Of a DNA stretch of 64,000 bases, positions 1 to 64,000 are shown piece after piece. Made by a program: the position numbers and the translations under genes. Each line of letters begins with the position of its first letter. Position 1 is the stretch's first letter. Source of the DNA: Stenotrophomonas sp. ESTM1D_MKCIP4_1 (GTDB lineage Bacteria; Pseudomonadota; Gammaproteobacteria; Xanthomonadales; Xanthomonadaceae); NCBI RefSeq assembly GCF_003086895.1, contig NZ_CP026004.1, positions 2,268,731-2,332,730 of the forward strand, in the 5' to 3' direction. The notes under the pieces are model-generated. The model was not told where the DNA came from. It was given only the letters and a program-made list of their open reading frames with translations, and made no database searches.

Positions 1-364
1 TGATGCGCCCGGCCTCGATCTTGGCCAGGTCGAGCAGGTCGTCCACCATTTCACGCAGTTCGGATGCCGACGCGCTGACAAACCGCACCTGGCGCAGCTG
101 CTCATCGTTGAGCGGCCCATCGAAACCATCTTCCAGCAACCGCGTCATGCTCAGGATGGAACCCAGCGGCGTGCGGAACTCATGGCTCATGTAGGACAGG
201 AACCGGCTCTTCAGGTCGGAGACCTCACGCAGCTGCGCGGCCTGCTGGTCGAGCTCGGCATACAGCGCCAGCACGCCCTGGTTGGTTTCTTCCAGCTCGG
301 CCCGCAGCGCCGCGTTTTCCGCCGCCAGGCGGGCATTCTCTTCCTGCATCGGCTGCTCGCCCAT
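1..364 (-). CDS. Histidine kinase, N-terminal part (3' end beyond window)
   Basis: The first 121 residues of a histidine kinase are visible; the gene runs off the left edge. Residues 1-50 are rich in Glu, Ala, Leu and Gln and look like a coiled coil. They are followed by a HisKA H-box, SHEFRTPLGS, with the phospho-acceptor at His61. No membrane segment or sensor domain precedes the H-box, so the protein is probably cytoplasmic and takes its signal from a partner. Its ATG overlaps the stop codon of the upstream phosphatase gene (TGATG), so it belongs to the rsbRST-type operon. I infer it is the output of the module, replacing the sigma-B branch of Bacillus. An internal ATG five codons later is an alternative start. 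Confidence 0.85.
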   Translation of the reverse strand, partial: MGEQPMQEENARLAAENAALRAELEETNQGVLALYAELDQQAAQLREVSDLKSRFLSYMSHEFRTPLGSILSMTRLLEDGFDGPLNDEQLRQVRFVSASASELREMVDDLLDLAKIEAGRI

Positions 365-1377
365 CACCACGCTCCCATGCGCAGGGCGACGATGCTCGCA
401 TCATCGCGCCCGCGGTCGAAATCCCGCTGCAGCACCGCCACCACCAGTGCGGGATGGCGATGCACCAGGCCTGGATAGTCCTGCAGCCGCCAGCGTGACT
501 GCAGGCCATCGCTGTGCATGATCAGCAGCGTGCCCGCTGCGGCGTGAACGTGGAATGCCTGGGCCTTGCGGTACTGCACGCCCACGATGCCCGGCAGGGA
601 GGCCAGGCCACGAAAACCAGTGGCATCGGCGACGCCGGCATTGATGTTGCCGATGCCTGCGAACGCCAGTTCGCCGCCTGCCAGTGGCAGCGTGGCCACC
701 GCCGCCGCCCCGCCGCGGGTGCCACCCATCGCCCGGTGCAGGGCTTCGATGACCGCCGTCGGCATGTCGGTGCCAGCGTCCGATGCGGCACGGGCGCCCG
801 CCTGCGCGGCATCCGTGGCCGGCAGGCCATGACCCAACCCGTCGATCAGGGTCAGCGTCGCCCGATCGTCAGCGATGGACAGATGCCAGGCGTCACCACA
901 CGCTTCTTCGCCGCGCATGGCCAGGCGCAGGGCGCCATACGGCGCGTCCACACGCGGGCCGGCGCGCTCGGGGTAGATGCGCGCCACCACGATGCTGCCA
1001 CGCGCGTCGGACCAGCTGTCGAGCACGGTGGCCTGGCGACGCACCGCGCCCAGCCCCAGCCCTTGGCTGCCGCCGGTCGAATAGCCTTCCACCAGCGATT
1101 GCGACAGTACGAACCCCGGGCCGGCATCGACCGTGTACAGCTCGATGCCGCGATGCCCCCGGCCCTGCACGACCGACAGGTGGACCTTGCCGCCGCCTCC
1201 ATGGCGCAGCAGATTGCTGGCCAACTCGCTCGCCGCAAGGGCGACGCGGCCACTGTCGGTTTCGTCAAAGCCGCTGCGCGCGGCCAGCGCAAGCGCCTCG
1301 CGCCGCACCTGCCCGACCTGGGTCGCTTCCTCCACGGCCACGACGCGGGTGACGTGGCCGCTGAAATTCATGTCCAT
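364..1377 (-). CDS. ATPase-PP2C (SpoIIE-type) phosphatase, RsbX-like role
   Basis: About 337 residues with two domains. Residues 1-140 are an anti-sigma-type HATPase: ASELASN N-box near residue 50, DAGPGF G1 box near 85 and a glycine-rich SQGLGLG segment near 105. The C-terminal half is a SpoIIE/PP2C phosphatase with the metal-binding LIDGLGHG motif near 178 and a later MHSDGL motif. By position after rsbT it is the likely counterpart of RsbX, which dephosphorylates stressosome STAS proteins; the extra kinase-like domain is a known fusion in Gram-negative modules. Two starts are possible: ATG at 1377, or ATG at 1371, which would give an ATGA overlap with the rsbT stop. Confidence 0.88.
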   Translation of the reverse strand: MDMNFSGHVTRVVAVEEATQVGQVRREALALAARSGFDETDSGRVALAASELASNLLRHGGGGKVHLSVVQGRGHRGIELYTVDAGPGFVLSQSLVEGYSTGGSQGLGLGAVRRQATVLDSWSDARGSIVVARIYPERAGPRVDAPYGALRLAMRGEEACGDAWHLSIADDRATLTLIDGLGHGLPATDAAQAGARAASDAGTDMPTAVIEALHRAMGGTRGGAAAVATLPLAGGELAFAGIGNINAGVADATGFRGLASLPGIVGVQYRKAQAFHVHAAAGTLLIMHSDGLQSRWRLQDYPGLVHRHPALVVAVLQRDFDRGRDDASIVALRMGAW

Positions 1378-1769
1378 TTGGTGATGGTGACCCGCGTTCC
1401 CTGTCCTGGCGCACTGTCCAGCTCGAAGGCATCCACCAGCCGGCGCGAGCCGGAAAGGCCCAGGCCCATGCCCTTGCCGGACGACCAGCCATCGGTCAAC
1501 GCCTGCTCGATGTTGGCGATGCCCGGCCCCTGGTCGGAAAACACAAGGCGCACGCCGCGGCGCAGGCCATCTTCCAGCAACTGCCACTCCATCTGCCCGC
1601 CACCGCCATAGATGACCGTGTTGCGGGCCAGTTCACTGGCGGCCGTCACCAGTTTCGTCTGGTCGACCAGGCGCAGGCCACAGGCCACGGCGGCCTGGCG
1701 CACCGCCTGGCGTGCCAGCACCACGTCCTGTTCGACCCGTACCGGCAGCGTCCCCTGGCGCTCGGTCAT
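1368..1769 (-). CDS. rsbT: RsbT-like switch kinase
   Basis: A 133-residue single-domain GHKL kinase. The N-box reads ASELARN (Glu46, Asn50), the G1 box SDQGPGI (79-84) and the ATP-lid box GKGMGLGLSG (about 99-107). In stressosomes RsbT phosphorylates the STAS proteins RsbR and RsbS, is released, and then activates a downstream partner. The length and all nucleotide-binding motifs are normal for the family. The ATG overlaps the rsbS stop by ATGA, so the genes are translationally coupled. In this operon the released kinase most likely acts on the sensorless histidine kinase at the end of the cluster; that link is inference. Confidence 0.92.
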   Translation of the reverse strand: MTERQGTLPVRVEQDVVLARQAVRQAAVACGLRLVDQTKLVTAASELARNTVIYGGGGQMEWQLLEDGLRRGVRLVFSDQGPGIANIEQALTDGWSSGKGMGLGLSGSRRLVDAFELDSAPGQGTRVTITKWT

Positions 1770-2128
1770 GGCAGCTCATCACTCCGGCGCAGCAGCTTCA
1801 TGCCGCGCTCCACGTTCAATGCCGTGCGCACACCACTCAGGTCGAGCCCAAGTTCGACCAGGGTGATGGCCACGGCAGGCTGCATGCCGACCACCACGGT
1901 GGTGGCATCCATCACCCGCGACAGCGCGGAAATGGTGGCGATCATGCGGCCGATGAAGGAATCGACGATGTCCAGCGAAGAGATGTCGATCAGCACGCCG
2001 CGCGCGGAGGTGCGGCGGATGCGCTCGCTCAGGTCGTCCTGCAGATTCAGCGCCAGCTGGTCGTGCATGTCCACCTGGATGGTGACCAGCAGCAGGTCCC
2101 CCATCTGAAGGATCGGGATGCGGTCCAT
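1766..2128 (-). CDS. rsbS: RsbS-like STAS antagonist
   Basis: A 120-residue single STAS-domain protein. The phosphorylation loop reads DIVDSF, with Ser57 in the position of the RsbS phospho-serine, followed by the GMQPAVAITLVELG segment typical of RsbS. The family forms the stressosome core with RsbR and holds RsbT. The start at 2128 overlaps the rsbR stop (TGATG). A longer open frame exists upstream, but it lies within rsbR and has no family support. Confidence 0.93.
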   Translation of the reverse strand: MDRIPILQMGDLLLVTIQVDMHDQLALNLQDDLSERIRRTSARGVLIDISSLDIVDSFIGRMIATISALSRVMDATTVVVGMQPAVAITLVELGLDLSGVRTALNVERGMKLLRRSDELP

Positions 2129-2988
2129 CAGCGGCTGGCCTGGGTCACGGTCAGGCCGGTGCGCTTGAGCGCCAGCGCCAGCGCATCGGCCAGGTTGGCC
2201 TTGGTCACGATGCCCTGCAGATCCAGGCCCAGATGCACGATGGTCTGCGCGATCTGCGGGCGCACGCCGCTGATGATGGCATCGGCGCCCATCAGGCGGA
2301 TCGCAGTGACGGTCTTCAGCAGGTGCTGGGCGACCAGGGTATCGACGGTCGGCACGCCGGTGATGTCGATGATGGCGATTTCCGAGCCGGTATCGACGAT
2401 CCGCTGCAGCAGCGATTCCATCACCACCTGGGTGCGTTGCGAATCCAGCGTGCCGATCATGGGCAGCGCCAGAACGCCATCCCACAGCTTCACCACCGGG
2501 GTGGAAAGCTCCAGCATTTCCTCCTGCTGGCGCTGGATCACTTCCTCGCGGGTGCGCTGGAAAGCCTTGACGGTGTGCAGGCCCAGCACGTCCAGCAGTT
2601 CGGAAATCGACCACAGCTGCTCGCCCAGCGCCTGCGGGTCGGTGCTGTGGTGCTGCTGCAGCAACTGGAACAACGGCCGCTTCAGGGAAAAGATGAAGGT
2701 CGCGGTTTCCGACGAGGTGAAGCCCTTGATCGCGCGGTCGCGTGACAGGTCTTCGAGGAAATGGCGGATGGCCTGCCACTCGGCGCCGTGCAGCTGCGCT
2801 GCGTCGGCCGCGGACAGCGCGGGCAGCAGCAACTGCCAGAACTCATTGACCTGCATGTCCAGATCGCGCGCCGCGATGCGGCTGTCGTCGTTCTGGCCGG
2901 CGGCATTGAGGTTGTCGCGCCATTGTGCGATGAGCGACGCCTGGTGTTCGCGGATGAGTTGGATGGTGCGCTGCTGCAAAGCCGCCAT
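2128..2988 (-). CDS. rsbR: RsbR-like stressosome co-antagonist with RsbRD-type N-terminus
   Basis: A 286-residue protein. Residues 1-150 are an all-helical N-terminal region of the RsbRD type, linked by a helix to a C-terminal STAS domain (about 165-280). Two conserved threonines are present: Thr217 in TGVPTVDT and Thr249 in RPQIAQTIV, equivalent to the two RsbT-phosphorylated threonines of Bacillus RsbR proteins. The N-terminal domain is the expected signal-sensing turret. It is the first gene of the operon; the 215 bases between it and the divergent gene at 3204 should carry its promoter, but I cannot assign one. Confidence 0.92.
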   Translation of the reverse strand: MAALQQRTIQLIREHQASLIAQWRDNLNAAGQNDDSRIAARDLDMQVNEFWQLLLPALSAADAAQLHGAEWQAIRHFLEDLSRDRAIKGFTSSETATFIFSLKRPLFQLLQQHHSTDPQALGEQLWSISELLDVLGLHTVKAFQRTREEVIQRQQEEMLELSTPVVKLWDGVLALPMIGTLDSQRTQVVMESLLQRIVDTGSEIAIIDITGVPTVDTLVAQHLLKTVTAIRLMGADAIISGVRPQIAQTIVHLGLDLQGIVTKANLADALALALKRTGLTVTQASR

Positions 2989-3203
2989 GGGTACGGTCCA
3001 GGTAGTAGGAAACGCCGGGAGCCGACCTGCAGGACGAGCCCCCTACTCGTCAGAAAGCGTATTAAGCACCGTGAAGACGTTCTCGCCACGTGAAGATTCG
3101 CATGCGCGTTCGTCGTGCCGCAGGCGCCCGGCGCCGCGCATTCACGCCACGCCGCAGCCCGCTTCGGGATAGTCACGCACGACCTGCACCGCGATGAGCC
3201 TGA

Positions 3204-5390
3204 ATGCCGCCGTTTTCCACACGATTCAAGCAATGGCCACGCCCCTGGCGGGCGCTGGCATGGGCTGTGGCCGGCCTGTACGCGCTGTATCTGCTGGCGG
3301 GCAATGTGTTCCTCAACACGCCGCTGTTCGACCGGGTGACCAACCACAAGCCGCACAAGTTCGTGATGCGCACCGGGCCAGCCATCACCCTGCTGCCGGG
3401 ACATGTCATCGCCTGGAACGTGCACATGCGTGGGCATGTCAACCATACCGTGTATGTGCTGCACGCCGAACGGGCCAGTGCGCGGCTGGCGCTGTGGCCG
3501 CTGTTCCGGCGGGAAGTGCGCGTGCCCCGCCTGCAGGCCACCGGCGTATCGGCCGAGGTGACCCGGGTCGAGGAGGCCGTGCCGCCGCCGCCGCGCGGCG
3601 ACCAGGGCTGGACGCTGCGCTTTGATGCCATCCACACCGATTCCATCCAGCACGCGCGCTTTGGCAAGCTGCTGATCATCGGCAAGGGCAGTGGCACGGT
3701 CGGGTTCCGCAAACAGCTGCGCGGAGGCCCGTCGGAACTGTATGACTCGCAGGTGTCCTTCCACAACGCCCTCGCCAGCTACGACGGCGTGCAGCTGCTG
3801 GATGCGTTGAACGTGGACGCGCGCTTCGGCTACCCCTGGCACTACCGCGACCAGGCCCCCGGTATCGCCAAGTTCGAGATCATCCACGGTGCATTGAAGG
3901 TCGATGCGCGCAGCCATGGCCTCCGCGTGGATACCGATGCGCGCACGCTGGCCGTATCCAGCTCACCCAGCACCGGGCAGCTGCAGGCCGACGTGACCCT
4001 CGCGGGCGGCACCCTGCAGCCCGGCAGCCGGGTGATCTGGCGCGTGCCGCTGCAGGCCGGCGCAGGCGCGCCCGATCGCGGCACGCTGGCCCTGCAGATG
4101 GACGCCGCCCGCGACATCCGCCTGCAGGCACGCCTGCCGCCGCGCGAAGGTACCGGCGCCGCGCTGGATGCCGACCTGCACATCGCGGGGCGGAAGATCC
4201 CCTTCCGCGAACCGGGCCAGCTGATCGAGCGCACCTCCGGCCGGGTGCAGGGCGAGTGGACATTCACCTCGCTCGACTGGGTACCTGCCCTGTTCCTGCG
4301 TGAGCCCTGGCTGCAGCTGGACGGCGGCGGCACGGTGCGCGCCGATCTGCAGCTGAAACAGGGTGAGCTTGCGGTGGGCAGCACCGTGGACATTCCCGAA
4401 GCCGCGGCCACCGCCGAGGTGGCGGGCGTGCGCATGACCGGTACGGCCAGCGCACACGGCGAACTGAAGCCCGGCACCCCCACCCGCGCCACGCTGGATG
4501 TACGGGTACCGCGCTTCAACGCCCGCGCCGGGGGGGCGAAGGGAGACACCCTGTTCGATGGCCGCGATCTGTCGTTGCAGCTCAGTGGTGACGGTCGCCT
4601 GCGCGAGTTCCGCAGGGACATGCGCGCGCGCCTGCGTTTCAACAACGCCATCATCCCCGACCTGACGGCCTACAACCGTTACCTGGGCAAGGAACAGGTG
4701 CGCCTGCTGGGCGGCACCGGCACCTTGACCGGTGATGTGGCCCTGGATACCGATGGCCGGGTGGGACATGGCACGGCATCGTTGCGCGGCAATGGCGCCC
4801 GCATGCGCGTGGCCGGGCTGGACCTGTTCGGCAATGCGGAAGTGGATGCCACCCTGCGCCGTGGCGATTTCAAGCAGCGCTATTTCGACCTGTCCGGCAC
4901 ATCGGTGCGGCTGCGCGATGTGCAGGTGGGCCAGCAGGACCGCAAGGCGCCCTGGCAGGGGCGCGTGCTGTTCAAGCAGGGGCGCATCGACGCGCAGGCC
5001 CCGTTCCGGGTGGATGCCAGTGCCGACCTCACGATGAGCGATGCCGGGCCGCTGCTGGGCGTGTTCGCCGAGCGCGGCGACTACCCGCGCTGGGTGCTGT
5101 CGTTGCTGGATGCCGGACAGGTGAATGCCTCCACCCGGCTGCGTTGGCAGGCGGGGCACCTCACGCTGGATGGCCTGCAGGCCGAGAACGAGCGCTTGTC
5201 CCTGCGGGCGCGGCTCGACCTGGTTGACCAGAACAAGCGTGGCGACCTCTATCTGCGCTGGGGCCTGCTCGGCGCCGGCATTGAACTGGATGGCAAGCAA
5301 CGCCAATGGCATCTGGCCGGGGCGCGTGAATGGTTTGATGGACGACCCGCCCTGCTCCCTGCGGACGGCCAGCCCGGAGCGGCGGACTGA
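3204..5390 (+). CDS. AsmA-like membrane-anchored protein
   Basis: A 728-residue protein with an N-terminal membrane segment (about 16-35, alanine/leucine rich) and a long periplasmic region. This region is made of repeated beta-strand stretches of the form 'LDVRVPRF', 'GTLTGDVALDTDGRVGHG' and 'VDASADLTM', which resemble the AsmA/DUF748/TamB group of bridge-like envelope proteins. Family members are linked to outer-membrane lipid transport and assembly. I recognise the architecture, not a named orthologue. It is monocistronic by spacing; tspO follows after 77 bases with its own promoter. Confidence 0.7.
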   Translation: MPPFSTRFKQWPRPWRALAWAVAGLYALYLLAGNVFLNTPLFDRVTNHKPHKFVMRTGPAITLLPGHVIAWNVHMRGHVNHTVYVLHAERASARLALWPLFRREVRVPRLQATGVSAEVTRVEEAVPPPPRGDQGWTLRFDAIHTDSIQHARFGKLLIIGKGSGTVGFRKQLRGGPSELYDSQVSFHNALASYDGVQLLDALNVDARFGYPWHYRDQAPGIAKFEIIHGALKVDARSHGLRVDTDARTLAVSSSPSTGQLQADVTLAGGTLQPGSRVIWRVPLQAGAGAPDRGTLALQMDAARDIRLQARLPPREGTGAALDADLHIAGRKIPFREPGQLIERTSGRVQGEWTFTSLDWVPALFLREPWLQLDGGGTVRADLQLKQGELAVGSTVDIPEAAATAEVAGVRMTGTASAHGELKPGTPTRATLDVRVPRFNARAGGAKGDTLFDGRDLSLQLSGDGRLREFRRDMRARLRFNNAIIPDLTAYNRYLGKEQVRLLGGTGTLTGDVALDTDGRVGHGTASLRGNGARMRVAGLDLFGNAEVDATLRRGDFKQRYFDLSGTSVRLRDVQVGQQDRKAPWQGRVLFKQGRIDAQAPFRVDASADLTMSDAGPLLGVFAERGDYPRWVLSLLDAGQVNASTRLRWQAGHLTLDGLQAENERLSLRARLDLVDQNKRGDLYLRWGLLGAGIELDGKQRQWHLAGAREWFDGRPALLPADGQPGAAD

Positions 5391-5403
5391 CAGGCAGCGG
5401 CGT

Positions 5404-5430
5404 TGCATCCAATTGCCAACCGCAGGCGTA
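5404..5430 (+). promoter_or_regulatory. Predicted RpoE (ECF11-type) promoter of tspO
   Basis: TGCATCC (5404-5410), 15 bases, GCGTA (5426-5430). The same two boxes with identical 15-base spacing occur at three other places in the window, one of them in front of rpoE itself. The expected transcript would start near 5437, about 30 bases before the tspO ATG. The boxes resemble -35 and -10 elements of the RpoE/ChrR sigma group as I remember them. Confidence 0.75.
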
Positions 5431-5467
5431 TACGCACGGCATTGATACACGTTGGAGAAGGACAGAG

Positions 5468-5953
5468 ATGAATCAGAGACGACAACTGTTCGGCCTGGTG
5501 GGCTGGCTGCTGCTGACCCTGGCCGCCGCGGCGCTCGGCGCCCGCGCCTCCATCACGGCTGCGGCGTTCTATGGCCAGTTGACCCAGCCAGGCTGGGCGC
5601 CACCGGCCAGTGTGTTCGGCCCGGTGTGGACACTCTTGTATGTCTTGATGGCGATCAGCGCATGGCTGGTCTGGCGCCAAGGCGGATGGAGGGCCAATCG
5701 TGCGGCCCTTGGCCTCTTTGTCGCGCAACTGGCGGTCAACGTGCTGTGGAGCTGGCTGTTCTTCTCCTGGAAACTGGGCGCGGCCGCCTTCGCCGATATC
5801 GTGGTGCTGCTTGCGTTGATCGTCGCCACGATGCTTGCCTTTGCGCGACGCCGCCCACTGGCAGCGTGGCTGCTGCTTCCCTATCTGGCCTGGGTCAGCT
5901 TCGCTTCGGCGCTGTGCTACACCGTCTGGAAGCTCAATCCTGCAGTGCTGTAG
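5468..5953 (+). CDS. tspO: TspO/MBR family tryptophan-rich sensory protein
   Basis: A 161-residue five-helix membrane protein. It has the family signature after helix 1 (QPGWAPPASVFGPVWTLLY) and the tryptophan-rich helix VLWSWLFFSWK. TspO proteins bind porphyrins and take part in tetrapyrrole and light or oxidative-stress responses; in Rhodobacter TspO modulates photosynthesis gene expression. A GGAG ribosome site lies at 5453-5456, 11 bases before the ATG. A promoter of the RpoE-ChrR type lies just upstream, which fits a role against photosensitised singlet oxygen. Its 3' end nearly touches that of the convergent small gene at 5960. Confidence 0.95.
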   Translation: MNQRRQLFGLVGWLLLTLAAAALGARASITAAAFYGQLTQPGWAPPASVFGPVWTLLYVLMAISAWLVWRQGGWRANRAALGLFVAQLAVNVLWSWLFFSWKLGAAAFADIVVLLALIVATMLAFARRRPLAAWLLLPYLAWVSFASALCYTVWKLNPAVL

Positions 5954-5959
5954 GCGCCG

Positions 5960-6214
5960 TCAGGCCACGATCGCGGCGGTGGATCGCCACTGCCGCAGTG
6001 CGGCCCCGGTGAACGTCTGCTGGCCACAATTCGATGGGCATCGCAGCACGCGGGCGTTGGCCGTACTGATCAGTCCCGCCCCTTCTTCGGCCCGGAACAC
6101 CGTCTCGCACGTCATGCAGCGCGCTACCAGAGCATACAGATGCACGATGCGCCCGCTGCAGGGATCCTGCAGTGCATCGATATCCAGCAGCTCGAAGCGG
6201 CTGCTGTCCGGCAT
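5960..6214 (-). CDS. Small zinc-ribbon-like protein, paralogue of the one at 31923
   Basis: An 84-residue protein with two cysteine pairs, CMTC in the middle and CPSNC near the end, a probable structural zinc site. It aligns along its length with the protein at 31923-32216: shared start MP-S/T-RF, a 'LD-DA--DP' block, a C-x2-C pair, 'GA', then 'LxC' and a second cysteine motif. That paralogy is the main evidence that this frame is real. The start at 6214 was chosen because the paralogue starts at the same place; the frame is open to 6325 but nothing matches there. Function unknown. Confidence 0.65.
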   Translation of the reverse strand: MPDSSRFELLDIDALQDPCSGRIVHLYALVARCMTCETVFRAEEGAGLISTANARVLRCPSNCGQQTFTGAALRQWRSTAAIVA

Positions 6215-6538
6215 CGCGCGGCGGGGGAAAGACAGGGGTACGAACGTCTGCAGGTCCACGTGGCATCGCCGGAGGGGAGGGTCACTGCAAGGTAAGGGGT
6301 GCGCCGTGCAGTACGTGTGCAGCACCGATGCACTGCCTGCGAAGGCGGCGGCGCATCCCGCCTGGCGTTACCTGAATTGTTCAGCACGCCAACGCAGCGA
6401 CGGCTGCATGAACAGAGGTAGGCGAAATCATGTTTTTACTTCACCATGTCGCCATGGCATTTTCTCCCGACACAGCGCTGCGTCGTGGCACGCAGTCCTG
6501 CGCTGCCAACTCTTCCCGCACTCCGAGCATCCCTGCTG
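6215..6538. other. Intergenic region, no gene seen
   Basis: 324 bases between the divergent zinc-ribbon gene and bphP. The right half is less GC-rich (around 6370-6470). I see no RpoE-type motif, no Zur-like palindrome and no credible small gene; it presumably holds both promoters. Confidence 0.5.
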
Positions 6539-8776
6539 ATGTCATCCACTGAACGCGCGCAGGACGCGGCGCTGCATCTGTGCGCGCAGGAGCCCATCCA
6601 CACGCCGGGCGCCATCCAGCCTTGCGGCGTGCTGCTGGTCATTGATGCGGAGTCACTGAAGGTGCTTGAGCGCGCCGTGAGCGATCCGGCACTGCTCGAA
6701 CGCTTCGGTGATCCTCTCGGCCACCCCTTGGATGCGGTGCTGGGCGGCGTTCTGGCGGGCTTCGTCGAGCGGATCGGCCACGTGGCCATGGACAGCTCCG
6801 CGCATGTCGGCTCCACCGATGTGCCGGGCCATGGGCTGCATCAGATCCTGGCCCACCGTTCCGCGCAGGGGCTGCTGCTGGAACTGGAATCCCCGGTGCC
6901 CGGCCAGCCGACCTCGCTGGAAGCCTTGTACCCGGCCATCCGCGAACTGATGGCAGCCATCGAATCGGCGGGCACGGTCGAAGCACTCTGCCAGATCGCT
7001 GCCGAGCACATGCGCGCCATGACCGGCTTCGACCGGACGCTGGTCTACCAGTTCGACAGCGGCTGGAACGGCATCGTCCTCGCCGAGGATGGCAATGGCG
7101 TGCTGCCGTCCTATCTGGACCTGCGCTTCCCTGAGTCGGATATCCCGGCGCAGGCGCGCGAGCTCTATCGCCGCAACCGCGTGCGCCTCATTGCCGATGC
7201 CCGGTATACGCCCGTGCCGCTGGTGCGCGACCCGGCGCATGCGCAGGCAGCGCCTACCGATCTCAGCCTGTCGGTGCTGCGCAGCGTCTCCCCGGTCCAC
7301 CTGCAGTACATGCGCAACATGGGCACCGGTTCGTCCATGTCGGTGTCGCTGATGCACGAAGGCCAGCTCTGGGGCCTGGTGTCCTGCCACAGCGCCGAAG
7401 CACGCCGCCTGCCGTACCCGGTACGCACCGCCTGCGAGTTCATGGGCCAGATCGTGTCGCTGCAGATTGCGCTCAAGCAGCGCGCACATGCCGTGGAAGA
7501 GCGCATCCAGCGCCGCTCGGTGCTGGTCAAGCTGCTGGGCCGCATGGCGGGCGACGAAGAATTCATGGCGGCACTTCGGCAGGACCCGGGCAGCCTGATG
7601 TCGCTGACCAATGCGCAGGGTGCTGCGATCGTGCACAAGGGCGACTGCGTGCGGGTGGGCCAGTGCCCGGCCCGCGAAGACGTGCTGGATATCGCCCACT
7701 GGCTGGCCGACGGGCATGCGGGGGATGAGGTGTACGCCACCGACCACCTTGCCAGTGAATGGGAACGGGGCGCCGCGCTGAGCGATGTGGCCAGCGGGGT
7801 GCTGGCCGTCTCCATCTCGCAGCTGCACGACAGTTTCCTGATGTGGTTCCGTCCTGAAGTCGTGCGGACCGTGCGCTGGGGCGGTGATCCGCGCAAGACC
7901 GTGGCGCCGGGCAGCGTGCTTTCCCCACGCCATTCGTTCGAGGCCTGGAAGGAAACCGTGCAGCAGCGCAGCCTGCCGTGGACCGATGCCGACCGCGATG
8001 CCGCGCACGAAATGCGCGCCGCCATTGTCGACATCGTGCTGCGCAAGGCCGAAGAAATGGCCGAACTCAACGAACAGCTCCTGCGCAGCAACAAGGAACT
8101 GGAAGCTTTCTCCTACTCGGTCAGCCATGACCTGCGCGCGCCGTTCCGCCATATCGTGGGCTATTCCGAACTGCTGGGCAGTTCGGCCGCCGAGCGCTTG
8201 AACGATACGGAGCGCCGCTTCCTGGACACCATCGTTGAATCGGCCAAGTCGGCCGGCACACTGGTGGATGATCTGCTGAGCTTCTCGCAGATGGGCCGCT
8301 CGACCCTGGGCCGGATGCGCGTGGACATGGCGGCACTGGTGACCGACGTTCGCCGGACGCTGGCATTCGACTACGCCGGTCGGGAGATCGACTGGAAGGT
8401 GGGCCCGCTGCCGGTAGTCGAGGCCGACCCGACCATGATGCGCCTGGTCTGGCAGAACCTGCTGTCCAATGCGGTGAAGTTCACCCGCGAACGGCCGCAC
8501 GCAGTCATCGAGGTGGGCTGCGAACGTGAAGAGACGGAGGACGTCTTCTTCGTGCGCGACAACGGCTGTGGTTTCGACATGCGCTACGTCGACAAGCTGT
8601 TCGGCGTGTTCCAGCGCCTGCACCACGTCGAGGAATTTGAAGGCACCGGCATCGGCCTGGCCAATGTGCGCCGCATCGTCGGCCGCCATGGCGGCCGTAC
8701 CTGGGCCGAAGGCGCGCTGGACAAGGGCGCCACCCTGCATTTCACCCTGCCCCATCAAGACGGAGAACACCCATGA
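6539..8776 (+). CDS. bphP: Bacteriophytochrome histidine kinase
   Basis: A 745-residue protein with the order PAS (1-110), GAF (about 135-320), PHY (about 325-505), HisKA (His530 in SVSHDLRAPF) and HATPase. The chromophore cysteine is present as C15 in CAQEPIHTPGAIQPCG, the site used for biliverdin in bacterial phytochromes. The GAF domain has the PESDIP motif and an SPVHLQYMRNMG segment, and the PHY tongue has PRHSF. The conserved His after SPVH and the His of SCHS are kept. It should be a red/far-red sensor that autophosphorylates and passes phosphate to the overlapping receiver gene. ATG 6539 was chosen because the PAS domain begins there; an upstream in-frame ATG at 6446 adds unrelated sequence. 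No heme oxygenase gene is nearby to supply biliverdin. Confidence 0.95.
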   Translation: MSSTERAQDAALHLCAQEPIHTPGAIQPCGVLLVIDAESLKVLERAVSDPALLERFGDPLGHPLDAVLGGVLAGFVERIGHVAMDSSAHVGSTDVPGHGLHQILAHRSAQGLLLELESPVPGQPTSLEALYPAIRELMAAIESAGTVEALCQIAAEHMRAMTGFDRTLVYQFDSGWNGIVLAEDGNGVLPSYLDLRFPESDIPAQARELYRRNRVRLIADARYTPVPLVRDPAHAQAAPTDLSLSVLRSVSPVHLQYMRNMGTGSSMSVSLMHEGQLWGLVSCHSAEARRLPYPVRTACEFMGQIVSLQIALKQRAHAVEERIQRRSVLVKLLGRMAGDEEFMAALRQDPGSLMSLTNAQGAAIVHKGDCVRVGQCPAREDVLDIAHWLADGHAGDEVYATDHLASEWERGAALSDVASGVLAVSISQLHDSFLMWFRPEVVRTVRWGGDPRKTVAPGSVLSPRHSFEAWKETVQQRSLPWTDADRDAAHEMRAAIVDIVLRKAEEMAELNEQLLRSNKELEAFSYSVSHDLRAPFRHIVGYSELLGSSAAERLNDTERRFLDTIVESAKSAGTLVDDLLSFSQMGRSTLGRMRVDMAALVTDVRRTLAFDYAGREIDWKVGPLPVVEADPTMMRLVWQNLLSNAVKFTRERPHAVIEVGCEREETEDVFFVRDNGCGFDMRYVDKLFGVFQRLHHVEEFEGTGIGLANVRRIVGRHGGRTWAEGALDKGATLHFTLPHQDGEHP

Positions 8777-9240
8777 GGGATCTGCGGCCCATCCTTCTGG
8801 TTGAAGACAGCCCCAAGGATGCCGAACTGACCATGGCAGCACTGGCCCGCTGCCAGCTGCTCAACGATGTCGTGCACGTGCGTGATGGTGCCGAAGCGCT
8901 GGATTACCTGCGCTGCGAGGGCGCCTACGCTGGCGCGCAGCATGGCGGTCCGGTGGTGGTGCTGCTCGACCTGAAACTGCCCAAGGTCAACGGCCTGGAA
9001 GTGCTGGAACAGGTCCGCGGCGATGCGGAACTGAGCAGTACGCCGGTTGTCATGCTCACGTCTTCCCGCGAGGAGCCCGACCTGGTGCGCGCCTACCAGC
9101 TGGGCGTCAATGCCTTCGTGGTCAAGCCGGTGGATTTCAAGGAATTCTTCGATGCCATCCAGGGCCTCGGCATGTTCTGGGGCATCACCAACCAGCCGCC
9201 GCCCCACCGCAGCACTGCCAAGGGTCCACGCGATGCGTGA
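8773..9240 (+). CDS. Rcp1-like single-domain response regulator
   Basis: 155 residues, a lone receiver domain of the cyanobacterial-phytochrome partner type. Acidic pocket ED near residues 11-12, phospho-acceptor Asp66 in LLDLKLPKVNG, and switch Lys118 in FVVKPVDF. There is no output domain. Its ATG overlaps the bphP stop (ATGA), so it is the expected phosphate acceptor of the phytochrome kinase. Its 3' end overlaps the next kinase gene by 8 bases. Confidence 0.95.
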   Translation: MRDLRPILLVEDSPKDAELTMAALARCQLLNDVVHVRDGAEALDYLRCEGAYAGAQHGGPVVVLLDLKLPKVNGLEVLEQVRGDAELSSTPVVMLTSSREEPDLVRAYQLGVNAFVVKPVDFKEFFDAIQGLGMFWGITNQPPPHRSTAKGPRDA

Positions 9241-11638
9241 CGCAGCACTGTCCGCGCCCCGCCTGCGCATCCTCATGCTGGAGGACAGTGCGCTGGACGC
9301 GGAACTGATCACGTCGCAGCTGCAGCGGGCCGGGCTCGATTTCCAGGTCGAGCGCCTGTGGACCCGCCAGAAGTTCATCGATGCCATCGACACTGGCGCC
9401 TTCGACGTCATCCTGGCCGACCACGTCCTGCCCGGTTTCGACGGCGATGCCGCGCTTGAACTCGCGCGCGAGCGCGCACCACAGATTCCTTTCATCTTCG
9501 TCTCGGGCACGCTGACCGAAGAGCTGGCCGTGCAGGCACTCACCCGTGGCGCGCGCGACTATGTAGTGAAGCAGCGCCTGCAGCGGCTGCCCGATGCCAT
9601 CCGCCGGGCGCGCCAGGAAGCCAGCGAGCGCAACCAGCTTGCCCAGGCCGAGGCGGCGTTGGAACAAAGCCAGGCGCAGCTGCAGCAGATCACCGATGCC
9701 GTGCCGGCACTGATTTCCCACCTGGATACCGACCACCGCTACCGCTTTGCCAACAAGGCCTTCCTCGACTGGCACGGCGCCGATCTGCACGGCATCCTAG
9801 GGCGTACTGCGGCGGAGGTTGGCGGTACCGACGCCTTCGCCGATGCCCTGCCCCACCTGCAGCACGTGCTTGCAGGCGAGCGGGTGCGGTTCGAGGTCAC
9901 CCTGGCACACCGCAGTGGCGAGTCACGTTTCGTGCAGATGGACTGCGTGCCCGAACGCGCTGCCGATGGCCGCGTGACCGGCTACACCTGCCTCGGCAGC
10001 GACGTGTCCACGCTCAAGCGTGCCGAACTGGCGCTGCGCGAGGACAACGAATCACTGGAACGCCAGGTGCAGGCGCGTACGGCCGAACTGCAGGCCAGCA
10101 AGCGGCGCCTGCAGGCCATCTTCGAGTCCAGTTTCCAGCACCAGGTGCTGCTGGAAACTACGGGCGCCATCGTCGATGCCAACGTCGCCTCGCTCGCAGC
10201 GGTCCTGGCCGAGAAGAGCGACGTGGTGGGCTACGCGTTCTGTGGCTCGCCCTGGTTCGCCGGCACGCCGGAACTCGCGCCCGAGGTCCAGCGCGCCGTG
10301 GCCGATGCCGCAGAGGGCAACACCAGCCTGCACGCCATGGAACTGGAGCTGCCCACCGGGCGCCGCAGCTTCGATTTTTCCTTCCGCCCGCTGCAGGGTG
10401 CGGACGGCACGGTGACCGCCGTGGTCTCCGAAGCCGTGGAAACCACCGCGCGCATCCACGCCGAGCACGCTCTGCGGCAAGCACAGAAGATCGAGGCGGT
10501 CGGCCAGCTGACCGGTGGTATCGCCCACGATTTCAACAACATCCTCACGGTGATTGCCGGCAACGTCGAACACGCGCTGCTGATGAGCCAGCGTGACAGC
10601 CAGGGCGGCAACCTCACCGCGCGTGCGCTGGACAACGCGCTGAAGGGTGTCGGCCGCGCGGCCAGCCTCACCCAGCGCCTGCTCGCATTCGCCCGCAAGC
10701 AGCCGCTGCACAGCCAGGCGGTCGATCTCAACGATGCCCTGCTGGGCATGCAGGACATGCTGCAGCGCGCATTGGGCGAACTGGTGCAGCTGGACATCCG
10801 TACCGCCGACGGTATCTGGTGCGTGGAACTGGACCTCAGCCAGCTGGAAGCTTCGGTGCTGAACCTGGCGGTCAACGCACGCGACGCCATGCCCGGCGGT
10901 GGCCGCCTGGTGGTGGAGATCGACAACAGCCATCTGGACCACGACTACGCCGCGCTGTTCCCCGATGCGACGCCGGGCGAATACGTGATGCTGCGTGTGC
11001 GCGACAACGGCCATGGCATGTCGCCCGACACCCTGGCCAAGGTCTTTGAACCGTTCTTCACCACCAAGCAGGTGGGCCGCGGCACCGGCCTCGGCCTGTC
11101 GATGGTGCACGGCTTCGTCAAGCAGTCCGGCGGGCACGTGCTGATCGATTCAGTGGAAGGCGACGGTACCCGCATCACGATGATGTTCCCGCGCTCTGCC
11201 CTGCCGCTGCCCAGCGAGACGACGGCACCGGCGGGCGGGTTCGCCAGCTACGAACCGCGCGAGGAAACGATCCTGGTTGCGGAAGACAATGACGATGTGC
11301 GCGCCTATACCGTTGAAGCACTGCGCCAGCTGGGCTACCGGGTGCTGGAAGCACACGATGGGCCCTCCGCGCTGCGCCTGCTGGAACGGCCTGACGCACG
11401 CGTCGACCTTCTGTTTTCCGATATCGTGATGCCGGGCATGTCCGGCTGGGAACTGGGCCGCGAAGTCCGCGAACGTTGGCCGCACGTGGCCGTGCTGTTC
11501 ACTTCCGGCTACCCGCGCGACCACGACGCGGCCGGCGCCAAGGGCCGCCCCGCGCCGCTGCTGTCCAAGCCCTTTACCCGCAGCGATCTGGCGGAGTCAG
11601 TGGTCAGCGCACTGAAGGATCACGCGCCAGCCGGTTGA
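9233..11638 (+). CDS. Hybrid histidine kinase: REC-PAS-PAS-HisKA-HATPase-REC
   Basis: An 801-residue soluble protein. It opens with a receiver domain (LEDSALDAEL; acceptor Asp in LADHVLP; Lys in YVVKQRL). Two PAS-like regions with coiled-coil linkers follow, then HisKA with His432 in GGIAHDFNNIL, an HATPase with NLAVNARDAM and GRGTGLGL, and a C-terminal receiver (FSDIVMPGMSG). The start at 9233 gives a receiver of normal length and overlaps the previous gene by 8 bases. The N-terminal receiver suggests it takes phosphate from the phytochrome branch or from the Rcp1-like protein. Its 3' end overlaps the convergent gene at 11604 by 35 bases. Confidence 0.93.
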   Translation: MRDAALSAPRLRILMLEDSALDAELITSQLQRAGLDFQVERLWTRQKFIDAIDTGAFDVILADHVLPGFDGDAALELARERAPQIPFIFVSGTLTEELAVQALTRGARDYVVKQRLQRLPDAIRRARQEASERNQLAQAEAALEQSQAQLQQITDAVPALISHLDTDHRYRFANKAFLDWHGADLHGILGRTAAEVGGTDAFADALPHLQHVLAGERVRFEVTLAHRSGESRFVQMDCVPERAADGRVTGYTCLGSDVSTLKRAELALREDNESLERQVQARTAELQASKRRLQAIFESSFQHQVLLETTGAIVDANVASLAAVLAEKSDVVGYAFCGSPWFAGTPELAPEVQRAVADAAEGNTSLHAMELELPTGRRSFDFSFRPLQGADGTVTAVVSEAVETTARIHAEHALRQAQKIEAVGQLTGGIAHDFNNILTVIAGNVEHALLMSQRDSQGGNLTARALDNALKGVGRAASLTQRLLAFARKQPLHSQAVDLNDALLGMQDMLQRALGELVQLDIRTADGIWCVELDLSQLEASVLNLAVNARDAMPGGGRLVVEIDNSHLDHDYAALFPDATPGEYVMLRVRDNGHGMSPDTLAKVFEPFFTTKQVGRGTGLGLSMVHGFVKQSGGHVLIDSVEGDGTRITMMFPRSALPLPSETTAPAGGFASYEPREETILVAEDNDDVRAYTVEALRQLGYRVLEAHDGPSALRLLERPDARVDLLFSDIVMPGMSGWELGREVRERWPHVAVLFTSGYPRDHDAAGAKGRPAPLLSKPFTRSDLAESVVSALKDHAPAG

Positions 11639-12290
11639 TCTGCGCGCACTCGACCACAGCGGGCGGTGCCGGCATCAGGGCCAGGGCGATCATGGCCTGG
11701 CCAATGGCGCGGTTGCTGGTGGCCAACGCCGGCAGCAGCCCTTCGGCCACGGCCATCAACGGTCGGGCCACGCAATAGAACGGTTTGAGCAGCGCGTGGC
11801 GCGTGCCGGTGCCGGATACCGGACGAACGCCGGCCGGACGCAGCATCACCGCGCGCACCGGCAGCTGCGCCAACGCCTGCTCGGTCTCACCCTTCACCCG
11901 CAATGGCATCAGGCCGCTGCGCGGATTGGCGTGTGCGCCGGATATATAGAGGAAGGTGCCTGAGGGATTGGCCGCTGCCCAGGCCTCCGCCACGGCGCGG
12001 GTCACCTGCAGGGTCACCTGACGGTACTCGGCTTCGGGCGTCCCCACGGGCGGCGCGCCGGCGCAGTAGAAACAGGCATCCCATCCGGAAAGCGCCGGGC
12101 CCAGCGTGGCCGCCTGCAGGAAGTCAGGCAGGACAATCTCATCGACGTTGCCCGGCACGCTGCCCGGCTGCCGCACCAGCGCACCCACGCGGGCCACTGC
12201 GCCGGACTGCAGGCACGCCTGCAGCACACCCTGCCCGACCAGGCCGGTGCTGCCGACCACCAGCACCCGCAATGCCTTGCCGTTGTCCAT
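11604..12290 (-). CDS. NAD(P)-binding Rossmann protein (atypical SDR)
   Basis: A 228-residue protein opening with a Rossmann nucleotide motif, VLVVGSTGLVGQGVLQ. It has the SDR-like blocks 'YCAGAPP' and 'YISGAHANP' and a C-terminal segment resembling atypical SDRs of the NmrA/HTATIP2 kind. It is the third gene of the rpoE-chrR unit, 19 bases after chrR. The start at 12290 sits just before the Rossmann strand; an upstream frame lies within chrR. A redox role on a lipid or quinone is conceivable from context, but no substrate can be read from the sequence. Confidence 0.85.
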   Translation of the reverse strand: MDNGKALRVLVVGSTGLVGQGVLQACLQSGAVARVGALVRQPGSVPGNVDEIVLPDFLQAATLGPALSGWDACFYCAGAPPVGTPEAEYRQVTLQVTRAVAEAWAAANPSGTFLYISGAHANPRSGLMPLRVKGETEQALAQLPVRAVMLRPAGVRPVSGTGTRHALLKPFYCVARPLMAVAEGLLPALATSNRAIGQAMIALALMPAPPAVVECAQINRLARDPSVR

Positions 12291-12309
12291 GGGCCTTGCC
12301 TCCAGCGTT

Positions 12310-12993
12310 CTAGAGTTTGACGAAACGCTGGATCTTCCGCGCCAGCCAACCGCTGAACACCAGCGGGGCATCCAGCGCCGACACACAGATGCAGGGCACG
12401 CCCGGTGCAGTGACCGGCTGGTGTTCCACATCCTCGTCCAGATCGGCCACATCGCCCGGCGCGAACAGACCCAGCGCATCATTGTAGGCGCCTCGCAGGA
12501 TCTGGGTCAGTTCGCTGCGTCCATGGCTGTGCATCGGCAGGCACTTGCCCGGCGCGATCCGCAGCATGATCAGCGACGGCATGTCCGCCGCGCGGATGCA
12601 ATGCACGCCCGGCGCGATCCAGCGCCAGCGCAGCGCCGCCAACGAGGGACCAAAATACGGGTGCAGGGAGGCGGGAAGATGGTCCGCGCTCACTTCGGGG
12701 CGATCCACCGGCTGCGGTGCAGGCCGGGCCACGGCAACGGCGGCCACGGCCGGTTCGCTGCGGTCCAGCTCGGCCAGCATGGCGATACGCAGCGCCTCGC
12801 TGCGTGCCCCCACGGCCACGGGCTGGGTCTGTTCCATCAGCGCCGCACCGATGGCCTCGGCCTCACCCAGGCGCTGGCGGCACAGGGCGCATTGTTCAAG
12901 GTGGGTGCCTGCCACCACGCTCAGCGGCGCCGGCAATGCGCCTGCGGCATAACTCAGCAGGGTCGATTCATGCAGGTGGTGGTGCGGGTTCAT
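12310..12993 (-). CDS. chrR: ChrR-type zinc-binding anti-sigma factor with cupin domain
   Basis: A 227-residue protein with an N-terminal zinc anti-sigma domain and a C-terminal cupin. Zinc ligands are His6, His31, Cys35 and Cys38 (HLEQCALC), which match the positions I remember for Rhodobacter ChrR. The cupin keeps His155-x-His157-x3-Glu161 and His191, the spacing of the second metal site. In R. sphaeroides ChrR holds RpoE inactive and releases it on singlet oxygen. The gene overlaps the sigma gene by ATGA, normal for a sigma/anti-sigma pair. All ligands are intact, so the switch should be functional. Confidence 0.95.
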   Translation of the reverse strand: MNPHHHLHESTLLSYAAGALPAPLSVVAGTHLEQCALCRQRLGEAEAIGAALMEQTQPVAVGARSEALRIAMLAELDRSEPAVAAVAVARPAPQPVDRPEVSADHLPASLHPYFGPSLAALRWRWIAPGVHCIRAADMPSLIMLRIAPGKCLPMHSHGRSELTQILRGAYNDALGLFAPGDVADLDEDVEHQPVTAPGVPCICVSALDAPLVFSGWLARKIQRFVKL

Positions 12994-13613
12994 GGCGCGC
13001 CCCCCACCTTGGACTGCAGCAGGAGGAAGGCCCGGCGCAGGTGCGATTTCACCGTGCCCAGCGGCATTCCCAACGCCTCGGCGATCTCGCCGTGACTCTT
13101 TGCCTCGAAATAGGACATGCGCACCAGCCGCGCCTGCACGGCCGGCAGTTCATTGATGCGCTGGCGCAGGCGCGCTTGGTCGGCATACTGCTCGGCGCTG
13201 CTGTACGCGGGGGCATCGCTGCGCGCAGCCTGTTCCACGGCGGCCTGAACCTGCATCCAGCTGCGCTCATGGCGCACCCGGTCGATCTGCAGGTTGCGCG
13301 CGATGCGGTACAGCCAGGTGCTCAGTGCGCCCTGCGCCGCATCGTAGTCGGCCGCGCGCAGCCACAGGCGCAGCAGGCATTCCTGGGCAAGTTCCTCGGC
13401 CACCGCATCCGGCGCCCCCAGGCCGCGCAGGTAAACGCACAGGCGCGGCATGAAATGATCGTAGATGCGCATGAAACAGGTGCGGTCACGCAGGCGTGCC
13501 ACACCGTCCATGTCACCGGTCCAGTTCGTCGGCTCGTTGCTCGGCTGCTGGGAACTGGACACGATGCGCGCGGAGTCGAAGTCAAAGGGAGGGCTGGCGG
13601 CGTCAGGGTACAT
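12990..13613 (-). CDS. rpoE: ECF sigma factor RpoE (ChrR-linked group)
   Basis: A 207-residue ECF sigma factor. Region 2 runs from FMRIYDHFMPRL to STWLYRIARNLQIDRVRH, and region 4 contains SYFEAKSHGEIAEALGMP with the helix-turn-helix ending GTVKSHLRR. It is directly followed by chrR, so it belongs to the RpoE-ChrR group that answers singlet oxygen. I prefer the ATG at 13613 because a predicted promoter lies about 40 bases upstream; ATG 13511 would leave an untranslated leader of about 135 bases. A longer open frame beyond 13613 overlaps the divergent gene and is not credible. Autoregulation is predicted from the shared promoter motif. Confidence 0.93.
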   Translation of the reverse strand: MYPDAASPPFDFDSARIVSSSQQPSNEPTNWTGDMDGVARLRDRTCFMRIYDHFMPRLCVYLRGLGAPDAVAEELAQECLLRLWLRAADYDAAQGALSTWLYRIARNLQIDRVRHERSWMQVQAAVEQAARSDAPAYSSAEQYADQARLRQRINELPAVQARLVRMSYFEAKSHGEIAEALGMPLGTVKSHLRRAFLLLQSKVGGAP

Positions 13614-13653
13614 CCGGGCGGCGATCAGGCAGGTGAAGGGGGTCTGTGTGCTG

Positions 13654-13680
13654 TACGCAGGAGGAGCCCATTTGGATGCA
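13654..13680 (-). promoter_or_regulatory. Predicted RpoE autoregulatory promoter
   Basis: On the minus strand TGCATCC (13680-13674), 15 bases, GCGTA (13658-13654). It is identical in both boxes and spacing to the sites at 5404, 13704 and 14552, and points at rpoE with its -10 box 41 bases before the ATG. It lies back to back with the site at 13704. Confidence 0.8.
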
Positions 13681-13703
13681 GTGCCGGATGCAGCCCGCCA
13701 GCG

Positions 13704-13730
13704 TGCATCCAGACCGGCCTGTGGCGCGTA
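13704..13730 (+). promoter_or_regulatory. Predicted RpoE promoter of the 13761 gene
   Basis: TGCATCC (13704-13710), 15 bases, GCGTA (13726-13730). A start near 13737 would give a short leader before the ATG at 13761, with AGGA at 13752-13755 as a ribosome site. Confidence 0.78.
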
Positions 13731-13760
13731 TCTCCTGCAGGCCCACCCGCCAGGATCGCC

Positions 13761-14528
13761 ATGCACACCGCCGCGCTGCTGCTTTCCCTTTCCACCGTGG
13801 CCAGCACCACGCCGTTGCTGCGCAGCGAGGGCGTGGCCAGCCTGGCCGATGGCAGCCCGGCCTACCGCGAGGTGCACTGGCGGCGCGGCGCGCCCGAAGG
13901 GGCGCAGCACTGGGTGCAGTACCTGTGCCCGGACGGCCGCCCGTTCGCACGCAAGACACTGCCCGCCACCGGGCAGCCGCTGGCGCGCGGCTACCAGCTG
14001 CAGGATGCACGCAGTGGCCAGACCGTCCACGTGGCAGTGGCCGCCGGGCAGGTCAGCATTGACTGGAAGGAAGCCGCAGCGGACGCAGCGCGCCGTACCC
14101 GATTGCCACTTCCCGCCGATGCGGTGATCGACACGGGCTTCGACGCGGCGGTGCGGGCGCATTGGCCGGCCCTGATGCAGGGCAGCGAGGTCCGCCTGCC
14201 CTTTCTGGTGCCGGGCCGGCAGCGCTTCTACCCGGTCACGGTACGCCGCACGGCCGCACGCGACTGGCGGGGCATTCCGGCCCAGGTCATCGAGGTACGG
14301 CTGGCCACCTGGTACGGCGCCGTCGCGCCGCGGCTGTCGCTGGTCTATGCCGACGATGACCGCCGGCTGCTGGAATTCCGCGGCACCAGCAACCTGCGCG
14401 ATGCCCGCGGTGCGTATCCGGTCGTCGTCGTCCGTTTCGCAGCACCTGCAACCGCGCAGCCGATGGCGAAGTGGCAACAGGCATGGGCGCAGCCACTGGT
14501 CCCCCAATGCAGCGTGAGCGGCGGGTGA
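13761..14528 (+). CDS. Putative periplasmic protein of unknown function
   Basis: A 255-residue protein with a likely signal peptide (MHTAALLLSLSTVAS, then a small residue-rich cut region). The rest is soluble and looks like mixed beta structure. I see no catalytic motif and do not recognise a named family. It sits between two predicted RpoE promoters, directly after the divergent sigma factor gene, so it is probably an RpoE-controlled envelope protein. ATG 13761 was chosen because it starts the signal peptide and has AGGA in front; the open frame upstream overlaps rpoE. Confidence 0.8.
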   Translation: MHTAALLLSLSTVASTTPLLRSEGVASLADGSPAYREVHWRRGAPEGAQHWVQYLCPDGRPFARKTLPATGQPLARGYQLQDARSGQTVHVAVAAGQVSIDWKEAAADAARRTRLPLPADAVIDTGFDAAVRAHWPALMQGSEVRLPFLVPGRQRFYPVTVRRTAARDWRGIPAQVIEVRLATWYGAVAPRLSLVYADDDRRLLEFRGTSNLRDARGAYPVVVVRFAAPATAQPMAKWQQAWAQPLVPQCSVSGG

Positions 14529-14551
14529 AGCCGGATGGAATGCGACGTCGT

Positions 14552-14578
14552 TGCATCCAATCCACACGCTGTCGCGTA
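14552..14578 (+). promoter_or_regulatory. Predicted RpoE promoter of the lipid operon
   Basis: TGCATCC (14552-14558), 15 bases, GCGTA (14574-14578), 34 bases before the desaturase ATG. The -35 side is nearly the same as at tspO (GTTGCATCCAA in both). It could drive all eight genes to 21820, since no gap within them exceeds 13 bases apart from the start region. Confidence 0.8.
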
Positions 14579-14611
14579 GAGGTAGTCAGACACGCCTTCG
14601 AGAAGCCGCCC

Positions 14612-15571
14612 ATGTCCGCAGCTGCGCCCCTCCCACGCCGACGTGAGCGCCTGCTGCGTACCCTGCGTCGCTGGTTCGATACCGAAGCCGCTGCCGCGCA
14701 GAGCGATCCTGTCGAGCGCGGCCGTATCGACTGGCTGCGCGCCGTGCCCTTCGTGCTGCTGCACCTGGCCTGCCTGGGCGTGATCTGGGTAGGCGTATCC
14801 TGGACCGCCGTACTGGTGGCGCTGGCCCTGTATGCCGTACGCATGTTCGCCATCACCCGGTTCTACCACCGTTATTTTTCCCATCGCACGTTCCAGGCCT
14901 CACGGCCGGTGCAGTTCGTCTTCGCGGTGATCGGTGCCGCCAGCGTGCAGCGTGGCCCGCTGTGGTGGGCAGCCCATCATCGCCACCACCATCGCCACGC
15001 CGACCAGCCGCAGGATCCGCATTCGCCGAACGAAGGCGGGTTCTGGCGCAGCCACATGGGCTGGTTCCTCACCCGCGAAGCTTTCGCCACCGATCTGGCG
15101 CGCGTGCCCGATCTGGCCCGCTACCGCGAACTGCGCTGGCTGGACCGGTTCGATGTTGCCGTGCCCGTGCTGTTGGCCGCCGCCCTGTACGCCCTCGGCG
15201 CCGTGCTGGAACGCGTGGCGCCCGGCCTGCAGACCTCGGGCCCGCAGCTGCTGGTGTGGGGCTTCTTCATCTCCACCGTCGTGTTGTTCCATGCCACGGT
15301 CACCATAAATTCGCTGGCCCATCGCTTCGGCAGCCGCCGCTTCGACACCCGCGATGACAGCCGCAACAACCTGTGGCTGGCCCTGCTGACCTTCGGCGAA
15401 GGCTGGCACAACAACCATCATTTCTTTCCCGGCACGGTCCGGCAGGGCTTCCGCTGGTGGGAGGTGGACCTGACCTGGTACGGGCTGCGCCTGCTGGCCG
15501 CGATGGGGCTGGTGCACGGACTCAAGCCGATACCGGACTGGGTGCTGGCAAAAGCAAAGGCGAAGGACTGA
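14612..15571 (+). CDS. Membrane fatty-acid desaturase
   Basis: A 319-residue integral membrane protein of the acyl-CoA/acyl-lipid desaturase family. The three histidine clusters of the di-iron site are present: HRYFSH near residue 92, HHRHHHRHAD near 125 and HNNHH near 270. Family members introduce a double bond, often delta-9, into acyl chains. It is the first gene of the lipid operon and would make the unsaturated substrate that the downstream cyclopropane-fatty-acid-type methyltransferases act on. The start at 14612 follows the predicted promoter by 34 bases; the upstream open frame has no family similarity. Confidence 0.93.
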   Translation: MSAAAPLPRRRERLLRTLRRWFDTEAAAAQSDPVERGRIDWLRAVPFVLLHLACLGVIWVGVSWTAVLVALALYAVRMFAITRFYHRYFSHRTFQASRPVQFVFAVIGAASVQRGPLWWAAHHRHHHRHADQPQDPHSPNEGGFWRSHMGWFLTREAFATDLARVPDLARYRELRWLDRFDVAVPVLLAAALYALGAVLERVAPGLQTSGPQLLVWGFFISTVVLFHATVTINSLAHRFGSRRFDTRDDSRNNLWLALLTFGEGWHNNHHFFPGTVRQGFRWWEVDLTWYGLRLLAAMGLVHGLKPIPDWVLAKAKAKD

Positions 15572-15573
15572 GC

Positions 15574-16851
15574 ATGCGCATCGCGGTCATCGGTTCGGGC
15601 ATTGCGGGGCTGGCCAGCGCGTACTGGCTGGATGGCGAGCACGAAGTCACTCTGTATGAGGCCAACGATTATCTGGGCGGCCATACCCACACCCATCAGG
15701 TCGAGGTGGGAGGACGTCAGCTGGCCGTGGATACCGGCTTCATCGTGTTCAACCCGCAGCACTACCCGCTGCTCAGCGCGCTGTTCGACGAACTGGGCGT
15801 GGCCTCGCAACCGACCACGATGAGCTTCTCGATGCACAGCGACCACAGCGGCGTGGAGTACAACGCGACCTCGCTGGATGGGCTGTTCTGCCAGCGCCGC
15901 AACCTGCTGTCGCCGCGCTTCTGGGGCATGCTGGCCGACCTGCGGCGTTTCTACCGCGATGCCCCGCGGTTGCTGGCCGAGGCGGAAGGCCCGACACTGG
16001 GCCAGTACCTGCGGCAGCAGCGCTTCGGTGAGGCGTTCGTGGAGGAGCATCTGCTGCCGATGGCCTCGGCCCTGTGGTCGTCGCCGACCGCCACGGTGCT
16101 CGACTTCCCGGCACGCTACCTCGTGCAGTTCATGGCCAACCACCAGATGCTGCAGATGACCGGCCGCCCGCCCTGGCGCGTGGTCAAGGGCGGTTCGGCC
16201 CGGTACGTGGATGCGCTGCGCCGCCGCTGGCGCGTGCACGAACGGCTGGAGTGCCCCGTGCAGGCGGTCGAACGCATGCCATGGGGCGCGCGCGTGCACA
16301 GCGCAGCCGGCATCGAGGGCTTCGATGAGGTGATCCTGGCCTGCCACAGTGACCAGGCGCTGGCGCTGCTGGCCGATGCCGACCCGGTGGAACATGCCGT
16401 GCTGGGCGCCATCCGTTACCAGCCCAACGAGGCGGTGCTGCACACCGATGCCTCGCTGCTGCCGCGCAACCGCAAGGCCTGGGCCGCCTGGAATGCACAT
16501 GTGCCGGCGGACCCGGGCGCCGCCTGCACGGTGAGCTACTGCATGAACCTGCTGCAGGGCCTGCCCGGTGACACCCCGCTGGTGGTGACCCTCAACCGCA
16601 GCGATGCCATCGATCCGTCCAAGGTGCTGCGCCGCCTGCACTATGCCCATCCCGTGCACGACCATGCTGCCGTGCGTGCGCAGCGGCGCTGGGGCGAAAT
16701 CCAAGGGCATCGCCACACCTGGTTCGCCGGCGCCTACTGGGGCTGGGGCTTCCACGAAGATGGCATCGCCAGCGCTCGACGCATGGTCGACGCCCTGCGG
16801 GCCCGCACCGGCATCGCCTCACCCATGCGCCCCACCGAGATCGTGGCATGA
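15574..16851 (+). CDS. FAD-dependent amine-oxidase-like oxidoreductase
   Basis: A 425-residue flavoprotein with an N-terminal dinucleotide-binding motif (VIGSGIAGLASAYWL), the following acidic residue in YEANDYLGGHTHT, and a C-terminal 'GAYWGWGFHEDG' segment that usually contacts FAD. It is of the NAD(P)/FAD-dependent oxidoreductase type usually found beside DUF1365 and cyclopropane-fatty-acid synthase genes. It starts 2 bases after the desaturase stop. A desaturation or dehydrogenation step on a methylated acyl chain is a reasonable inference from the operon; the substrate is not visible. Confidence 0.9.
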   Translation: MRIAVIGSGIAGLASAYWLDGEHEVTLYEANDYLGGHTHTHQVEVGGRQLAVDTGFIVFNPQHYPLLSALFDELGVASQPTTMSFSMHSDHSGVEYNATSLDGLFCQRRNLLSPRFWGMLADLRRFYRDAPRLLAEAEGPTLGQYLRQQRFGEAFVEEHLLPMASALWSSPTATVLDFPARYLVQFMANHQMLQMTGRPPWRVVKGGSARYVDALRRRWRVHERLECPVQAVERMPWGARVHSAAGIEGFDEVILACHSDQALALLADADPVEHAVLGAIRYQPNEAVLHTDASLLPRNRKAWAAWNAHVPADPGAACTVSYCMNLLQGLPGDTPLVVTLNRSDAIDPSKVLRRLHYAHPVHDHAAVRAQRRWGEIQGHRHTWFAGAYWGWGFHEDGIASARRMVDALRARTGIASPMRPTEIVA

Positions 16852-17615
16852 CGGCCAGCGCGCTCTATTTCGGCCATGTGCAGCACCGGCGGCACCATCC
16901 GCATGCGCACGCGTTCCGCTACCCGGTGGCGCAGCTGCTGCTCGACCTCGACGAACTGGACCAGGTGTTTGCCGGCCGCTGGCTGTGGTCGGTCAATCGC
17001 CGCAACCTGGCCGAGTTCCGCCGCAGCGATTACCTGGGCGCGCCCGAGGTACCGCTGGCCGACGCCGTACGCGACCATGCGGCCAGCGTACTCGGCCGAC
17101 GCCCGGCCGGCCCCGTCCGCCTGCTGACTCACCTGCGCTTTGGCGGCCACGTCTTCAATCCGGTCAGCTTCTACTACTGCTACCGCGAAGACGGCAGCAC
17201 GCTGGACTGCATCGTCGCCGACATCACCAACACCCCCTGGAAGGAACGGCATGCCTATGTGCTGCCGGTCGCGCAGGCACAGCACGGTGGCGGCAGCCTG
17301 CGCTGGCAGTTCGACAAATGCTTCCACGTGTCCCCCTTCATGCCGATGGACTGCCGCTACGACTGGCGCTTCAACGCCCCCGGTGATGCGCTGCGCGTGC
17401 ACATGGAGGTCTGGCGCGACGGCGTTCGCCAGTTCGATGCCACCCAGACCATGCAGCGCCGCCCGCTGGACGGCCGCGGCCTGGCCCGGGTGCTGCTGGC
17501 GTACCCCTTGATGACCGTGCAGGTGGTGGCGGCCATCCACTGGCAGGCCCTGCGCCTGTGGCTGAAGCGCAACCCCGTGCACGACCACCCTTCCCTTGCC
17601 GAGAAACCGCGATGA
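16848..17615 (+). CDS. DUF1365 family protein
   Basis: A 255-residue protein of the DUF1365 family, recognisable by YFGHVQHRRHHPHAHAFRYPV at the N-terminus, the 'LTHLRFGGHVFNPVSFYYCY' block and 'DKCFHVSPFMPMDCRYDWRF'. The family has no settled biochemical role but nearly always lies between a flavin oxidoreductase and a cyclopropane-fatty-acid synthase, as here. It overlaps both neighbours by ATGA, so the three proteins are probably made in fixed ratio. Confidence 0.93.
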   Translation: MTASALYFGHVQHRRHHPHAHAFRYPVAQLLLDLDELDQVFAGRWLWSVNRRNLAEFRRSDYLGAPEVPLADAVRDHAASVLGRRPAGPVRLLTHLRFGGHVFNPVSFYYCYREDGSTLDCIVADITNTPWKERHAYVLPVAQAQHGGGSLRWQFDKCFHVSPFMPMDCRYDWRFNAPGDALRVHMEVWRDGVRQFDATQTMQRRPLDGRGLARVLLAYPLMTVQVVAAIHWQALRLWLKRNPVHDHPSLAEKPR

Positions 17616-18871
17616 ACAACCTGACGCCTTCGGTGGCCCTGCCCCGCGCCGGCACACTGGATGCCTTCCTGCGCCGCCGCCTGCTGGCCCAGCTGGCCCC
17701 GCTGCACGATGCCCAGCTGCGCGTACGCGATGCCTTCGGCGACGTGCTGCTGGGCGATGGCAAGGGCCCGCTGCAGGCGACGGTGACCATCGACGACCCC
17801 GCGTTCTACCGCAAGGTGGCCGCACAAGGCAGCGTCGGTGCCGGCGAAAGCTACATCCACGGGGAGTGGCGCTGCGATGATCTGGTGGCGCTGGTGCGCC
17901 TGCTGGTGCGCAACCGCGATCTGCTGGACGGCATGGAGCGCGGCCCCGCGCGTGCCGCCGGCTGGCTGCTGCGTGGCTGGAACCGGCTGCGCCGCAACAG
18001 CCGCGAGGGCAGCCGCCGCAACATCGCCGCCCACTATGACCTGGGCAACGATTTCTTCGCCCTGTTCCTGTCGCCGGACCTGATGTATTCCTCGGCCCTG
18101 TTCGCCCGGCCCGACGAACCGCTGGAACAGGCCTCCACCCGCAAGCTGGACCGCATCTGCCAGCGGCTGCGCCTGCAGCCGGGTGATCGCGTGGTGGAGA
18201 TCGGCACCGGCTGGGGCGGCTTCGCGCTGCATGCCGCACGCCATCATGGCTGCCACGTCACCACCACCACCATTTCCGCCGAACAGCATGCGCTGGCCGT
18301 GCAACGTGTGCAGGACGCCGGGCTGCAGGACCGGGTGACCGTGCTGATGCAGGATTACCGTGATCTGCAGGGGCAGTTCGACAAGCTGGTCTCCATCGAG
18401 ATGATCGAGGCCATTGGTGCGGAATACCTCGACACCTACATGGGCACCCTGCAGCGGCTGCTGAAACCGGATGGCCTGGCCCTGCTGCAGGCCATCACCA
18501 TCGAGGACCACCGCTACGAACAGGCGCGGCGCAGCGTGGACTACATCAAGCGCTTCGTCTTCCCCGGCAGCTTCATTCCCTCCATCAACGCCATCATGGC
18601 GGCCAAGACCCGGGCCAGCGATCTGCAGCTGGTGGCGCAGGAGGACTTCGGCCTATCCTACGCGCTCACCCTGCGCGCCTGGCGCCAACGCTTCCTGGCC
18701 CAGCAGGCCGCCGTGCAGGCGCAGGGCTTCGATGCGCGCTTCTGCCGGCTGTGGGACTTCTATCTGGCCTATTGCGAGGGCGGTTTCCTCGAGCGCTCCA
18801 TCGGTGTCTCGCACCTGCTGCTGGCCCGGCCCGGTTACCTCCCTCCTTTTGCCACCGGCACCGAGGCCTGA
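17612..18871 (+). CDS. Cyclopropane-fatty-acyl-phospholipid synthase family methyltransferase (copy 1)
   Basis: A 419-residue SAM-dependent enzyme. It has the full cyclopropane-fatty-acid synthase layout: an N-terminal lipid-binding region (1-130), then NIAAHYDLGNDFFALFLS, the SAM motif VVEIGTGWGGFALHAA, and SIEMIEAIG. Family members transfer a methyl group to the double bond of phospholipid acyl chains. The ATG overlaps the DUF1365 stop. It is one of two such enzymes in the operon and the one closer to classical CFA synthase in length. Confidence 0.95.
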   Translation: MNNLTPSVALPRAGTLDAFLRRRLLAQLAPLHDAQLRVRDAFGDVLLGDGKGPLQATVTIDDPAFYRKVAAQGSVGAGESYIHGEWRCDDLVALVRLLVRNRDLLDGMERGPARAAGWLLRGWNRLRRNSREGSRRNIAAHYDLGNDFFALFLSPDLMYSSALFARPDEPLEQASTRKLDRICQRLRLQPGDRVVEIGTGWGGFALHAARHHGCHVTTTTISAEQHALAVQRVQDAGLQDRVTVLMQDYRDLQGQFDKLVSIEMIEAIGAEYLDTYMGTLQRLLKPDGLALLQAITIEDHRYEQARRSVDYIKRFVFPGSFIPSINAIMAAKTRASDLQLVAQEDFGLSYALTLRAWRQRFLAQQAAVQAQGFDARFCRLWDFYLAYCEGGFLERSIGVSHLLLARPGYLPPFATGTEA

Positions 18872-18872
18872 C

Positions 18873-19418
18873 ATGGCGCGCACCTGGGGCAACCTGCTCG
18901 GCAACCAAGTGGTGTGGCTGTGCGCTGTGGCTGGTGCGGGGCGCGGCTGGCAATGGCCGGCCCTGCTGGCGGCGGCGCTGTACATCGCCAGCCAACTGCT
19001 GACCAGCCCGGTGCCCAGGGTCGACCTGCGACTGCTGCTGCTCGCCCTGGCCTGCGCCTGGCTGGTGGATGGTGTCGCGGCAGCCAGCGGCATCGTGCGC
19101 TATGCCGCCGCGCCGCTGGGGTGGGCACCGCCGCCGTGGATCATGGCCCTGTGGGCATCCTTCGCCATGACGCTGACGGCGTCGATGGCCTTCCTGCAAC
19201 GGCATCGCCTGCTGCCGGTCGCCTTCGGTCTGCTGCTGGCACCGCTGGCCTATCTGTCGGCGGCACGCGGCTTCCAGGCGGTGCACTTCACCGAACCCAT
19301 GTGGCAGGGCGTGCTGCTGCTGGGGCTGGGCTGGAGCATCGCCCTGCCCCTGCTGTGCACGCTGGCACGTCGGGGCGCACACACGCATGAGGGCACGCAC
19401 ATGAGGGCACGCACATGA
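18873..19418 (+). CDS. DUF2878 family membrane protein
   Basis: A 181-residue protein with about five hydrophobic segments and conserved tryptophans ('LVDGVAAASGI', 'APPPWIMALWASFAMTL'), of the DUF2878 family. It starts one base after the CFA synthase stop codon and overlaps the next gene by ATGA. No enzymatic motif is visible. The C-terminus has a short duplicated run (THEGTHMRART). Confidence 0.85.
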   Translation: MARTWGNLLGNQVVWLCAVAGAGRGWQWPALLAAALYIASQLLTSPVPRVDLRLLLLALACAWLVDGVAAASGIVRYAAAPLGWAPPPWIMALWASFAMTLTASMAFLQRHRLLPVAFGLLLAPLAYLSAARGFQAVHFTEPMWQGVLLLGLGWSIALPLLCTLARRGAHTHEGTHMRART

Positions 19419-20203
19419 GTCTGCTCGGTTGGGTTCTTCTCTATGCGGTGCTGGTGATGTGCTGGGGCTGGGCCTGGCAGCGCCGCCATCGCAACATCGG
19501 CGTGGTGGACGTGCTCTGGGCCAAGGGCGTAGCGGCCGGCGCGCTGCTGCTGGCCTGGCTGGGCGATGGTGCCCCGCAGCCACGCATCGCGCTGGCAGTG
19601 CTGGGTGGGCTGTGGGGCAGCCGGCTGGCCCTGCATCTCTGGCACCGCGTGCGCAGCGAAGACGAGGACGGCCGCTACCGCTACCTGCGCGAACACTGGA
19701 AGGGCCACCAGGGCAAGATCTTCGGCTTCTTCATGGCCCAGGCCCTGCTGGTGGTGCTGTTCGCGCTGCCGTTCCTGGCCGTGGCGCGCAACCCATCCGG
19801 CAACATCAGCTGGATCGCCGCTGCCGTTGCGGTCTGGCTGCTCAGTGTGGGGGGCGAAGCGCTGTCCGACCGCCAGCTCGCGCGCTTCCGCGCCGATCCG
19901 TCAAACAAGGGCAGGACCTGCCGCCAGGGGCTGTGGCGCTACTCGCGGCATCCCAACTACTTCTTCGAGTGGCTGCACTGGTTCACCTACGTGCTGCTGG
20001 CGGTCGGTTCACCACTGTGGTGGCTGGCATGGTCCGGCCCGGTGCTGATGTACCTGTTCCTGCGCTACCTCAGTGGCGTGCCCTTCACTGAAAAGCAGGC
20101 CCTGCGCAGCCGCGGCGAAGACTACCGCGCGTACCAGCGCAGCACCCCGATCTTCTTCCCGTGGTTCCCCCGCACCTCCCCTTCCCAGGACCGCACACCA
20201 TGA
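19415..20203 (+). CDS. DUF1295 (steroid 5-alpha-reductase-like) membrane protein
   Basis: A 262-residue multi-pass membrane protein with a C-terminal domain related to steroid 5-alpha reductases and isoprenylcysteine methyltransferases. The key block is 'GKTCRQGLWRYSRHPNYFFEWLHW'-like, seen here as CRQGLWRYSRHPNYFFEW. This part normally binds NADPH or SAM. In the operon it is a candidate reductase or dehydrogenase acting on modified acyl chains. It overlaps both neighbours by ATGA. Confidence 0.9.
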   Translation: MSLLGWVLLYAVLVMCWGWAWQRRHRNIGVVDVLWAKGVAAGALLLAWLGDGAPQPRIALAVLGGLWGSRLALHLWHRVRSEDEDGRYRYLREHWKGHQGKIFGFFMAQALLVVLFALPFLAVARNPSGNISWIAAAVAVWLLSVGGEALSDRQLARFRADPSNKGRTCRQGLWRYSRHPNYFFEWLHWFTYVLLAVGSPLWWLAWSGPVLMYLFLRYLSGVPFTEKQALRSRGEDYRAYQRSTPIFFPWFPRTSPSQDRTP

Positions 20204-21273
20204 ACGCCATCACCACCCCGCACCCGCCCGTCGAGATCGAAGGTGGCCTGACCGGATGGGCCGAACGCGGCTGGATTCCGGATATCGCCCTGCGCGCGGG
20301 CATCCGCCGTCTCTGCGCGCAGCGCCTGCAGGAAGAAACCGACGGAGGCCAGTCGGCGCAATCTGTGCGTTTCCAGCGGCGTATTGCCGAACTGGCCGGC
20401 AGCCCGCTCGCCCTGCATGTGGATGCCGCCAACCGCCAGCACTACGAAGTGCCGGCCGCCTTCTTCCAGGCCTGCCTGGGCAAGCGGCTGAAGTACAGCA
20501 GCTGCTACTACCGCACCGGTCACGAAACCCTGGACCAGGCCGAGGACGCGATGCTGGAGCTGTATGCGCAACGTGCTGGACTGCACGACGGCCAGGACAT
20601 CCTCGAACTGGGCTGCGGCTGGGGCTCGCTCACCCTTTGGATGGCCGAACGTTTCCCGCATGCGCGCATCACGGCGGTGTCCAATTCGCACAGCCAGCGC
20701 GAGCACATCATGGGCCAGTGCCAGGCGCGCGGCCTGCGCAATGTCGAGGTACTCACCCGCGATGTGAACCTGCTGGAGCTGCCGTCGGCCCGTTTCGACC
20801 GCTGCGTGTCGGTGGAAATGTTCGAGCATGTGCGCAACTACGCGCAGCTGCTGCAGCGCATCGCCGGCTGGCTGCGTCCCGACGGTGCGCTGTTCGTGCA
20901 CATCTTCGCCCACCGCACGCTGATGTATCCGTTCGAGACCGAGGGTGACGACAACTGGATGGGGCGGCACTTCTTTACCGGTGGCCTGATGCCGGCGGCC
21001 GATACGCTGCTGCACTTCCAGCAGCATCTGCAGCTGGACCAGCGCTGGTTGCTGGACGGCACCCATTACCAGCGCACCGCCAACCACTGGCTGGACAACC
21101 AGGACGCGGCACGCGCGCAGTTGATGCCGGTGCTGCAGACGACTTATGGCGAGGCCGCCGCACGCATATGGTGGCAGCGCTGGCGCATGTTCTGGATGGC
21201 CTGCGCCGAACTGTTCGGCTATGACGACGGCCAGCAGTGGCTGGTCGCTCACTATCTGTTCCGCCCGCGCTGA
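20200..21273 (+). CDS. Cyclopropane-fatty-acid-synthase-like SAM methyltransferase (copy 2)
   Basis: A 357-residue SAM methyltransferase, shorter and clearly diverged from copy 1. It has HYEVPAAFFQACLG, the SAM motif ILELGCGWGSLTLWMA, and CVSVEMFEHVRNY. Its C-terminal half contains conserved aromatic stretches (WRMFWMACAELFGYDDGQQW) seen in the branch that includes coclaurine N-methyltransferase-like proteins and the CFA-like methylases of RpoE-ChrR regulons. It may methylate an unsaturated acyl chain without ring closure, which would supply a methylated intermediate. That assignment is inference. Confidence 0.92.
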   Translation: MNAITTPHPPVEIEGGLTGWAERGWIPDIALRAGIRRLCAQRLQEETDGGQSAQSVRFQRRIAELAGSPLALHVDAANRQHYEVPAAFFQACLGKRLKYSSCYYRTGHETLDQAEDAMLELYAQRAGLHDGQDILELGCGWGSLTLWMAERFPHARITAVSNSHSQREHIMGQCQARGLRNVEVLTRDVNLLELPSARFDRCVSVEMFEHVRNYAQLLQRIAGWLRPDGALFVHIFAHRTLMYPFETEGDDNWMGRHFFTGGLMPAADTLLHFQQHLQLDQRWLLDGTHYQRTANHWLDNQDAARAQLMPVLQTTYGEAAARIWWQRWRMFWMACAELFGYDDGQQWLVAHYLFRPR

Positions 21274-21286
21274 AGGAGATACCACC

Positions 21287-21820
21287 ATGCGCTCCCTGCC
21301 CCTGCTTTCACTCCTTGCCGTGGCCCTGTTCGGCAGCGGCTGCAGCAGCCAGGACACCCGGCCGCTGCCACGCGCGGCATCGGTGGACGTACCGCGCTTC
21401 ATGGGCGACTGGTACGTCATTGCCCATATACCTTCCTGGCCGGAGCGCGAAGCCTTCGATGCCGTGGAAAGCTATGCCCTGCAGCCCGACGGGCGCATCC
21501 GCACCACCTTCACCTACCGCAATGGCAGCTTCGATGCACCGTTCAAGAGCATGCACCCCATCGGCCGGGTGGAGAAGGAAGGCAACGGCGCCGTCTGGGG
21601 CATGCAGTTCGTCTGGCCCATCCAGGCCGAATACATCATCGCCTGGCTGGACAGCGGCTATCAGCAGACGATCGTGGGCCGCAGCAAGCGCGACTATGTC
21701 TGGTACATGGCGCGCACGCCGCAGGTGTCCGCGCAGGACTACCAGGCGGCCGTCGACCGCATCGCTGCGATGGGCTACGACACCAGCAAGCTGCGACGGG
21801 TGCCGCAATCGGTGCGCTGA
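21287..21820 (+). CDS. Lipocalin family protein, probably envelope-located
   Basis: 177 residues. The N-terminal hydrophobic segment ends in GSGCSS, a weak lipobox that would place Cys at the mature N-terminus. The lipocalin signature FMGDWYVIAHIP follows, and WLDSGYQQTIVGRSKRDYVWYMARTP is typical of bacterial Blc-like lipocalins. These bind fatty acids or lysophospholipids and are often envelope-stress induced. It starts 13 bases after the methyltransferase stop with a good GGAG site, so it is the likely last gene of the lipid operon. Confidence 0.9.
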   Translation: MRSLPLLSLLAVALFGSGCSSQDTRPLPRAASVDVPRFMGDWYVIAHIPSWPEREAFDAVESYALQPDGRIRTTFTYRNGSFDAPFKSMHPIGRVEKEGNGAVWGMQFVWPIQAEYIIAWLDSGYQQTIVGRSKRDYVWYMARTPQVSAQDYQAAVDRIAAMGYDTSKLRRVPQSVR

Positions 21821-21893
21821 TCGCCACGGCACGCTGTGCGTCCCCGATGGGGGTGCGGCATAATCCCGCCCCCATCAAGGAGAAATCGTTTTC

Positions 21894-22157
21894 ATGGAGA
21901 TCGCAGCACCCACTGTTCCGCCCAAGGACTACCTGTTCCTGGCCGTCCTGAGCATCTTCTGTGGCTTCTGGCCATTCGGCATCGTCGCCACCGTGTATGC
22001 CAACAAGACCTCGTCGCTGAACGCCGCCGGCCAGACCGGCCCGGCGTCCATCGCCTCGCGCAAGACGCTGCGCTGGATGATCGCCTCGTTCGTGACGCTG
22101 CCGGCCCTGCTGGCCGTGCTCATCGGCTACGGCCTGATCAATCGCGCCATGGCGTAA
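21894..22157 (+). CDS. CD225/dispanin-like small membrane protein
   Basis: 87 residues with two hydrophobic segments (about 13-35 and 63-85) separated by a polar loop that ends ASIASRKTLRW. The 'FLAVLSIFCGFWPFGIVATVYANK' N-terminal half matches the dispanin/CD225 pattern. Bacterial members are widespread and mostly uncharacterised. An AGGAG site precedes the ATG. No partner is obvious, although the next operon is also membrane-associated. Confidence 0.85.
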   Translation: MEIAAPTVPPKDYLFLAVLSIFCGFWPFGIVATVYANKTSSLNAAGQTGPASIASRKTLRWMIASFVTLPALLAVLIGYGLINRAMA

Positions 22158-22208
22158 GCGTTCGGGGCGGCCCGGCGTGCACCGCATGAATACGCGCCCG
22201 CCGCCCCG

Positions 22209-22229
22209 GTAGCGGGGCATGGCCCCGCT
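22209..22229 (+). repeat. GTAG-headed REP-like palindrome
   Basis: GTAG followed by AGCGGGGC-atg-GCCCCGCT, a perfect 8-bp stem. It belongs with the other GTAG-headed short palindromes in the window. Confidence 0.6.
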
Positions 22230-22250
22230 CCTCTATAGTCAGCCGAGCAC

Positions 22251-22269
22251 GACAGGCATGGTGCCTGTC
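22251..22269 (+). promoter_or_regulatory. Perfect inverted repeat upstream of the SPFH gene
   Basis: GACAGGCA-tgg-TGCCTGTC, an uninterrupted 8-bp stem with a 3-base loop, 23 bases before the ATG at 22293. It lacks the GTAG head. It could be an operator or an RNA hairpin near the ribosome site. Confidence 0.4.
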
Positions 22270-22292
22270 CGGTTGATTACAGGGAGCAGGTC

Positions 22293-23432
22293 ATGGGTCT
22301 GGTACAGGCGGTGAAGGGTGCAGTGGGCGGTGTTCTGGCCGACCAGTGGAAGGACTTCTACACTGTGCCGACGGGCCTGCCGTCGACGGCGGCGCTGTTT
22401 GCCGCCGTCCCGCAGGGCACCAATGCCGGCCGGGGTTCCAACACCCACGGCTCGTCCAACATCATCACCAACGGCTCGAAGATCGTGGTGCCCGAAGGCT
22501 ACGGCCTGCTGCTGTTCCAGGACGGCGCGATCACCGCCTTCGTGGCCGAACCGGGTGGCTACGAGTGGCGTTCGGACGATCTGAACTCGCAGTCGATCTT
22601 TGCCGGCGACGGCCTGGTCAGCACCTTCATCAAGCAGAGCTGGGAACGCTTCAAGTTCGGCGGCCAGCCGGGCGCGCAGCAGGCCGCGTTCTTCGTCTCG
22701 CTGAAGGAACTGCCGGACAACCGCTTCGGTACCCAGTCGGAAATCTACTGGGACGACGGCTTCCTCAATACCCAAGTCGGCGCGGTGACGCGTGGCTCGT
22801 ACACCTTGAAGATCGTCGACCCGATCCTGTTCGTGAAGAACTTCGTGCCGGCCAGCTACCTGCAGCCGGGCCAGGTGTTCGACTTCACCGACCTCGACAA
22901 TGCCGCTGCCACGCAGCTGTTCAACGAAGTGGTGGGTTCGCTGGCACCGGCCTTCAGCCTGTATACCAACGACCCGGCCAAGGGCAACCGCATCACCAAG
23001 CTGCAGCAGGATTCGATCGGCTTCGCGCAGAGCCTGTCGGCGGCGGTCGAGCAGGCCTACCAGTGGCAGTCCGACCGTGGCTTGGCCATCGTCAAGACCG
23101 CCATCGTTTCCATTGAATATGACGCCAACACCCGCGAGCTGCTTAAGACCGTGCAGCGCGCCGATGCGCTGTCCGGTTCGCGTGGCAATTCCAACCTGCA
23201 GGCCAGCGTGGCCCAGGGCATCCAGTCGGCCGGCGAGAACGGAGGCGCGGCGGGCCTGGTCGGCGTGGGCATGGCCTCGGGCATGTTCGGCACGGGCAAC
23301 CTGCAGCAGCCGACTGCGCCGGCCGCCGATGATCCGGTGGCCAAGCTGAAGAAGGCCAAGGAAATGCTGGATCTGGGCCTGATTACCCAGAGCGATTACG
23401 ACGCATTGAAGGCCAAGGCGCTGGGGCTGTAA
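22293..23432 (+). CDS. SPFH-domain protein with C-terminal SHOCT
   Basis: A 379-residue protein of the SPFH 'virion core protein' type. An SPFH-like domain occupies roughly residues 40-270 ('IVVPEGYGLLLFQDGAI'), followed by a glycine/alanine-rich linker. The C-terminal SHOCT motif is KLKKAKEMLDLGLITQSDYDALK (about 350-376), broken here by no gap. SPFH proteins organise membrane domains; SHOCT is an oligomerisation helix pair. There is no N-terminal membrane helix. It heads a three-gene unit with a zinc-ribbon membrane protein, 21 bases downstream. Confidence 0.88.
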   Translation: MGLVQAVKGAVGGVLADQWKDFYTVPTGLPSTAALFAAVPQGTNAGRGSNTHGSSNIITNGSKIVVPEGYGLLLFQDGAITAFVAEPGGYEWRSDDLNSQSIFAGDGLVSTFIKQSWERFKFGGQPGAQQAAFFVSLKELPDNRFGTQSEIYWDDGFLNTQVGAVTRGSYTLKIVDPILFVKNFVPASYLQPGQVFDFTDLDNAAATQLFNEVVGSLAPAFSLYTNDPAKGNRITKLQQDSIGFAQSLSAAVEQAYQWQSDRGLAIVKTAIVSIEYDANTRELLKTVQRADALSGSRGNSNLQASVAQGIQSAGENGGAAGLVGVGMASGMFGTGNLQQPTAPAADDPVAKLKKAKEMLDLGLITQSDYDALKAKALGL

Positions 23433-23453
23433 GACGCAGGACGCGCAGACACC

Positions 23454-24806
23454 ATGTCAGACCCCAGAAACGGCCCTCCGCCGCTGCCCCAGCCGACGCC
23501 CGCTTCGCCCCCGCCCGTGCCGGCGGCGAAGCTGGACGGCCCGGGCTCGCCGCAGGATGTCCCGCCCCTGCCCGGCAGCTTCCCGCTGGATACCAGCACG
23601 CTGCCGCAGGCCATCCGCGATGAAGTGGAAGCGCCCGACCCGTTGGCCATCGACACTTCGGCCACGGAACTCAAGGACGGCCTGAACCGCTGCCCGAAGT
23701 GCGGCGCCACCGACATCCGGCCCAAGCTCGGCACCGACATCCTGGTCTGCCTGTACTGCCGTCACGAATGGCATGGCGCGCGGGTGGAAGAGGAATTCGG
23801 GCTGGGCGATGCGCTGGACCAGCTGCATGGCACGATCATCGCTTCCGGCGCGCGCGACATCGATGCCGACACCTCGGCACTGATGACCTTCAAGTGCACC
23901 GGGTGTGGCGCCGAAGTCACCGTGAACACCGAAAGCACGATGACCGCACGCTGCCACTGGTGCCGGCATGTGTTTGGCGTGAACGAGCAGATCAGCAATG
24001 GCGCGGTGCCCGATGCGGTGCTGCCCTTCCATATCCGCAAGGACGATGCGGTGGCACGCATCCGCCAGTTCGTGGACAAGCGGCGGATGTTCGCGCTGAA
24101 GGCGTTCAAGGACCAGTTCACCCCGGAAAATGTGGTGGGTGTGTATCTGCCGTACATGATCGTGGACAGCAATGTCAGCGCGGCCGTGGCCGGCAAGGGC
24201 GAGATCCAGACCCGCCAATACACGGTAGGCAGCGAAAAGAACAAGCGCACCGTGTATGACGCTGACATCTACGCGATCGACCGCCAGGTCGACTTCACCG
24301 TTGACGACCTGCCGCTGGAATCCTCGGCCGAACGCGGCAACCTCGACGTCCGCGCCAACACCAACAACATCATCAACACCATCCAGCCGTTCGACACCAA
24401 GAACGCAGTGAAGTGGAACGCATCGTACCTGGCCGGCTTCACCTCCGAGAAGCGCAACCTGGATGTGGAAAAGCTGCGCCCACGGCTGGAGGACCAGTTG
24501 CTGTCCATCGCGCGTTCACAGGTGGAGGCTTCGGTACGTGGCTACAACCGCGGCGTGCGCTGGGAACAGGAACAGCTGGAGGTGCATGGCACCCGCTGGG
24601 TGTCGATGTACCTGCCGGTATGGCTGTATTCCTACCACCAGCCCGGCGCCAACGGCGGCATGCTGCACTACATCGCGGTGAACGGCCGTACCGGCGAAAC
24701 CATGGGCAGCGTGCCCGTGCAGCAATGGAAGATGCTGCTGGCGGCGCTGGCCACCGGCACCGTCATCGAAGCCCTCGCAATTGCCTTCCTGGTGGCGACA
24801 ACATGA
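23454..24806 (+). CDS. Double TFIIB-type zinc-ribbon protein with C-terminal membrane anchor
   Basis: A 450-residue protein. Residues 1-60 are proline-rich and low complexity. Two zinc ribbons follow: Cys80/Cys83 with Cys99/Cys102, and Cys148/Cys151 with Cys167/Cys170. A large unrecognised domain (about 180-415) ends in a hydrophobic helix near 425-448 that probably anchors the protein. The zinc ribbons resemble the TFIIB type, but nothing suggests transcription. It lies between an SPFH protein and a small membrane protein, so a membrane scaffold or quality-control role is more likely. Confidence 0.85.
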   Translation: MSDPRNGPPPLPQPTPASPPPVPAAKLDGPGSPQDVPPLPGSFPLDTSTLPQAIRDEVEAPDPLAIDTSATELKDGLNRCPKCGATDIRPKLGTDILVCLYCRHEWHGARVEEEFGLGDALDQLHGTIIASGARDIDADTSALMTFKCTGCGAEVTVNTESTMTARCHWCRHVFGVNEQISNGAVPDAVLPFHIRKDDAVARIRQFVDKRRMFALKAFKDQFTPENVVGVYLPYMIVDSNVSAAVAGKGEIQTRQYTVGSEKNKRTVYDADIYAIDRQVDFTVDDLPLESSAERGNLDVRANTNNIINTIQPFDTKNAVKWNASYLAGFTSEKRNLDVEKLRPRLEDQLLSIARSQVEASVRGYNRGVRWEQEQLEVHGTRWVSMYLPVWLYSYHQPGANGGMLHYIAVNGRTGETMGSVPVQQWKMLLAALATGTVIEALAIAFLVATT

Positions 24807-25063
24807 GTGACGACAGTGGTCTCTGGTTGTTGGCGGCCGGCCCGGCCGGCGCTACGGCGCTGTACTGGGCGTTGTACCGCTATTACCGCAACACCGACAA
24901 ATCGCATTCCTTCGAGCACGAGACCGAGGTCAAGGCGAAACCGGTCACCGGCTCCAACAAGAAGGTGGGCCAGGTGCGTGGCACCGAAGCCACGCGGATC
25001 GACGGTGACAATGTCTACGACTATCGACGGCGCGTGGCACGGGTGAAGCCCGACGACAACTGA
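24803..25063 (+). CDS. Small membrane protein of the SPFH operon
   Basis: 86 residues. One hydrophobic helix near residues 7-27 (LWLLAAGPAGATALYWALY) is followed by a basic, hydrophilic tail that ends in an RRRVARVKPDDN-like segment. The ATG overlaps the stop of the zinc-ribbon gene (ATGA). I do not recognise the family. Tight coupling to the SPFH and zinc-ribbon genes is the best clue to its role. Confidence 0.8.
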   Translation: MSDDSGLWLLAAGPAGATALYWALYRYYRNTDKSHSFEHETEVKAKPVTGSNKKVGQVRGTEATRIDGDNVYDYRRRVARVKPDDN

Positions 25064-25142
25064 AGCGGCACCACGCGGCCGTGACGCGGTCGTGATCTAG
25101 ACTGGCGGCCCTGAATCTGCCTGCCCCTGACCGGGGCAGGCA

Positions 25143-27962
25143 GTGGCCCGCCGTTCGAGATCGTCCGTGAACCAGCCTCCTGCTTCCCCGCCGCACGAAA
25201 CCCATGCCACCGACAGCGTGAACATGGCGCTGGCGGCCGGCGCCATCGTCGGCACCTGGTTCTGGGATGTTCCCAACGACCACCTGACCGTTGACGAAGC
25301 GCTGGCCCGCGCGTTCGGCCTCGACCCTGCCCTGGCGCATCGCCGGCTGCAGCTGCACGACGTGCTGGGCGCGGTGCATCCGGACGATCTGCCCGGCCTT
25401 GTGGCCGCCATCGAGCACGCGGTGCAGCACGGCGGTCGCTTCGCGCACCAGTACCGCACACAGGATGCCGAGGGCGGCTATCACTGGCTGGAAAGCATCG
25501 GCCGCGTCGATCTGGATGAGCACGGCCGGGCCACCGGCTTTCCCGGGGTCCTGATCGACATCAGCGAACGACTGCGGGTGCAGGCCGAGCGCGACGAAGC
25601 CCAGGCCCTGCTGCGGTCGTTCGTGGAAGCCGCGCCGGGCGTCATGTACGCCAAGGACCGCCAGGGCCGCCTGCTGATCGGCAACAACGGCGCCACCGAA
25701 CTGATCGGCCGGCCGCCCTCCGAGTACGTCGGGCGCACCGATGCCGAGCTGCTGGGCGATGCGGCGCAGGCCGCGGCGGTCATGGCCACCGATGAGCGCA
25801 TCATGGCCAGCGGCCGCAGCGAACAGCTCGAAGAGGAAATCAATTTCGCCGATGGACGCCGCGCCTGGTGGCTGTCGACCAAGGCGCCGCTGCGCAACGG
25901 TGAGGGCGAAGTGATCGGCCTGGTCGGCACCTCGCTGGACATCACCGACCGCAAGTCCGCCGAGGCCGAGCGCCTCGATATCGAGGAGCGCTACCGGCTG
26001 GCCGCGCAGGCCACCAATGATGCCGTGTGGGACTGGCGCATGGCCGACGGCCACGTGGTCTGGAACGAGGCGCTGTCCAGCCTGTTCGACCACAACCTGA
26101 TGGAAACCAGCGCGCAGTGGTGGCTGGACCATATCCATCCCGAGGACCGTGACCGCATCGACCACAACATCCACGGCGTCATCGAAAGTGATGGCACCAC
26201 GTGGACTGGCGAGTACCGCTTCCGCCGCGCCGATGGCAGTTATGCCGCCGTGCTCGACCGTGGCGCAGTGCTGCGTGATGCCGACGGGCGCCCGTTGCGC
26301 ATGATCGGCGCCATGCTCGACCTGTCCGGGCGCAAGGCGGCCGAAGCCGCGTTGGCCGAGGGCGAGGAGCGCCTGCGCCTGGCCACCGAGGCCGGCGAAC
26401 TCGGGCTCTGGGATCTGGATCTGGTGCAGAACATCCTGCTCTGGCCACCGCGCACCAAGGCGATGTTCGGCATCTCATCCGATGCGGACGTGACGATCGA
26501 GGATTTCCGCGCGGGCCTGCACCCGGATGACCGCGCGGCGACCCTTGCCGCGCTCGACGCATCGGCCGATCCGCAGCGGCGCGCCAACTACGATGTGGAA
26601 TACCGCACCGTCGGCAAGGAAGACGGCATCGTGCGCTGGGTGGCGGCCAAGGGTCGCGGCATTTTCGAGGCGGGCCGCTGCGTACGCATGCTGGGCGTGG
26701 CCATCGACATCACCGCGCGCAAGGCCGCCGATGCGCGCCTGCACGAGCTGAACGAACAGCTGGAGGCGCGGGTACGCGCCGAAGTGGCCGAGCGCATGCG
26801 CGTTGAGGACGTGCTGCGGCAGAGCCGCAAGATGGAAGCGGTCGGCCAGCTCAGCGGTGGCATTGCTCACGATTTCAACAACATGCTGGCCACGGTGATC
26901 GGCCCGCTGGACCTGCTGGCCCTGCGCATCGGCGACAGCGATGCACGCGCGGTGCGCTACATCGAAATGGCCCTGGACGGCGCCCAGCGTGCCGCCCAGC
27001 TGACCCAGCGGCTGCTGGCCTTCTCGCGCCAGCAACCGCTGCAGCCGGTTGCGCTGGATGTGAACCACCTGGTGGCCGGCATGACCGACCTGCTGGTGCA
27101 CTCACTCGGCAGCAGCGTCATCCTGGAAACCGTGCTTGGCGGTGGCAAGTGGTGGACCCACGCCGATGCCAACCAGCTGGAGAACGTCATCCTCAACCTG
27201 GCCGTGAACGCGCGTGATGCGATGCCCGGCGGCGGCCGCCTGACCCTGCAGACCAGCAACCGCAAGATCGACCTGGCCGATGTGGCCGAGCACGGCGGCA
27301 TTCCGGCCGGCGACTACGTACGCATCGCGGTCACCGACACCGGCAGCGGCATGCCGGCCGAGGTGGTGGCACGCGCGTTCGATCCGTTCTTCACCACCAA
27401 GCCGGTCGGCCAGGGCACCGGCCTGGGCCTGTCGCAGGTCTATGGCTTCGTGCAGCAGTCCAATGGCCACGTCCGCCTGCTGTCCACCCCCGGCGCCGGC
27501 ACCACGGTGCTGGTCTACCTGCCGAGGCTGTTGGCCGAGGTGGATGCGCTGCCCATGCCCGCCACCGACGCGGCGCCGCTGTCGGGTGGTGGCGCCGAAC
27601 AGATCCTGGTGGTTGATGATGATGCGGCGGTGCGTGCCTTTTCGGTGGACGCCCTGTCCGAACTGGGCTACCAGGTACTGTCGGCCGACGGCGCTGCCAG
27701 CGCCCTGCTCCTGCTGCAGGCCCATCCCGGCATCGCCCTGCTGTTCACCGACGTAGTGATGCCGGGAGTCAACGGCCGGCAGCTGGCGGACCAGGCGCTG
27801 GCACGGCACCCGCACCTGAAGGTGCTGTTCGCCACCGGCAACAGCCGCAATGCGCTGGTGGACGACGGGGTGCTGGATGCGCACGTACAGTTGATCGGCA
27901 AGCCCTTCACCATCGGTGAACTGGCTACACGCGTGCGCGCGGTGCTGTCGGCGGAGCACTGA
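25143..27962 (+). CDS. Soluble hybrid histidine kinase with four PAS domains
   Basis: About 939 residues with no membrane helix: four PAS/PAC repeats (about 30-150, 155-280, 285-400, 410-535), a coiled coil, HisKA with His576 in GGIAHDFNNML, an HATPase (NLAVNARDAM, GQGTGLGL) and a C-terminal receiver (FTDVVMPGVNG). The kinase core is of the same class as the one at 9233. Both possible starts are GTG (25143 or 25167); 25167 has the more natural N-terminus. The protein probably senses a small cytoplasmic ligand or redox state. No partner regulator gene is adjacent. Confidence 0.92.
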   Translation: MARRSRSSVNQPPASPPHETHATDSVNMALAAGAIVGTWFWDVPNDHLTVDEALARAFGLDPALAHRRLQLHDVLGAVHPDDLPGLVAAIEHAVQHGGRFAHQYRTQDAEGGYHWLESIGRVDLDEHGRATGFPGVLIDISERLRVQAERDEAQALLRSFVEAAPGVMYAKDRQGRLLIGNNGATELIGRPPSEYVGRTDAELLGDAAQAAAVMATDERIMASGRSEQLEEEINFADGRRAWWLSTKAPLRNGEGEVIGLVGTSLDITDRKSAEAERLDIEERYRLAAQATNDAVWDWRMADGHVVWNEALSSLFDHNLMETSAQWWLDHIHPEDRDRIDHNIHGVIESDGTTWTGEYRFRRADGSYAAVLDRGAVLRDADGRPLRMIGAMLDLSGRKAAEAALAEGEERLRLATEAGELGLWDLDLVQNILLWPPRTKAMFGISSDADVTIEDFRAGLHPDDRAATLAALDASADPQRRANYDVEYRTVGKEDGIVRWVAAKGRGIFEAGRCVRMLGVAIDITARKAADARLHELNEQLEARVRAEVAERMRVEDVLRQSRKMEAVGQLSGGIAHDFNNMLATVIGPLDLLALRIGDSDARAVRYIEMALDGAQRAAQLTQRLLAFSRQQPLQPVALDVNHLVAGMTDLLVHSLGSSVILETVLGGGKWWTHADANQLENVILNLAVNARDAMPGGGRLTLQTSNRKIDLADVAEHGGIPAGDYVRIAVTDTGSGMPAEVVARAFDPFFTTKPVGQGTGLGLSQVYGFVQQSNGHVRLLSTPGAGTTVLVYLPRLLAEVDALPMPATDAAPLSGGGAEQILVVDDDAAVRAFSVDALSELGYQVLSADGAASALLLLQAHPGIALLFTDVVMPGVNGRQLADQALARHPHLKVLFATGNSRNALVDDGVLDAHVQLIGKPFTIGELATRVRAVLSAEH

Positions 27963-28342
27963 GTCTCAGCGCGGCAGCTCGGGCAGCATGGCCACCGCGC
28001 CCCGGATCAGCGCCAGCATGCCCAGCTCGAATTCAGCCGTCGCTGCCGCTGCGTCATACTGGCCGTGTGTATCGCCAGGCAGGGTCCTGGCCTGGGCCTG
28101 GCGCAGTTTTCCGGCCACACCAGCGTGGCCGCCGGGGTGCTGGTGGTGGCCATGGCCCTGCACCTGCGCCCGCGCAGCTGACCTTTAGCGCAGCGCCGGG
28201 CCATGTGCGGTGGTTGGGGCGACCCGCCGTCGTCCATCCTCACATCGACCCGGCCTGCCCGGCACTATCCTCTGCCCTGCAGGGCCTTGCCTCCCTGCAT
28301 GCGCCAAGGCGGCTGCAATGCTGCCCCAACGAGGATTCAACG
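27963..28342. other. Intergenic region with possible gene remnant
   Basis: 380 bases without a convincing gene. The reading frame of the preceding kinase continues after its stop to 28181, and its last 28 codons read like genuine protein (GLAQFSGHTSVAAGVLVVAM, then a basic end). The minus strand has a 65-codon frame (28163-27966) with an implausible histidine-rich N-terminus. I see no family match for either, so this may be the remnant of a lost gene. Confidence 0.35.
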
Positions 28343-28975
28343 ATGGCCACGCGCTTTCCGTATCCAAGGCTGCTGGCACTGTGCGGCCTTGCCATGCCTG
28401 TCATTGCCGGGGCGCAGGATGCTGCTTCCGGCGTTGTCCAGGCCAGCACCACGCACTCGTCCAGCACGTCCAGCACCAGCGAAACCGTTCGCTCGACCAC
28501 GGCCAGCGACCCACCGCAATCCGCTGTCGGCAGCGGCAACGCGATCACGACCGAAACCACAACCACAGGCAACTCGCGTTCGAGCTCGCGCAGCGACAAC
28601 AGCAGCGTCGAACTGGATATCGGCTACCACAGGGAGGATGACGATGACCTGGACGGTGATCGCCGCCACGGCCGCATGCCGTCGCGCGAAGACTATCTGT
28701 TTGGTGACTGGACGCTGGGCCAGGAAAACGGCAGCAGCTGCACCATCACCCTGAAGGACAGCCCGTGGTTCGGCGGCTACGGCGCGTGGGTGCCGGCCGG
28801 CTGTCCCGACGGCTTCTTCGCGGTCAACCGCTGGCTGCTGTCAGGCAACCAGCTGCTGCTGACCGATACCAACAACCAGGTCATCGGGCGCTTCCGTTCC
28901 AGCGGTGGCGGACGCTGGTCCGGCCACCGCGAATCGGACGGCGCCCGCCTCTACCTTAACCCCGCGCGGCGCTGA
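28343..28975 (+). CDS. Inh/AprI-like secreted protein with Ser/Thr-rich linker
   Basis: 210 residues. A signal peptide (1-24, ending AGAQ) is followed by a long Ser/Thr-rich low-complexity stretch (about 32-85) and an acidic patch (HREDDDDLDGD). The C-terminal domain (115-210) begins 'DYLFGDWTL' and has a two-cysteine pattern, W-rich strands and a G-x-R-F turn, like the Inh/AprI metalloprotease inhibitor fold. Inhibition of a secreted protease is possible but unproven. The long linker is unusual for that family. Confidence 0.65.
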   Translation: MATRFPYPRLLALCGLAMPVIAGAQDAASGVVQASTTHSSSTSSTSETVRSTTASDPPQSAVGSGNAITTETTTTGNSRSSSRSDNSSVELDIGYHREDDDDLDGDRRHGRMPSREDYLFGDWTLGQENGSSCTITLKDSPWFGGYGAWVPAGCPDGFFAVNRWLLSGNQLLLTDTNNQVIGRFRSSGGGRWSGHRESDGARLYLNPARR

Positions 28976-29044
28976 CCCTGCTGTACACGCGGCACGGACG
29001 CCGCGCACCGCACCATGGGCCGTCCGTTCCCTTCGCAACCTGAC

Positions 29045-29995
29045 ATGGCCGCTCCCACAGGCTCGCGCCTGGTCGTCTACGCCGCACTGCTCGGCAATCT
29101 CGCCATTGCCATCGCCAAGTTCATTGCCGCCGGTATTTCCGGCAGTTCGGCCATGCTCAGCGAAGGCGTGCATTCGCTGGTCGACACGCTCAACGAGATC
29201 CTCCTGCTGTACGGTCTGCACCGCGCGGAGAAATCGCCCGACACGCTGCACCCCTTCGGCTATGGGCGCGAGCTGTACTTCTGGAGCTTCATCGTCGCCC
29301 TGCTGGTGTTTGCCGCGGGTGCGGGCGTATCGGCCTACGAAGGCATCCAGCATATCCGCCACCCGGAGCCGGCCACGCACCACGTGCTGAGCTACACGGT
29401 GCTGGGGGTCTCGCTGCTGTTCGAGGGCACCTCGTGGTACATCGCGCTGCGCGAGTTCCGCCGCAGCAAGGGGCGCATGGGCTATTTCGAGGCGTTCAGG
29501 CGCAGCAAGGATCCCTCCACCTTCACCGTCCTGCTGGAAGACAGCGCCGGGCTGCTGGGCCTGGGGTTTGCCCTCGCCGGCCTGCTGGCGGCGCAGTTGC
29601 TGGACATGCCGATGCTCGACGGCGTCGCATCGCTGTGCATCGCCGCCGTCCTCGCCGTCACCGCGTTCCTGCTGGCACGCGAAACCAAGGGGCTGCTGGT
29701 GGGAGAGCCGGCACATCCTGCGGTGGCCCAGCGGATCATGGCGGTGGCGGAAACCGATCCCGACCTGCTGCGTGCCAATGGCGTGACCACCATGCAGATG
29801 GGGCCGGAACAGGTCGTGGCCATGCTCAGCGCCGAATTCGAGGATGATCGGCGCACACCACAGATCGAAGCCTGCATCACCCGTATCGAGACGGCGGTCA
29901 AGGACGAATTTCCCGAACTGGTGGCACTGTTCGTCAAACCGCAGACTCCGGAAGTGTTCGCCGCTCGGCTGGCAGCGCTGAGAAGAACCACCTGA
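29045..29995 (+). CDS. Cation diffusion facilitator (CDF) transporter
   Basis: A 316-residue protein with about six membrane helices. The metal-site motifs of CDF pumps are present: SEGVHSLVDTLNE in helix 2 and EDSAGLLGLG in helix 5, with HPFGYGRELYFW after helix 2. This helix 2/3 sequence resembles the ZnT9-like branch. Divalent-cation export, most likely zinc, is expected, but the substrate is not proven. ATG 29045 fits the family start; an in-frame ATG at 29015 adds ten residues. Confidence 0.9.
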   Translation: MAAPTGSRLVVYAALLGNLAIAIAKFIAAGISGSSAMLSEGVHSLVDTLNEILLLYGLHRAEKSPDTLHPFGYGRELYFWSFIVALLVFAAGAGVSAYEGIQHIRHPEPATHHVLSYTVLGVSLLFEGTSWYIALREFRRSKGRMGYFEAFRRSKDPSTFTVLLEDSAGLLGLGFALAGLLAAQLLDMPMLDGVASLCIAAVLAVTAFLLARETKGLLVGEPAHPAVAQRIMAVAETDPDLLRANGVTTMQMGPEQVVAMLSAEFEDDRRTPQIEACITRIETAVKDEFPELVALFVKPQTPEVFAARLAALRRTT

Positions 29996-30064
29996 CACCC
30001 GCGCCGACCAGACTCACGCGGGCGTCACCCGAAAACGCGGAATGCTAACACCCCCCTCTTTAGC

Positions 30065-31855
30065 GTGGGGCCTGCCCCGCTCTTCCCGACTGAAGCCCGC
30101 GCGCCAGCCATGGATGAAGCTTTCCGACTCTGCGAAATCAACCGACTGGGCGTGCTCGACACGCCTTCCGAACCGGTCTTCGATGCCATCGTCGCCGCCG
30201 CCCAAGCTGCCACAGGCATGCCGATGGGGCTGATCTCCATCGTTGACCAGCATCGGCAGTGGTTCAAGTCCAACATCGGCCTGCCCGGCACCACGGAAAC
30301 CCCCCGCGACATTTCCTTCTGCACCCACGCCATCCAACGCGATGCGCTGATGGAAATCCCCGATGCGCACCAGGACCCGCTGTTCGCCACCAACCCGCTG
30401 GTCACCGGTGGCCCCCGCATCCGCCACTACGCCGGCATCCCCTTGGGCACGGCGCACGGCGCCCGCATCGGCACGCTTTGCCTGCTCGATACGCTGCCTG
30501 GCGTGCTCTCGCCCTCACAGCGCGAGCTGATGGTGCATCTTGGCCGGGTCACCACGCAGGTACTGGAACAGCGCGCCGCGCTGCTGCAGAAAGTCGAGCA
30601 GGCGCAGCATCTGCACGATGATCTCAAGCGTAGCGAGGATTTTCTCGAACGCACCAATACCGCTGCCAGGGTGGGCGGCTGGGAACTGGACCTGACCAGC
30701 AACGAGGTGCGCTGGACCCGCGAAACCAAGCAGATCCACGGCGTCCGTTCCAGCTACCAGCCGACACTGGACAGTGCCCTGTCTTTCTACCGCCAGGACA
30801 GCCGCGCCATCATCCAGGCCTCGGTGCAGCGCTGCATCGAGATGGGCACACCGTGGGAGGTGCAGCTGCCGATGACCACCGCCGACGGACGCGCGATCTG
30901 GACCCGCGTGGTCGGCAGCCGGCAGCAGATCGAGGGGCGGCCACGCCTGGTCGGGGCCATCCAGGACATCACCGAAGAACGCGCCGTACTGGACGCGCTG
31001 GAAGCCAGCGAAGTGCGCTACCGGCGCCTGTTCCACTACAGCCTGGGCCTGATCTGCACGCATACCCTTGATGGCACCCTCACCTCGGTGAACCCGGCGG
31101 CGGTGCAGTCGCTGGGCTTTCCTGAAAGCCAGATGGTGGGCCGCAGCCTGTGCGACCTGATGCCGCCGGAGAAGCGCGATGCCTTCAAGGCCTATCTGGC
31201 ACGCATCGCGACCAACCACACCGATGCCGGCGTCATTGAACTGATGGCGGCCGACGGCAGCCGGCGCTACTGGGCGTACAACAACGTGCTGGACAGCGAA
31301 GCCCACCCGCCGTTCGTGCTGGGCCACGCGCAGGACGTCACCGCGCTGCGCCAGCAGGAAGAGCGCCTGCGTGAACTGTCCCTGCGCGACCCGCTGACGC
31401 TGTGCCACAACCGCCGCTTCCTGCATCGGCTGGAACAGCTGGAAACCGAATCCTGGGCCTGCGTGGTGTTCGATCTGGACCACTTCAAACAGGTCAATGA
31501 CACCCAGGGCCATCGCCGCGGCGACGCCATCCTGGTCGAGTTTGCCTCATTCTTACGTTCCCCCCTGGGCGCGGGCGAGAACGAAATCAGGTTGGGCGGG
31601 GACGAGTTCATGGTCGTGCTGGTGCAGCCCGCACCGGAGCGCCTGCAGGCGCTGCTGGACTGGTACGGATCCAACGCCGGGCTGGCCCCCATCGCGTTTT
31701 CCATGGGGGCAGCCACGCACGCACGCGGCGAGGCCGTGGCCGACACCATCCACCGGGCCGACAATGGCCTCTACAGCACCCGCGAGCGGGTCCGCCGGGG
31801 CAACCGCGATGCCGGCGCGGGGGCGCCTGATACGACCGCGTCCACACCGGATTGA
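30065..31855 (+). CDS. GAF-PAS-PAS-GGDEF sensor diguanylate cyclase
   Basis: 596 residues: a GAF domain (about 20-180) beginning with LGVLDTPSEPVFDAIV, two PAS domains (about 200-430) and a GGDEF domain. The active site reads LGGDEF (Gly511-Phe515) and the nucleotide region VVFDLDHFKQVNDTQGH is intact, so cyclic-di-GMP synthesis is expected. I see no RxxD inhibitory site five residues before GGDEF. The GTG at 30065 gives the usual 'PAPL-TEAR' N-terminus; ATG 30110 is the alternative. The protein appears cytoplasmic. Confidence 0.92.
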   Translation: MGPAPLFPTEARAPAMDEAFRLCEINRLGVLDTPSEPVFDAIVAAAQAATGMPMGLISIVDQHRQWFKSNIGLPGTTETPRDISFCTHAIQRDALMEIPDAHQDPLFATNPLVTGGPRIRHYAGIPLGTAHGARIGTLCLLDTLPGVLSPSQRELMVHLGRVTTQVLEQRAALLQKVEQAQHLHDDLKRSEDFLERTNTAARVGGWELDLTSNEVRWTRETKQIHGVRSSYQPTLDSALSFYRQDSRAIIQASVQRCIEMGTPWEVQLPMTTADGRAIWTRVVGSRQQIEGRPRLVGAIQDITEERAVLDALEASEVRYRRLFHYSLGLICTHTLDGTLTSVNPAAVQSLGFPESQMVGRSLCDLMPPEKRDAFKAYLARIATNHTDAGVIELMAADGSRRYWAYNNVLDSEAHPPFVLGHAQDVTALRQQEERLRELSLRDPLTLCHNRRFLHRLEQLETESWACVVFDLDHFKQVNDTQGHRRGDAILVEFASFLRSPLGAGENEIRLGGDEFMVVLVQPAPERLQALLDWYGSNAGLAPIAFSMGAATHARGEAVADTIHRADNGLYSTRERVRRGNRDAGAGAPDTTASTPD

Positions 31856-31922
31856 GCCGTCCATCACGCCACGCATCCCGCGCTGCGGGCACTCTGTCAC
31901 CAGGCTTCACGGAGATACCCCC

Positions 31923-32216
31923 ATGCCCAATACCGGTCGATTCTTCGTACTGGCCCTCGACGCCGACAGGGATCCGGCAGGCGCCATTGTCGATGTCCGT
32001 TCAATGGCCCTGCGCTGCGAGGCCTGTGGCGAGGTCACCCGTTCCGAGGGTGCTCAGATCGCCCGCTTGAATGGCGGCACCATCCTGTCCTGCGCCCAGT
32101 GCGGCGCCACCCAGGCGGTGGCCAATGCGCGGCTGCAGGAGTGCGATCACGTAATGGCCACTGCCGCACCGGTCAGCGCGGGTCGCATGCCATTGCCCGG
32201 ACGCAGGCGCAGCTGA
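31923..32216 (+). CDS. Small zinc-ribbon-like protein, paralogue of the one at 5960
   Basis: 97 residues with two CxxC pairs, CEAC and CAQC, 26 residues apart, a probable zinc site. It shares the start, spacing and several blocks with the protein at 5960-6214. A clean GGAG site precedes the ATG. Function unknown. The two copies lie next to light or redox signalling genes (bphP and a sensor cyclase), which may be chance. Confidence 0.8.
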   Translation: MPNTGRFFVLALDADRDPAGAIVDVRSMALRCEACGEVTRSEGAQIARLNGGTILSCAQCGATQAVANARLQECDHVMATAAPVSAGRMPLPGRRRS

Positions 32217-32231
32217 CCGTCGCCGCGTCGT

Positions 32232-33341
32232 TCAGGGCGCGTCGCTGGGCCCGAACAGGAACGCGCTCATACGCTGCAGCTCATCCTCCAGCGCAGTGCG
32301 GAAGGCGACCTCGCGCGGTGGTTTGCCTTTGGCATAGCCAACGTCCGTCTGCAGGCTGCCATTGCGCGCACTGATGTTGGCCCAGCCGATCACCTGGTCG
32401 CGCCACAGCAAGGGCAGCGCGTAGTAGCCGAACTGGCGCTTCGCCGCAGGGGTATAAGCCTCGAACTTGTACACCCAGCCCCACAGCCGCTCAAAGCGTC
32501 GGCGGTCCCAGACCACCGGATCAAACGGGGCCAGCAACCGCACGCGTTCCTGCGACAGGAAGCGCCGCGAACGCGGGTTCTCTTCTACCGGCCAGTACCA
32601 GGTCATGCCATCCACCGTGGCGCTGGCCAGCGTGTTCCGTGCATCACGCAGCGCCTGCTGCAGCGGCACGGCCAGATGCGGGGCGCCATAGCCCAGCAGG
32701 CGCACCAGGTAGGTCAGGCTGGCAGCGGGCAGTGGCGCGTAGGTACCCACCACCAGATCAATCAGGGCCGAGGCGCGTTGTGCCTGCGCCGCCGTGCCCG
32801 TTTCGGCTTCGGCATGGGCCGCCACACTGTAGATGCGGGTACCGCTGTCGCGCCGCTGCACGCGCAGCATGCCGCGGTAATGCATGCCGTCGAGCAGGTG
32901 TGTGCTGGCATTGCTGGTGCCGCCCCAGTAGTTGGTCACCCGGCCATGAGCGAAGGCCTGGTCCACCTCGCGCGGATGCACGCTGCCGCGCGCCTGCACG
33001 AATTGCAGTACCTCGCTGGCCTTGCGCACGGTGGTGGTATCCCACACCCGGGATGACACCCGCGGATGCATCAGTGCCAGATGCTCGCGCGGCAGGAAGC
33101 CGTAGTTCACCAGGCAGTCCTCTTCCACCGGCAGCCGCGCATAGCGCCGTTCCAGATCACCGGCCTGGTAGCCCTTCACCCGGTGCCGCAGGATCAGGTC
33201 CTGCGCACGGGCCGGCGCCCGGATAGGGTCGGCCTGCACGAACCCTAGCCGACGAATCGCCGCCAGCAGGGTGGTCGGGGTGAACAGCGTGCGCGCCACC
33301 GCGTAGCGGCGCAGGTCGTCAAGGCGGGGCGTGGCGGGCAT
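32232..33341 (-). CDS. YcaQ/AlkX-like winged-helix DNA glycosylase
   Basis: A 369-residue protein of the HTH_42/DUF1006 family. The catalytic motif reads GFVQADPI, that is Q-x-D as in Escherichia coli YcaQ (AlkX) rather than Q-x-Q of AlkZ. The family unhooks interstrand crosslinks and removes bulky alkylated bases. Other family blocks are 'ARAQDLILRHRV', 'NYWGG', and 'RLLAPFDPVVWDR'. It stands alone on the minus strand, convergent to the small zinc-ribbon gene. Confidence 0.9.
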   Translation of the reverse strand: MPATPRLDDLRRYAVARTLFTPTTLLAAIRRLGFVQADPIRAPARAQDLILRHRVKGYQAGDLERRYARLPVEEDCLVNYGFLPREHLALMHPRVSSRVWDTTTVRKASEVLQFVQARGSVHPREVDQAFAHGRVTNYWGGTSNASTHLLDGMHYRGMLRVQRRDSGTRIYSVAAHAEAETGTAAQAQRASALIDLVVGTYAPLPAASLTYLVRLLGYGAPHLAVPLQQALRDARNTLASATVDGMTWYWPVEENPRSRRFLSQERVRLLAPFDPVVWDRRRFERLWGWVYKFEAYTPAAKRQFGYYALPLLWRDQVIGWANISARNGSLQTDVGYAKGKPPREVAFRTALEDELQRMSAFLFGPSDAP

Positions 33342-33432
33342 GCCCCATTGTAGGCTCAGGCAGGCGTGACGCCCGTCAACAGCGCCGACGCGGCAGCGCT
33401 ATGCTTGTCGTTTCTGACACGGTCACACGCCC

Positions 33433-34398
33433 ATGCGCACGCTCTATCCACCCATCGCGCCCTTCCGTGAGCACACCCTGGCCGTGGATGCGCTGCATAC
33501 GCTGCATATCGAGGAGTGCGGCAACCCCGACGGCATCCCCGCCGTGTTCCTGCATGGTGGCCCGGGTGCCGGCGTCTCGCCCACGCATCGACGGTTCTTC
33601 GACCCCGCGCGCTACCGCATCGTGCTGATCGACCAGCGTGGATGCGGTCGCTCCACGCCGTTTGGCGAACTGCGTGACAACACGACCGCGCACCTGGTGG
33701 CTGACATCGAACGCGTGCGCGTGCATCTGGGCATCGAACGTTGGCTGGTGTTTGGTGGTTCCTGGGGTTCGACCCTGGCACTGGCCTACGCGCAGGCCCA
33801 TCCTGAACACGCAACCGGTGTGATCGTGCGTGGCGTGTACCTGGGCCGCGCCGAAGAAAACGCCTGGTTCAATCAGGCCGATGGGGGCGCCCGCTGGATC
33901 TTCCCCGAGCGCTGGGCGCGCTACGAAGCCCATATTCCCGAGGACGAACGGGGCGATCTGATCGCCGCCTACTGGAAGCGCCTGGACAGCGAAGATCCCG
34001 ACGAACGCGTTGCTGCCGCCATGGCCTGGCTGGGCTGGGAGGACAACGCCGCCACGCTCGCCCATGACGTCGATGCCGTCTCCGATGATGATCCGCAGGA
34101 GACGCTGGCCAAGGCGCGTATCGAGGCGCACTACTTCCGCCACAACGCCTTCCTCGAACATGGCCAGCTGCTGCGCGACGTGGACCGCATCCGTCATCTG
34201 CCCGGCGTGATCGTGCAGGGCCGCTACGACATCATCTGCCCGGCGCGCAGCGCGTGGGACCTGTCCTGCGCCTGGCCGGAAGCGCAGCTGCAGATGGTGC
34301 TGTCCGGGCACAGCGCCACCGAACCCGCCACTACCGATGCGCTGGTACGCGCGACCGATGCGTTTGCAGACCGTCATCTGCGCTTATCGGAGCCATGA
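33433..34398 (+). CDS. pip: Proline iminopeptidase
   Basis: A 321-residue alpha/beta hydrolase that removes N-terminal proline from peptides. It has the oxyanion motif HGGPGAG, nucleophile Ser in GGSWGSTLAL, catalytic Asp in QGRYDIICP and His in SGHSATEP. The family block DQRGCGRSTP is intact. No signal peptide is seen, so it is cytoplasmic. Length and motifs are normal. Confidence 0.96.
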   Translation: MRTLYPPIAPFREHTLAVDALHTLHIEECGNPDGIPAVFLHGGPGAGVSPTHRRFFDPARYRIVLIDQRGCGRSTPFGELRDNTTAHLVADIERVRVHLGIERWLVFGGSWGSTLALAYAQAHPEHATGVIVRGVYLGRAEENAWFNQADGGARWIFPERWARYEAHIPEDERGDLIAAYWKRLDSEDPDERVAAAMAWLGWEDNAATLAHDVDAVSDDDPQETLAKARIEAHYFRHNAFLEHGQLLRDVDRIRHLPGVIVQGRYDIICPARSAWDLSCAWPEAQLQMVLSGHSATEPATTDALVRATDAFADRHLRLSEP

Positions 34399-35319
<921 letters not shown>

Positions 35320-35326
35320 CCCCACC

Positions 35327-35352
35327 GTAGAGTCGAGCTTGCTCGACTCTAC
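35327..35352 (+). repeat. GTAG-headed REP palindrome
   Basis: GTAG then AGTCGAGC-tt-GCTCGACT and a closing CTAC, a near-perfect hairpin 8 bases after blaL1. It may also end transcription. A shorter related piece lies at about 35378-35394. Confidence 0.75.
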
Positions 35353-35391
35353 AAAGTCGGGTGCCATTCGCAACGTCGACCTCGCTCGACC

Positions 35392-36132
35392 CTAGCGGCA
35401 CGCTTCCGGTAACGCCGCCACTGCCGCCACCACGGCGCGCTGCATGCCCTGCCCTACGGCCGCGTCCAGTTCGCCGTGCAGGCTACCGTGCTGCCGCTGC
35501 AACTCGCCTTCGCAGATCCCGCGTACGTGCGCGCGCGCATTCGCCCGCAGCGCGCTGCAACGCCAATCCACCGGCCCCAGCGGCAGCACCGCGTAGGCCA
35601 CGCTGTTGCAGGCATTGTCCGCACGCTCAACCAGACTGCGGCCGCCAGAATCACGCGGCACGCTGCTGCGCATGGGATCGAAGTAGCTGTCGGGAAAGCT
35701 CCGCGCATACTGTTCCACATCCAGCAGGATCGGCGCCTCAGCCCCCGGCAGCTGCAGCAGCGCACCGCAGGCCGAGGCATCGGCACGGCGCTGGATGTAC
35801 TGGTAGATCGGCCGGTCCAGCCCCTGGTCCCGCGCCGTCACCGCACTGATCGCAGCCAGCACCGGCAACCCTGCACGGTTGGCCATGCGCGCCAGCACAC
35901 CCGCCTCCGCTGGCACGCAGCGATCACGTACCGTGGCTGCCAGCAGGAACACCACGTCGTCACGGAACGCGCGGTCCTCGCGCAGGTGGCGTTCGATTTC
36001 CGCCTGCCCGGGCGGCGGCGCAGGCAGCGTCGCGAAGGGAGCGCGGCTTTCCCGCGTCCGCCACGGCCACAGCATCACACCCACACCGCCCAGCAGCGCC
36101 GCGCCGACAAGCATCCAGGCGAGCCGGCGCAT
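35392..36132 (-). CDS. Hypothetical protein of the zinc operon
   Basis: 246 residues with an N-terminal membrane segment or signal anchor (about 5-22). The rest is soluble and rich in alanine and arginine, with scattered cysteines and no recognisable motif. Its ATG overlaps the stop of the DUF3299 gene upstream (TGATG), so it is the last gene of the zrgA operon. A role in the periplasmic part of zinc handling is inferred from context only. Confidence 0.75.
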   Translation of the reverse strand: MRRLAWMLVGAALLGGVGVMLWPWRTRESRAPFATLPAPPPGQAEIERHLREDRAFRDDVVFLLAATVRDRCVPAEAGVLARMANRAGLPVLAAISAVTARDQGLDRPIYQYIQRRADASACGALLQLPGAEAPILLDVEQYARSFPDSYFDPMRSSVPRDSGGRSLVERADNACNSVAYAVLPLGPVDWRCSALRANARAHVRGICEGELQRQHGSLHGELDAAVGQGMQRAVVAAVAALPEACR

Positions 36133-36800
36133 CAGCTGCCGATCGCGGTCAGGGTGGCCGCATCCACGTCATAGGACGCACTGGCAATGTCAGCATCGAA
36201 GCGCTTGATTCTCAGTCGGCCCGACAGCCGGTAAGCATCCCACAGGTTGCCCAGGGCGATGGGCGCGGCCAGGCTGACATGGATGATCTGGTTCGGTGGC
36301 GGCGGCGGCACGTGGATGCACGCACCGTAGAACGGCACGAACAAGAGCTCGTTCACCGCCCCGGCGTCATTCATGCCCAACGGCACCACGTAGCCATCCA
36401 GATCGACCTCACGACCCTCCACCGCATCCACCACCGCCGCCGAACCAAACTGCGGCGCGCGGTCGGGGCTGGAATGGTCGATGGCCGCGCCGGGCGGCGT
36501 GCCGGAGCCACTGTCATCCATCAACCCGCCGACACCGGCCATCGCGCCCATGCCACCGCCCCTGGCCATGCCGATCTGCGGGGGCGGGCGCAGGAAAGCG
36601 TCGTCCTCGGGCATCAACGCATTCCAGGCTGTGATGGCACCGGGGGCGGTGGCATCGGGCGTTTCAGCTGCAGCCTGCGGCGTCACGCCGCCCTGTGCAG
36701 CGGGCGACGCGGGTGCCGACACCGATCCGGCAACATCGCCCCCCGGTCGGCTGCAGGCCGCCAGCATCAGCAGCAGCAACGCACAGACGTTACGGTTCAT
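36132..36800 (-). CDS. DUF3299 lipoprotein, copy 2
   Basis: 222 residues with a lipoprotein signal (LLLMLAACS, Cys16). A Pro/Ala-rich linker (about 20-95) precedes a DUF3299 domain. The domain carries the family block YVVPL, then VPFYGACIHVPPPPPNQI, whose cysteine and histidines could bind metal. It overlaps the other DUF3299 gene by 11 bases. The two copies share the whole block and probably arose by tandem duplication. Confidence 0.88.
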   Translation of the reverse strand: MNRNVCALLLLMLAACSRPGGDVAGSVSAPASPAAQGGVTPQAAAETPDATAPGAITAWNALMPEDDAFLRPPPQIGMARGGGMGAMAGVGGLMDDSGSGTPPGAAIDHSSPDRAPQFGSAAVVDAVEGREVDLDGYVVPLGMNDAGAVNELLFVPFYGACIHVPPPPPNQIIHVSLAAPIALGNLWDAYRLSGRLRIKRFDADIASASYDVDAATLTAIGS

Positions 36801-37341
36801 AGGGCCTCAACGCAGCGTCGTTCATCGTGTAAGCCGAACCGGCCAGTTCATCATCCACGCGTTCGGCGCGCAGGGTACCGGCCAGGAAGAACGGCGAATA
36901 CATGTCCGGCATGCCGATCGGCCGCGACAGCCGCACATGCACGATCTGGTTCGGTGGCGGCGGCGGCACGTGGATGCAAGCGCCGTAGTACGGCACGAAC
37001 AGGAATTCGGACAGACGCCCGTCGGCGGCATTGGTCAACGGCACTACATAGCCGGGCAGGCGCACGGCGCGACCCAGCACGCTGTCGACCGTACGGAACG
37101 TCCCGAACTGCGCCATGCGCCGGTTGCCGTTGTGCTTCACTTCCGGCCCATCGCCACGCTCCAGCGCCGCCAGCTCATCGGCCGGCATCATCTGCAGCCA
37201 GTCCAGCTCCTGCTCGGCGGCGGCACCCGGCGCCATTCCGTCCTGCACAGGCAACGGCGGCAACGCCTGCACCCCGGTATCCACCGGCCGTTCGCAACCG
37301 ACCAGCACCACCACAATCGCCAGCACAAACAAAGAGCGCAT
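36790..37341 (-). CDS. DUF3299 lipoprotein, copy 1
   Basis: 183 residues with a lipoprotein signal (VVVLVGCE, Cys16). The DUF3299 domain has the same metal-friendly block as copy 2 (VPYYGACIHVPPPPPNQI) after LPGYVVPL. Such proteins accompany FtsX-type permeases in zinc-regulated operons. It starts 3 bases after the permease stop. Confidence 0.88.
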   Translation of the reverse strand: MRSLFVLAIVVVLVGCERPVDTGVQALPPLPVQDGMAPGAAAEQELDWLQMMPADELAALERGDGPEVKHNGNRRMAQFGTFRTVDSVLGRAVRLPGYVVPLTNAADGRLSEFLFVPYYGACIHVPPPPPNQIVHVRLSRPIGMPDMYSPFFLAGTLRAERVDDELAGSAYTMNDAALRPYEP

Positions 37342-37344
37342 GGT

Positions 37345-38598
37345 TCAGGCCCCCGCCGAGAGGCCGTCGGCCAGCGTGCGCCGGTACGCCAGCAGCGCCG
37401 GCACCAGCCCCGCCAGCGCACTCAATCCCAGCACGCCACCCACCCAGGCCAGTTCGCGCAGGTCCGGCCACACATGGGTGATGGACAGACCGAAGTTCGC
37501 CAGTGCCCAGCCACGCCCGGCAATGCTGGCAGCGGTCAGCACGGCCAGTGCCAATACGCAGGCGATGGCACTGGTGGCCACCGCTTCCAGTACCAGCAGG
37601 CTGGCGATGTAACCCGGCCGCGCACCGGTCGCGCGCAGTACCGCCATCTCGCGGCGGCGCTCCTGCAGGGTGGACACCAGCAGCGCCACCAGCGAAACCA
37701 GGCCCAGCAGCACCACCATCGCACTGATCAGCTGCAGCGCCCGCTCGGCGGTGCCCAGCGACTGCCAGAGCTGCTGAAGGGTCACTCCGGGCAGGATCGC
37801 CAGCAGCGCCTCGTCGGGGTAGTCATTGATGGCGCGCTGCACCGAGAACGTGGCAATCCGCGAGTTCAGGCCCAGCATGAACGCGGTTATGCTGGTCGGC
37901 TTCAGGTCAAGGTGCCGCGCCTGCTCGGCACTGACGTGCTGGCCGCGCAGCTGCACACCCGATCGCCAATCCACGTGGATGGCCTCGATCGCCGGCAGGG
38001 ACACCAGCACCGAAGAATCGACCGGCGTACCGGTACGCTGCAGCACGCCGCTGATGCGGAACGGCTTGTCAGCGTGTTTGGCCAGCGTGACGGCGGCAGT
38101 GCCATGGGCCAGCACCATCGCATCGCCCACCTGTACGCCCTGCGCACGGGCCACGTCGGCACCGACAACCGCGTCGTACAGATCATCGAAGGGCTTACCC
38201 GCTGCAAACGCCAGCGAGTGCCCGGCCCCGTAGCGGTAATGCTCGAAGTACCCCCCCGTGGTGCCGATCACCCGGTAGCCGCGCCACGAATCACCCAGCG
38301 ACAGCGGCACCGTCCACTTCACCTGCGGCAGCGTAGACAGTTCCTGGTACGACTGCCAGGACACGTTGTTGGTCGGATCACCGATATGGAACACCGCGTA
38401 CAGCAGCAGGTTCACCGGCCCCGAGCGCGCGCCGACAATCAGATCGGTACCCGACACCGTGCTGGCGAAGCCTTCGTGGGCCTGCACGCGCACCCGCTCC
38501 ACGGCCAGCAGCAGGGTCACGCTGAGGGTGATGACCAGAACAGTAAGGGACACGCTCAATGCACGGCTGCGCAGGCTCGCCCAGGCCAGGTCAAACAC
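37345..38598 (-). CDS. FtsX/LolC-like ABC transporter permease
   Basis: About 417 residues. An N-terminal helix (LSVSLTVLVITLSVTLLLAV), a large periplasmic domain (about 55-270) and three C-terminal helices give the MacB/LolCE/FtsX layout. The start is a GTG at 38598 that overlaps the ATPase gene by 8 bases; the longer open frame upstream lies inside the ATPase gene. These permeases do not usually move ions through the membrane but power periplasmic events, so the transporter may act on the DUF3299 lipoproteins or on a metal-binding partner. Confidence 0.9.
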   Translation of the reverse strand: MFDLAWASLRSRALSVSLTVLVITLSVTLLLAVERVRVQAHEGFASTVSGTDLIVGARSGPVNLLLYAVFHIGDPTNNVSWQSYQELSTLPQVKWTVPLSLGDSWRGYRVIGTTGGYFEHYRYGAGHSLAFAAGKPFDDLYDAVVGADVARAQGVQVGDAMVLAHGTAAVTLAKHADKPFRISGVLQRTGTPVDSSVLVSLPAIEAIHVDWRSGVQLRGQHVSAEQARHLDLKPTSITAFMLGLNSRIATFSVQRAINDYPDEALLAILPGVTLQQLWQSLGTAERALQLISAMVVLLGLVSLVALLVSTLQERRREMAVLRATGARPGYIASLLVLEAVATSAIACVLALAVLTAASIAGRGWALANFGLSITHVWPDLRELAWVGGVLGLSALAGLVPALLAYRRTLADGLSAGA

Positions 38599-39286
38599 GG
38601 GCGGTCCCGGCGTGGTTGATCTGCTGCAGCTGCACGACGCGGTCGAACAGCGGCTGCAGGCTGTCGTCATGGCTGACCACCACGGTCGTGGTACCCGCCG
38701 CTGCACAGTGCGTGGCCAGCAGCTGCAGGAAGGCGGTGGCCGCGTCCCGGTCGAGCGCCGAGGTTGGCTCATCGGCCAGCAGCACCTCCGGGCGGCCGAT
38801 CAACGCGCGCGCGGCGGCCACGCGCTGCTGCTGGCCCACGCTGAGCGTACCGGCACGGCGCGGCAGCAGATCCGGGTCCAGCAGCAGTGCCTGCAGCAGG
38901 CGCGCTATCTCCGCATCCACCGCGCGCCCCACACGTTCACTGCGGCGGGTTGAAAAGCGCAGGCCCAGTGCGATGTTGTCGCGCACGCTGAGGAACGGCA
39001 GCAGGTTGAACTGCTGGAAGATGACGCCCAGGTGGTCGGCGCGGAACCGGTCGCGCGCCGCTGCCTTGAGCGCGTGCACCGCCATGCCGGCCACCCGCAC
39101 TTCGCCACGCTCCGGCCGCAGCACGCCCGCCAACAGACCCAGCAGCGTGCTTTTTCCTGAGCCGCTGGCACCGCGCAGCAGCACGCTGCTGCCCGCCTCC
39201 ATCTGCAGCTTCGGAATGTCCAGCACGGTGCGCCCGCCATAGCTGAAGCGCACTTGGTCCAACGCGATCACCGCAGCGCTGCTCAT
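38591..39286 (-). CDS. LolD-like ABC transporter ATPase
   Basis: 231 residues with Walker A GASGSGKST, Q-loop FQQFNLLPF, signature LSVGQQQR and Walker B VLLADEP with the SALD D-loop. It is of the LolD/MacB group that pairs with FtsX-type permeases. Its ATG overlaps the zrgA stop (ATGA) and its end overlaps the permease start, so the three are translationally coupled. Confidence 0.95.
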   Translation of the reverse strand: MSSAAVIALDQVRFSYGGRTVLDIPKLQMEAGSSVLLRGASGSGKSTLLGLLAGVLRPERGEVRVAGMAVHALKAAARDRFRADHLGVIFQQFNLLPFLSVRDNIALGLRFSTRRSERVGRAVDAEIARLLQALLLDPDLLPRRAGTLSVGQQQRVAAARALIGRPEVLLADEPTSALDRDAATAFLQLLATHCAAAGTTTVVVSHDDSLQPLFDRVVQLQQINHAGTARV

Positions 39287-39825
39287 GGCCCCAGCACCAC
39301 GCGCAGGTTGTCGGCGTTCAGCACGGTGCGGCCCTGCCCGGCGGACGTGGCCGTGTTGACGATCACCTCATGCAGGTTCGGGAACGCCTTCGGCAGCGAC
39401 AGCACCAGCACGCGCAGTGCGGCGGGATTGGCGCACTGGTAGCGCAGCTGCGCGGTGAAGCCCGCATGTGTGTGCTGCGCGGGCGAAGCGGTCGTCGCCG
39501 TTGTCTGGCGCGGGGCAAAACCGTCGGCGCGGGCATCACGGGCCAGCGGCACGCACTGGGCCGCAGTGGGCAGGGTCAACCAGTCAGCGCGCTTCAGGCT
39601 GGCCAGCGCAGCGTCCAGCGCGGCTTGCTCGCTGGCATTGGCCGGCGCTCGCTCGAAATCCAGGATACCGATACCGGGTGCCTGCAGGGCCAGTTCAAGC
39701 GTGCCCTGGTCCAGCGCAACATCGACGGTGGCTTGGCCATGTACATGGGGCCCCACGTGGCGCACGTCACGCGCGTGCACGGCCGGGGCGGCCAACATGA
39801 GGAACAACAGAGCAGATTTCTTCAT
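39283..39825 (-). CDS. zrgA: Zinc-regulated DUF2796 protein (ZrgA type)
   Basis: 180 residues with a signal peptide (1-18, ending VHA). The mature N-terminus is histidine-rich (RHVGPHVHGQA), with another His pair in AQHTHAG, a likely metal-binding surface. This is the DUF2796/ZrgA family found with ABC genes in zinc-regulated uptake loci; the Vibrio cholerae Zrg system is the precedent I recall. It heads a six-gene operon that begins at a Zur-like box 16 bases upstream of the ATG. Confidence 0.88.
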   Translation of the reverse strand: MKKSALLFLMLAAPAVHARDVRHVGPHVHGQATVDVALDQGTLELALQAPGIGILDFERAPANASEQAALDAALASLKRADWLTLPTAAQCVPLARDARADGFAPRQTTATTASPAQHTHAGFTAQLRYQCANPAALRVLVLSLPKAFPNLHEVIVNTATSAGQGRTVLNADNLRVVLGP

Positions 39826-39841
39826 CGGGGGAGGCTCGCAG

Positions 39842-39856
39842 TGTTACTATGTAACA
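39842..39856. promoter_or_regulatory. Zur-like operator between zrgA and merC-like genes
   Basis: TGTTA-CTATG-TAACA, a perfect 15-bp inverted repeat in the 33-base gap between two divergent genes. The same architecture occurs at 42686-42700. It fits the TGTTA/TAACA half-sites of Zur boxes and could control both directions. Confidence 0.78.
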
Positions 39857-39858
39857 TT

Positions 39859-40335
39859 ATGGACCACATCCCCACGCTCCCCGCAAGAGCCCTGTCCCAG
39901 CCGCCAGCTTCGGCACGCTGGCATCCCCGTCTCGACCTGGCCGGCGCCTGGCTGTCACTGGCCTGCGCCGCACACTGCATTACGCTGCCCCTGCTGCTGG
40001 CCTTCGTGCCAACGGCGATGATGGCGCTGCGCTCGTTCCAGCACCCGGCCCATGGCGCAATGACCGCACTGCTCGTCATGTCGCGATGGGAATGGGTGTT
40101 CGCCCTGGTGGCTTCCACTGTGGCCATGGCCAGCACGGCCTCCGGCGGGCGCCGGCACCACAACGGTTGGCCCTTCTGGTTGGCCGCCTGTGGCGCCACC
40201 GCACTGTTGGCGTCCTCGCTGTACCTGCCACTGAAGGAATCGCTGGTCTGGCACGGCATGGCAACGGCCTGCGGCGGTGTGCTGCTGGCCAGCGCGCACC
40301 TCCTCAACCGCCGGGCGCTGCACCGCGCCCGGTAA
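39859..40335 (+). CDS. MerC-domain membrane protein
   Basis: 158 residues with four hydrophobic segments. The MerC signature AGAWLSLACAAHCITLPLLL has the paired small residues and Cys-Ala-Ala-His-Cys that bind metal in MerC. The Zur-like box is immediately upstream and leaves almost no leader, so it is probably induced when zinc is low. Metal uptake is the obvious inference. Confidence 0.88.
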   Translation: MDHIPTLPARALSQPPASARWHPRLDLAGAWLSLACAAHCITLPLLLAFVPTAMMALRSFQHPAHGAMTALLVMSRWEWVFALVASTVAMASTASGGRRHHNGWPFWLAACGATALLASSLYLPLKESLVWHGMATACGGVLLASAHLLNRRALHRAR

Positions 40336-40434
40336 TGCCGGCCAGCGGCCGGCTCTACCCCGCCATGATCGTTCCTGCCGGCCAGCGGCCGGCACTACCC
40401 TGTTTCCCCCGGTAGTGCCGGCCGCTGGCCGGCA
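40336..40434. repeat. Cluster of three GTAG-headed REP palindromes
   Basis: Three copies with the same core: 40336-40359 and 40376-40399 (ending CTAC, so on the minus strand) and 40412-40434 (starting GTAG, plus strand). The core is GCCGGCC-ag/gc-GGCCGGC. They fill the convergent gap between the MerC-like and TonB receptor genes and may form strong hairpins. Confidence 0.85.
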
Positions 40435-40440
40435 AGGTGC

Positions 40441-42633
40441 TCAGAACCGGTACCCCACCTCGGCGCCCACGATGCGCGGATGATCCACCGGACCGTAGTA
40501 GTTGCCGTCACGACCGAACGCCAGATTGTCGAAGATCAGGCCATTGATCCGTCGCTTGTCGGTCAGGTTCTGCACGAACACCCGTGTGCTCCACGGGCCC
40601 GTTTCGTATCCCACCTGCAGCCCCAGCACCACCACCGCCGGCTGGAACGCGCGATTGCGCTCATCCAGTGCGCTGGAACCGGTGAACTGCGATTCCACCC
40701 GCGCGTACAGGCCCGACGCGAACTGGTAACGCGCCGCCAGATAGCCGGTGTAGTGCGGGGTCAGCTTGACCCGCTTGCCGGCCAGGTTCTCATCCGCGCT
40801 GACCCACAGCTTGGTGTACTTCGCATCCACGTAGCCTGCGTTGGCCATCAGGCTCAAGCCTGGCAGCACCTCGAACACGCCCTCCAGCTCGGCACCGCGC
40901 GAACGGATCGAAGCATCCGAACCCACATAGTCCGACGAGATCGGGCGGCCATCGGCATCGGTGGCCACCTGGATTTCCTGCCAGTTGTCCGAGGTGATGT
41001 GGAACAGCGCCCCCCCGATGTGCCCGCGGCCTCCTGCCAGATTCATCTTGAAGCCCAGCTCGTGGCTCCACATGCGTTCGGATTCGTAGCGCAGCACTTT
41101 GTCGTTGACCACATCGCTCTGCGCGGCCGCCAGGTTGAAGCCCCCGGGAATGTAGCCCTTGGCCGAGGCGGCATAGAAGGACAGATCATCGCTGGCGTCG
41201 TAGCGCAGGGAAACGCGCGGCAGCGTGGCCGAGAAGGTATGCGCCAGCGCGGCATCGCGATACATCACCAGGCCGCCGGCACCCAGGTCCAGCGCGCCGG
41301 CCCGCTGTTCGGTGGATCGGCGCGCCTGTTCGTGGCGCAGGCCGGCACTGGCCGTCAGCTGCGGCAGCGCCGGGAAGGTGTAGCTGGCGGTGGCGAACAC
41401 GCTGTAATCCTCGCCCTTGGAGGTCTGCCGTGGCGCCAGGTTGTAACTGTCCAGGCCACGAACAGCCGGGCCGACGAACGTGCCAAGGTTGGAATCCTTG
41501 TCCGTGCGGTAGGTCGCCACGCCGGCCATCCACGTGAGCGCCTGGTCGCTGGGCGAACTGAAGCGCGCCTCGGCCGTCCAGTCGTTCTTCTTGTCATAGA
41601 TGCGCCCCGCCAAAGCGGAACTGGCGGTCATGTCGAAGTCGTAGCCTGCCGACATCACCTCCTCGCCCCGGTAGGACGTCGCAACGTCCAGGGTACCGGC
41701 CTGCAGCTGCCACTGCGCGCTCAGGCCCGCCACCGTCTCATCCTTTTCGGTGCGCTTGGGCGCATCGTTGATGTAGGTGAACTCGCCCGCCGCGCGGCCA
41801 CCGTTGAGGGCGCTGCCATAGGTGCGGTTGTACAGACCGGTATCCAGCGGCAGGTACTCGTACTCGAACATGCCCGGTGCACGCGTGCGCAGGTGGTAGG
41901 CCAGTGCGTTCACCGACACGTAATCGCTGGGACGCCAGCGCAGCTTGCCCTGCAGGTAGCCTTCGTCCACTCTGCCGCGCGCACCCGAAGGGGTCAGGTT
42001 CTTCAGGTAGGCATCTTCCTGCGAACCCATGAAGGCCAGCGACCCGGTCAGCGCCCCTTCCTTCGTCAACGGTCCGGACAGGAAGCCATCCAGCGCCGTG
42101 CCGCCCCCGTTACCAAACCAGGTGTGGCGCAGGTTCACCTCGCCTTCCGTGGCATCTGACGGGCCGCGTGTGCGCACCAGCACCAGGCCCGATTCACTGT
42201 TGGCGCCGTATAACGTGCCCTGCGGCCCACGCAGCACTTCCACCGATTCCACCTGGTTGAGCACGGCATTGCTGAGTTCGCGGAACGGAATGCCATCGAT
42301 GTACACCGAGGCACGGTTGACCAGGAATGGGTTGGACTCGATGCCGCGGATGGAGATGAACATGTTGCTCAGCTGGCCCATCACGTTGAACTTGACGTTG
42401 GGCGCCAGCTTGTCCAGGTCACGGAACTCGGTGACACCGGCCTGCTGCAGCGCTTCGCGATCGAGCACGGTGACCGACAGATCGCTTTTCAGATAGGGCG
42501 TATCACGCTTGGAACCGGTCACCGTCACTCCGTCCAGGGTGGTGGCGGCATCCTTCTGCTGTGCATGGGCGGGCAGGACGGGAACAAGCAATGACGCCGC
42601 GACCAGCGCAGCGGACGATACGGGGGCTTTCAA
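40441..42633 (-). CDS. TonB-dependent receptor, predicted zinc-regulated
   Basis: About 730 residues. Signal peptide ends at LPAHA. A plug domain follows (SDLSVTVLDREALQQAGVTEFRDLDKLAPNV), then a 22-strand-type barrel ending in GAEVGYRF. I place the start at a TTG (42633) with a GAGAGG site in front and a normal signal peptide; the ATG at 42681 would put the ribosome site on the Zur-like box. The operator next to it implies a metal or metallophore ligand. No biosynthesis gene for a metallophore is in the window. Confidence 0.9.
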   Translation of the reverse strand: MKAPVSSAALVAASLLVPVLPAHAQQKDAATTLDGVTVTGSKRDTPYLKSDLSVTVLDREALQQAGVTEFRDLDKLAPNVKFNVMGQLSNMFISIRGIESNPFLVNRASVYIDGIPFRELSNAVLNQVESVEVLRGPQGTLYGANSESGLVLVRTRGPSDATEGEVNLRHTWFGNGGGTALDGFLSGPLTKEGALTGSLAFMGSQEDAYLKNLTPSGARGRVDEGYLQGKLRWRPSDYVSVNALAYHLRTRAPGMFEYEYLPLDTGLYNRTYGSALNGGRAAGEFTYINDAPKRTEKDETVAGLSAQWQLQAGTLDVATSYRGEEVMSAGYDFDMTASSALAGRIYDKKNDWTAEARFSSPSDQALTWMAGVATYRTDKDSNLGTFVGPAVRGLDSYNLAPRQTSKGEDYSVFATASYTFPALPQLTASAGLRHEQARRSTEQRAGALDLGAGGLVMYRDAALAHTFSATLPRVSLRYDASDDLSFYAASAKGYIPGGFNLAAAQSDVVNDKVLRYESERMWSHELGFKMNLAGGRGHIGGALFHITSDNWQEIQVATDADGRPISSDYVGSDASIRSRGAELEGVFEVLPGLSLMANAGYVDAKYTKLWVSADENLAGKRVKLTPHYTGYLAARYQFASGLYARVESQFTGSSALDERNRAFQPAVVVLGLQVGYETGPWSTRVFVQNLTDKRRINGLIFDNLAFGRDGNYYGPVDHPRIVGAEVGYRF

Positions 42634-42685
42634 GGGAGACCTCTCGAGGAACGGACAGGTGCCTGGCGGAAAGGCTGGCACGACT

Positions 42686-42700
42686 TGTTATGATGTAACA
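42686..42700. promoter_or_regulatory. Zur-like operator upstream of the TonB receptor
   Basis: TGTTA-TGATG-TAACA, 15 bp, same half-sites and spacing as the box at 39842-39856. It lies between the receptor gene and the divergent AraC-type regulator gene, 52 bases from the proposed TTG start. Confidence 0.78.
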
Positions 42701-42756
42701 CTCGCCCGAGTCGACCACTCCATTCCTGCCACTGCTGCTCCATTCCCGGAACCGCC

Positions 42757-43599
42757 ATGCCCACCCTCGCCGCCCGCCTGCAGCATGAAACCGGCCACCT
42801 CACGATGGGCACCTGCAGCAGCGACGATGGCAGCATCGTGCTGCTGCGGCATCGCTTCACAGCGAGTGAAGGCGAGATGGGACACCCGCACCAGCTGCGC
42901 CTTGGCCTCGTCTGTGCCGGCGGTGGCCCCCTGCTGCAACGCACCGCGCTGGGCAGCTTGCAGGCGTGCTGGCGGCCGGGCCAGTTCAACCTTGTGTTGC
43001 CCGGTGATGCCGGTCACTACGCCAGCCCCACCGTGGACCTGCTGGGCATCGCCATCGATACCCAGCTGCATCCCCAGCACTTGGGGTTGATGAAGCACCT
43101 GCTGCCGTTGGCCGCGCGACTGCACGAGGATCCGGTGGTGGCTGCGGTCCTGCACGCCTTGTGGTCGAGCGCCCAGGTCCATGGGTGCCTGCCGGGCTTT
43201 CTGCAGCATGGCAGCGACGTGCTGCTGCACCGGCTCGGCCAGTTGGCCGGGCAGGCGCCGATGCCCTCGCCCACGTCTGCACCCTTGTCAGCGCGGCGGC
43301 TGCGCCTGCTGGAGGAGTACATCGATGCGCATCGGGCAGATCCGCTGGATGTCGCAGCGCTTGCTGCGTCCGTGGGGATGCAGGTCTCCGCATTCGGCCG
43401 TTCCCTGCGCGCAACCAGCGGCCAGACACCCTATGCATTCCTGACGCGACGGCGCATGCACTGGGCCGCAGACGCATTGGCGCAGGGCCGTGCGGTAACC
43501 GAAGTGGCCCTCGCAGCCGGCTATGCCAACCCCAGCAAGTTCAGCGCCGCATTCCGCCGGATGATGGGATGCGCACCACGTGCCTGGACGCGAAGGTAG
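42757..43599 (+). CDS. AraC-family transcriptional regulator
   Basis: 280 residues. The C-terminal 100 residues carry two helix-turn-helix motifs (DVAALAASVGMQVSAFGRSLRATSGQ and VTEVALAAGYANPSKFSAAFRRMMG). The N-terminal part is a ligand-binding domain with no named match. It is divergent from the TonB receptor across the Zur-like box, so it probably senses the receptor's ligand and controls the receptor, as is common for metallophore receptors. Confidence 0.92.
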   Translation: MPTLAARLQHETGHLTMGTCSSDDGSIVLLRHRFTASEGEMGHPHQLRLGLVCAGGGPLLQRTALGSLQACWRPGQFNLVLPGDAGHYASPTVDLLGIAIDTQLHPQHLGLMKHLLPLAARLHEDPVVAAVLHALWSSAQVHGCLPGFLQHGSDVLLHRLGQLAGQAPMPSPTSAPLSARRLRLLEEYIDAHRADPLDVAALAASVGMQVSAFGRSLRATSGQTPYAFLTRRRMHWAADALAQGRAVTEVALAAGYANPSKFSAAFRRMMGCAPRAWTRR

Positions 43600-43618
43600 C
43601 AACGCCCGCACTCGGCAG

Positions 43619-43637
43619 TGCCGGCCGCTGGCCGGCA
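43619..43637 (+). repeat. REP palindrome
   Basis: TGCCGGCC-gct-GGCCGGCA, the same core as the 40336-40434 cluster, in the convergent gap after the AraC gene. Confidence 0.7.
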
Positions 43638-43679
43638 GGATGCTGGCCATGCACCACCCGCCGTCGAACAAACACGACG

Positions 43680-44594
43680 CTACACATGATCCGGCGCCAA
43701 TCCCTGCGCATCGCGCTCGCGCATCAGGTCTGTAAGCGCCTTGAGCGGTGGCGGCAGATGGCGGTGGCCGGGAAAATACAGGTACAGGCCCGGAAACGGC
43801 GGGCACCAGGCATCCAGTACCGGCACCAGCGCGCCGCTGTCCAGATCCTCGCGGATATGCCATTCGGACAGGAACGCCAGACCGACCCCGGCCAACGCCG
43901 CCGCCCGCGCGGCCTGCAGTTCGCCCACCACCAGCCGCGCAGGTGGGTCGACCTGCAGCACCTGGCCACGATGCTCCAGCTCCCACCGGTACAGGCCACC
44001 ATGCGACAGCCGCATGCGCACCGATCCGTGCTCGGCCAGCGCATCGGGCGTGGCCGGTGTGCCGTGCTCGGCCAGATAGGCCGGTGCACCGACCACCCGC
44101 ATGCGCTGCTGCCGGTACAGCGGCAACGCAACCATGTCCTGCGGCAGCTGATCGTGCAGGCGCACCCCGGCATCGAAACCTTCCGCCACGATATCCACCA
44201 GCCGAGCCTCGGCAGACAGTTCCAGCCGCACCTGCGGAAAGCGCTGCACGAAGGCCGATACCAGCCCGGCCAGCATGCGCGTGCACTCCGGCGGCACGCT
44301 GATGCGCAGCGTGCCACTGGGGTGCGCCGCATCGCCGTGCAGGTCGTCCGCTGCGGCCTGGATTTCCGCCACGGCCGGGCCGATGCGCGCGACGTATCGC
44401 GCCCCCGCCTCGGTCAGGGCAACGCTGCGCGTCGTGCGATGGAACAGGCGCGCATGCAACCGTGCCTCCAGGCTGGCCACCGCATGGCTCAGCGCCGAGG
44501 TGGACATGCCCAGTTCACGCGCCGCCGCGCGGAAGCTGCCGCGACGGGCCACCGCCAGCACGGCATCAAGCTCAACCAACCCGGAACGGTGCAC
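43680..44594 (-). CDS. LysR-family transcriptional regulator
   Basis: 304 residues. The N-terminal winged helix-turn-helix reads LDAVLAVARRGSFRAAARELGMSTSALSHAVASLEARL; the rest is a LysR substrate-binding domain. I chose a GTG at 44594, which starts at the normal distance before the helix-turn-helix; the longer open frame runs into the promoter. It is divergent from the aldehyde dehydrogenase gene and is probably its regulator. Confidence 0.9.
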   Translation of the reverse strand: MHRSGLVELDAVLAVARRGSFRAAARELGMSTSALSHAVASLEARLHARLFHRTTRSVALTEAGARYVARIGPAVAEIQAAADDLHGDAAHPSGTLRISVPPECTRMLAGLVSAFVQRFPQVRLELSAEARLVDIVAEGFDAGVRLHDQLPQDMVALPLYRQQRMRVVGAPAYLAEHGTPATPDALAEHGSVRMRLSHGGLYRWELEHRGQVLQVDPPARLVVGELQAARAAALAGVGLAFLSEWHIREDLDSGALVPVLDAWCPPFPGLYLYFPGHRHLPPPLKALTDLMRERDAQGLAPDHV

Positions 44595-44712
44595 GGCACG
44601 CCTCCAATAATCCCGAAAACAGGGACGCCCCATCCACGATAGACCGGATTCCCTGCACGGTCGAGCCCCGCCAGACTGTGCCCACACCCTCCCACTCCGC
44701 AAGGAACCGGCC

Positions 44713-46131
44713 ATGCAACACATCGAACAGCACTACATCAATGGCGCCTTCGTGGCGTCCCACGGCCAGCTCAGCGCCGACCTGCACAACCCCGCCACCG
44801 AGCAGGTCATCGGCACGGTCCGGCTGGGCGATGCGGTGGATGCCGAACGCGCGATCGCGGCGGCCAAGGCCGCCCTTCCCGCCCAGGCCGCGCGCAGCGT
44901 AGACGAACGTCTGGCCATGCTCGCCCGCTTCCGTGATGCGATGGCCGAACGCAAGGACGCCCTGCATGCGGCCGTGCTTGCCGAATACGGCGCCCCGTCG
45001 GCCCGCTCACGCTGGATGGTCGAGCACCCGGTGCAGGTCATCGAGGATGCCATGCGTGTACTGGCCGAATTCCCGTTCCAGCGGAGCGTCGGCCGGGCCC
45101 AGGTGCATCTGCTGCCGGTCGGCGTGGCCGGCCTGGTCACGCCCTGGAACAGCAATGCCTCCTTCATCTGCGGCAAGCTGGCCACCGCACTGGCGGCCGG
45201 CTGCACCGCCGTGGTCAAGCCCAGCGAAATGTCCGCGCTGCAGACCCAGGTGGTGATGGACGCACTGCACGCCGCACAGCTTCCGGCGGGCGTGGCCAAC
45301 ATCGTCAATGGGCTGGGCCAGGACGTGGGCGCGGCGCTGAGTGCATCGCCGGACGTCGCCAAGATTTCCTTCACCGGCTCCACCGCCACGGGCCGCGCGA
45401 TCCTGCGCGCAGGCGCTGAAACTTTCAAGCGGGTCACTCTGGAACTGGGCGGCAAGTCGCCCACGCTGATCCTGGACGATGCCGATCCGCAAGCGGCTGC
45501 GGCATTGGCCGTGCAGGCAGGCTTCATCAACAGTGGCCAGGCCTGCATCGCCGGCACCCGCATCCTGGTGCCGGAGTCGCGCCGCGCGGTGTTCGAGGCG
45601 GCGCTTGCTGAAGCGGTGGCGGCGGTGCGCAGCGGCGAGCCCGGCGACGCGGACACCACGGTCGGCCCGATGGTCAGCGAACGGCAGTGGCAGCGCGTGC
45701 AGGGCTACATCCGCGCCGGCACCGATGAAGGTGCCCGGCTGCTGGCCGGTGGCGAAGGGCGGCCCGATGGACTGCAGAAAGGCTGGTTCGTGCGCCCCAC
45801 CCTGTTCACCGATGTGCGCAACGACATGACCATTGCGCGTGAGGAGATCTTCGGGCCGGTGCTGTGCGTGATCGGCTATCGCGACGATGCGGAGGCCGTC
45901 GCCATCGCCAACGACACGCCGTACGGGTTGAGCGCACTGGTCATCGGCGCCGATGACGCGCGCGCGACGGCAGTAGCGCGGCAGATCCAGTCCGGCCGGG
46001 TGCTGGTGAACACCCTGCAGCACGAACCGATGGCGCCGTTCGGCGGCATGAAGCAATCCGGCATCGGCCGTGAAAGCGGCGCCTGGGGCATGGAAGCCTT
46101 CCTGGAACCGCAGACCATGGTGGTGGGGTAA
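44713..46131 (+). CDS. Aldehyde dehydrogenase family protein
   Basis: 472 residues of the NAD(P)-dependent aldehyde dehydrogenase superfamily. The catalytic Cys is in NSGQACIAGTRILV, the general-base Glu in TLELGGKSP, and the cofactor motif FTGSTATGR is intact. The C-terminal half has the usual EEIFGPVLCV block. The substrate cannot be read from the sequence. An AAGGA site lies just before the ATG. Confidence 0.95.
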   Translation: MQHIEQHYINGAFVASHGQLSADLHNPATEQVIGTVRLGDAVDAERAIAAAKAALPAQAARSVDERLAMLARFRDAMAERKDALHAAVLAEYGAPSARSRWMVEHPVQVIEDAMRVLAEFPFQRSVGRAQVHLLPVGVAGLVTPWNSNASFICGKLATALAAGCTAVVKPSEMSALQTQVVMDALHAAQLPAGVANIVNGLGQDVGAALSASPDVAKISFTGSTATGRAILRAGAETFKRVTLELGGKSPTLILDDADPQAAAALAVQAGFINSGQACIAGTRILVPESRRAVFEAALAEAVAAVRSGEPGDADTTVGPMVSERQWQRVQGYIRAGTDEGARLLAGGEGRPDGLQKGWFVRPTLFTDVRNDMTIAREEIFGPVLCVIGYRDDAEAVAIANDTPYGLSALVIGADDARATAVARQIQSGRVLVNTLQHEPMAPFGGMKQSGIGRESGAWGMEAFLEPQTMVVG

Positions 46132-46154
46132 CCGCCGGGCGCGCCTTGGCAGCC

Positions 46155-46285
46155 GTCCACCTTGGTGGACGCTCCCAAAATGCCGCAGCACCGGCTTCTG
46201 TAGCCGTCCACTTTGGTGGACGTCCCAACGCGCCAACCAAGGTTGGCATCTACCGGAACATCGCGGCGTGCCAACCCTGGTGGGT
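46155..46285. repeat. Cluster of four short REP-like palindromes
   Basis: GTCCACCttGGTGGAC (46155-46170), GTCCACTttGGTGGAC (46206-46221, with GTAG just before), GCCAACCaaGGTTGGC (46232-46247) and a fourth, imperfect one near 46269-46285. The flanking CTAC/GTAG tetramers mark them as GTAG-headed REPs of two core families. The stop codon of the RND gene lies in the last one's flank. Confidence 0.8.
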
Positions 46286-46287
46286 AC

Positions 46288-49200
46288 CTACTGCTTGGCG
46301 GCGCGTCGGCTGTGCACCCAGTAATACAGCGTCGGAAGCACCAGCAGGGTCAGCAGCATCGCCGACAGCAGGCCGCCGATCACCACCACTGCCAGCGGCT
46401 TCTGGGTTTCGGCGCCGATGGCATGCGAGGTGGCCATCGGCAGCAGCCCGAACATCGCCAGCAGCGCAGTCATCAGCACGGTGCGCAGGCGCTGCAGCGA
46501 GCCCTGCACCACCGACTGCAGCAGGTCCATGCCCTGTTCGCGCAGCTGCGCAAAGCGACTGAGCATCACCACCCCATTCAATACCGCCTGGCCGAACAAG
46601 GCGATGAATCCAATCGCCGCCGACACCGACAATGGAATGCCGGTCAGCCACAAGGCCAGAATGCCGCCGATCATCGCCAGCGGCACATTGGCCAGGATCA
46701 GCGCGGCGCTGCTGATGTCCTTGAACGCATCAAACAACAGCACGAAAATGATCAGCACCGACAACGGAATCACCCAGCCCAGCCGCTTCATGGCGCGCTG
46801 CTGGTTCTCGAACTCGCCCGACCATTCCAGCCGGTAGCCCTCGGGCAGCGTCACGCTGGCATCCACCCGCGCCCGCATGTCGGCCACCACGCTCCCCATG
46901 TCCCGTCCGGCAATGAAGACGCTCACCGCCTTCACCCGCTGCGCGTTCTCGCGCGAGATGTTGATCGCGCCGCTGGCCAGATGGAAATCGGCCACGTCGG
47001 CCAGCGTCACGGTCTGCCCATCACCGATGCCCACTGGCACCAGGCGCAGTCGCTGCAGGTCACGGTCGGCATCGTCCAGGCGCAGGGTGATGGGGAACCT
47101 GCGGTCGCCCTCCCACAGCTCGCCCACCTCACGGCCGCCCAACGCGGTTTCGATCACCTCGTCGATGTCGCGCACGTTCAAGCCATAGCGCGCGGCCCGA
47201 TCCCGGTCGATCTGGATCTGCAGCTGCGGCAGCGAGCCATCGCGGTCGATGAACGCGCTTTCCACACCGTCCACGCCACGCACCTGGCCGAGGATGGCCT
47301 GGGCCTGCCGGTTAAGTACATCCAGGTCGGCGCCGCTGACCTTGATGACCACCTGGCCCTTGATCTGCGAAATGCTCTCCAGGATGTTGTCGCGCACCGG
47401 CTGCGAGATCGAGAACTCCGGGCCGGGAATGCGCTGCTCCAGCGTGCGCTGCAGGTCGGCGATCAGCTGCCGCTTGTCCACGCCCGCAGGCCAGTCCTTC
47501 TCCGGCTTCAACGCCACCAGCGCCTCGATCTGGTTTGCACCCTTGGCATCGGAGCCGTCCTCGGGCCGGCCCAGCTTGGCCACCACCGTCGACACTTGCG
47601 GATAGGTGTTCACCAGTTCGCGGATACGCCGTGACTGCAGCTGCGCCTCGGCCAGGCTGGTGCTGGGGTCCAGCGTGGCGGTGAGCCAGATCGAGCCCTC
47701 GTCCAGTTCCGGCAGGAATTCGGTGCCCAGCCGCGTGCCCAGCGCCAGGGTACCCACCAGCAATGCCACCGCCGTCAGCACCACCGCCCGCGGCCGGGCC
47801 AGGGCGCGTTCCAGCGCGGGCTGGTACCAACCGGTCAGCCGGTCCATCAGCGGGTTGCCGCCGCGCATGCGGTCGCGCCGCAGCCACCAGTAGCAGAACA
47901 GCGGCACCACGGTCAGCGCCAGGATCAAGGCACCGATCAGCGCCGAAGTCACCGAATAGGCCATCGGCGCGAACATCCGGCCTTCCTGCCGCTGCAGGGT
48001 GAAGATCGGGATGTGCGCGGCGATGATGATGAGCATCGAGAAGAACGTTGGACGCCCGACTTCCGAGGCTGCCGACAACACGGTCGAGAAGCGCGTTTTC
48101 CGGTCCGCCGTGCGTGGCAGCGCGGACAGCCGCGAAACGATGTGTTCGGTGACGATCACCGCGCCATCAATGATGATGCCGAAGTCCATCGCCCCCAGCG
48201 AGAGCAGATTGGCCGGCACGCCCCACAGGTGCAGGCCGAGGAAGGTGGACAGCAGCGCCAGCGGCATCATCGCCGCCACGATCAGCGCAGCGCGGGCGTT
48301 GTACAGGAACAGCCACAGCACCAGGAACACCAGCACCGCGCCTTCCAGCAGATTGCGGAACACGGTCTTCAGCGTGGTCGACACCAGCCACGAGCGGTCG
48401 TAGAACGGCTCGATGCTGACCCCGGCCGGCAACTGCCCGGCCTCGATCTCCGCCACACGCGCGTGCAGGGCATCCAGCACATCGGACGGATTCTCGCCCT
48501 TGCGCATCAACACCATGCCAAACACCGCATCGTCATTGTCATCCTGGCCCACCAGGCCCTGCCGAGGCAGGCCGGCATCGGCAATGCTGGCCAGGTCGCG
48601 CACCAGCACCGGGGTGCCCCCTTTCTGCGCCACCACCACGCTGCCGATGTCGGCCGGCGAACGCATCAGGCCCACGCCACGGATCAGGAACTGCTGCTGG
48701 CCGCGCTCGACGTAGCCGCCGCCGGCATTGGAACTGCCCTTCTCCAGCGCCTCGGAAAATTCGCCCAGGCTGATGCCGCGATCGCGCAGCTTGTCCAGGT
48801 CCGGCTTGACCTGGAACGTGCGTGCATAGCCGCCGAAGCTGATCACATCGGCCACGCCGGGCACCGTGCGCAGGCCGCGCTCCATCACCCACTCCTGCAC
48901 GGTGCGCAGCTCGGTGGGGCTCATGTGCGGGGCCTTCAGCACGTAGCGGTAGATTTCGCCCACCGCAGAGCTCATCGCCTCCAGCTCCGGCGTTACGCCT
49001 TCCGGCAGATCCACGCCCTGCAGGCGTTCCAGCACCTGCTGGCGTGCGAAGTAGTCATCGGCCTTGTCGTCGAAGGTCAGGATGATCATCGACAGGCCGA
49101 ACTGCGTGTGCGAAAACACCCGCACCGAATGCGGAATGCCCGACAGCGCCACTTCCAGCGGCATCGTCACTTCGCGCTCCACCTCCTCGGCCGCGCGGCC

Positions 49201-49362
49201 GGGGTGCAGCGACACCACCGTCACCTGGGTGTCGGACACATCGGGGAACGCTTCCACCGGCAATACCCGGAACGCGGCGATGCCCGCGCCGATGAACAGC
49301 AGCAGCGCCAGCATCACCATCAGCGGCTGGCGCAGGCAGTAGGCAATCAGGCGATCGATCAT
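46288..49362 (-). CDS. czcA: Heavy-metal RND efflux pump (CzcA family)
   Basis: 1024 residues, a full-length HME-RND inner-membrane pump with 12 helices. The helix 4 metal/proton motif reads DFGIIIDGAVIVTEH, of the CzcA rather than the CusA type, so Zn/Co/Cd is the expected range. Motifs AMDFGI, 'PVEAFPDVSDTQV' and 'NGVVMLSRFAQL' fit the family. Its ATG overlaps the adaptor gene stop (ATGA). It is the last gene of the C-B-A operon. Confidence 0.95.
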   Translation of the reverse strand: MIDRLIAYCLRQPLMVMLALLLFIGAGIAAFRVLPVEAFPDVSDTQVTVVSLHPGRAAEEVEREVTMPLEVALSGIPHSVRVFSHTQFGLSMIILTFDDKADDYFARQQVLERLQGVDLPEGVTPELEAMSSAVGEIYRYVLKAPHMSPTELRTVQEWVMERGLRTVPGVADVISFGGYARTFQVKPDLDKLRDRGISLGEFSEALEKGSSNAGGGYVERGQQQFLIRGVGLMRSPADIGSVVVAQKGGTPVLVRDLASIADAGLPRQGLVGQDDNDDAVFGMVLMRKGENPSDVLDALHARVAEIEAGQLPAGVSIEPFYDRSWLVSTTLKTVFRNLLEGAVLVFLVLWLFLYNARAALIVAAMMPLALLSTFLGLHLWGVPANLLSLGAMDFGIIIDGAVIVTEHIVSRLSALPRTADRKTRFSTVLSAASEVGRPTFFSMLIIIAAHIPIFTLQRQEGRMFAPMAYSVTSALIGALILALTVVPLFCYWWLRRDRMRGGNPLMDRLTGWYQPALERALARPRAVVLTAVALLVGTLALGTRLGTEFLPELDEGSIWLTATLDPSTSLAEAQLQSRRIRELVNTYPQVSTVVAKLGRPEDGSDAKGANQIEALVALKPEKDWPAGVDKRQLIADLQRTLEQRIPGPEFSISQPVRDNILESISQIKGQVVIKVSGADLDVLNRQAQAILGQVRGVDGVESAFIDRDGSLPQLQIQIDRDRAARYGLNVRDIDEVIETALGGREVGELWEGDRRFPITLRLDDADRDLQRLRLVPVGIGDGQTVTLADVADFHLASGAINISRENAQRVKAVSVFIAGRDMGSVVADMRARVDASVTLPEGYRLEWSGEFENQQRAMKRLGWVIPLSVLIIFVLLFDAFKDISSAALILANVPLAMIGGILALWLTGIPLSVSAAIGFIALFGQAVLNGVVMLSRFAQLREQGMDLLQSVVQGSLQRLRTVLMTALLAMFGLLPMATSHAIGAETQKPLAVVVIGGLLSAMLLTLLVLPTLYYWVHSRRAAKQ

Positions 49363-50540
49363 GGGGCCGCGTGTCCCGTACCCGCAGTGGACGCGACCGG
49401 CGCGCTGTCTACCAGCTGCTGCAGCAGCAGGCCCCCTTCAACCACCACGCGGCTGCCGCTGGCCAGCCCCTCACGCACCCACAGGCGGCCGTCCCCCAGT
49501 TCCTCGGCCTGCACCACGTGGCGCACGTAGTGGCCCTGGCCTTCGTCCACGAACACCACCTGCCTGCCGTCGATCAGCAGCACGGCCGCATCCGGTACCG
49601 ACACCCCGGCCTGGGCCGGCAGGCTCACTTCGGCGCGCACGTACTGTCCTGCCTTGAAACTGCGGCTGCGGTTGTCCAGCATCGCACGTGCCTGCACCAC
49701 CCGCCGCTCGCTGTCGACGAAATCATCCACGTGCTGCAGGGTGACCTGCAGCGTGGTGCCATCCGCGGCGGGCAGGCGTACCGGCAGGCCCGGCTGCAGG
49801 TGCCCGGCCAGACGCTCGGGAATGTCCAGCAGCAGCCACAGACGGTCGGGGTCACCCACCACGGCCAGCGGCTGTTCACTGTCCGGGCCCACATTCATGC
49901 CGGGGCTCAGGCGCTGTTCCACCAGCACACCGTCGATGGGCGCGCGCAGCGGCAGGCGCTGGTCCACCTGGTTGCCATTGCCGTAGGCCGTCGCGAACGC
50001 GGCAGCGCGTGCATGCTCGGCTTGGCTGCCGGTGAAGCGCGCCTGCGCGTCGTCCAGCTCGCGGCCCGAGGCCACGCCGGCCGCATGCAGATCACGAGTA
50101 CGCTGCAGCTCGCGGCGTGCCTGTTCCAGTTCGGCACGGCCACGCACTCCCTCAGCCTGCGCCTGGCCAAACTCCGGCGAGGTGATCCAGGCAATCACCT
50201 GCCCGGCCTTTACCTTCTGCCCCGGCTGCGCCTCGATGCGCGACACCTGGCCCGGTAGCGGCGCACGCAGCGCACTGGAACGGGTCTCGTCCCAGACCAC
50301 CCGGCCCGGCAGCTGCAGCACCGCACGGGCATCGTCACTTACGGCCTCGCTGCGCAGCACATCCAGCTGCCGGCTGCCGGCCGCGAACTGGATCTGTCCG
50401 GCGCTCACTGTCGGCGCAGCATCGGCAAAGGACGCCGGTTCGCGCCCGCAGGCAGACAACAGGCACAGCGCAAGTGCTAAGGGCAGTGCCGCAGTGCGCA
50501 CACGCGGTTGCATCAGGGCACGCAGGGCACGCCGGGTCAT
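49359..50540 (-). CDS. czcB: RND efflux periplasmic adaptor (CzcB family)
   Basis: 393 residues with a lipoprotein-like signal (LALCLLSACGRE, Cys at about residue 31). A lipoyl/barrel-sandwich domain (PLPGQVSRIEAQPGQKVKAGQVI), a long alpha-helical hairpin and a beta-barrel domain follow, normal for a membrane-fusion adaptor. Its ATG overlaps the outer-membrane gene stop (ATGA). Confidence 0.93.
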   Translation of the reverse strand: MTRRALRALMQPRVRTAALPLALALCLLSACGREPASFADAAPTVSAGQIQFAAGSRQLDVLRSEAVSDDARAVLQLPGRVVWDETRSSALRAPLPGQVSRIEAQPGQKVKAGQVIAWITSPEFGQAQAEGVRGRAELEQARRELQRTRDLHAAGVASGRELDDAQARFTGSQAEHARAAAFATAYGNGNQVDQRLPLRAPIDGVLVEQRLSPGMNVGPDSEQPLAVVGDPDRLWLLLDIPERLAGHLQPGLPVRLPAADGTTLQVTLQHVDDFVDSERRVVQARAMLDNRSRSFKAGQYVRAEVSLPAQAGVSVPDAAVLLIDGRQVVFVDEGQGHYVRHVVQAEELGDGRLWVREGLASGSRVVVEGGLLLQQLVDSAPVASTAGTGHAAP

Positions 50541-51784
50541 GGGGTCTCTCCTTGGGTCATGGACGTGGCCGCGCGCCAGCGCGCCAGCGCAATGGCGTGG
50601 TCGGCACGCGTGTGGATCAGCGCTGCCTCGAACTCGCGCCAGCTACGGCGCGCATCCAGCAGATCGGTCAGGCTGGCCGCGCCACGGCGGTAGGCCAGTT
50701 CAATGCCCTGTACGGCTCTGCGGGCACTGTCGGCCTGCAAGGCTTCGTACTCCTGGCGGCGCTGCGCGGCCGATGCGGCAGTGGCCTGCAGCTGGTCCTG
50801 CTCGGCCCGGGCCTCGTGTTGCCGCGCATGCAGTTCCAAGGCCGCCGCATCGCGGTCGGCCTCGGCGCGCTGGATGGCACCGCGCGCACGCGACGGCCCA
50901 CCCAGCGGAATTGTCATCGAGACGCCCCAGGTCACGCCATTGATGTCGGTCGGCTCGCGTTCGGCCTCAATGCCCCACTGGATATCGCGGCGGCGCTCAC
51001 TGCGCGCCAGCGCCACCCCGGCATCGGCGGCCTGCAGGCGCGACCGCGCGGCGCGCAGATCGGCGCGCTGCTGCGGGTCCGCATCGCTGTCCTGCGGCCC
51101 TACGGCGGCGTCCGGCCACGCGTCATCCGCACGCAGCGATGCGCTGTCCTCCATGCCCAGCAGCAGGCCCAGCGCATGCCGCGCATCACGCAGGTCCAGC
51201 GCTGCCTCGCGCGCCGCATCCGCCACGGCAAGATCCTCAACCACCAGACGGGCACGATCCACCGGCGCCAACGCGCCACTCGCCACCTGCCGATCGGCAG
51301 CGGCCATCTGCTCGGCCGAACTGCGGCGGTTCGCCTCGGCGATGTCCAGGCTGTCCTGCGCCGCCTTCAGGCCGAAATAGGCTTCATGCAAAGCCACCTG
51401 CTTGCGGCGGCGGGTATCGAGCATGTCCAGGCCGGCCGCTTCCACCAGCGCGTCGGCCTGGCGCATGCGCAGGCTGCGTTTACCGCCACGTTCCCAGGTC
51501 CACCCCAGGCCAACGGTGCTGTCCACACGCTTGTCCTGCCAGCGGCCGCTGCCCACCCCGTGTTTCGGGCTGATCTTGCTGCTGCCCAGCGACAGCTCAG
51601 GGGCCGGCCGCAGCGCGGCGGTCAGCGCATCACCCTGCGCACCGCGCAGTTCCAGCGCCGCCGCGCGCAGGTCCGGGTTGTGCGCATCCATGGCACGTTG
51701 TGCATCCTGCAGGCTGATCGCCCACGCTGCCGGTGCGCACGCCAGTGCGGCCAGCAAGGCCGCCGAACGAGGGAGGAAATTCAT
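50537..51784 (-). CDS. czcC: TolC-family outer-membrane channel (CzcC family)
   Basis: 415 residues with a signal peptide ending AAWA. Two repeated helical coiled-coil regions characterise the TolC/CzcC family (for example LRAAALELRGAQGDAL and LTDLLDARRSWREFEAALI). The ATG at 51784 begins the signal peptide; the longer upstream frame overlaps the divergent regulator gene. It heads the efflux operon. Confidence 0.92.
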   Translation of the reverse strand: MNFLPRSAALLAALACAPAAWAISLQDAQRAMDAHNPDLRAAALELRGAQGDALTAALRPAPELSLGSSKISPKHGVGSGRWQDKRVDSTVGLGWTWERGGKRSLRMRQADALVEAAGLDMLDTRRRKQVALHEAYFGLKAAQDSLDIAEANRRSSAEQMAAADRQVASGALAPVDRARLVVEDLAVADAAREAALDLRDARHALGLLLGMEDSASLRADDAWPDAAVGPQDSDADPQQRADLRAARSRLQAADAGVALARSERRRDIQWGIEAEREPTDINGVTWGVSMTIPLGGPSRARGAIQRAEADRDAAALELHARQHEARAEQDQLQATAASAAQRRQEYEALQADSARRAVQGIELAYRRGAASLTDLLDARRSWREFEAALIHTRADHAIALARWRAATSMTQGETP

Positions 51785-51846
51785 GCGCGCCACGGTAAGG
51801 TGGCGCACTTGCGCCAAACTTTCCTGAACCTTGCGCGAAGCTTGCA

Positions 51847-52521
51847 ATGCGAATCCTGTTGATTGAAGACGACACCGCCCTGGCGGACGGGCTGGTGCGC
51901 GCCCTGCGGGGCGCCGGGCACGTGTGTGATCACCTCGCCGAAGGCTTGCTGGCACCAGCAGCACTGGCCGTCACGTCCTATGACGTGATGGTGCTGGACC
52001 TCTCGCTGCCCGATATCGACGGCCTGGACCTGCTGTCGCGCCTGCGCGATGAAGGCGCCAGCCTGCCGGTGCTCATCCTCACCGCGCGCGATGGTGTGGA
52101 AGACCGCATCCTCGGCCTCGACCGCGGCGGCGATGACTACCTGGCCAAGCCCTTCGCGCTGGGCGAACTGGAAGCACGCCTGCGTGCGCTGGCACGCCGC
52201 CGCAGCGATGCTCCCGCGCAGAAGCGGCTGGGCCGTCTGTGCCTGGACAGCATCCGCCAGGAAGTACAGGTGGACGGCCAGCGCATTGAACTGACCGCGC
52301 GCGAACTGTCCCTGGTCGATGCGCTGATGCAGCAGCCCGGACGCACAGTCACCAAGCAGCGCCTGTTCGACACGCTCTACAGCTGGGATCACGACGCCAA
52401 CCTGTCCGTCATCGAAGTGCATGTCAGCCGCCTGCGGCGCAAGTTCGAGCAGGCCGGGGCTGGCGTAGGCATCCGCATGCTGCGCGGCCTCGGCTACCGC
52501 CTGGAAGCCATCGATGGCTGA
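51847..52521 (+). CDS. OmpR-family response regulator of the efflux operon
   Basis: 224 residues: receiver with acceptor Asp in VLDLSLPDIDG and Lys in DDYLAKPF, then an OmpR/PhoB winged helix (ELSLVDALMQQPGRTVTKQRLFDTLYSWD ... VSRLRRKFEQAG). It is divergent from czcC across 62 bases and most likely activates the pump genes on metal stress. Its stop overlaps the kinase ATG by 8 bases. Confidence 0.95.
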   Translation: MRILLIEDDTALADGLVRALRGAGHVCDHLAEGLLAPAALAVTSYDVMVLDLSLPDIDGLDLLSRLRDEGASLPVLILTARDGVEDRILGLDRGGDDYLAKPFALGELEARLRALARRRSDAPAQKRLGRLCLDSIRQEVQVDGQRIELTARELSLVDALMQQPGRTVTKQRLFDTLYSWDHDANLSVIEVHVSRLRRKFEQAGAGVGIRMLRGLGYRLEAIDG

Positions 52522-53890
52522 GCGCGTGCACAGCCTGCGCGGCCTGCTGCTGCGCCGCCTCTGGCTGCCCCTGCTGGTGCTGCTGCTGTGCAGTGCGGTC
52601 GGTTCGTTCGCACTGGCGCGCTACTACGCCGGCCAGGTCTACGACCGCTGGCTGCTGGATTCGGCCATGTCGCTGTCCGAGCTGGTGACGGTACGCAACG
52701 GGCAAGCGGTGATGGAGGTGAGCCCGGCCATGTCGCGCATGTTCACCTGGGACACGGTGGATGAAGTGCATGGCGAAGTGGTTGATGCAGACGGCACGCG
52801 GCTCTATGGCGATCTGCCCGATGCCCTGCCGCGCCCGCCGCAGGCTGCCGATGACCAAGCGCTCTACTACGATGCGCAGCTGCGCGGGCAGGCGGTACGC
52901 ATGGTGGAGGTGCGGGTACCCAGCGCGGCCGGAAACCACGTGCGCCTGCGCGTGGCCGAAACCCTGCGCAAGCGGCACCGGTTGGAACGCAAGCTGCTGA
53001 TGACCAGCGTGCCGTTCCAGGCCGCGATCCTCGCGCTGGCCGCGTGGCTGGCCTGGTCCGGTACCGGCGCGGCCGCGCGCCATGCCAACCAGGTCGCGCG
53101 ACGGTTGGCCAGCCCGCGCCCGGACCCATTGGCGCCGCTGGACCCTTCGCAGGAAGCACCGCGTGAACTATGGCCCGCCGTGGAAGCGTACAACGCGCTG
53201 CTGCAGCGGCTGGATGCCATGCAGGCGGCGCAGCGGCGTTTCGTCAGCAATGCCGCGCACCAGTTGCGCACGCCATTGGCCGCCATGCAGGTGGAATTGG
53301 AGAACTCGCTGCGACAGCAGGACCCGCAGGCACAGCAGTTGGCGCTGTCAGGAACACTGGCCGGCCTGTCGCGGCTGCAGCATCTGGTCAACCAGTTATT
53401 GCTGCTCAGCCGCTCGGAAGATGCACAGGGCAGCGCGCTGCCACTGCGCACGCTGGACCTCGCCGCGCTGGCACGTACCGTGGTCGAGCGCTTCGCCGAC
53501 CGCGCCTTGGCCTCAGGCGTAGACCTTGGCTACGACGGCCCCGACGACGGCGTGCCCGTGCAGGGCGATGCACCCCTGCTGCGCGAAGCACTGGGCAATC
53601 TGCTGGACAACGCGCTGCGCTATGGCAGCGAGCGCGGCGTCATCACGCTGATGGTGCAGCGAGACGAACATGGCGTGCAGGTATGGGTGGACGATGATGG
53701 CGCCGGCATTGACGAAGCCGAGCGCGGCCGCGTCACCGAACGCTTCTACCGCACCAGCAGCCAGGGCGATGGCTGTGGTCTGGGCCTGGCCATCGTCGCC
53801 GAGATCGCACAGCGCCACGGTGCCTCGTTGGCAATCAGAAGTTCGCCAATGGGCGGCGCGCGGGTAGGAATGCGGTTCCGCACCCCCTAA
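52514..53890 (+). CDS. Membrane sensor histidine kinase of the efflux operon
   Basis: 458 residues. A first membrane helix near residues 12-33, a periplasmic sensor region (about 35-155) and a second helix near 160-180 are followed by HAMP-like linker, HisKA with the acceptor His in NAAHQLRTPLAAMQ, and HATPase (DNALRYGSERG, GDGCGLGLAI). The layout is of the QseC/TctE type. It is the partner of the overlapping response regulator. Confidence 0.93.
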   Translation: MAERVHSLRGLLLRRLWLPLLVLLLCSAVGSFALARYYAGQVYDRWLLDSAMSLSELVTVRNGQAVMEVSPAMSRMFTWDTVDEVHGEVVDADGTRLYGDLPDALPRPPQAADDQALYYDAQLRGQAVRMVEVRVPSAAGNHVRLRVAETLRKRHRLERKLLMTSVPFQAAILALAAWLAWSGTGAAARHANQVARRLASPRPDPLAPLDPSQEAPRELWPAVEAYNALLQRLDAMQAAQRRFVSNAAHQLRTPLAAMQVELENSLRQQDPQAQQLALSGTLAGLSRLQHLVNQLLLLSRSEDAQGSALPLRTLDLAALARTVVERFADRALASGVDLGYDGPDDGVPVQGDAPLLREALGNLLDNALRYGSERGVITLMVQRDEHGVQVWVDDDGAGIDEAERGRVTERFYRTSSQGDGCGLGLAIVAEIAQRHGASLAIRSSPMGGARVGMRFRTP

Positions 53891-53911
53891 CGCCGAGCCT
53901 GCCCAGCGTCT

Positions 53912-53977
53912 GTAGAGTCGAGCTTGCTCGACTGCTTCTGCCGCAACACCTGACTCGAGCATGGGCTCGACGTTACA
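53912..53977. repeat. Inverted pair of GTAG-headed REP palindromes
   Basis: The first, 53912-53933, is GTAG with AGTCGAGC-tt-GCTCGACT. The second, on the other strand, is TCGAGC-atg-GGCTCGA at 53955-53970, followed by a TTAC. They sit between the kinase and the SUMF1 fragment and may be a terminator. Confidence 0.75.
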
Positions 53978-54068
53978 AGATCCAGGCTGCGGGCAGCCAC
54001 AGCGCCCACATGCCGTGCAACCCATTGCTACGCTGATTCAGTCCATCCAGAACTGATCGGTGCTTTCA

Positions 54069-54659
54069 ATGCTGCCTCTTCGATCCGCGCTTCTGAAATC
54101 CCTTGCTCCAACGGCGTTTCTGCTGACCGCGTGCCAGGAATCCACCGTCAAAAAGCCCCAAACGCACTCGCCTGAGCTTGCAGCGCGCATCGAAGCACTG
54201 TCCCAAAAGACCCGAAAAGACATGGTAGAAGTCGAAGGCGGCACCTTCATCATGGGCGATTTCGGCCCCATCGATCCTCGCGTGAAGATGCCCTACAGCG
54301 GTGAACGCGACGATGATGTGTTGCGCGAGGTGACATTGAGCAGCTACGCCATCGGTGCGAAGAAGATCACCTACGCGGACTTCGACGTCTACACCGATGC
54401 CACAGGCCAGGCCCGGACGGCGCAGTACCCGATGGACCTCAAGTACAGGAACCTGCCTGACGATCTCCCCGTCGGCGTCAGCTGGGAGGCGGCGCAGAAG
54501 TACTGCGGATGGGTTGGCGCGCTGATTGGGCGGAGGATGGAACTACCGACGGAGGCACAATGGGAATACGCAGCGCGTAACCGGGGCCAGCAGCCAGCGA
54601 ACCATGTGGGGGCAGCCGTTCTGGCAGGGGATTGGCGCCGGCATGCTCCACCGCTGTGA
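54069..54659 (+). pseudogene. Truncated SUMF1/formylglycine-generating-enzyme-like gene
   Basis: The first 174 codons (54069 to about 54590) encode a lipoprotein-type signal (TAFLLTACQ) and the N-terminal half of an FGE/SUMF1 domain: EVEGGTFIMGDFG, YAIGAKKITYADFDVYT, and RMELPTEAQWEYAARNRG. The family continues for another 100 or so residues after that block, with the conserved C-terminal core; here the frame runs into reversed vgrG sequence and stops at 54659. The junction is near 54580-54590. FGE-like genes are frequent neighbours of vgrG. It is most likely non-functional. Confidence 0.8.
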
Positions 54660-55655
54660 GCAGCAGTTCGGGTGCGTGTTGCGGCGACCATTGGCTGATG
54701 GCAACCCATTTGCCTGCGGCCAGCCCGCGCACCGTCGCAATGCCCTGCCAGCCGTGCCGGTCCGATTCATGGCGCTCGACCGAAAGCACAGCACGCCGCT
54801 CGCCTTCGGCACGTGAATCGAAGCCCAGCGAACCACACGCCATATACTGGTCGGCAGCAGAAGTGCCGCCGCCATCCATCGGTAACTGCACGGCCAGCGT
54901 ACGATCCTGCCGATAGTCATCGCTGACCATGCTCAAGCGGCCCGGGCCCAGCCGCACGCGCCGGGCCAGATGCAGCACGCTGTCTTCCTGCTCGGCTGCG
55001 TGGCCGCGGTGGAAGCGTAGCGCACCATCACGTGCCGAAAGGGTGTCCTGTGGCAAAGCCGCGCTGTCGAAGAACAGCACGATTCGATGCAGCGCGGGTG
55101 CCTCCGCATCGGCCTCGACACGCCAACCAATGCCCTCTTCGGCCAGCAGGCAGGCGACAAACGCCATATCCGACTGGCGATACTGCACGCAGTAGAGGCG
55201 CGGCGGCAGCGCGTCCAGACGCGCCCGCGCATCGTCGGTCCAGTGCCAGCAGGCGAGCGCCTGATGGTCAGCGACACCGCATCCACGATCTGCCGGACGG
55301 TGGCATCACGGAACACGCGACTGTTCCGCCGCTGGCCCAACCACCAGGTCCAAGCGGCCCGCCGTATGCGGTAACGGGCGAACCCCTGATCGCAGTCCAG
55401 CAGAATCACTTCGCGCACCAGGCCTGTACGGCGGATGTCGCGCCCCTGCGCATCGCGCGTGGACAGCGTTGCGGGCCGGCCCAGCCACGCTTCGCAGGCA
55501 GGGTCCGCGTGCCCCGCACGTACGTCGATATGGTAGTCCAGACCTTCCGACAACGCTTCGCGTCCGCGCCAGCGCTCGACCCGCAGAGACCCTGCGCCAG
55601 ACAGTTCAAACCGGTGCAGCAGCGCTGCATCCTCATGCGCTTGCAACGTGTGCAT
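54585..55655 (-). pseudogene. Frameshifted, 3'-truncated vgrG (type VI secretion tip)
   Basis: The N-terminal part starts at ATG 55655 (MHTLQAHEDAALLHRFELSG) and reads as a VgrG gp27-like region up to VRQIVDAV (about residue 127). A single base is missing near 55274; the next frame then continues (DHQALACWHWTDD ... QYRQSDMAFVACLLAEEGIGWRVE). The C-terminal half, including the gp5-like needle, is absent: sequence similarity stops near 54585 at the junction with the SUMF1 fragment. No other type VI genes are in the window, so this is a relic or an orphan island fragment. Confidence 0.85.
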
Positions 55656-55866
55656 ATGGCTTACGCCCTGTGCACCACCTTGGCGCACTTCTGTGCGCAG
55701 GAACCTAGCAAGGGAACGGCCGGGGAAATATCAGACAAGGACGAAAGTGACCAGGAACAACGGTCGAACGTCATTGCATCACGCATTCGCCGTCGAAATG
55801 CATGACAGAGTCATGACGTGCGGCCAACAGATCACGTTGATTGCGACACCGGCAAACCCGGTACAC
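55656..55866. other. Intergenic region, no gene seen
   Basis: Start of a 498-base stretch without a gene between vgrG and the GH92 gene. It is less GC-rich than its surroundings near 55740-55830 and shows no credible reading frame. Tandem repeats follow from 55867. Confidence 0.5.
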
Positions 55867-56143
55867 GCCAACCTTGGTTGGCGCCGTTGTTCTCCCGCGT
55901 GCCAGCCAAGGTTGGCACCTACCAGGGCGATACCACGTCCGGGGAACGGCCGAGGAAACATCAGATACGGTAGACGCCAACCTTGGTTGCCGCCGTGTTC
56001 TCCCGCGTGCCAACCAAGGTTGGCACCTACCATGGCGATACCACGTCCGGGGAATGACCGCGGAAACATCAGACCCGGTAGACGCTAACCTTGGTTCGCG
56101 CCGTGTTCTCCCGCGTGCCAACCAAGGTTGGCACCTACCAGAG
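55867..56143. repeat. Tandem repeat, about 108 bp, 2.5 copies with embedded palindromes
   Basis: Units begin near 55867, 55976 and 56084 (periods 109 and 108). Each unit begins with a GCCAACC-tt-GGTTGGC-like palindrome or a variant, then carries TGTTCTCCCGCGTGCCA, a second palindrome (CCAACCaaGGTTGG) with CTAC at its end, and a GATACCACGTCCGGGGAA block with a GGTAGAC tail. The third unit lacks the last block. The palindrome core is the same as at 46232-46247. The pattern looks like a duplicated pair of REPs. Confidence 0.88.
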
Positions 56144-56153
56144 CAACAGCGCG

Positions 56154-58505
56154 TCAGCGGCTCATCGAATACGGCGCCTGCGCGCCCTGCCCCGGCCATG
56201 CCTGGTTCGGTTCGGCCTGCATGGTGAAGGTCAGTTCACCGCCAGCCAGAATCTCGTCATGGCGCAGGAAGGTGCGCTGCAGCGGCTTGCCGTTGAGGCT
56301 CACGCTGCCCACGTAGGTGTGCTTGTCGTCCAGGCCGTTGGCCACGATCGTGAAGGTCTTGCCGTTCGGCAGGCGCATCGCGGTCTTCGGCAGGAACGGA
56401 CGGCCAAGGATGTACTCGCCCGAACCCGGTGCCACCGGATAGAAGCCGAGCGCGGTGAACACGTACCACGCCGACATCTGGCCAACGTCATCGTTGCCGG
56501 CCAGGCCATCGGGGCGGTCGGCGTACTGCGTGTCCATGATCTGCTTCAGGCGGGCCTGGCTGCGCCAGGGCTGGCCGGCGTACGAATACAGGTAGGCCAC
56601 GTGGTGGCTGGGTTCGTTGCCGTGCGCGTACCAGCCGATCAGGCCGGTGATGTCTTCCATGTGCTCGAAGATGGACGGATCGACCTTGGCGTTGAACACC
56701 TCGTCCAGCCGCGCCAGCAGCTTGTCGCTGCCGCCGTGCGCTGCGGCCAGACCGGCCACGTCCTGCGGCACATACCAGGAATACTGCCAGGCATTGCCTT
56801 CGGTGTAGTCGGTGCCATAACCGCTGGCACTCGGGTCGAACGGGGTGCGGAAGCTGCCGTCGCGCTTACGCGCGCGCATGAAGCCGGTGTCCTTGTCGAA
56901 GGCATTGCGCCAGTTGCCGGCACGCTTGTCGAAGGTGGTGGCCACGTCGGTCTTGCCCATCGCCTGCGCCATGCGCGCGATGGTCCAGTCGTCGAAGGCA
57001 TATTCCAGCGTCTTGCTGGCGGCCTCGCCTTCCTCGTCGATCGGCACGTAGCCCAGTTCGCGGTACTGCGCGATGCCGTCGTAGGGGCCGTAGTTGGCCG
57101 TCTCGACCATCGCCTTCAGCGCCTTGTCGGCGTCGAAGCCACGGATGCCCTTGACGTAGGCATCGGCGATCACCGGCACCGCGTGGTAGCCGATCATGCA
57201 CCAGTCTTCCAGACCGTGGAACGACCACACCGGCAGCATGCCGTAGGGGCTGTGGTCGTGGTGGGCCAGCATCGAATTGATGAAATCGCTGTTGCGCTTC
57301 TCCGGCTGCACCAGGGTCAGCAAGGGATGCAGGGCGCGGTAGGTATCCCACAGCGAGAAGGTCGAGTAGTTGGTATAGCCCTCGGCCTTGTGCACGGCAT
57401 TGTCGGCGCCGCGGTACTGGCCGTCGGCATCCATGAACAGCGTCGGCCCCAGCATGGTGTGGTACAGCGCGGTGTAGGCGCTGCGGCGTGCATGTTCCGG
57501 CGCATCGATATCCAGCACCGACAGCGCCTTCGTCCACTCCTGCTTCGCCTGCGCACGCACACGGTCGAAGTCGAAGTCGGCCACTTCCGCGTCGAGATTG
57601 GCGATCGCACCGGCCTCGCTGACCGGCGAGATCGCGACCTTGACGATCAGCGGCACATCGAGCTTGCCGAAATCGAAGGTGCCGACCAGCTGCCGGCCCT
57701 CGATCTGCGCCCGCTGCTTCGGGTCCTTCTCACCCGGGGGTGCGAAGCCCTTGTAGACGATGTCCTTCTCGGTGCTGTGCAGCTCGTGGCTGGTCAGCGG
57801 CCGCGAGAAGCGCATCGCGAAATACAGCTGGCGACCCGCCGCCCAGCCGCGCGTTTCGCGGAAGCCGGTGACGGTGCCGTCGTCGCGCACGCGCACCCGC
57901 GACCACAGGATTTTGCCCGGGTAGTCGTACATGCTGGTGCGCATGTCCAGCAGCATCTTCGCGTCGGCACCCTTGGGGAAGGTGTAGCGATGCACACCGA
58001 CGCGGGCGCTGGTGGTCAGCTCGGCGCGCACCTTGTAGTCGTCGAGGGTGACCGCGTAGTAACCCGGCTCTGCCTTCTCGTCGTCATGGCGGAACCGCGA
58101 GGCATAGCCGCTGCGGGGCTTTTCCGGATCGCCGCGTTCCAGACCGGGCTCGCCGGTGAACGGCATTACCAGGATGTCGCCCAGGTCCGAGTGGCCGGTG
58201 CCGGAGAAATGGGTGTGCGAGAAACCGACGATGCTGCTGTCGTCGTAGCGATAGCCGGCTGCCCAGCCATAGGCCTTTTCGCGCGGCTGGATGCGCGTGT
58301 CCGGACTGAGCTGGACCATGCCGAACGGCACGGTGGCACCCGGGTAGGTATGCCCTTCCCCGCCGGTGCCGATGAAGGGGTCGACCGAGGCATAGGCCTT
58401 GTCGGCGGCGGACCGCGCGGGGGCAGCACCCGCCAGACCGGAAGCGAACATCGCCGAGGCAGCGACGGCGAGCAGGAAACGACGTTGCAACAGGGGCATC
58501 GGCAT
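56154..58505 (-). CDS. GH92 family alpha-1,2-mannosidase, secreted
   Basis: 783 residues with a signal peptide (LLAVAASAMFASGLAGA). It is a full-length GH92 exo-mannosidase: the N-terminal beta domain begins 'VDPFIGTGGEGHTYPGATVPFG', and the (alpha/alpha)6 domain has WDTYRALHPL, HGLEDWCMIGYH and TEGNAWQYSWYVPQD, with the GNDDVGQMSAWYVF block near the end. Members release mannose from glycoproteins with Ca2+. The start at 58505 gives a clean signal peptide; an alternative ATG lies two codons later. It is unlinked to other glycan genes. Confidence 0.95.
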   Translation of the reverse strand: MPMPLLQRRFLLAVAASAMFASGLAGAAPARSAADKAYASVDPFIGTGGEGHTYPGATVPFGMVQLSPDTRIQPREKAYGWAAGYRYDDSSIVGFSHTHFSGTGHSDLGDILVMPFTGEPGLERGDPEKPRSGYASRFRHDDEKAEPGYYAVTLDDYKVRAELTTSARVGVHRYTFPKGADAKMLLDMRTSMYDYPGKILWSRVRVRDDGTVTGFRETRGWAAGRQLYFAMRFSRPLTSHELHSTEKDIVYKGFAPPGEKDPKQRAQIEGRQLVGTFDFGKLDVPLIVKVAISPVSEAGAIANLDAEVADFDFDRVRAQAKQEWTKALSVLDIDAPEHARRSAYTALYHTMLGPTLFMDADGQYRGADNAVHKAEGYTNYSTFSLWDTYRALHPLLTLVQPEKRNSDFINSMLAHHDHSPYGMLPVWSFHGLEDWCMIGYHAVPVIADAYVKGIRGFDADKALKAMVETANYGPYDGIAQYRELGYVPIDEEGEAASKTLEYAFDDWTIARMAQAMGKTDVATTFDKRAGNWRNAFDKDTGFMRARKRDGSFRTPFDPSASGYGTDYTEGNAWQYSWYVPQDVAGLAAAHGGSDKLLARLDEVFNAKVDPSIFEHMEDITGLIGWYAHGNEPSHHVAYLYSYAGQPWRSQARLKQIMDTQYADRPDGLAGNDDVGQMSAWYVFTALGFYPVAPGSGEYILGRPFLPKTAMRLPNGKTFTIVANGLDDKHTYVGSVSLNGKPLQRTFLRHDEILAGGELTFTMQAEPNQAWPGQGAQAPYSMSR

Positions 58506-58856
58506 TTGGATCGATTCAGGTGATGGCCGGGAGCCTAGCATCACGTGCTCCGCTCTGCATGTTGCGGCGCAGCTGAACCGTTCCATACACGACAACATCA
58601 GTCCATTTTCATCTGCAACTTTTTGTATTTCCGCCGGCATAACCGGTCATGACACTGTGCCGGCATCTCAACGGCCCGGCGGAGCGGCGCGCGATCAGGA
58701 CGGTTGCTTGCCCACACAGGATGCGAGCTCCGCCGCGCCACCTCGTCAGGAAAATCCACGGGTCACACCAGCTTCACGACGTCTTAGCGTCTGATACAGA
58801 TTGGCGCAGTTCGTCAGGGTGTCTCCCGGAAGTTCCATAACAACAGGAGTTCCATC
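58506..58856. other. Divergent intergenic region
   Basis: 351 bases between the GH92 and autotransporter genes. An A/T-rich segment lies at about 58590-58635. I see no gene and no motif shared with other regions; an AGGAG site precedes the ATG at 58857. Confidence 0.5.
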
Positions 58857-59708
58857 ATGAAGATCGCTGTCCGACGTTCGTTGGCGCTGGCCTTGGCCGC
58901 TGCGGTGTCTGCCGCTGGGCCGCTGCAGGCCCGCTCTCTCAATCCGGGGGAAAGCGCCACGGTAAATCCAGGGGACCCAGTCGATCATTGGAGTGCGAGT
59001 GGTACCGGCGCGGTACTTGCGTTCATGCCCGGCAGCACTGGCCTGTCCGCCGACGTCGCCGATGTGGCCGTGCTGGACATGACGGGTGCCACTGTCACTG
59101 CCAGCGAGACATTCACCATTGCCTATGTTGCCTCGGCCTCCGCGAACATCACCACGTCCACGTTCAGCAACGACAGGGCGGCAGCGCTGGCCGTGACCAA
59201 CGGGAACACCTCCGGGAGCCCTGCCGGCGTGGCCGTCGTCACCGATTCCACCCTCAGCGGCGGCGGTGTGGGCGCCTACCCCCAGGACGGCATCCTTTAT
59301 GTCTCCAACACGCGCATTGAATCGACCGGTACGGGGACGGGCCTGCTGCCGAGCGATCTCGCGACCGGGCTGGCGGTATTCGCCAACTCCACCATCCGTG
59401 CCACCAACGGCTCCACCATCATTGGCGATCAGAACGGCGTTGTCGTCATGGATGACGGCGTTGCGGCTGGTGGCACGATCGCCGACAACACCATTGCTCT
59501 GGATGGATCTCACGTCACCGGGCGTACCGGCAGTGGCATTGTTGCGCGCGGCATCAACCTGATCGACAGCACCACCGTGACCGTCGCCAACGGCAGCACC
59601 GTCACCGTAAGTGTTGCTAGGGAGGACGGCGACGCAGCCCCCTCTCGGCCGTTGCACACATTCTTTTTTGGGCCGCTTGAATGGCAGCACGCAGGAGCAA
59701 TTTCATGA
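58857..59708 (+). CDS. Autotransporter passenger-only protein (barrel missing)
   Basis: 283 residues with a signal peptide (1-26, ending LQA). Residues 27-250 align with the passenger of the next gene: 'GESATVNPGDPVDHW', 'AALAVTNG', 'GTGTGTGLLPSDLATGLAVFANSTI', 'GSTIIGDQNGVVV', and 'TTVTVANGSTV'. After about residue 252 it ends in unrelated sequence (REDGDAAPSRPLHTFFFG). No beta-barrel follows, so it cannot be inserted in the outer membrane by itself. The stop overlaps the next ATG (ATGA). It may be a decayed copy, or a coupled periplasmic or secreted fragment. Confidence 0.8.
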   Translation: MKIAVRRSLALALAAAVSAAGPLQARSLNPGESATVNPGDPVDHWSASGTGAVLAFMPGSTGLSADVADVAVLDMTGATVTASETFTIAYVASASANITTSTFSNDRAAALAVTNGNTSGSPAGVAVVTDSTLSGGGVGAYPQDGILYVSNTRIESTGTGTGLLPSDLATGLAVFANSTIRATNGSTIIGDQNGVVVMDDGVAAGGTIADNTIALDGSHVTGRTGSGIVARGINLIDSTTVTVANGSTVTVSVAREDGDAAPSRPLHTFFFGPLEWQHAGAIS

Positions 59709-62038
59709 AGACCGCAGTTCGTCGTACCCTTGTTTTGGCCATATCCGCTGGCATCGCCCTGGCCTCCACCGTGCAGGCCGGCACCCTCGGGCCGGGCCAA
59801 TCCGCCACTGTCAACGCCGGCGATCCCGTTGAAAGTTGGACTGCACAGGGCGCCACGCTGACTTTCAACAGTGGCAGTGCTGCCACATCGGTAAGCGTAA
59901 CCAATGGGTCCACACTCGCCATGACAGGGGCAGCGGCCGTCGCGTCAGATCTGTTCGCTACGGTCCAGCTCGCTTCATCCAACGCAACCATCGTTGGCAC
60001 CCGTATGCAGAACAGCAGTGCTGCAGGGCTGGCGGTAACCAATGGCGCAGTCGCCGGCAACGCAGCCGATGCTTCCCTGGCTGACTCGACCGTTATCGGC
60101 CAAGGCATCGGCAGCTATGTCCAGGGCGGTGTGCTCACGCTGAGCAACACGACGATCGACGGAACCGGCATCGGAACCGGATTTCTCCCGCCCGAAATCT
60201 CGTCAGGCCTGGCAATCTTCTCCAATTCAACCATCATCATCGGCAATGGTTCCGCAATCACGGGAGACGAGAACGGCATAATCGTGCAGGATATCGGGGG
60301 AACTCCCACCAGTCCTATCACCGACAACGTTCTTACCCTCGACAGCTCCAGCGTCATCGGCCGCAACGGTTCGGCAATTGTGGTCAGCGGCACAGGGATC
60401 ATTGCACCCACCACCGTCAACGTTCTCAACGGCAGTACGGTCAGCGGCGGCAATGGCGTGATTGCTGAAACCATCGATGGCGGCACCTTGAATCTAAGCG
60501 TGAACGCATCGCAGTTGCAGGGCACGCTTCGTGCCGATGCAACCTCGCAGCTGCACGCGACGCTTTCCAATGGCGCGGTACTGACCGGCGTCATGAACAA
60601 CGTCACCAGCGCCACGCTGGACGCCGCCACCTGGAACATGACCGGCAACTCCACGGTCGGTACGCTGAGCCTCGGCAGTGGTACGGTCTCCCTGGGCGAC
60701 GGTTCGGCCTTCCACACGCTCAATGTGGCCGGCAACTTCAGTGGCGCCGATGGCACGATCGTGTTCAACACGGTGCTGGCCGGCGACGATGCGGCCAGCG
60801 ACAAGCTGGTCATCGGCGGCGACACCAGCGGCACGGCCAACGTGCGCGTCAACAACGTCGGCGGCGCAGGCGCGCAGACGGTCAACGGCATCGAGCTGAT
60901 CACTGTGGGCGGCGCCTCCAACGGCCAGTTCAGCCTGGCTGGCCGCGCGGTCGGCGGCCAGTACGAGTACTTCCTGCACAAGGGCACCGGCGCCGATGGC
61001 AACTGGTATCTGCGTTCGGTGCTGCCCACCGCGCCGGACCCGTGCGAGGTCGATCCGAGCCTGCCCGAGTGCAACCCGGGACTTCCGGGTCCGGGTCCGG
61101 GTCCGGATCCCGACCCGGTGCTGCGCCCCGAGCCCGGCGCCTACCTGGCCAACCTGCAGGCCGCGCAGACGATGTTCCGCCTGGGCTACCACGATCGCAA
61201 CGCCGGCCAGAACGGCGGCCGGGCGTGGGCCCGCGTGGATGGCTCGCGCAACGGCTTCGATGCGGTCAGCCAGCAGCTGGACATCCGCGGCAACAGCCAG
61301 GCCCTGACCGTCGGCGCCGACCTGTGGCGCCTCGATTCCGGCAGCAGCGTGGGTGTGATGCTGTCCACCGGCAATGCCAGCAGCACCTCCACCAACGAGC
61401 TGACCGGCTACTACGCCCGCGGCAAGGTGAAGGGCGAGGCGCTGGGCCTGTATGGCACGTGGCGCGGTGGCAATGGCGCCGACCCGTATGCGGGCTTCTA
61501 CGTGGATGGCTCGCTGCAGCGTGCGCAGTTCCGCAACCGTGTTGAAGGCATCGGCCTGGCCGGCGAGCGCTACGACAGCCGCGCCTGGCAGGGCGCGGTG
61601 GAAACCGGTTATGCCTTCCGCCTGGGAGGCGCCAGCAACGGCGGCATCTACCTGGAACCGCAGCTGCAGGTCGGCTACAGCCGCTGGGATGATGATCGCC
61701 ACACCGAAACCAACGGCACCGTGGTCGGTACCGAGAACGCCGACGGCCTGTTCGGCCGCGCCGGCCTGCGCCTGTCCGGGGTGACCCGCTGGGGCAATGG
61801 TGTTGCCGAAGTGCAGCCCTACCTGGCAGCCAACTGGCTGCATACCCGCGCCGAGTCGCAGATCAGCATGGACGGCGAGGTGGTGGATGCACGCATCCCC
61901 CGCAGCCGTGGCGAGTTCAGTGCCGGTGCGTCGGTGAAGTTCGGCAGCGGTGTGGGTATCTGGGGCGGGCTGTCGCTGCAGCGCGCCAGTGGTTACCACC
62001 AGAATGCCGCCCAGGCGGGCGTGAGCTACAGCTGGTAA
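59705..62038 (+). CDS. Autotransporter (type V secretion) with pertactin-like passenger
   Basis: 777 residues. Signal peptide 1-25 (ending TVQA), a repetitive beta-helix passenger (about 26-450) rich in Asn, Ser, Thr and Gly, a proline/glycine hinge (GLPGPGPGPDPDP), then an autotransporter barrel (about 490-777). The barrel carries GYHDRNAGQNGGRAWARVDG, GYYARGKVKGEALGLYGTW and ends in the family terminal aromatic YSW. Passenger codons are lower in G+C than the barrel. Adhesion is the typical role, unproven here. A hairpin terminator follows. Confidence 0.93.
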   Translation: MKTAVRRTLVLAISAGIALASTVQAGTLGPGQSATVNAGDPVESWTAQGATLTFNSGSAATSVSVTNGSTLAMTGAAAVASDLFATVQLASSNATIVGTRMQNSSAAGLAVTNGAVAGNAADASLADSTVIGQGIGSYVQGGVLTLSNTTIDGTGIGTGFLPPEISSGLAIFSNSTIIIGNGSAITGDENGIIVQDIGGTPTSPITDNVLTLDSSSVIGRNGSAIVVSGTGIIAPTTVNVLNGSTVSGGNGVIAETIDGGTLNLSVNASQLQGTLRADATSQLHATLSNGAVLTGVMNNVTSATLDAATWNMTGNSTVGTLSLGSGTVSLGDGSAFHTLNVAGNFSGADGTIVFNTVLAGDDAASDKLVIGGDTSGTANVRVNNVGGAGAQTVNGIELITVGGASNGQFSLAGRAVGGQYEYFLHKGTGADGNWYLRSVLPTAPDPCEVDPSLPECNPGLPGPGPGPDPDPVLRPEPGAYLANLQAAQTMFRLGYHDRNAGQNGGRAWARVDGSRNGFDAVSQQLDIRGNSQALTVGADLWRLDSGSSVGVMLSTGNASSTSTNELTGYYARGKVKGEALGLYGTWRGGNGADPYAGFYVDGSLQRAQFRNRVEGIGLAGERYDSRAWQGAVETGYAFRLGGASNGGIYLEPQLQVGYSRWDDDRHTETNGTVVGTENADGLFGRAGLRLSGVTRWGNGVAEVQPYLAANWLHTRAESQISMDGEVVDARIPRSRGEFSAGASVKFGSGVGIWGGLSLQRASGYHQNAAQAGVSYSW

Positions 62039-62046
62039 GTGTGCAA

Positions 62047-62077
62047 CGAGGGAGTCGGGCCCTGCCCGGCTCCCTCG
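62047..62077. terminator. Bidirectional hairpin terminator
   Basis: CGAGGGAG-t-CGGG / loop / CCCG-g-CTCCCTCG, a 13-pair stem with one wobble, between the convergent autotransporter and SnoaL-like genes. There is no long U-run, but the stem is strong. Confidence 0.75.
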
Positions 62078-62088
62078 ATTCCCTCTCT

Positions 62089-62490
62089 TCAGCCACCCAC
62101 CGCGGCGATCCAGTGCGGCAGGTTGTAATAGTTGGTGATGCGCGCGACCTTGCCGTCACGGATCTCGAAGAAGGCGCCTGCCGGCAGCACATAGGGCTGG
62201 CCGTTCGCTTCGGGCAGACCTTCGTCGGTGGCCAGGTACTGGCCGTTGACGGTGAACTCGGCGGCACCGCGGCTGCCATCGGCACTGCCGAACACCACGA
62301 GGTCGGTCAGCTGCTCGCGGTACGAACGGGCCATCTTCTGGCAGAACGCACGGAACGCGTCCTTGCCCACTTCGCGGCCGCCCTGGTTGATGTCATGCAC
62401 CACGTCGTCGGTGACCTGGGCGACGAACGCCTCGATATCGCCGCTGTTGAAAGCGTCGTAGTAGGCACGGATAACGTCGGTGGCACTCAT
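62089..62490 (-). CDS. SnoaL/NTF2-like nuclear-transport-factor fold protein
   Basis: 133 residues. The SnoaL-like fold is visible in VIRAYYDAFNSGDIEAFVAQVTDDVVHDINQGG and KVARITNYYNLPHWI. Such proteins are small cyclases, isomerases or ligand binders; the substrate is unknown. ATG 62490 begins the fold; a longer frame upstream adds unrelated sequence. It is convergent to the autotransporter and divergent from the GNAT gene. Confidence 0.88.
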   Translation of the reverse strand: MSATDVIRAYYDAFNSGDIEAFVAQVTDDVVHDINQGGREVGKDAFRAFCQKMARSYREQLTDLVVFGSADGSRGAAEFTVNGQYLATDEGLPEANGQPYVLPAGAFFEIRDGKVARITNYYNLPHWIAAVGG

Positions 62491-62565
62491 GGGAGGATCC
62501 TGGGGATGGGCGGGCCGGGGAGCATAGCCTATACTCACCCCCAGTATCCATGGGCGGTAACGAAC

Positions 62566-63153
62566 GTGCGCATCACCACGCTACACGGGCTGGCAGCAAC
62601 CCCCTTCCTCGACGACCTCGCGCGCCTGCGCATCCGCGTCTTCCGTGATTTCCCGTACCTCTACGAAGGCGACCTGGCCTACGAGCGCGGCTACGCTGCC
62701 ACCTACGCGGCGGCCGCCGGCAGCATCATCGTGCTGGCCCAGGACGGCGACCGCGTGGTCGGCGCGTCCACGGGAATCCCCATGCGCGAGGAAACCGCTG
62801 AGTTCCAGGCGCCGTTTCTCGGCAGCGCCTGGGACACCGACCGGATCTTCTACTTCGGCGAATCGGTGCTGCTGCCGGAGTATCGCGGCCAGGGCCTGGG
62901 CGTGCGTTTCTTCGAGGCACGCGAGGCGCACGCCCGCCAGGCCGGCTTCGATCTGTGCTGCTTCAGCGCGGTGCAGCGCCCGCTGGACCACCCGCTGCGC
63001 CCGGCCGACTACCAGCCGCTGGATGCGTTCTGGCACAACCGCGGCTACGTCCATCACCCCGAGCTGAGCACGTCGTTCACCTGGCGCGACGTCGGCCACA
63101 GCGAGAAGACCGCCAAGCCGATGTCGTTCTGGCTGAAGGCGCTGACCGCATGA
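62566..63153 (+). CDS. GNAT-family N-acetyltransferase
   Basis: 195 residues. The acetyl-CoA binding motif reads LLPEYRGQGLGVRFFEARE, with a GNAT fold around it. The start is a GTG at 62566, the first codon before the fold (VRITTLHGLAATPFL). It overlaps the nitrilase gene by ATGA. GNAT and nitrilase are fused in some bacteria, so the pair probably works on one metabolite. Confidence 0.9.
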   Translation: MRITTLHGLAATPFLDDLARLRIRVFRDFPYLYEGDLAYERGYAATYAAAAGSIIVLAQDGDRVVGASTGIPMREETAEFQAPFLGSAWDTDRIFYFGESVLLPEYRGQGLGVRFFEAREAHARQAGFDLCCFSAVQRPLDHPLRPADYQPLDAFWHNRGYVHHPELSTSFTWRDVGHSEKTAKPMSFWLKALTA

Positions 63154-64000
63154 TCCGCTTCGCTGCCAGCCAGTACGCGATCGAGCTGATCGAGCAGTGG
63201 GACGACTACGCCGCCCACCTGGACGCCCATGTGGCCGAAGCTGCGGCCGCCGGCGCGCAGCTGGTGCTGCTGCCCGAGTACGCGGCGATGACCCTGACCG
63301 GCCAGCTGCCGCCGGCCGAGCGCGGCGACCTGGCCGCGTCCATTGCCGGCATCCAGCCGCTGCTGCCGCGCTGGCTGGCGCTGTGCGCACAGATCGCCCA
63401 GCGCCATCGCCTCTGGTTCTGCCCGGGCTCGGCGCCGGTGCTGGACGATGATGGCCAGTACCGCAACCGCGCGTTCCTGTTCGGTCCGCAGGGCCTGCTG
63501 GGCCACCAGGACAAGCTCATCATGACCCGCTTCGAGCGCGAGGAATGGAACATCGCCGGTGGCCGCGAGGGACTGCGGACGTTTGCCACGCCGCTGGGCA
63601 CGCTGGGCATCCTGATCTGTTACGACACCGAATTCCCGATGCTGGCCCGGCAGCTGGCCGAGGCCGGCGTGGACCTGCTGCTGGCACCGAGCTGCACCGA
63701 TACCGAGGCCGGCTACCACCGCGTGCGCATCGGCTCGCAGGCACGTGCACTGGAGAACCAGCTGCCGGTGCTGGTCTCGGTCACGGCCGGCATGGCCAGC
63801 TGGAGCCCGTCGGTGGATGTGAACTACGGGCGCGCGGCGATGTATGTGCCGGCCGACCGCGGCATGCCGGCCAACGGCGTGCTGTGCGAGAGCGAGCGGG
63901 TGTTCACCGAGGAGAGCCGCTGGTTGATCGGGCAGATCGATGCCGCCGCGGTATCTGCGGTACGTCGCGAGGGCCAGGTGGCGTTGTACCGCGACTGGCC
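63150..64000 (+). CDS. Carbon-nitrogen hydrolase (nitrilase family), 3' end beyond window
   Basis: At least 283 residues; the last few are cut by the window edge. The Glu-Lys-Cys catalytic triad is present: LLPEYA, HQDKLIMT and LGILICYDTEF. This branch hydrolyses amides or N-acyl compounds, and its coupling to a GNAT enzyme suggests an acyl-transfer partner. Substrate not known. Confidence 0.92.
   Translation, partial: MIRFAASQYAIELIEQWDDYAAHLDAHVAEAAAAGAQLVLLPEYAAMTLTGQLPPAERGDLAASIAGIQPLLPRWLALCAQIAQRHRLWFCPGSAPVLDDDGQYRNRAFLFGPQGLLGHQDKLIMTRFEREEWNIAGGREGLRTFATPLGTLGILICYDTEFPMLARQLAEAGVDLLLAPSCTDTEAGYHRVRIGSQARALENQLPVLVSVTAGMASWSPSVDVNYGRAAMYVPADRGMPANGVLCESERVFTEESRWLIGQIDAAAVSAVRREGQVALYRDW

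Follow-up and report, generated by a model that had tools for sequence, protein, structure and literature searches.

The window, i.e. the whole stretch of 64,000 nucleotides analysed from Stenotrophomonas sp. ESTM1D_MKCIP4_1, carries an rpoE-chrR-chrA operon on the reverse strand. The rpoE product (12990..13613, -) contains only the Pfam domains Sigma70_r2 and r4_2, and its nearest solved relative was R. sphaeroides RpoE (2Q1Z, E 1.1e-24; best of 12 matches). ChrR (12310..12993, -), a zinc anti-sigma factor with a cupin domain, matched TIGR02451 with 156 bits (cutoff 124.5) and R. sphaeroides ChrR (2Z2S) at E 1.9e-35, but with 137.1 bits, where 300 are required, it fell outside the narrower family NF051881 (cadmium/peroxide/UV-responsive ChrR equivalog). 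The zinc and cupin ligands that a previous sequence-only reading had listed as retained (H6, H31, C35, C38, H155, H157, E161 and H191) were all present, at positions within the region aligned to 2Z2S. By these matches the sigma/anti-sigma pair is ECF11 RpoE-ChrR. The third gene encodes a chrA-like NAD(P)-binding protein (11604..12290, -; start uncertain, 12290 or 12356), named chrA in PMC11832516.

On the forward strand, the gene at 13761 (13761..14528, +) is by position the counterpart of S. maltophilia smlt2375, called periplasmic in PMC11832516, and belongs to no Pfam or NCBIfam family. It is followed by a fatty acid desaturase gene (14612..15571, +; PF00487) and the rest of a lipid operon (15568..21820, +), assigned by domain matches to an FAD oxidoreductase, DUF1365, Cfa, DUF2878, DUF1295, a second Cfa and a lipocalin, in the same order as smlt2373-2367. 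At the other end lies tspO (5468..5953, +), encoding a TspO/MBR family protein of 161 aa with TspO relatives in the PDB. The TspO_MBR domain spans the whole protein (PF03073, 141.9 bits, cutoff 24), and the score for the TspO equivalog NF047825 (T-richsensTspOAlph) was 93.4 bits, with 180 required. A small ORF of 84 aa without Pfam match (5960..6214, -) is convergent with tspO and was found at most linked loci. Between tspO and chrA are three genes for a bacteriophytochrome histidine kinase (6539..8776, +; PAS_2, GAF, PHY, HisKA and HATPase domains, PDB BphP matches), a single-domain response regulator (8773..9240, +) and a hybrid PAS histidine kinase/response regulator (9233..11638, +), the latter two identified by domain search.

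The window contains four mismatch-free copies of TGCATCC-N15-GCGTA and no more, each in promoter position: before tspO (5404..5430, +), before the rpoE operon (13654..13680, -; autoregulation), before the gene at 13761 and the lipid operon (13704..13730, +), and, as a second, internal promoter, ahead of the desaturase gene (14552..14578, +). The desaturase-led operon, with its FAD oxidoreductase and two Cfa genes, places cyclopropane/furan fatty-acid genes under the box. Coordinates, strands, boxes and spacing agreed in full with the sequence-only reading, as did its view that chance was an unlikely origin, since only 0.01 exact sites were expected and none of 100 dinucleotide shuffles of the window reached four. 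With two mismatches permitted, 11 sites were found against 9.3 expected, so only the four exact sites stand out. Between the -10 box and the start codon lie 37 nt for tspO, 40 for rpoE, 30 for the gene at 13761 and 33 for the desaturase gene, and the sites were identical in the boxes only, with differing spacer sequences. All four have the geometry ATCC-N16-CGTA, in agreement with the published ECF11 box TGATCC-N16-CGTA of Pseudomonas syringae (PMC5507510) and Shewanella (PMC4336711); together with the identity of the sigma/anti-sigma pair, this bears out their earlier description as RpoE-type.

The -35 hexamer is GCATCC in place of TGATCC, so the box cannot be called canonical; the assignment of the sigma factor is unaffected. 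The RpoE box of R. sphaeroides begins with TGATC, here GCATCC. In the autopromoters, relatives from the family have GCATCC, GAATCC or GGATCC, and three distant relatives have TGATCC. These three, among 50 loci compared, go with the recognition helix GTVKSR.RLA (for two more loci with that helix no box was found), and at 44 other boxed loci the R of GTVKSR is replaced by H, S, T, N or Y, followed by.RR, and the dinucleotide before ATCC is shifted. One further locus, with W, yielded no box. The 44 loci are all from one family, and three boxes lying 163-186 bp from the start may be due to chance. A simple residue-base code for the -35 box was rejected because helix residue and base do not correspond one to one, TGCATCC occurring with H, S, T or Y. 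The shifted box nevertheless offers a natural series for studying how the promoter specificity of ECF sigma factors changes.

In the complete genome, TGCATCC-N14-16-GCGTA had seven exact sites, and a reversed-pattern control had one. Five have the N15 spacer (the four window sites and one within a CDS); the two with N14 lie within a CDS and 53 bp ahead of an ORF (L001), the latter a possible promoter position. The wider pattern GCATCC-N16-CGTA gave 18 sites (control, 3): only the four window sites precede a called or known same-strand gene, 11 others lie within CDS and three are intergenic with no called same-strand gene downstream. When up to one mismatch was allowed in the N15 pattern, 21 sites were detected (control, 7), 17 of them outside the cluster, i.e. 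11 within CDS and six intergenic, including three (L013, L017 and L023) in possible promoter position. The exact pattern alone is unspecific, being matched in 144 of 198 family genomes, while the sigma factor was found at E 1e-25 in only 31 of the 198.

Five other genomes of the genus had 19-26 sites of the wider pattern each. Ten such stretches were inspected: four lie within CDS, one faces an opposite-strand gene, two have no called gene nearby, and three represent one ilv site (AGCATCC, same spacer in the three stretches). This site overlaps the end of an ilvM-like gene, 83 bp before a same-strand ilvA-like gene; a promoter and a conserved overlap are both conceivable. In the exact listing, four of the five genomes contain the 26 bases of this site, and it was not among the sites of the genome studied here.

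For conservation, the 150 bp upstream of 41 tspO, 59 rpoE, 46 13761-type and 49 desaturase genes in regions from the genus were searched for the box. The box was present at every rpoE, 13761-type and desaturase gene and at 39 of the tspO genes. In each gene set, every -35 column except the first and every column of CGTA had 2.0 bits of information; the first -35 column (T or C) had 1.0-2.0 bits across sets. In the spacer, the first base had 1.7-2.0 bits, one more column had 1.5 in two sets, and the others had 0.2-1.3.

The 39 genomes with the tspO box are those in which tspO lies beside rpoE-chrR, with the box 29-45 bp before the tspO start. The two exceptions, both without a box, are a genome with tspO and no rpoE orthologue (G259) and one with tspO and rpoE on different contigs (G229). 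Only 7 of 82,000 shuffled tspO upstreams contained a site. This pattern, a box at all linked loci and at neither unlinked one, supports the proposed RpoE-type promoter before tspO, which is very probably a direct target, predicted to be switched on by the ECF11 stress system. At E 0.001 the sigma protein has 12 matches in the genome, rpoE included, which shows that other ECF-type factors exist, and one of these or a different regulator might read the tspO box, its likeness to the rpoE box being secondary. Such a reading is very improbable, because the same box precedes rpoE itself at all loci examined, because G259, alone in the genus in having tspO without an rpoE orthologue, has no box, and because the box has the geometry published for ECF11.

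Even less probable is a chance neighbourhood of tspO and rpoE, with the box conserved merely because the region is young. At each of the 39 loci with a box, a distance of 1.1 to 7.6 kb separates the two genes, and related genomes are not independent, both of which fit this idea, as does a genome of another genus (G176) in which tspO adjoins rpoE-chrR in convergent orientation and has no box in the 420 bp upstream. Against it, the 39 sites have 35 distinct spacers, i.e. the boxes are near-invariant while most of the spacer varies, and the box is retained while TspO identity to the window protein drops to about 61%. The G176 locus (its two tspO pieces are one gene split by an assembly end) shows that neighbourhood alone does not bring the promoter, and it rules out the generalization that tspO never adjoins rpoE outside the genus.

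Outside the genus, no box was found at any of 24 tspO loci checked. Among 39 named tspO loci from many phyla, only that of S. cyclobalanopsidis (L056) has a same-strand box just upstream of tspO; at another (L074), a TGATCC sequence lies about 180 bp upstream but has a 13-base spacer and was judged not canonical. Within the genus, 11 genomes with an rpoE orthologue lack tspO, as do 11 others whose rpoE counterpart is 57-62% identical; tspO is therefore an accessory target.

The predicted control of tspO by the ECF11 system may extend to the genes downstream. Of 30 loci in the genus that have both rpoE and the bacteriophytochrome trio, 28 carry tspO and its box upstream of the trio, and at none of these 28 was GCATCC-N14-16-CGTA found between tspO and bphP. 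Within the window no ECF11-type box precedes bphP (or the second Cfa gene), and a consensus scan of 5380-6600 detected no sigma-70 promoter. The counterpart trio of S. maltophilia is sigma-dependent (PMC11832516). We tentatively suggest, at somewhat less than even confidence, that the Stenotrophomonas ECF11 switch drives tspO and, via read-through, the bacteriophytochrome and two-component trio, in which case one oxidative signal would increase a porphyrin scavenger together with a red/far-red light sensor.

The data are most readily explained by an ECF11 (RpoE-ChrR) stress regulon of a Stenotrophomonas species that, with high probability, includes tspO among its predicted direct targets. ChrR would keep the sigma factor inactive until an oxidant inactivates ChrR, upon which sigma-RNA polymerase would start at four YGCATCC-N15-nCGTA sites spread over 9.2 kb. 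The sigma factor would then transcribe its own operon, giving positive feedback, as well as tspO, the gene at 13761 and, by the second promoter, the desaturase-led lipid-remodelling operon. Porphyrin binding is known for members of the TspO family, and the role of the bacterial protein in cells that do not photosynthesise is a matter of debate. With more TspO in the inner membrane, porphyrins may be bound and cleared or exported, leaving less photosensitiser and redox-active tetrapyrrole. The sites, their positions and their conservation are observed directly; the response of tspO to the sigma factor, porphyrin handling as its purpose and the nature of the natural signal are inferred. In a large genus of non-phototrophs, control of tspO through a conserved direct promoter by a sigma factor that oxidants release would provide a clear test of the role of TspO.

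The designation singlet-oxygen regulon, used in the sequence-only reading, was not supported. In PMC11832516, S. maltophilia deletions of rpoEc, chrR and chrA, single or combined, left tolerance to Rose Bengal and tBOOH unchanged, and sigma activation raised tolerance to menadione (superoxide) through the lipid cluster. It is thus a real possibility, falling a little short of even, that the regulon serves against superoxide, organic hydroperoxide or membrane damage, and that tspO belongs to it for redox or membrane reasons and not for photosensitiser defence. According to the same report the operon was not induced by menadione itself, evidence against superoxide being the signal. Singlet oxygen does trigger related ECF11 systems (P. 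syringae, PMC5507510; R. sphaeroides), and from a survival test without phenotype it does not follow that singlet oxygen is not an inducer. Photolyase, a known RpoE target, was also expected under the box. A search for the DPRP family found no such photolyase in the genome, and no GCATCC-N16-CGTA site outside the cluster precedes a called same-strand gene. DPRP photolyase is present in 5 of 91 genus genomes, and in three relatives inspected a divergent box pair precedes it.

Among the closest known systems is sigmaEc-ChrR-ChrA of S. maltophilia (PMC11832516), whose rpoE-chrR-chrA operon and lipid cluster of nine genes are the same as those found here. RNA-seq of a chrR mutant showed rpoEc up 45-fold and smlt2375-2367 up 165- to 697-fold, reverting in the double mutant. 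Three of the four promoters therefore belong to a regulon that has already been described. The increase in TPM there from smlt2375 (744) to smlt2374 (2088) fits an internal promoter at 14552; the internal desaturase box present here is not mentioned in the sections of that report consulted. The yceA-cybB-yceB operon was also sigma-dependent, and none of the box sites inspected in the genome studied here precedes genes of this type, which indicates that weaker boxes or indirect effects exist. The word tspO does not occur in the main text (24 regulated genes are tabulated in Table S2). Sigma control of the remaining regulon is thus already published for S. maltophilia, and the new part is tspO.

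In R. sphaeroides, whose RpoE-ChrR (ECF11) provides the nearest solved relatives of both proteins (2Q1Z, 2Z2S), fatty-acid genes are among the targets, as here. Its tspO gene, located within crtIB-tspO (PMC4344238), is expressed from an RpoHII promoter, one tier below RpoE (PMC8307010), whereas here an ECF11-type box lies directly before tspO. Since RpoHII is under RpoE (PMC4585239), a second-tier link is known, and the earlier statement that tspO is not a standard member of this regulon stands only for direct control, for which no report was found in the main-text passages searched. In Rhodobacter capsulatus, tspO of crtIB-tspO rose by about 1.3 log2 under photooxidative stress (singlet oxygen), but it is part of a carotenoid operon of a phototroph, and the available part of that article describes no ECF11 promoter (PMC7074977). 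The organism of PMC10949492 lacks RpoE-ChrR. The TGATCC box of Shewanella has been called similar to that of R. sphaeroides (PMC4336711).

The PSPTO_1043/1042 regulon of P. syringae (PMC5507510) differs in its TGATCC box and its katG, glyoxalase and phrB targets, and its main text leaves tspO unmentioned. It shares the ATCC-N16-CGTA promoters, and the bacteriophytochrome operon PSPTO_1900-bphO-bphP is one of its targets. As bphP is there under an ECF11 factor in a different operon, read-through from tspO into the Stenotrophomonas trio, if it occurs, would mean that photooxidative stress and light sensing have been linked convergently.

In the window, a motif scan found the predicted ECF11 promoter box TGCATCC-N15-GCGTA at 5404-5430 (+), 13654-13680 (-), 13704-13730 (+) and 14552-14578 (+), bearing out the four perfect boxes described in the sequence-only reading; four copies were reached in 0 of 100 shuffles of the window. 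Each box faces a gene start, as had also been stated, with gaps to the start codon of 37 nt for tspO, 40 nt for rpoE, 30 nt for the gene at 13761-14528 (+) and 33 nt for the desaturase gene at 14612-15571 (+), which heads the lipid operon. The second and third boxes are divergent and stand back to back in the stretch separating rpoE from the 13761 gene. Regions 2 and 4 are present in the sigma factor, whose best solved relative is R. sphaeroides RpoE. ChrR scored above the TIGR02451 cutoff; residues 3-217 of its 227 align to 2Z2S, and all eight zinc and cupin ligands claimed for it are retained. The tspO product is a TspO/MBR protein. A named S. cyclobalanopsidis locus (L056) has four boxes and a gene order identical to the window.

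The genome scan proposed as a check recovered seven exact TGCATCC-N14-16-GCGTA sites in the whole 4.48 Mb, the window's four included, but the pattern alone proved unspecific, with an exact match in 144 of 198 family genomes; an ECF11-type sigma factor (E 1e-25) was found in just 31 of the 198. The wider form, GCATCC-N16-CGTA, occurs at 18 sites: the four window boxes, 11 within coding sequence and three intergenic sites with no called same-strand gene downstream. Genes were called by a simple codon-usage script, whose threshold excluded tspO itself and may have excluded short or odd genes elsewhere. Since just four of the 18 sites precede a called or known same-strand gene, the regulon of this genome under the wider box consists of four promoters inside 9.2 kb. 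The bare pattern is insufficient, and the weight of the argument lies in box position and conservation.

Three other sites were observed. An exact TGCATCC-N14-GCGTA (L001 1501-1526; G000:C1:692445), its spacing one base less than in the regulon boxes, has an ORF for an exported-looking protein 53 bp downstream. At L013 (G000:C1:1247016), TGCATTC-N15-GCGTA, with one mismatch, lies ~160 bp ahead of what by eye is an ECF sigma/FecR-like gene pair, and could be chance. In G179, G228 and G240 (L347-L349), AGCATCC-N16-CGTA coincides with the end of an ilvM-like gene and precedes an ilvA-like gene by 83 bp (names by eye); it is either a promoter or a conserved overlap.

Of the 91 genus genomes, 41 have tspO, counting the window's own. 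The tspO regions of the other 40 were fetched. Also covered were the rpoE region of G229, each of the 11 regions where an rpoE orthologue occurs without tspO, and 8 of the 11 whose rpoE is more distant. tspO and rpoE are separated by 1.1 to 7.6 kb in 39 of the 41 genomes, and YGCATCC-N15-nCGTA stands upstream of tspO in 39/39 of these linked loci, ending 29-45 bp from the start. Because the loci share descent, they cannot be counted as independent events. From its second position onward the -35 element reaches 2.0 bits, as do the CGTA columns; the spacer columns hold 0.2-1.3 bits, with two exceptions at 1.5 and 1.8, and 35 distinct spacers occur among the 39 boxes. By chance, a site arose in 7 of 82,000 mononucleotide-shuffled tspO upstream regions. 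Both box-less genomes are informative: G259 lacks an rpoE orthologue, its best sigma match being only 33% identical, and in G229, whose rpoE region keeps the three other boxes, tspO and rpoE are on different contigs. With rpoE taken at >=72% identity, 40 genomes have both genes, 1 tspO only, 11 rpoE only, and 39 lack both (Fisher p 1.6e-14). Once a further 11 genomes whose rpoE is 57-62% identical are counted, the figures become 40, 1, 22 and 28 and the association weakens (p 1.0e-8); both tests ignore phylogeny and physical linkage. The predicted direct sigma control of tspO is well supported by this comparison. In G267 (L186), a protein search read tspO as two pieces (residues 2-68 and 106-161), probably a recent frame break or a gap, with the sigma box intact.

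In the family, 40 of 198 genomes have tspO, 34 of them outside the genus, and just 4 of these 34 have an ECF11-type sigma factor at E 1e-25. No ATCC-N15-17-CGTA occurs in the 250 bp upstream of tspO in the 24 loci covered among these 34. In three of the four genomes with the sigma factor (G037, G108 and G149), tspO is distant from rpoE or on a separate contig. In the fourth, G176, from another genus (L358, L359), tspO is truncated by a contig end overlapping the end of the rpoE-chrR contig and is convergent with chrR at 38 bp, yet the 420 bp upstream hold no sigma box; the neighbourhood is therefore possible without the promoter, which was seen in Stenotrophomonas only. tspO and rpoE-chrR have thus been brought together in at least one further genus. 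The simplest reading has the neighbourhood arising beforehand or as a separate event, with direct control acquired within Stenotrophomonas; the G176 case has no bearing on the Stenotrophomonas loci and leaves the likelihood of direct control there as it was.

Thirty genus loci contain both rpoE and the bacteriophytochrome trio (window 6539-11638); tspO lies upstream of the trio in 28 of them, with the box in 28/28, and no GCATCC-N14-16-CGTA occurs between tspO and bphP in any of the 28. Eleven further loci have boxed tspO without the trio, which is therefore not required for tspO. The trio matches, by position and domains, smlt2382-2380 (sensor kinase, response regulator, hybrid kinase), listed as sigma-dependent in S. 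maltophilia (PMC11832516). Read-through from tspO would explain that published dependence if strain KJ shares the arrangement; in the window, a convergent 84-codon ORF between tspO and the trio complicates it. The 84-aa product of this ORF (5960-6214, (-)) has two Cys pairs, matched no Pfam family and shows roughly 60-82% identity across most of the linked loci.

The proposed search for a photolyase target found no DPRP photolyase in the window's own genome; 5 of 91 genus genomes have one. In the three close relatives examined (G256, G210, G262; L250-L252), a divergent pair of perfect boxes with overlapping -35 elements stands between the photolyase gene and one whose product has no Pfam match and is outer-membrane-like by eye only. 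Outlying regulon members have therefore been gained and lost.

The sequence-only reading predicted a singlet-oxygen regulon; the regulon stands, but a response to singlet oxygen is only a possible reading. S. maltophilia deletion mutants are reported to behave as the wild type does under Rose Bengal or tBOOH (PMC11832516). In that report menadione did not induce the operon, yet sigma activation protects against it. tspO had been considered a non-standard RpoE target, and direct ECF11 control of tspO would indeed be new as far as the literature search reached, but R. sphaeroides tspO is described as reached through RpoHII (PMC8307010, PMC4585239). R. capsulatus tspO reportedly rises with singlet oxygen (PMC7074977), and a 2026 Bacillus cereus study is reported to show porphyrin accumulation without tspO (PMC13185565). 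By inference, porphyrin clearance is thus the likeliest purpose of tspO in the regulon.

The regulon is mostly known already. The gene order of the S. maltophilia smlt cluster, from the periplasmic protein and desaturase through the lipocalin, equals window 13761-21820, and a sigma box was placed before rpoEc and smlt2375, the counterpart of the 13761 gene; tspO is absent from the main text of that study (PMC11832516). The 2.8-fold climb in TPM reported there from smlt2375 to smlt2374 fits a second box ahead of the desaturase gene. In the same data smlt2368, the second Cfa gene, has a TPM ~six times that of the preceding smlt2369, and the ratio holds for both the wild type and the chrR mutant; no box at window 20200-21273 accounts for this jump.

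In P. syringae a bphO-bphP operon is described under its own ECF11 factor, with the box TGATCC-N16-CGTA (PMC5507510); Shewanella uses TGATCC with CGTA (PMC4336711). The window's xGCATCC-N16-CGTA keeps the ATCC-CGTA distance, but has GC in place of the published TG, or TG one base away from ATCC. Family rpoE autopromoters carry GCATCC, GAATCC or GGATCC. In the recognition helix of the family,.RR follows H, S, T, N or Y, whereas TGATCC users have R followed by.RL, a difference that offers a lead on a possible change of specificity rather than a proven code.
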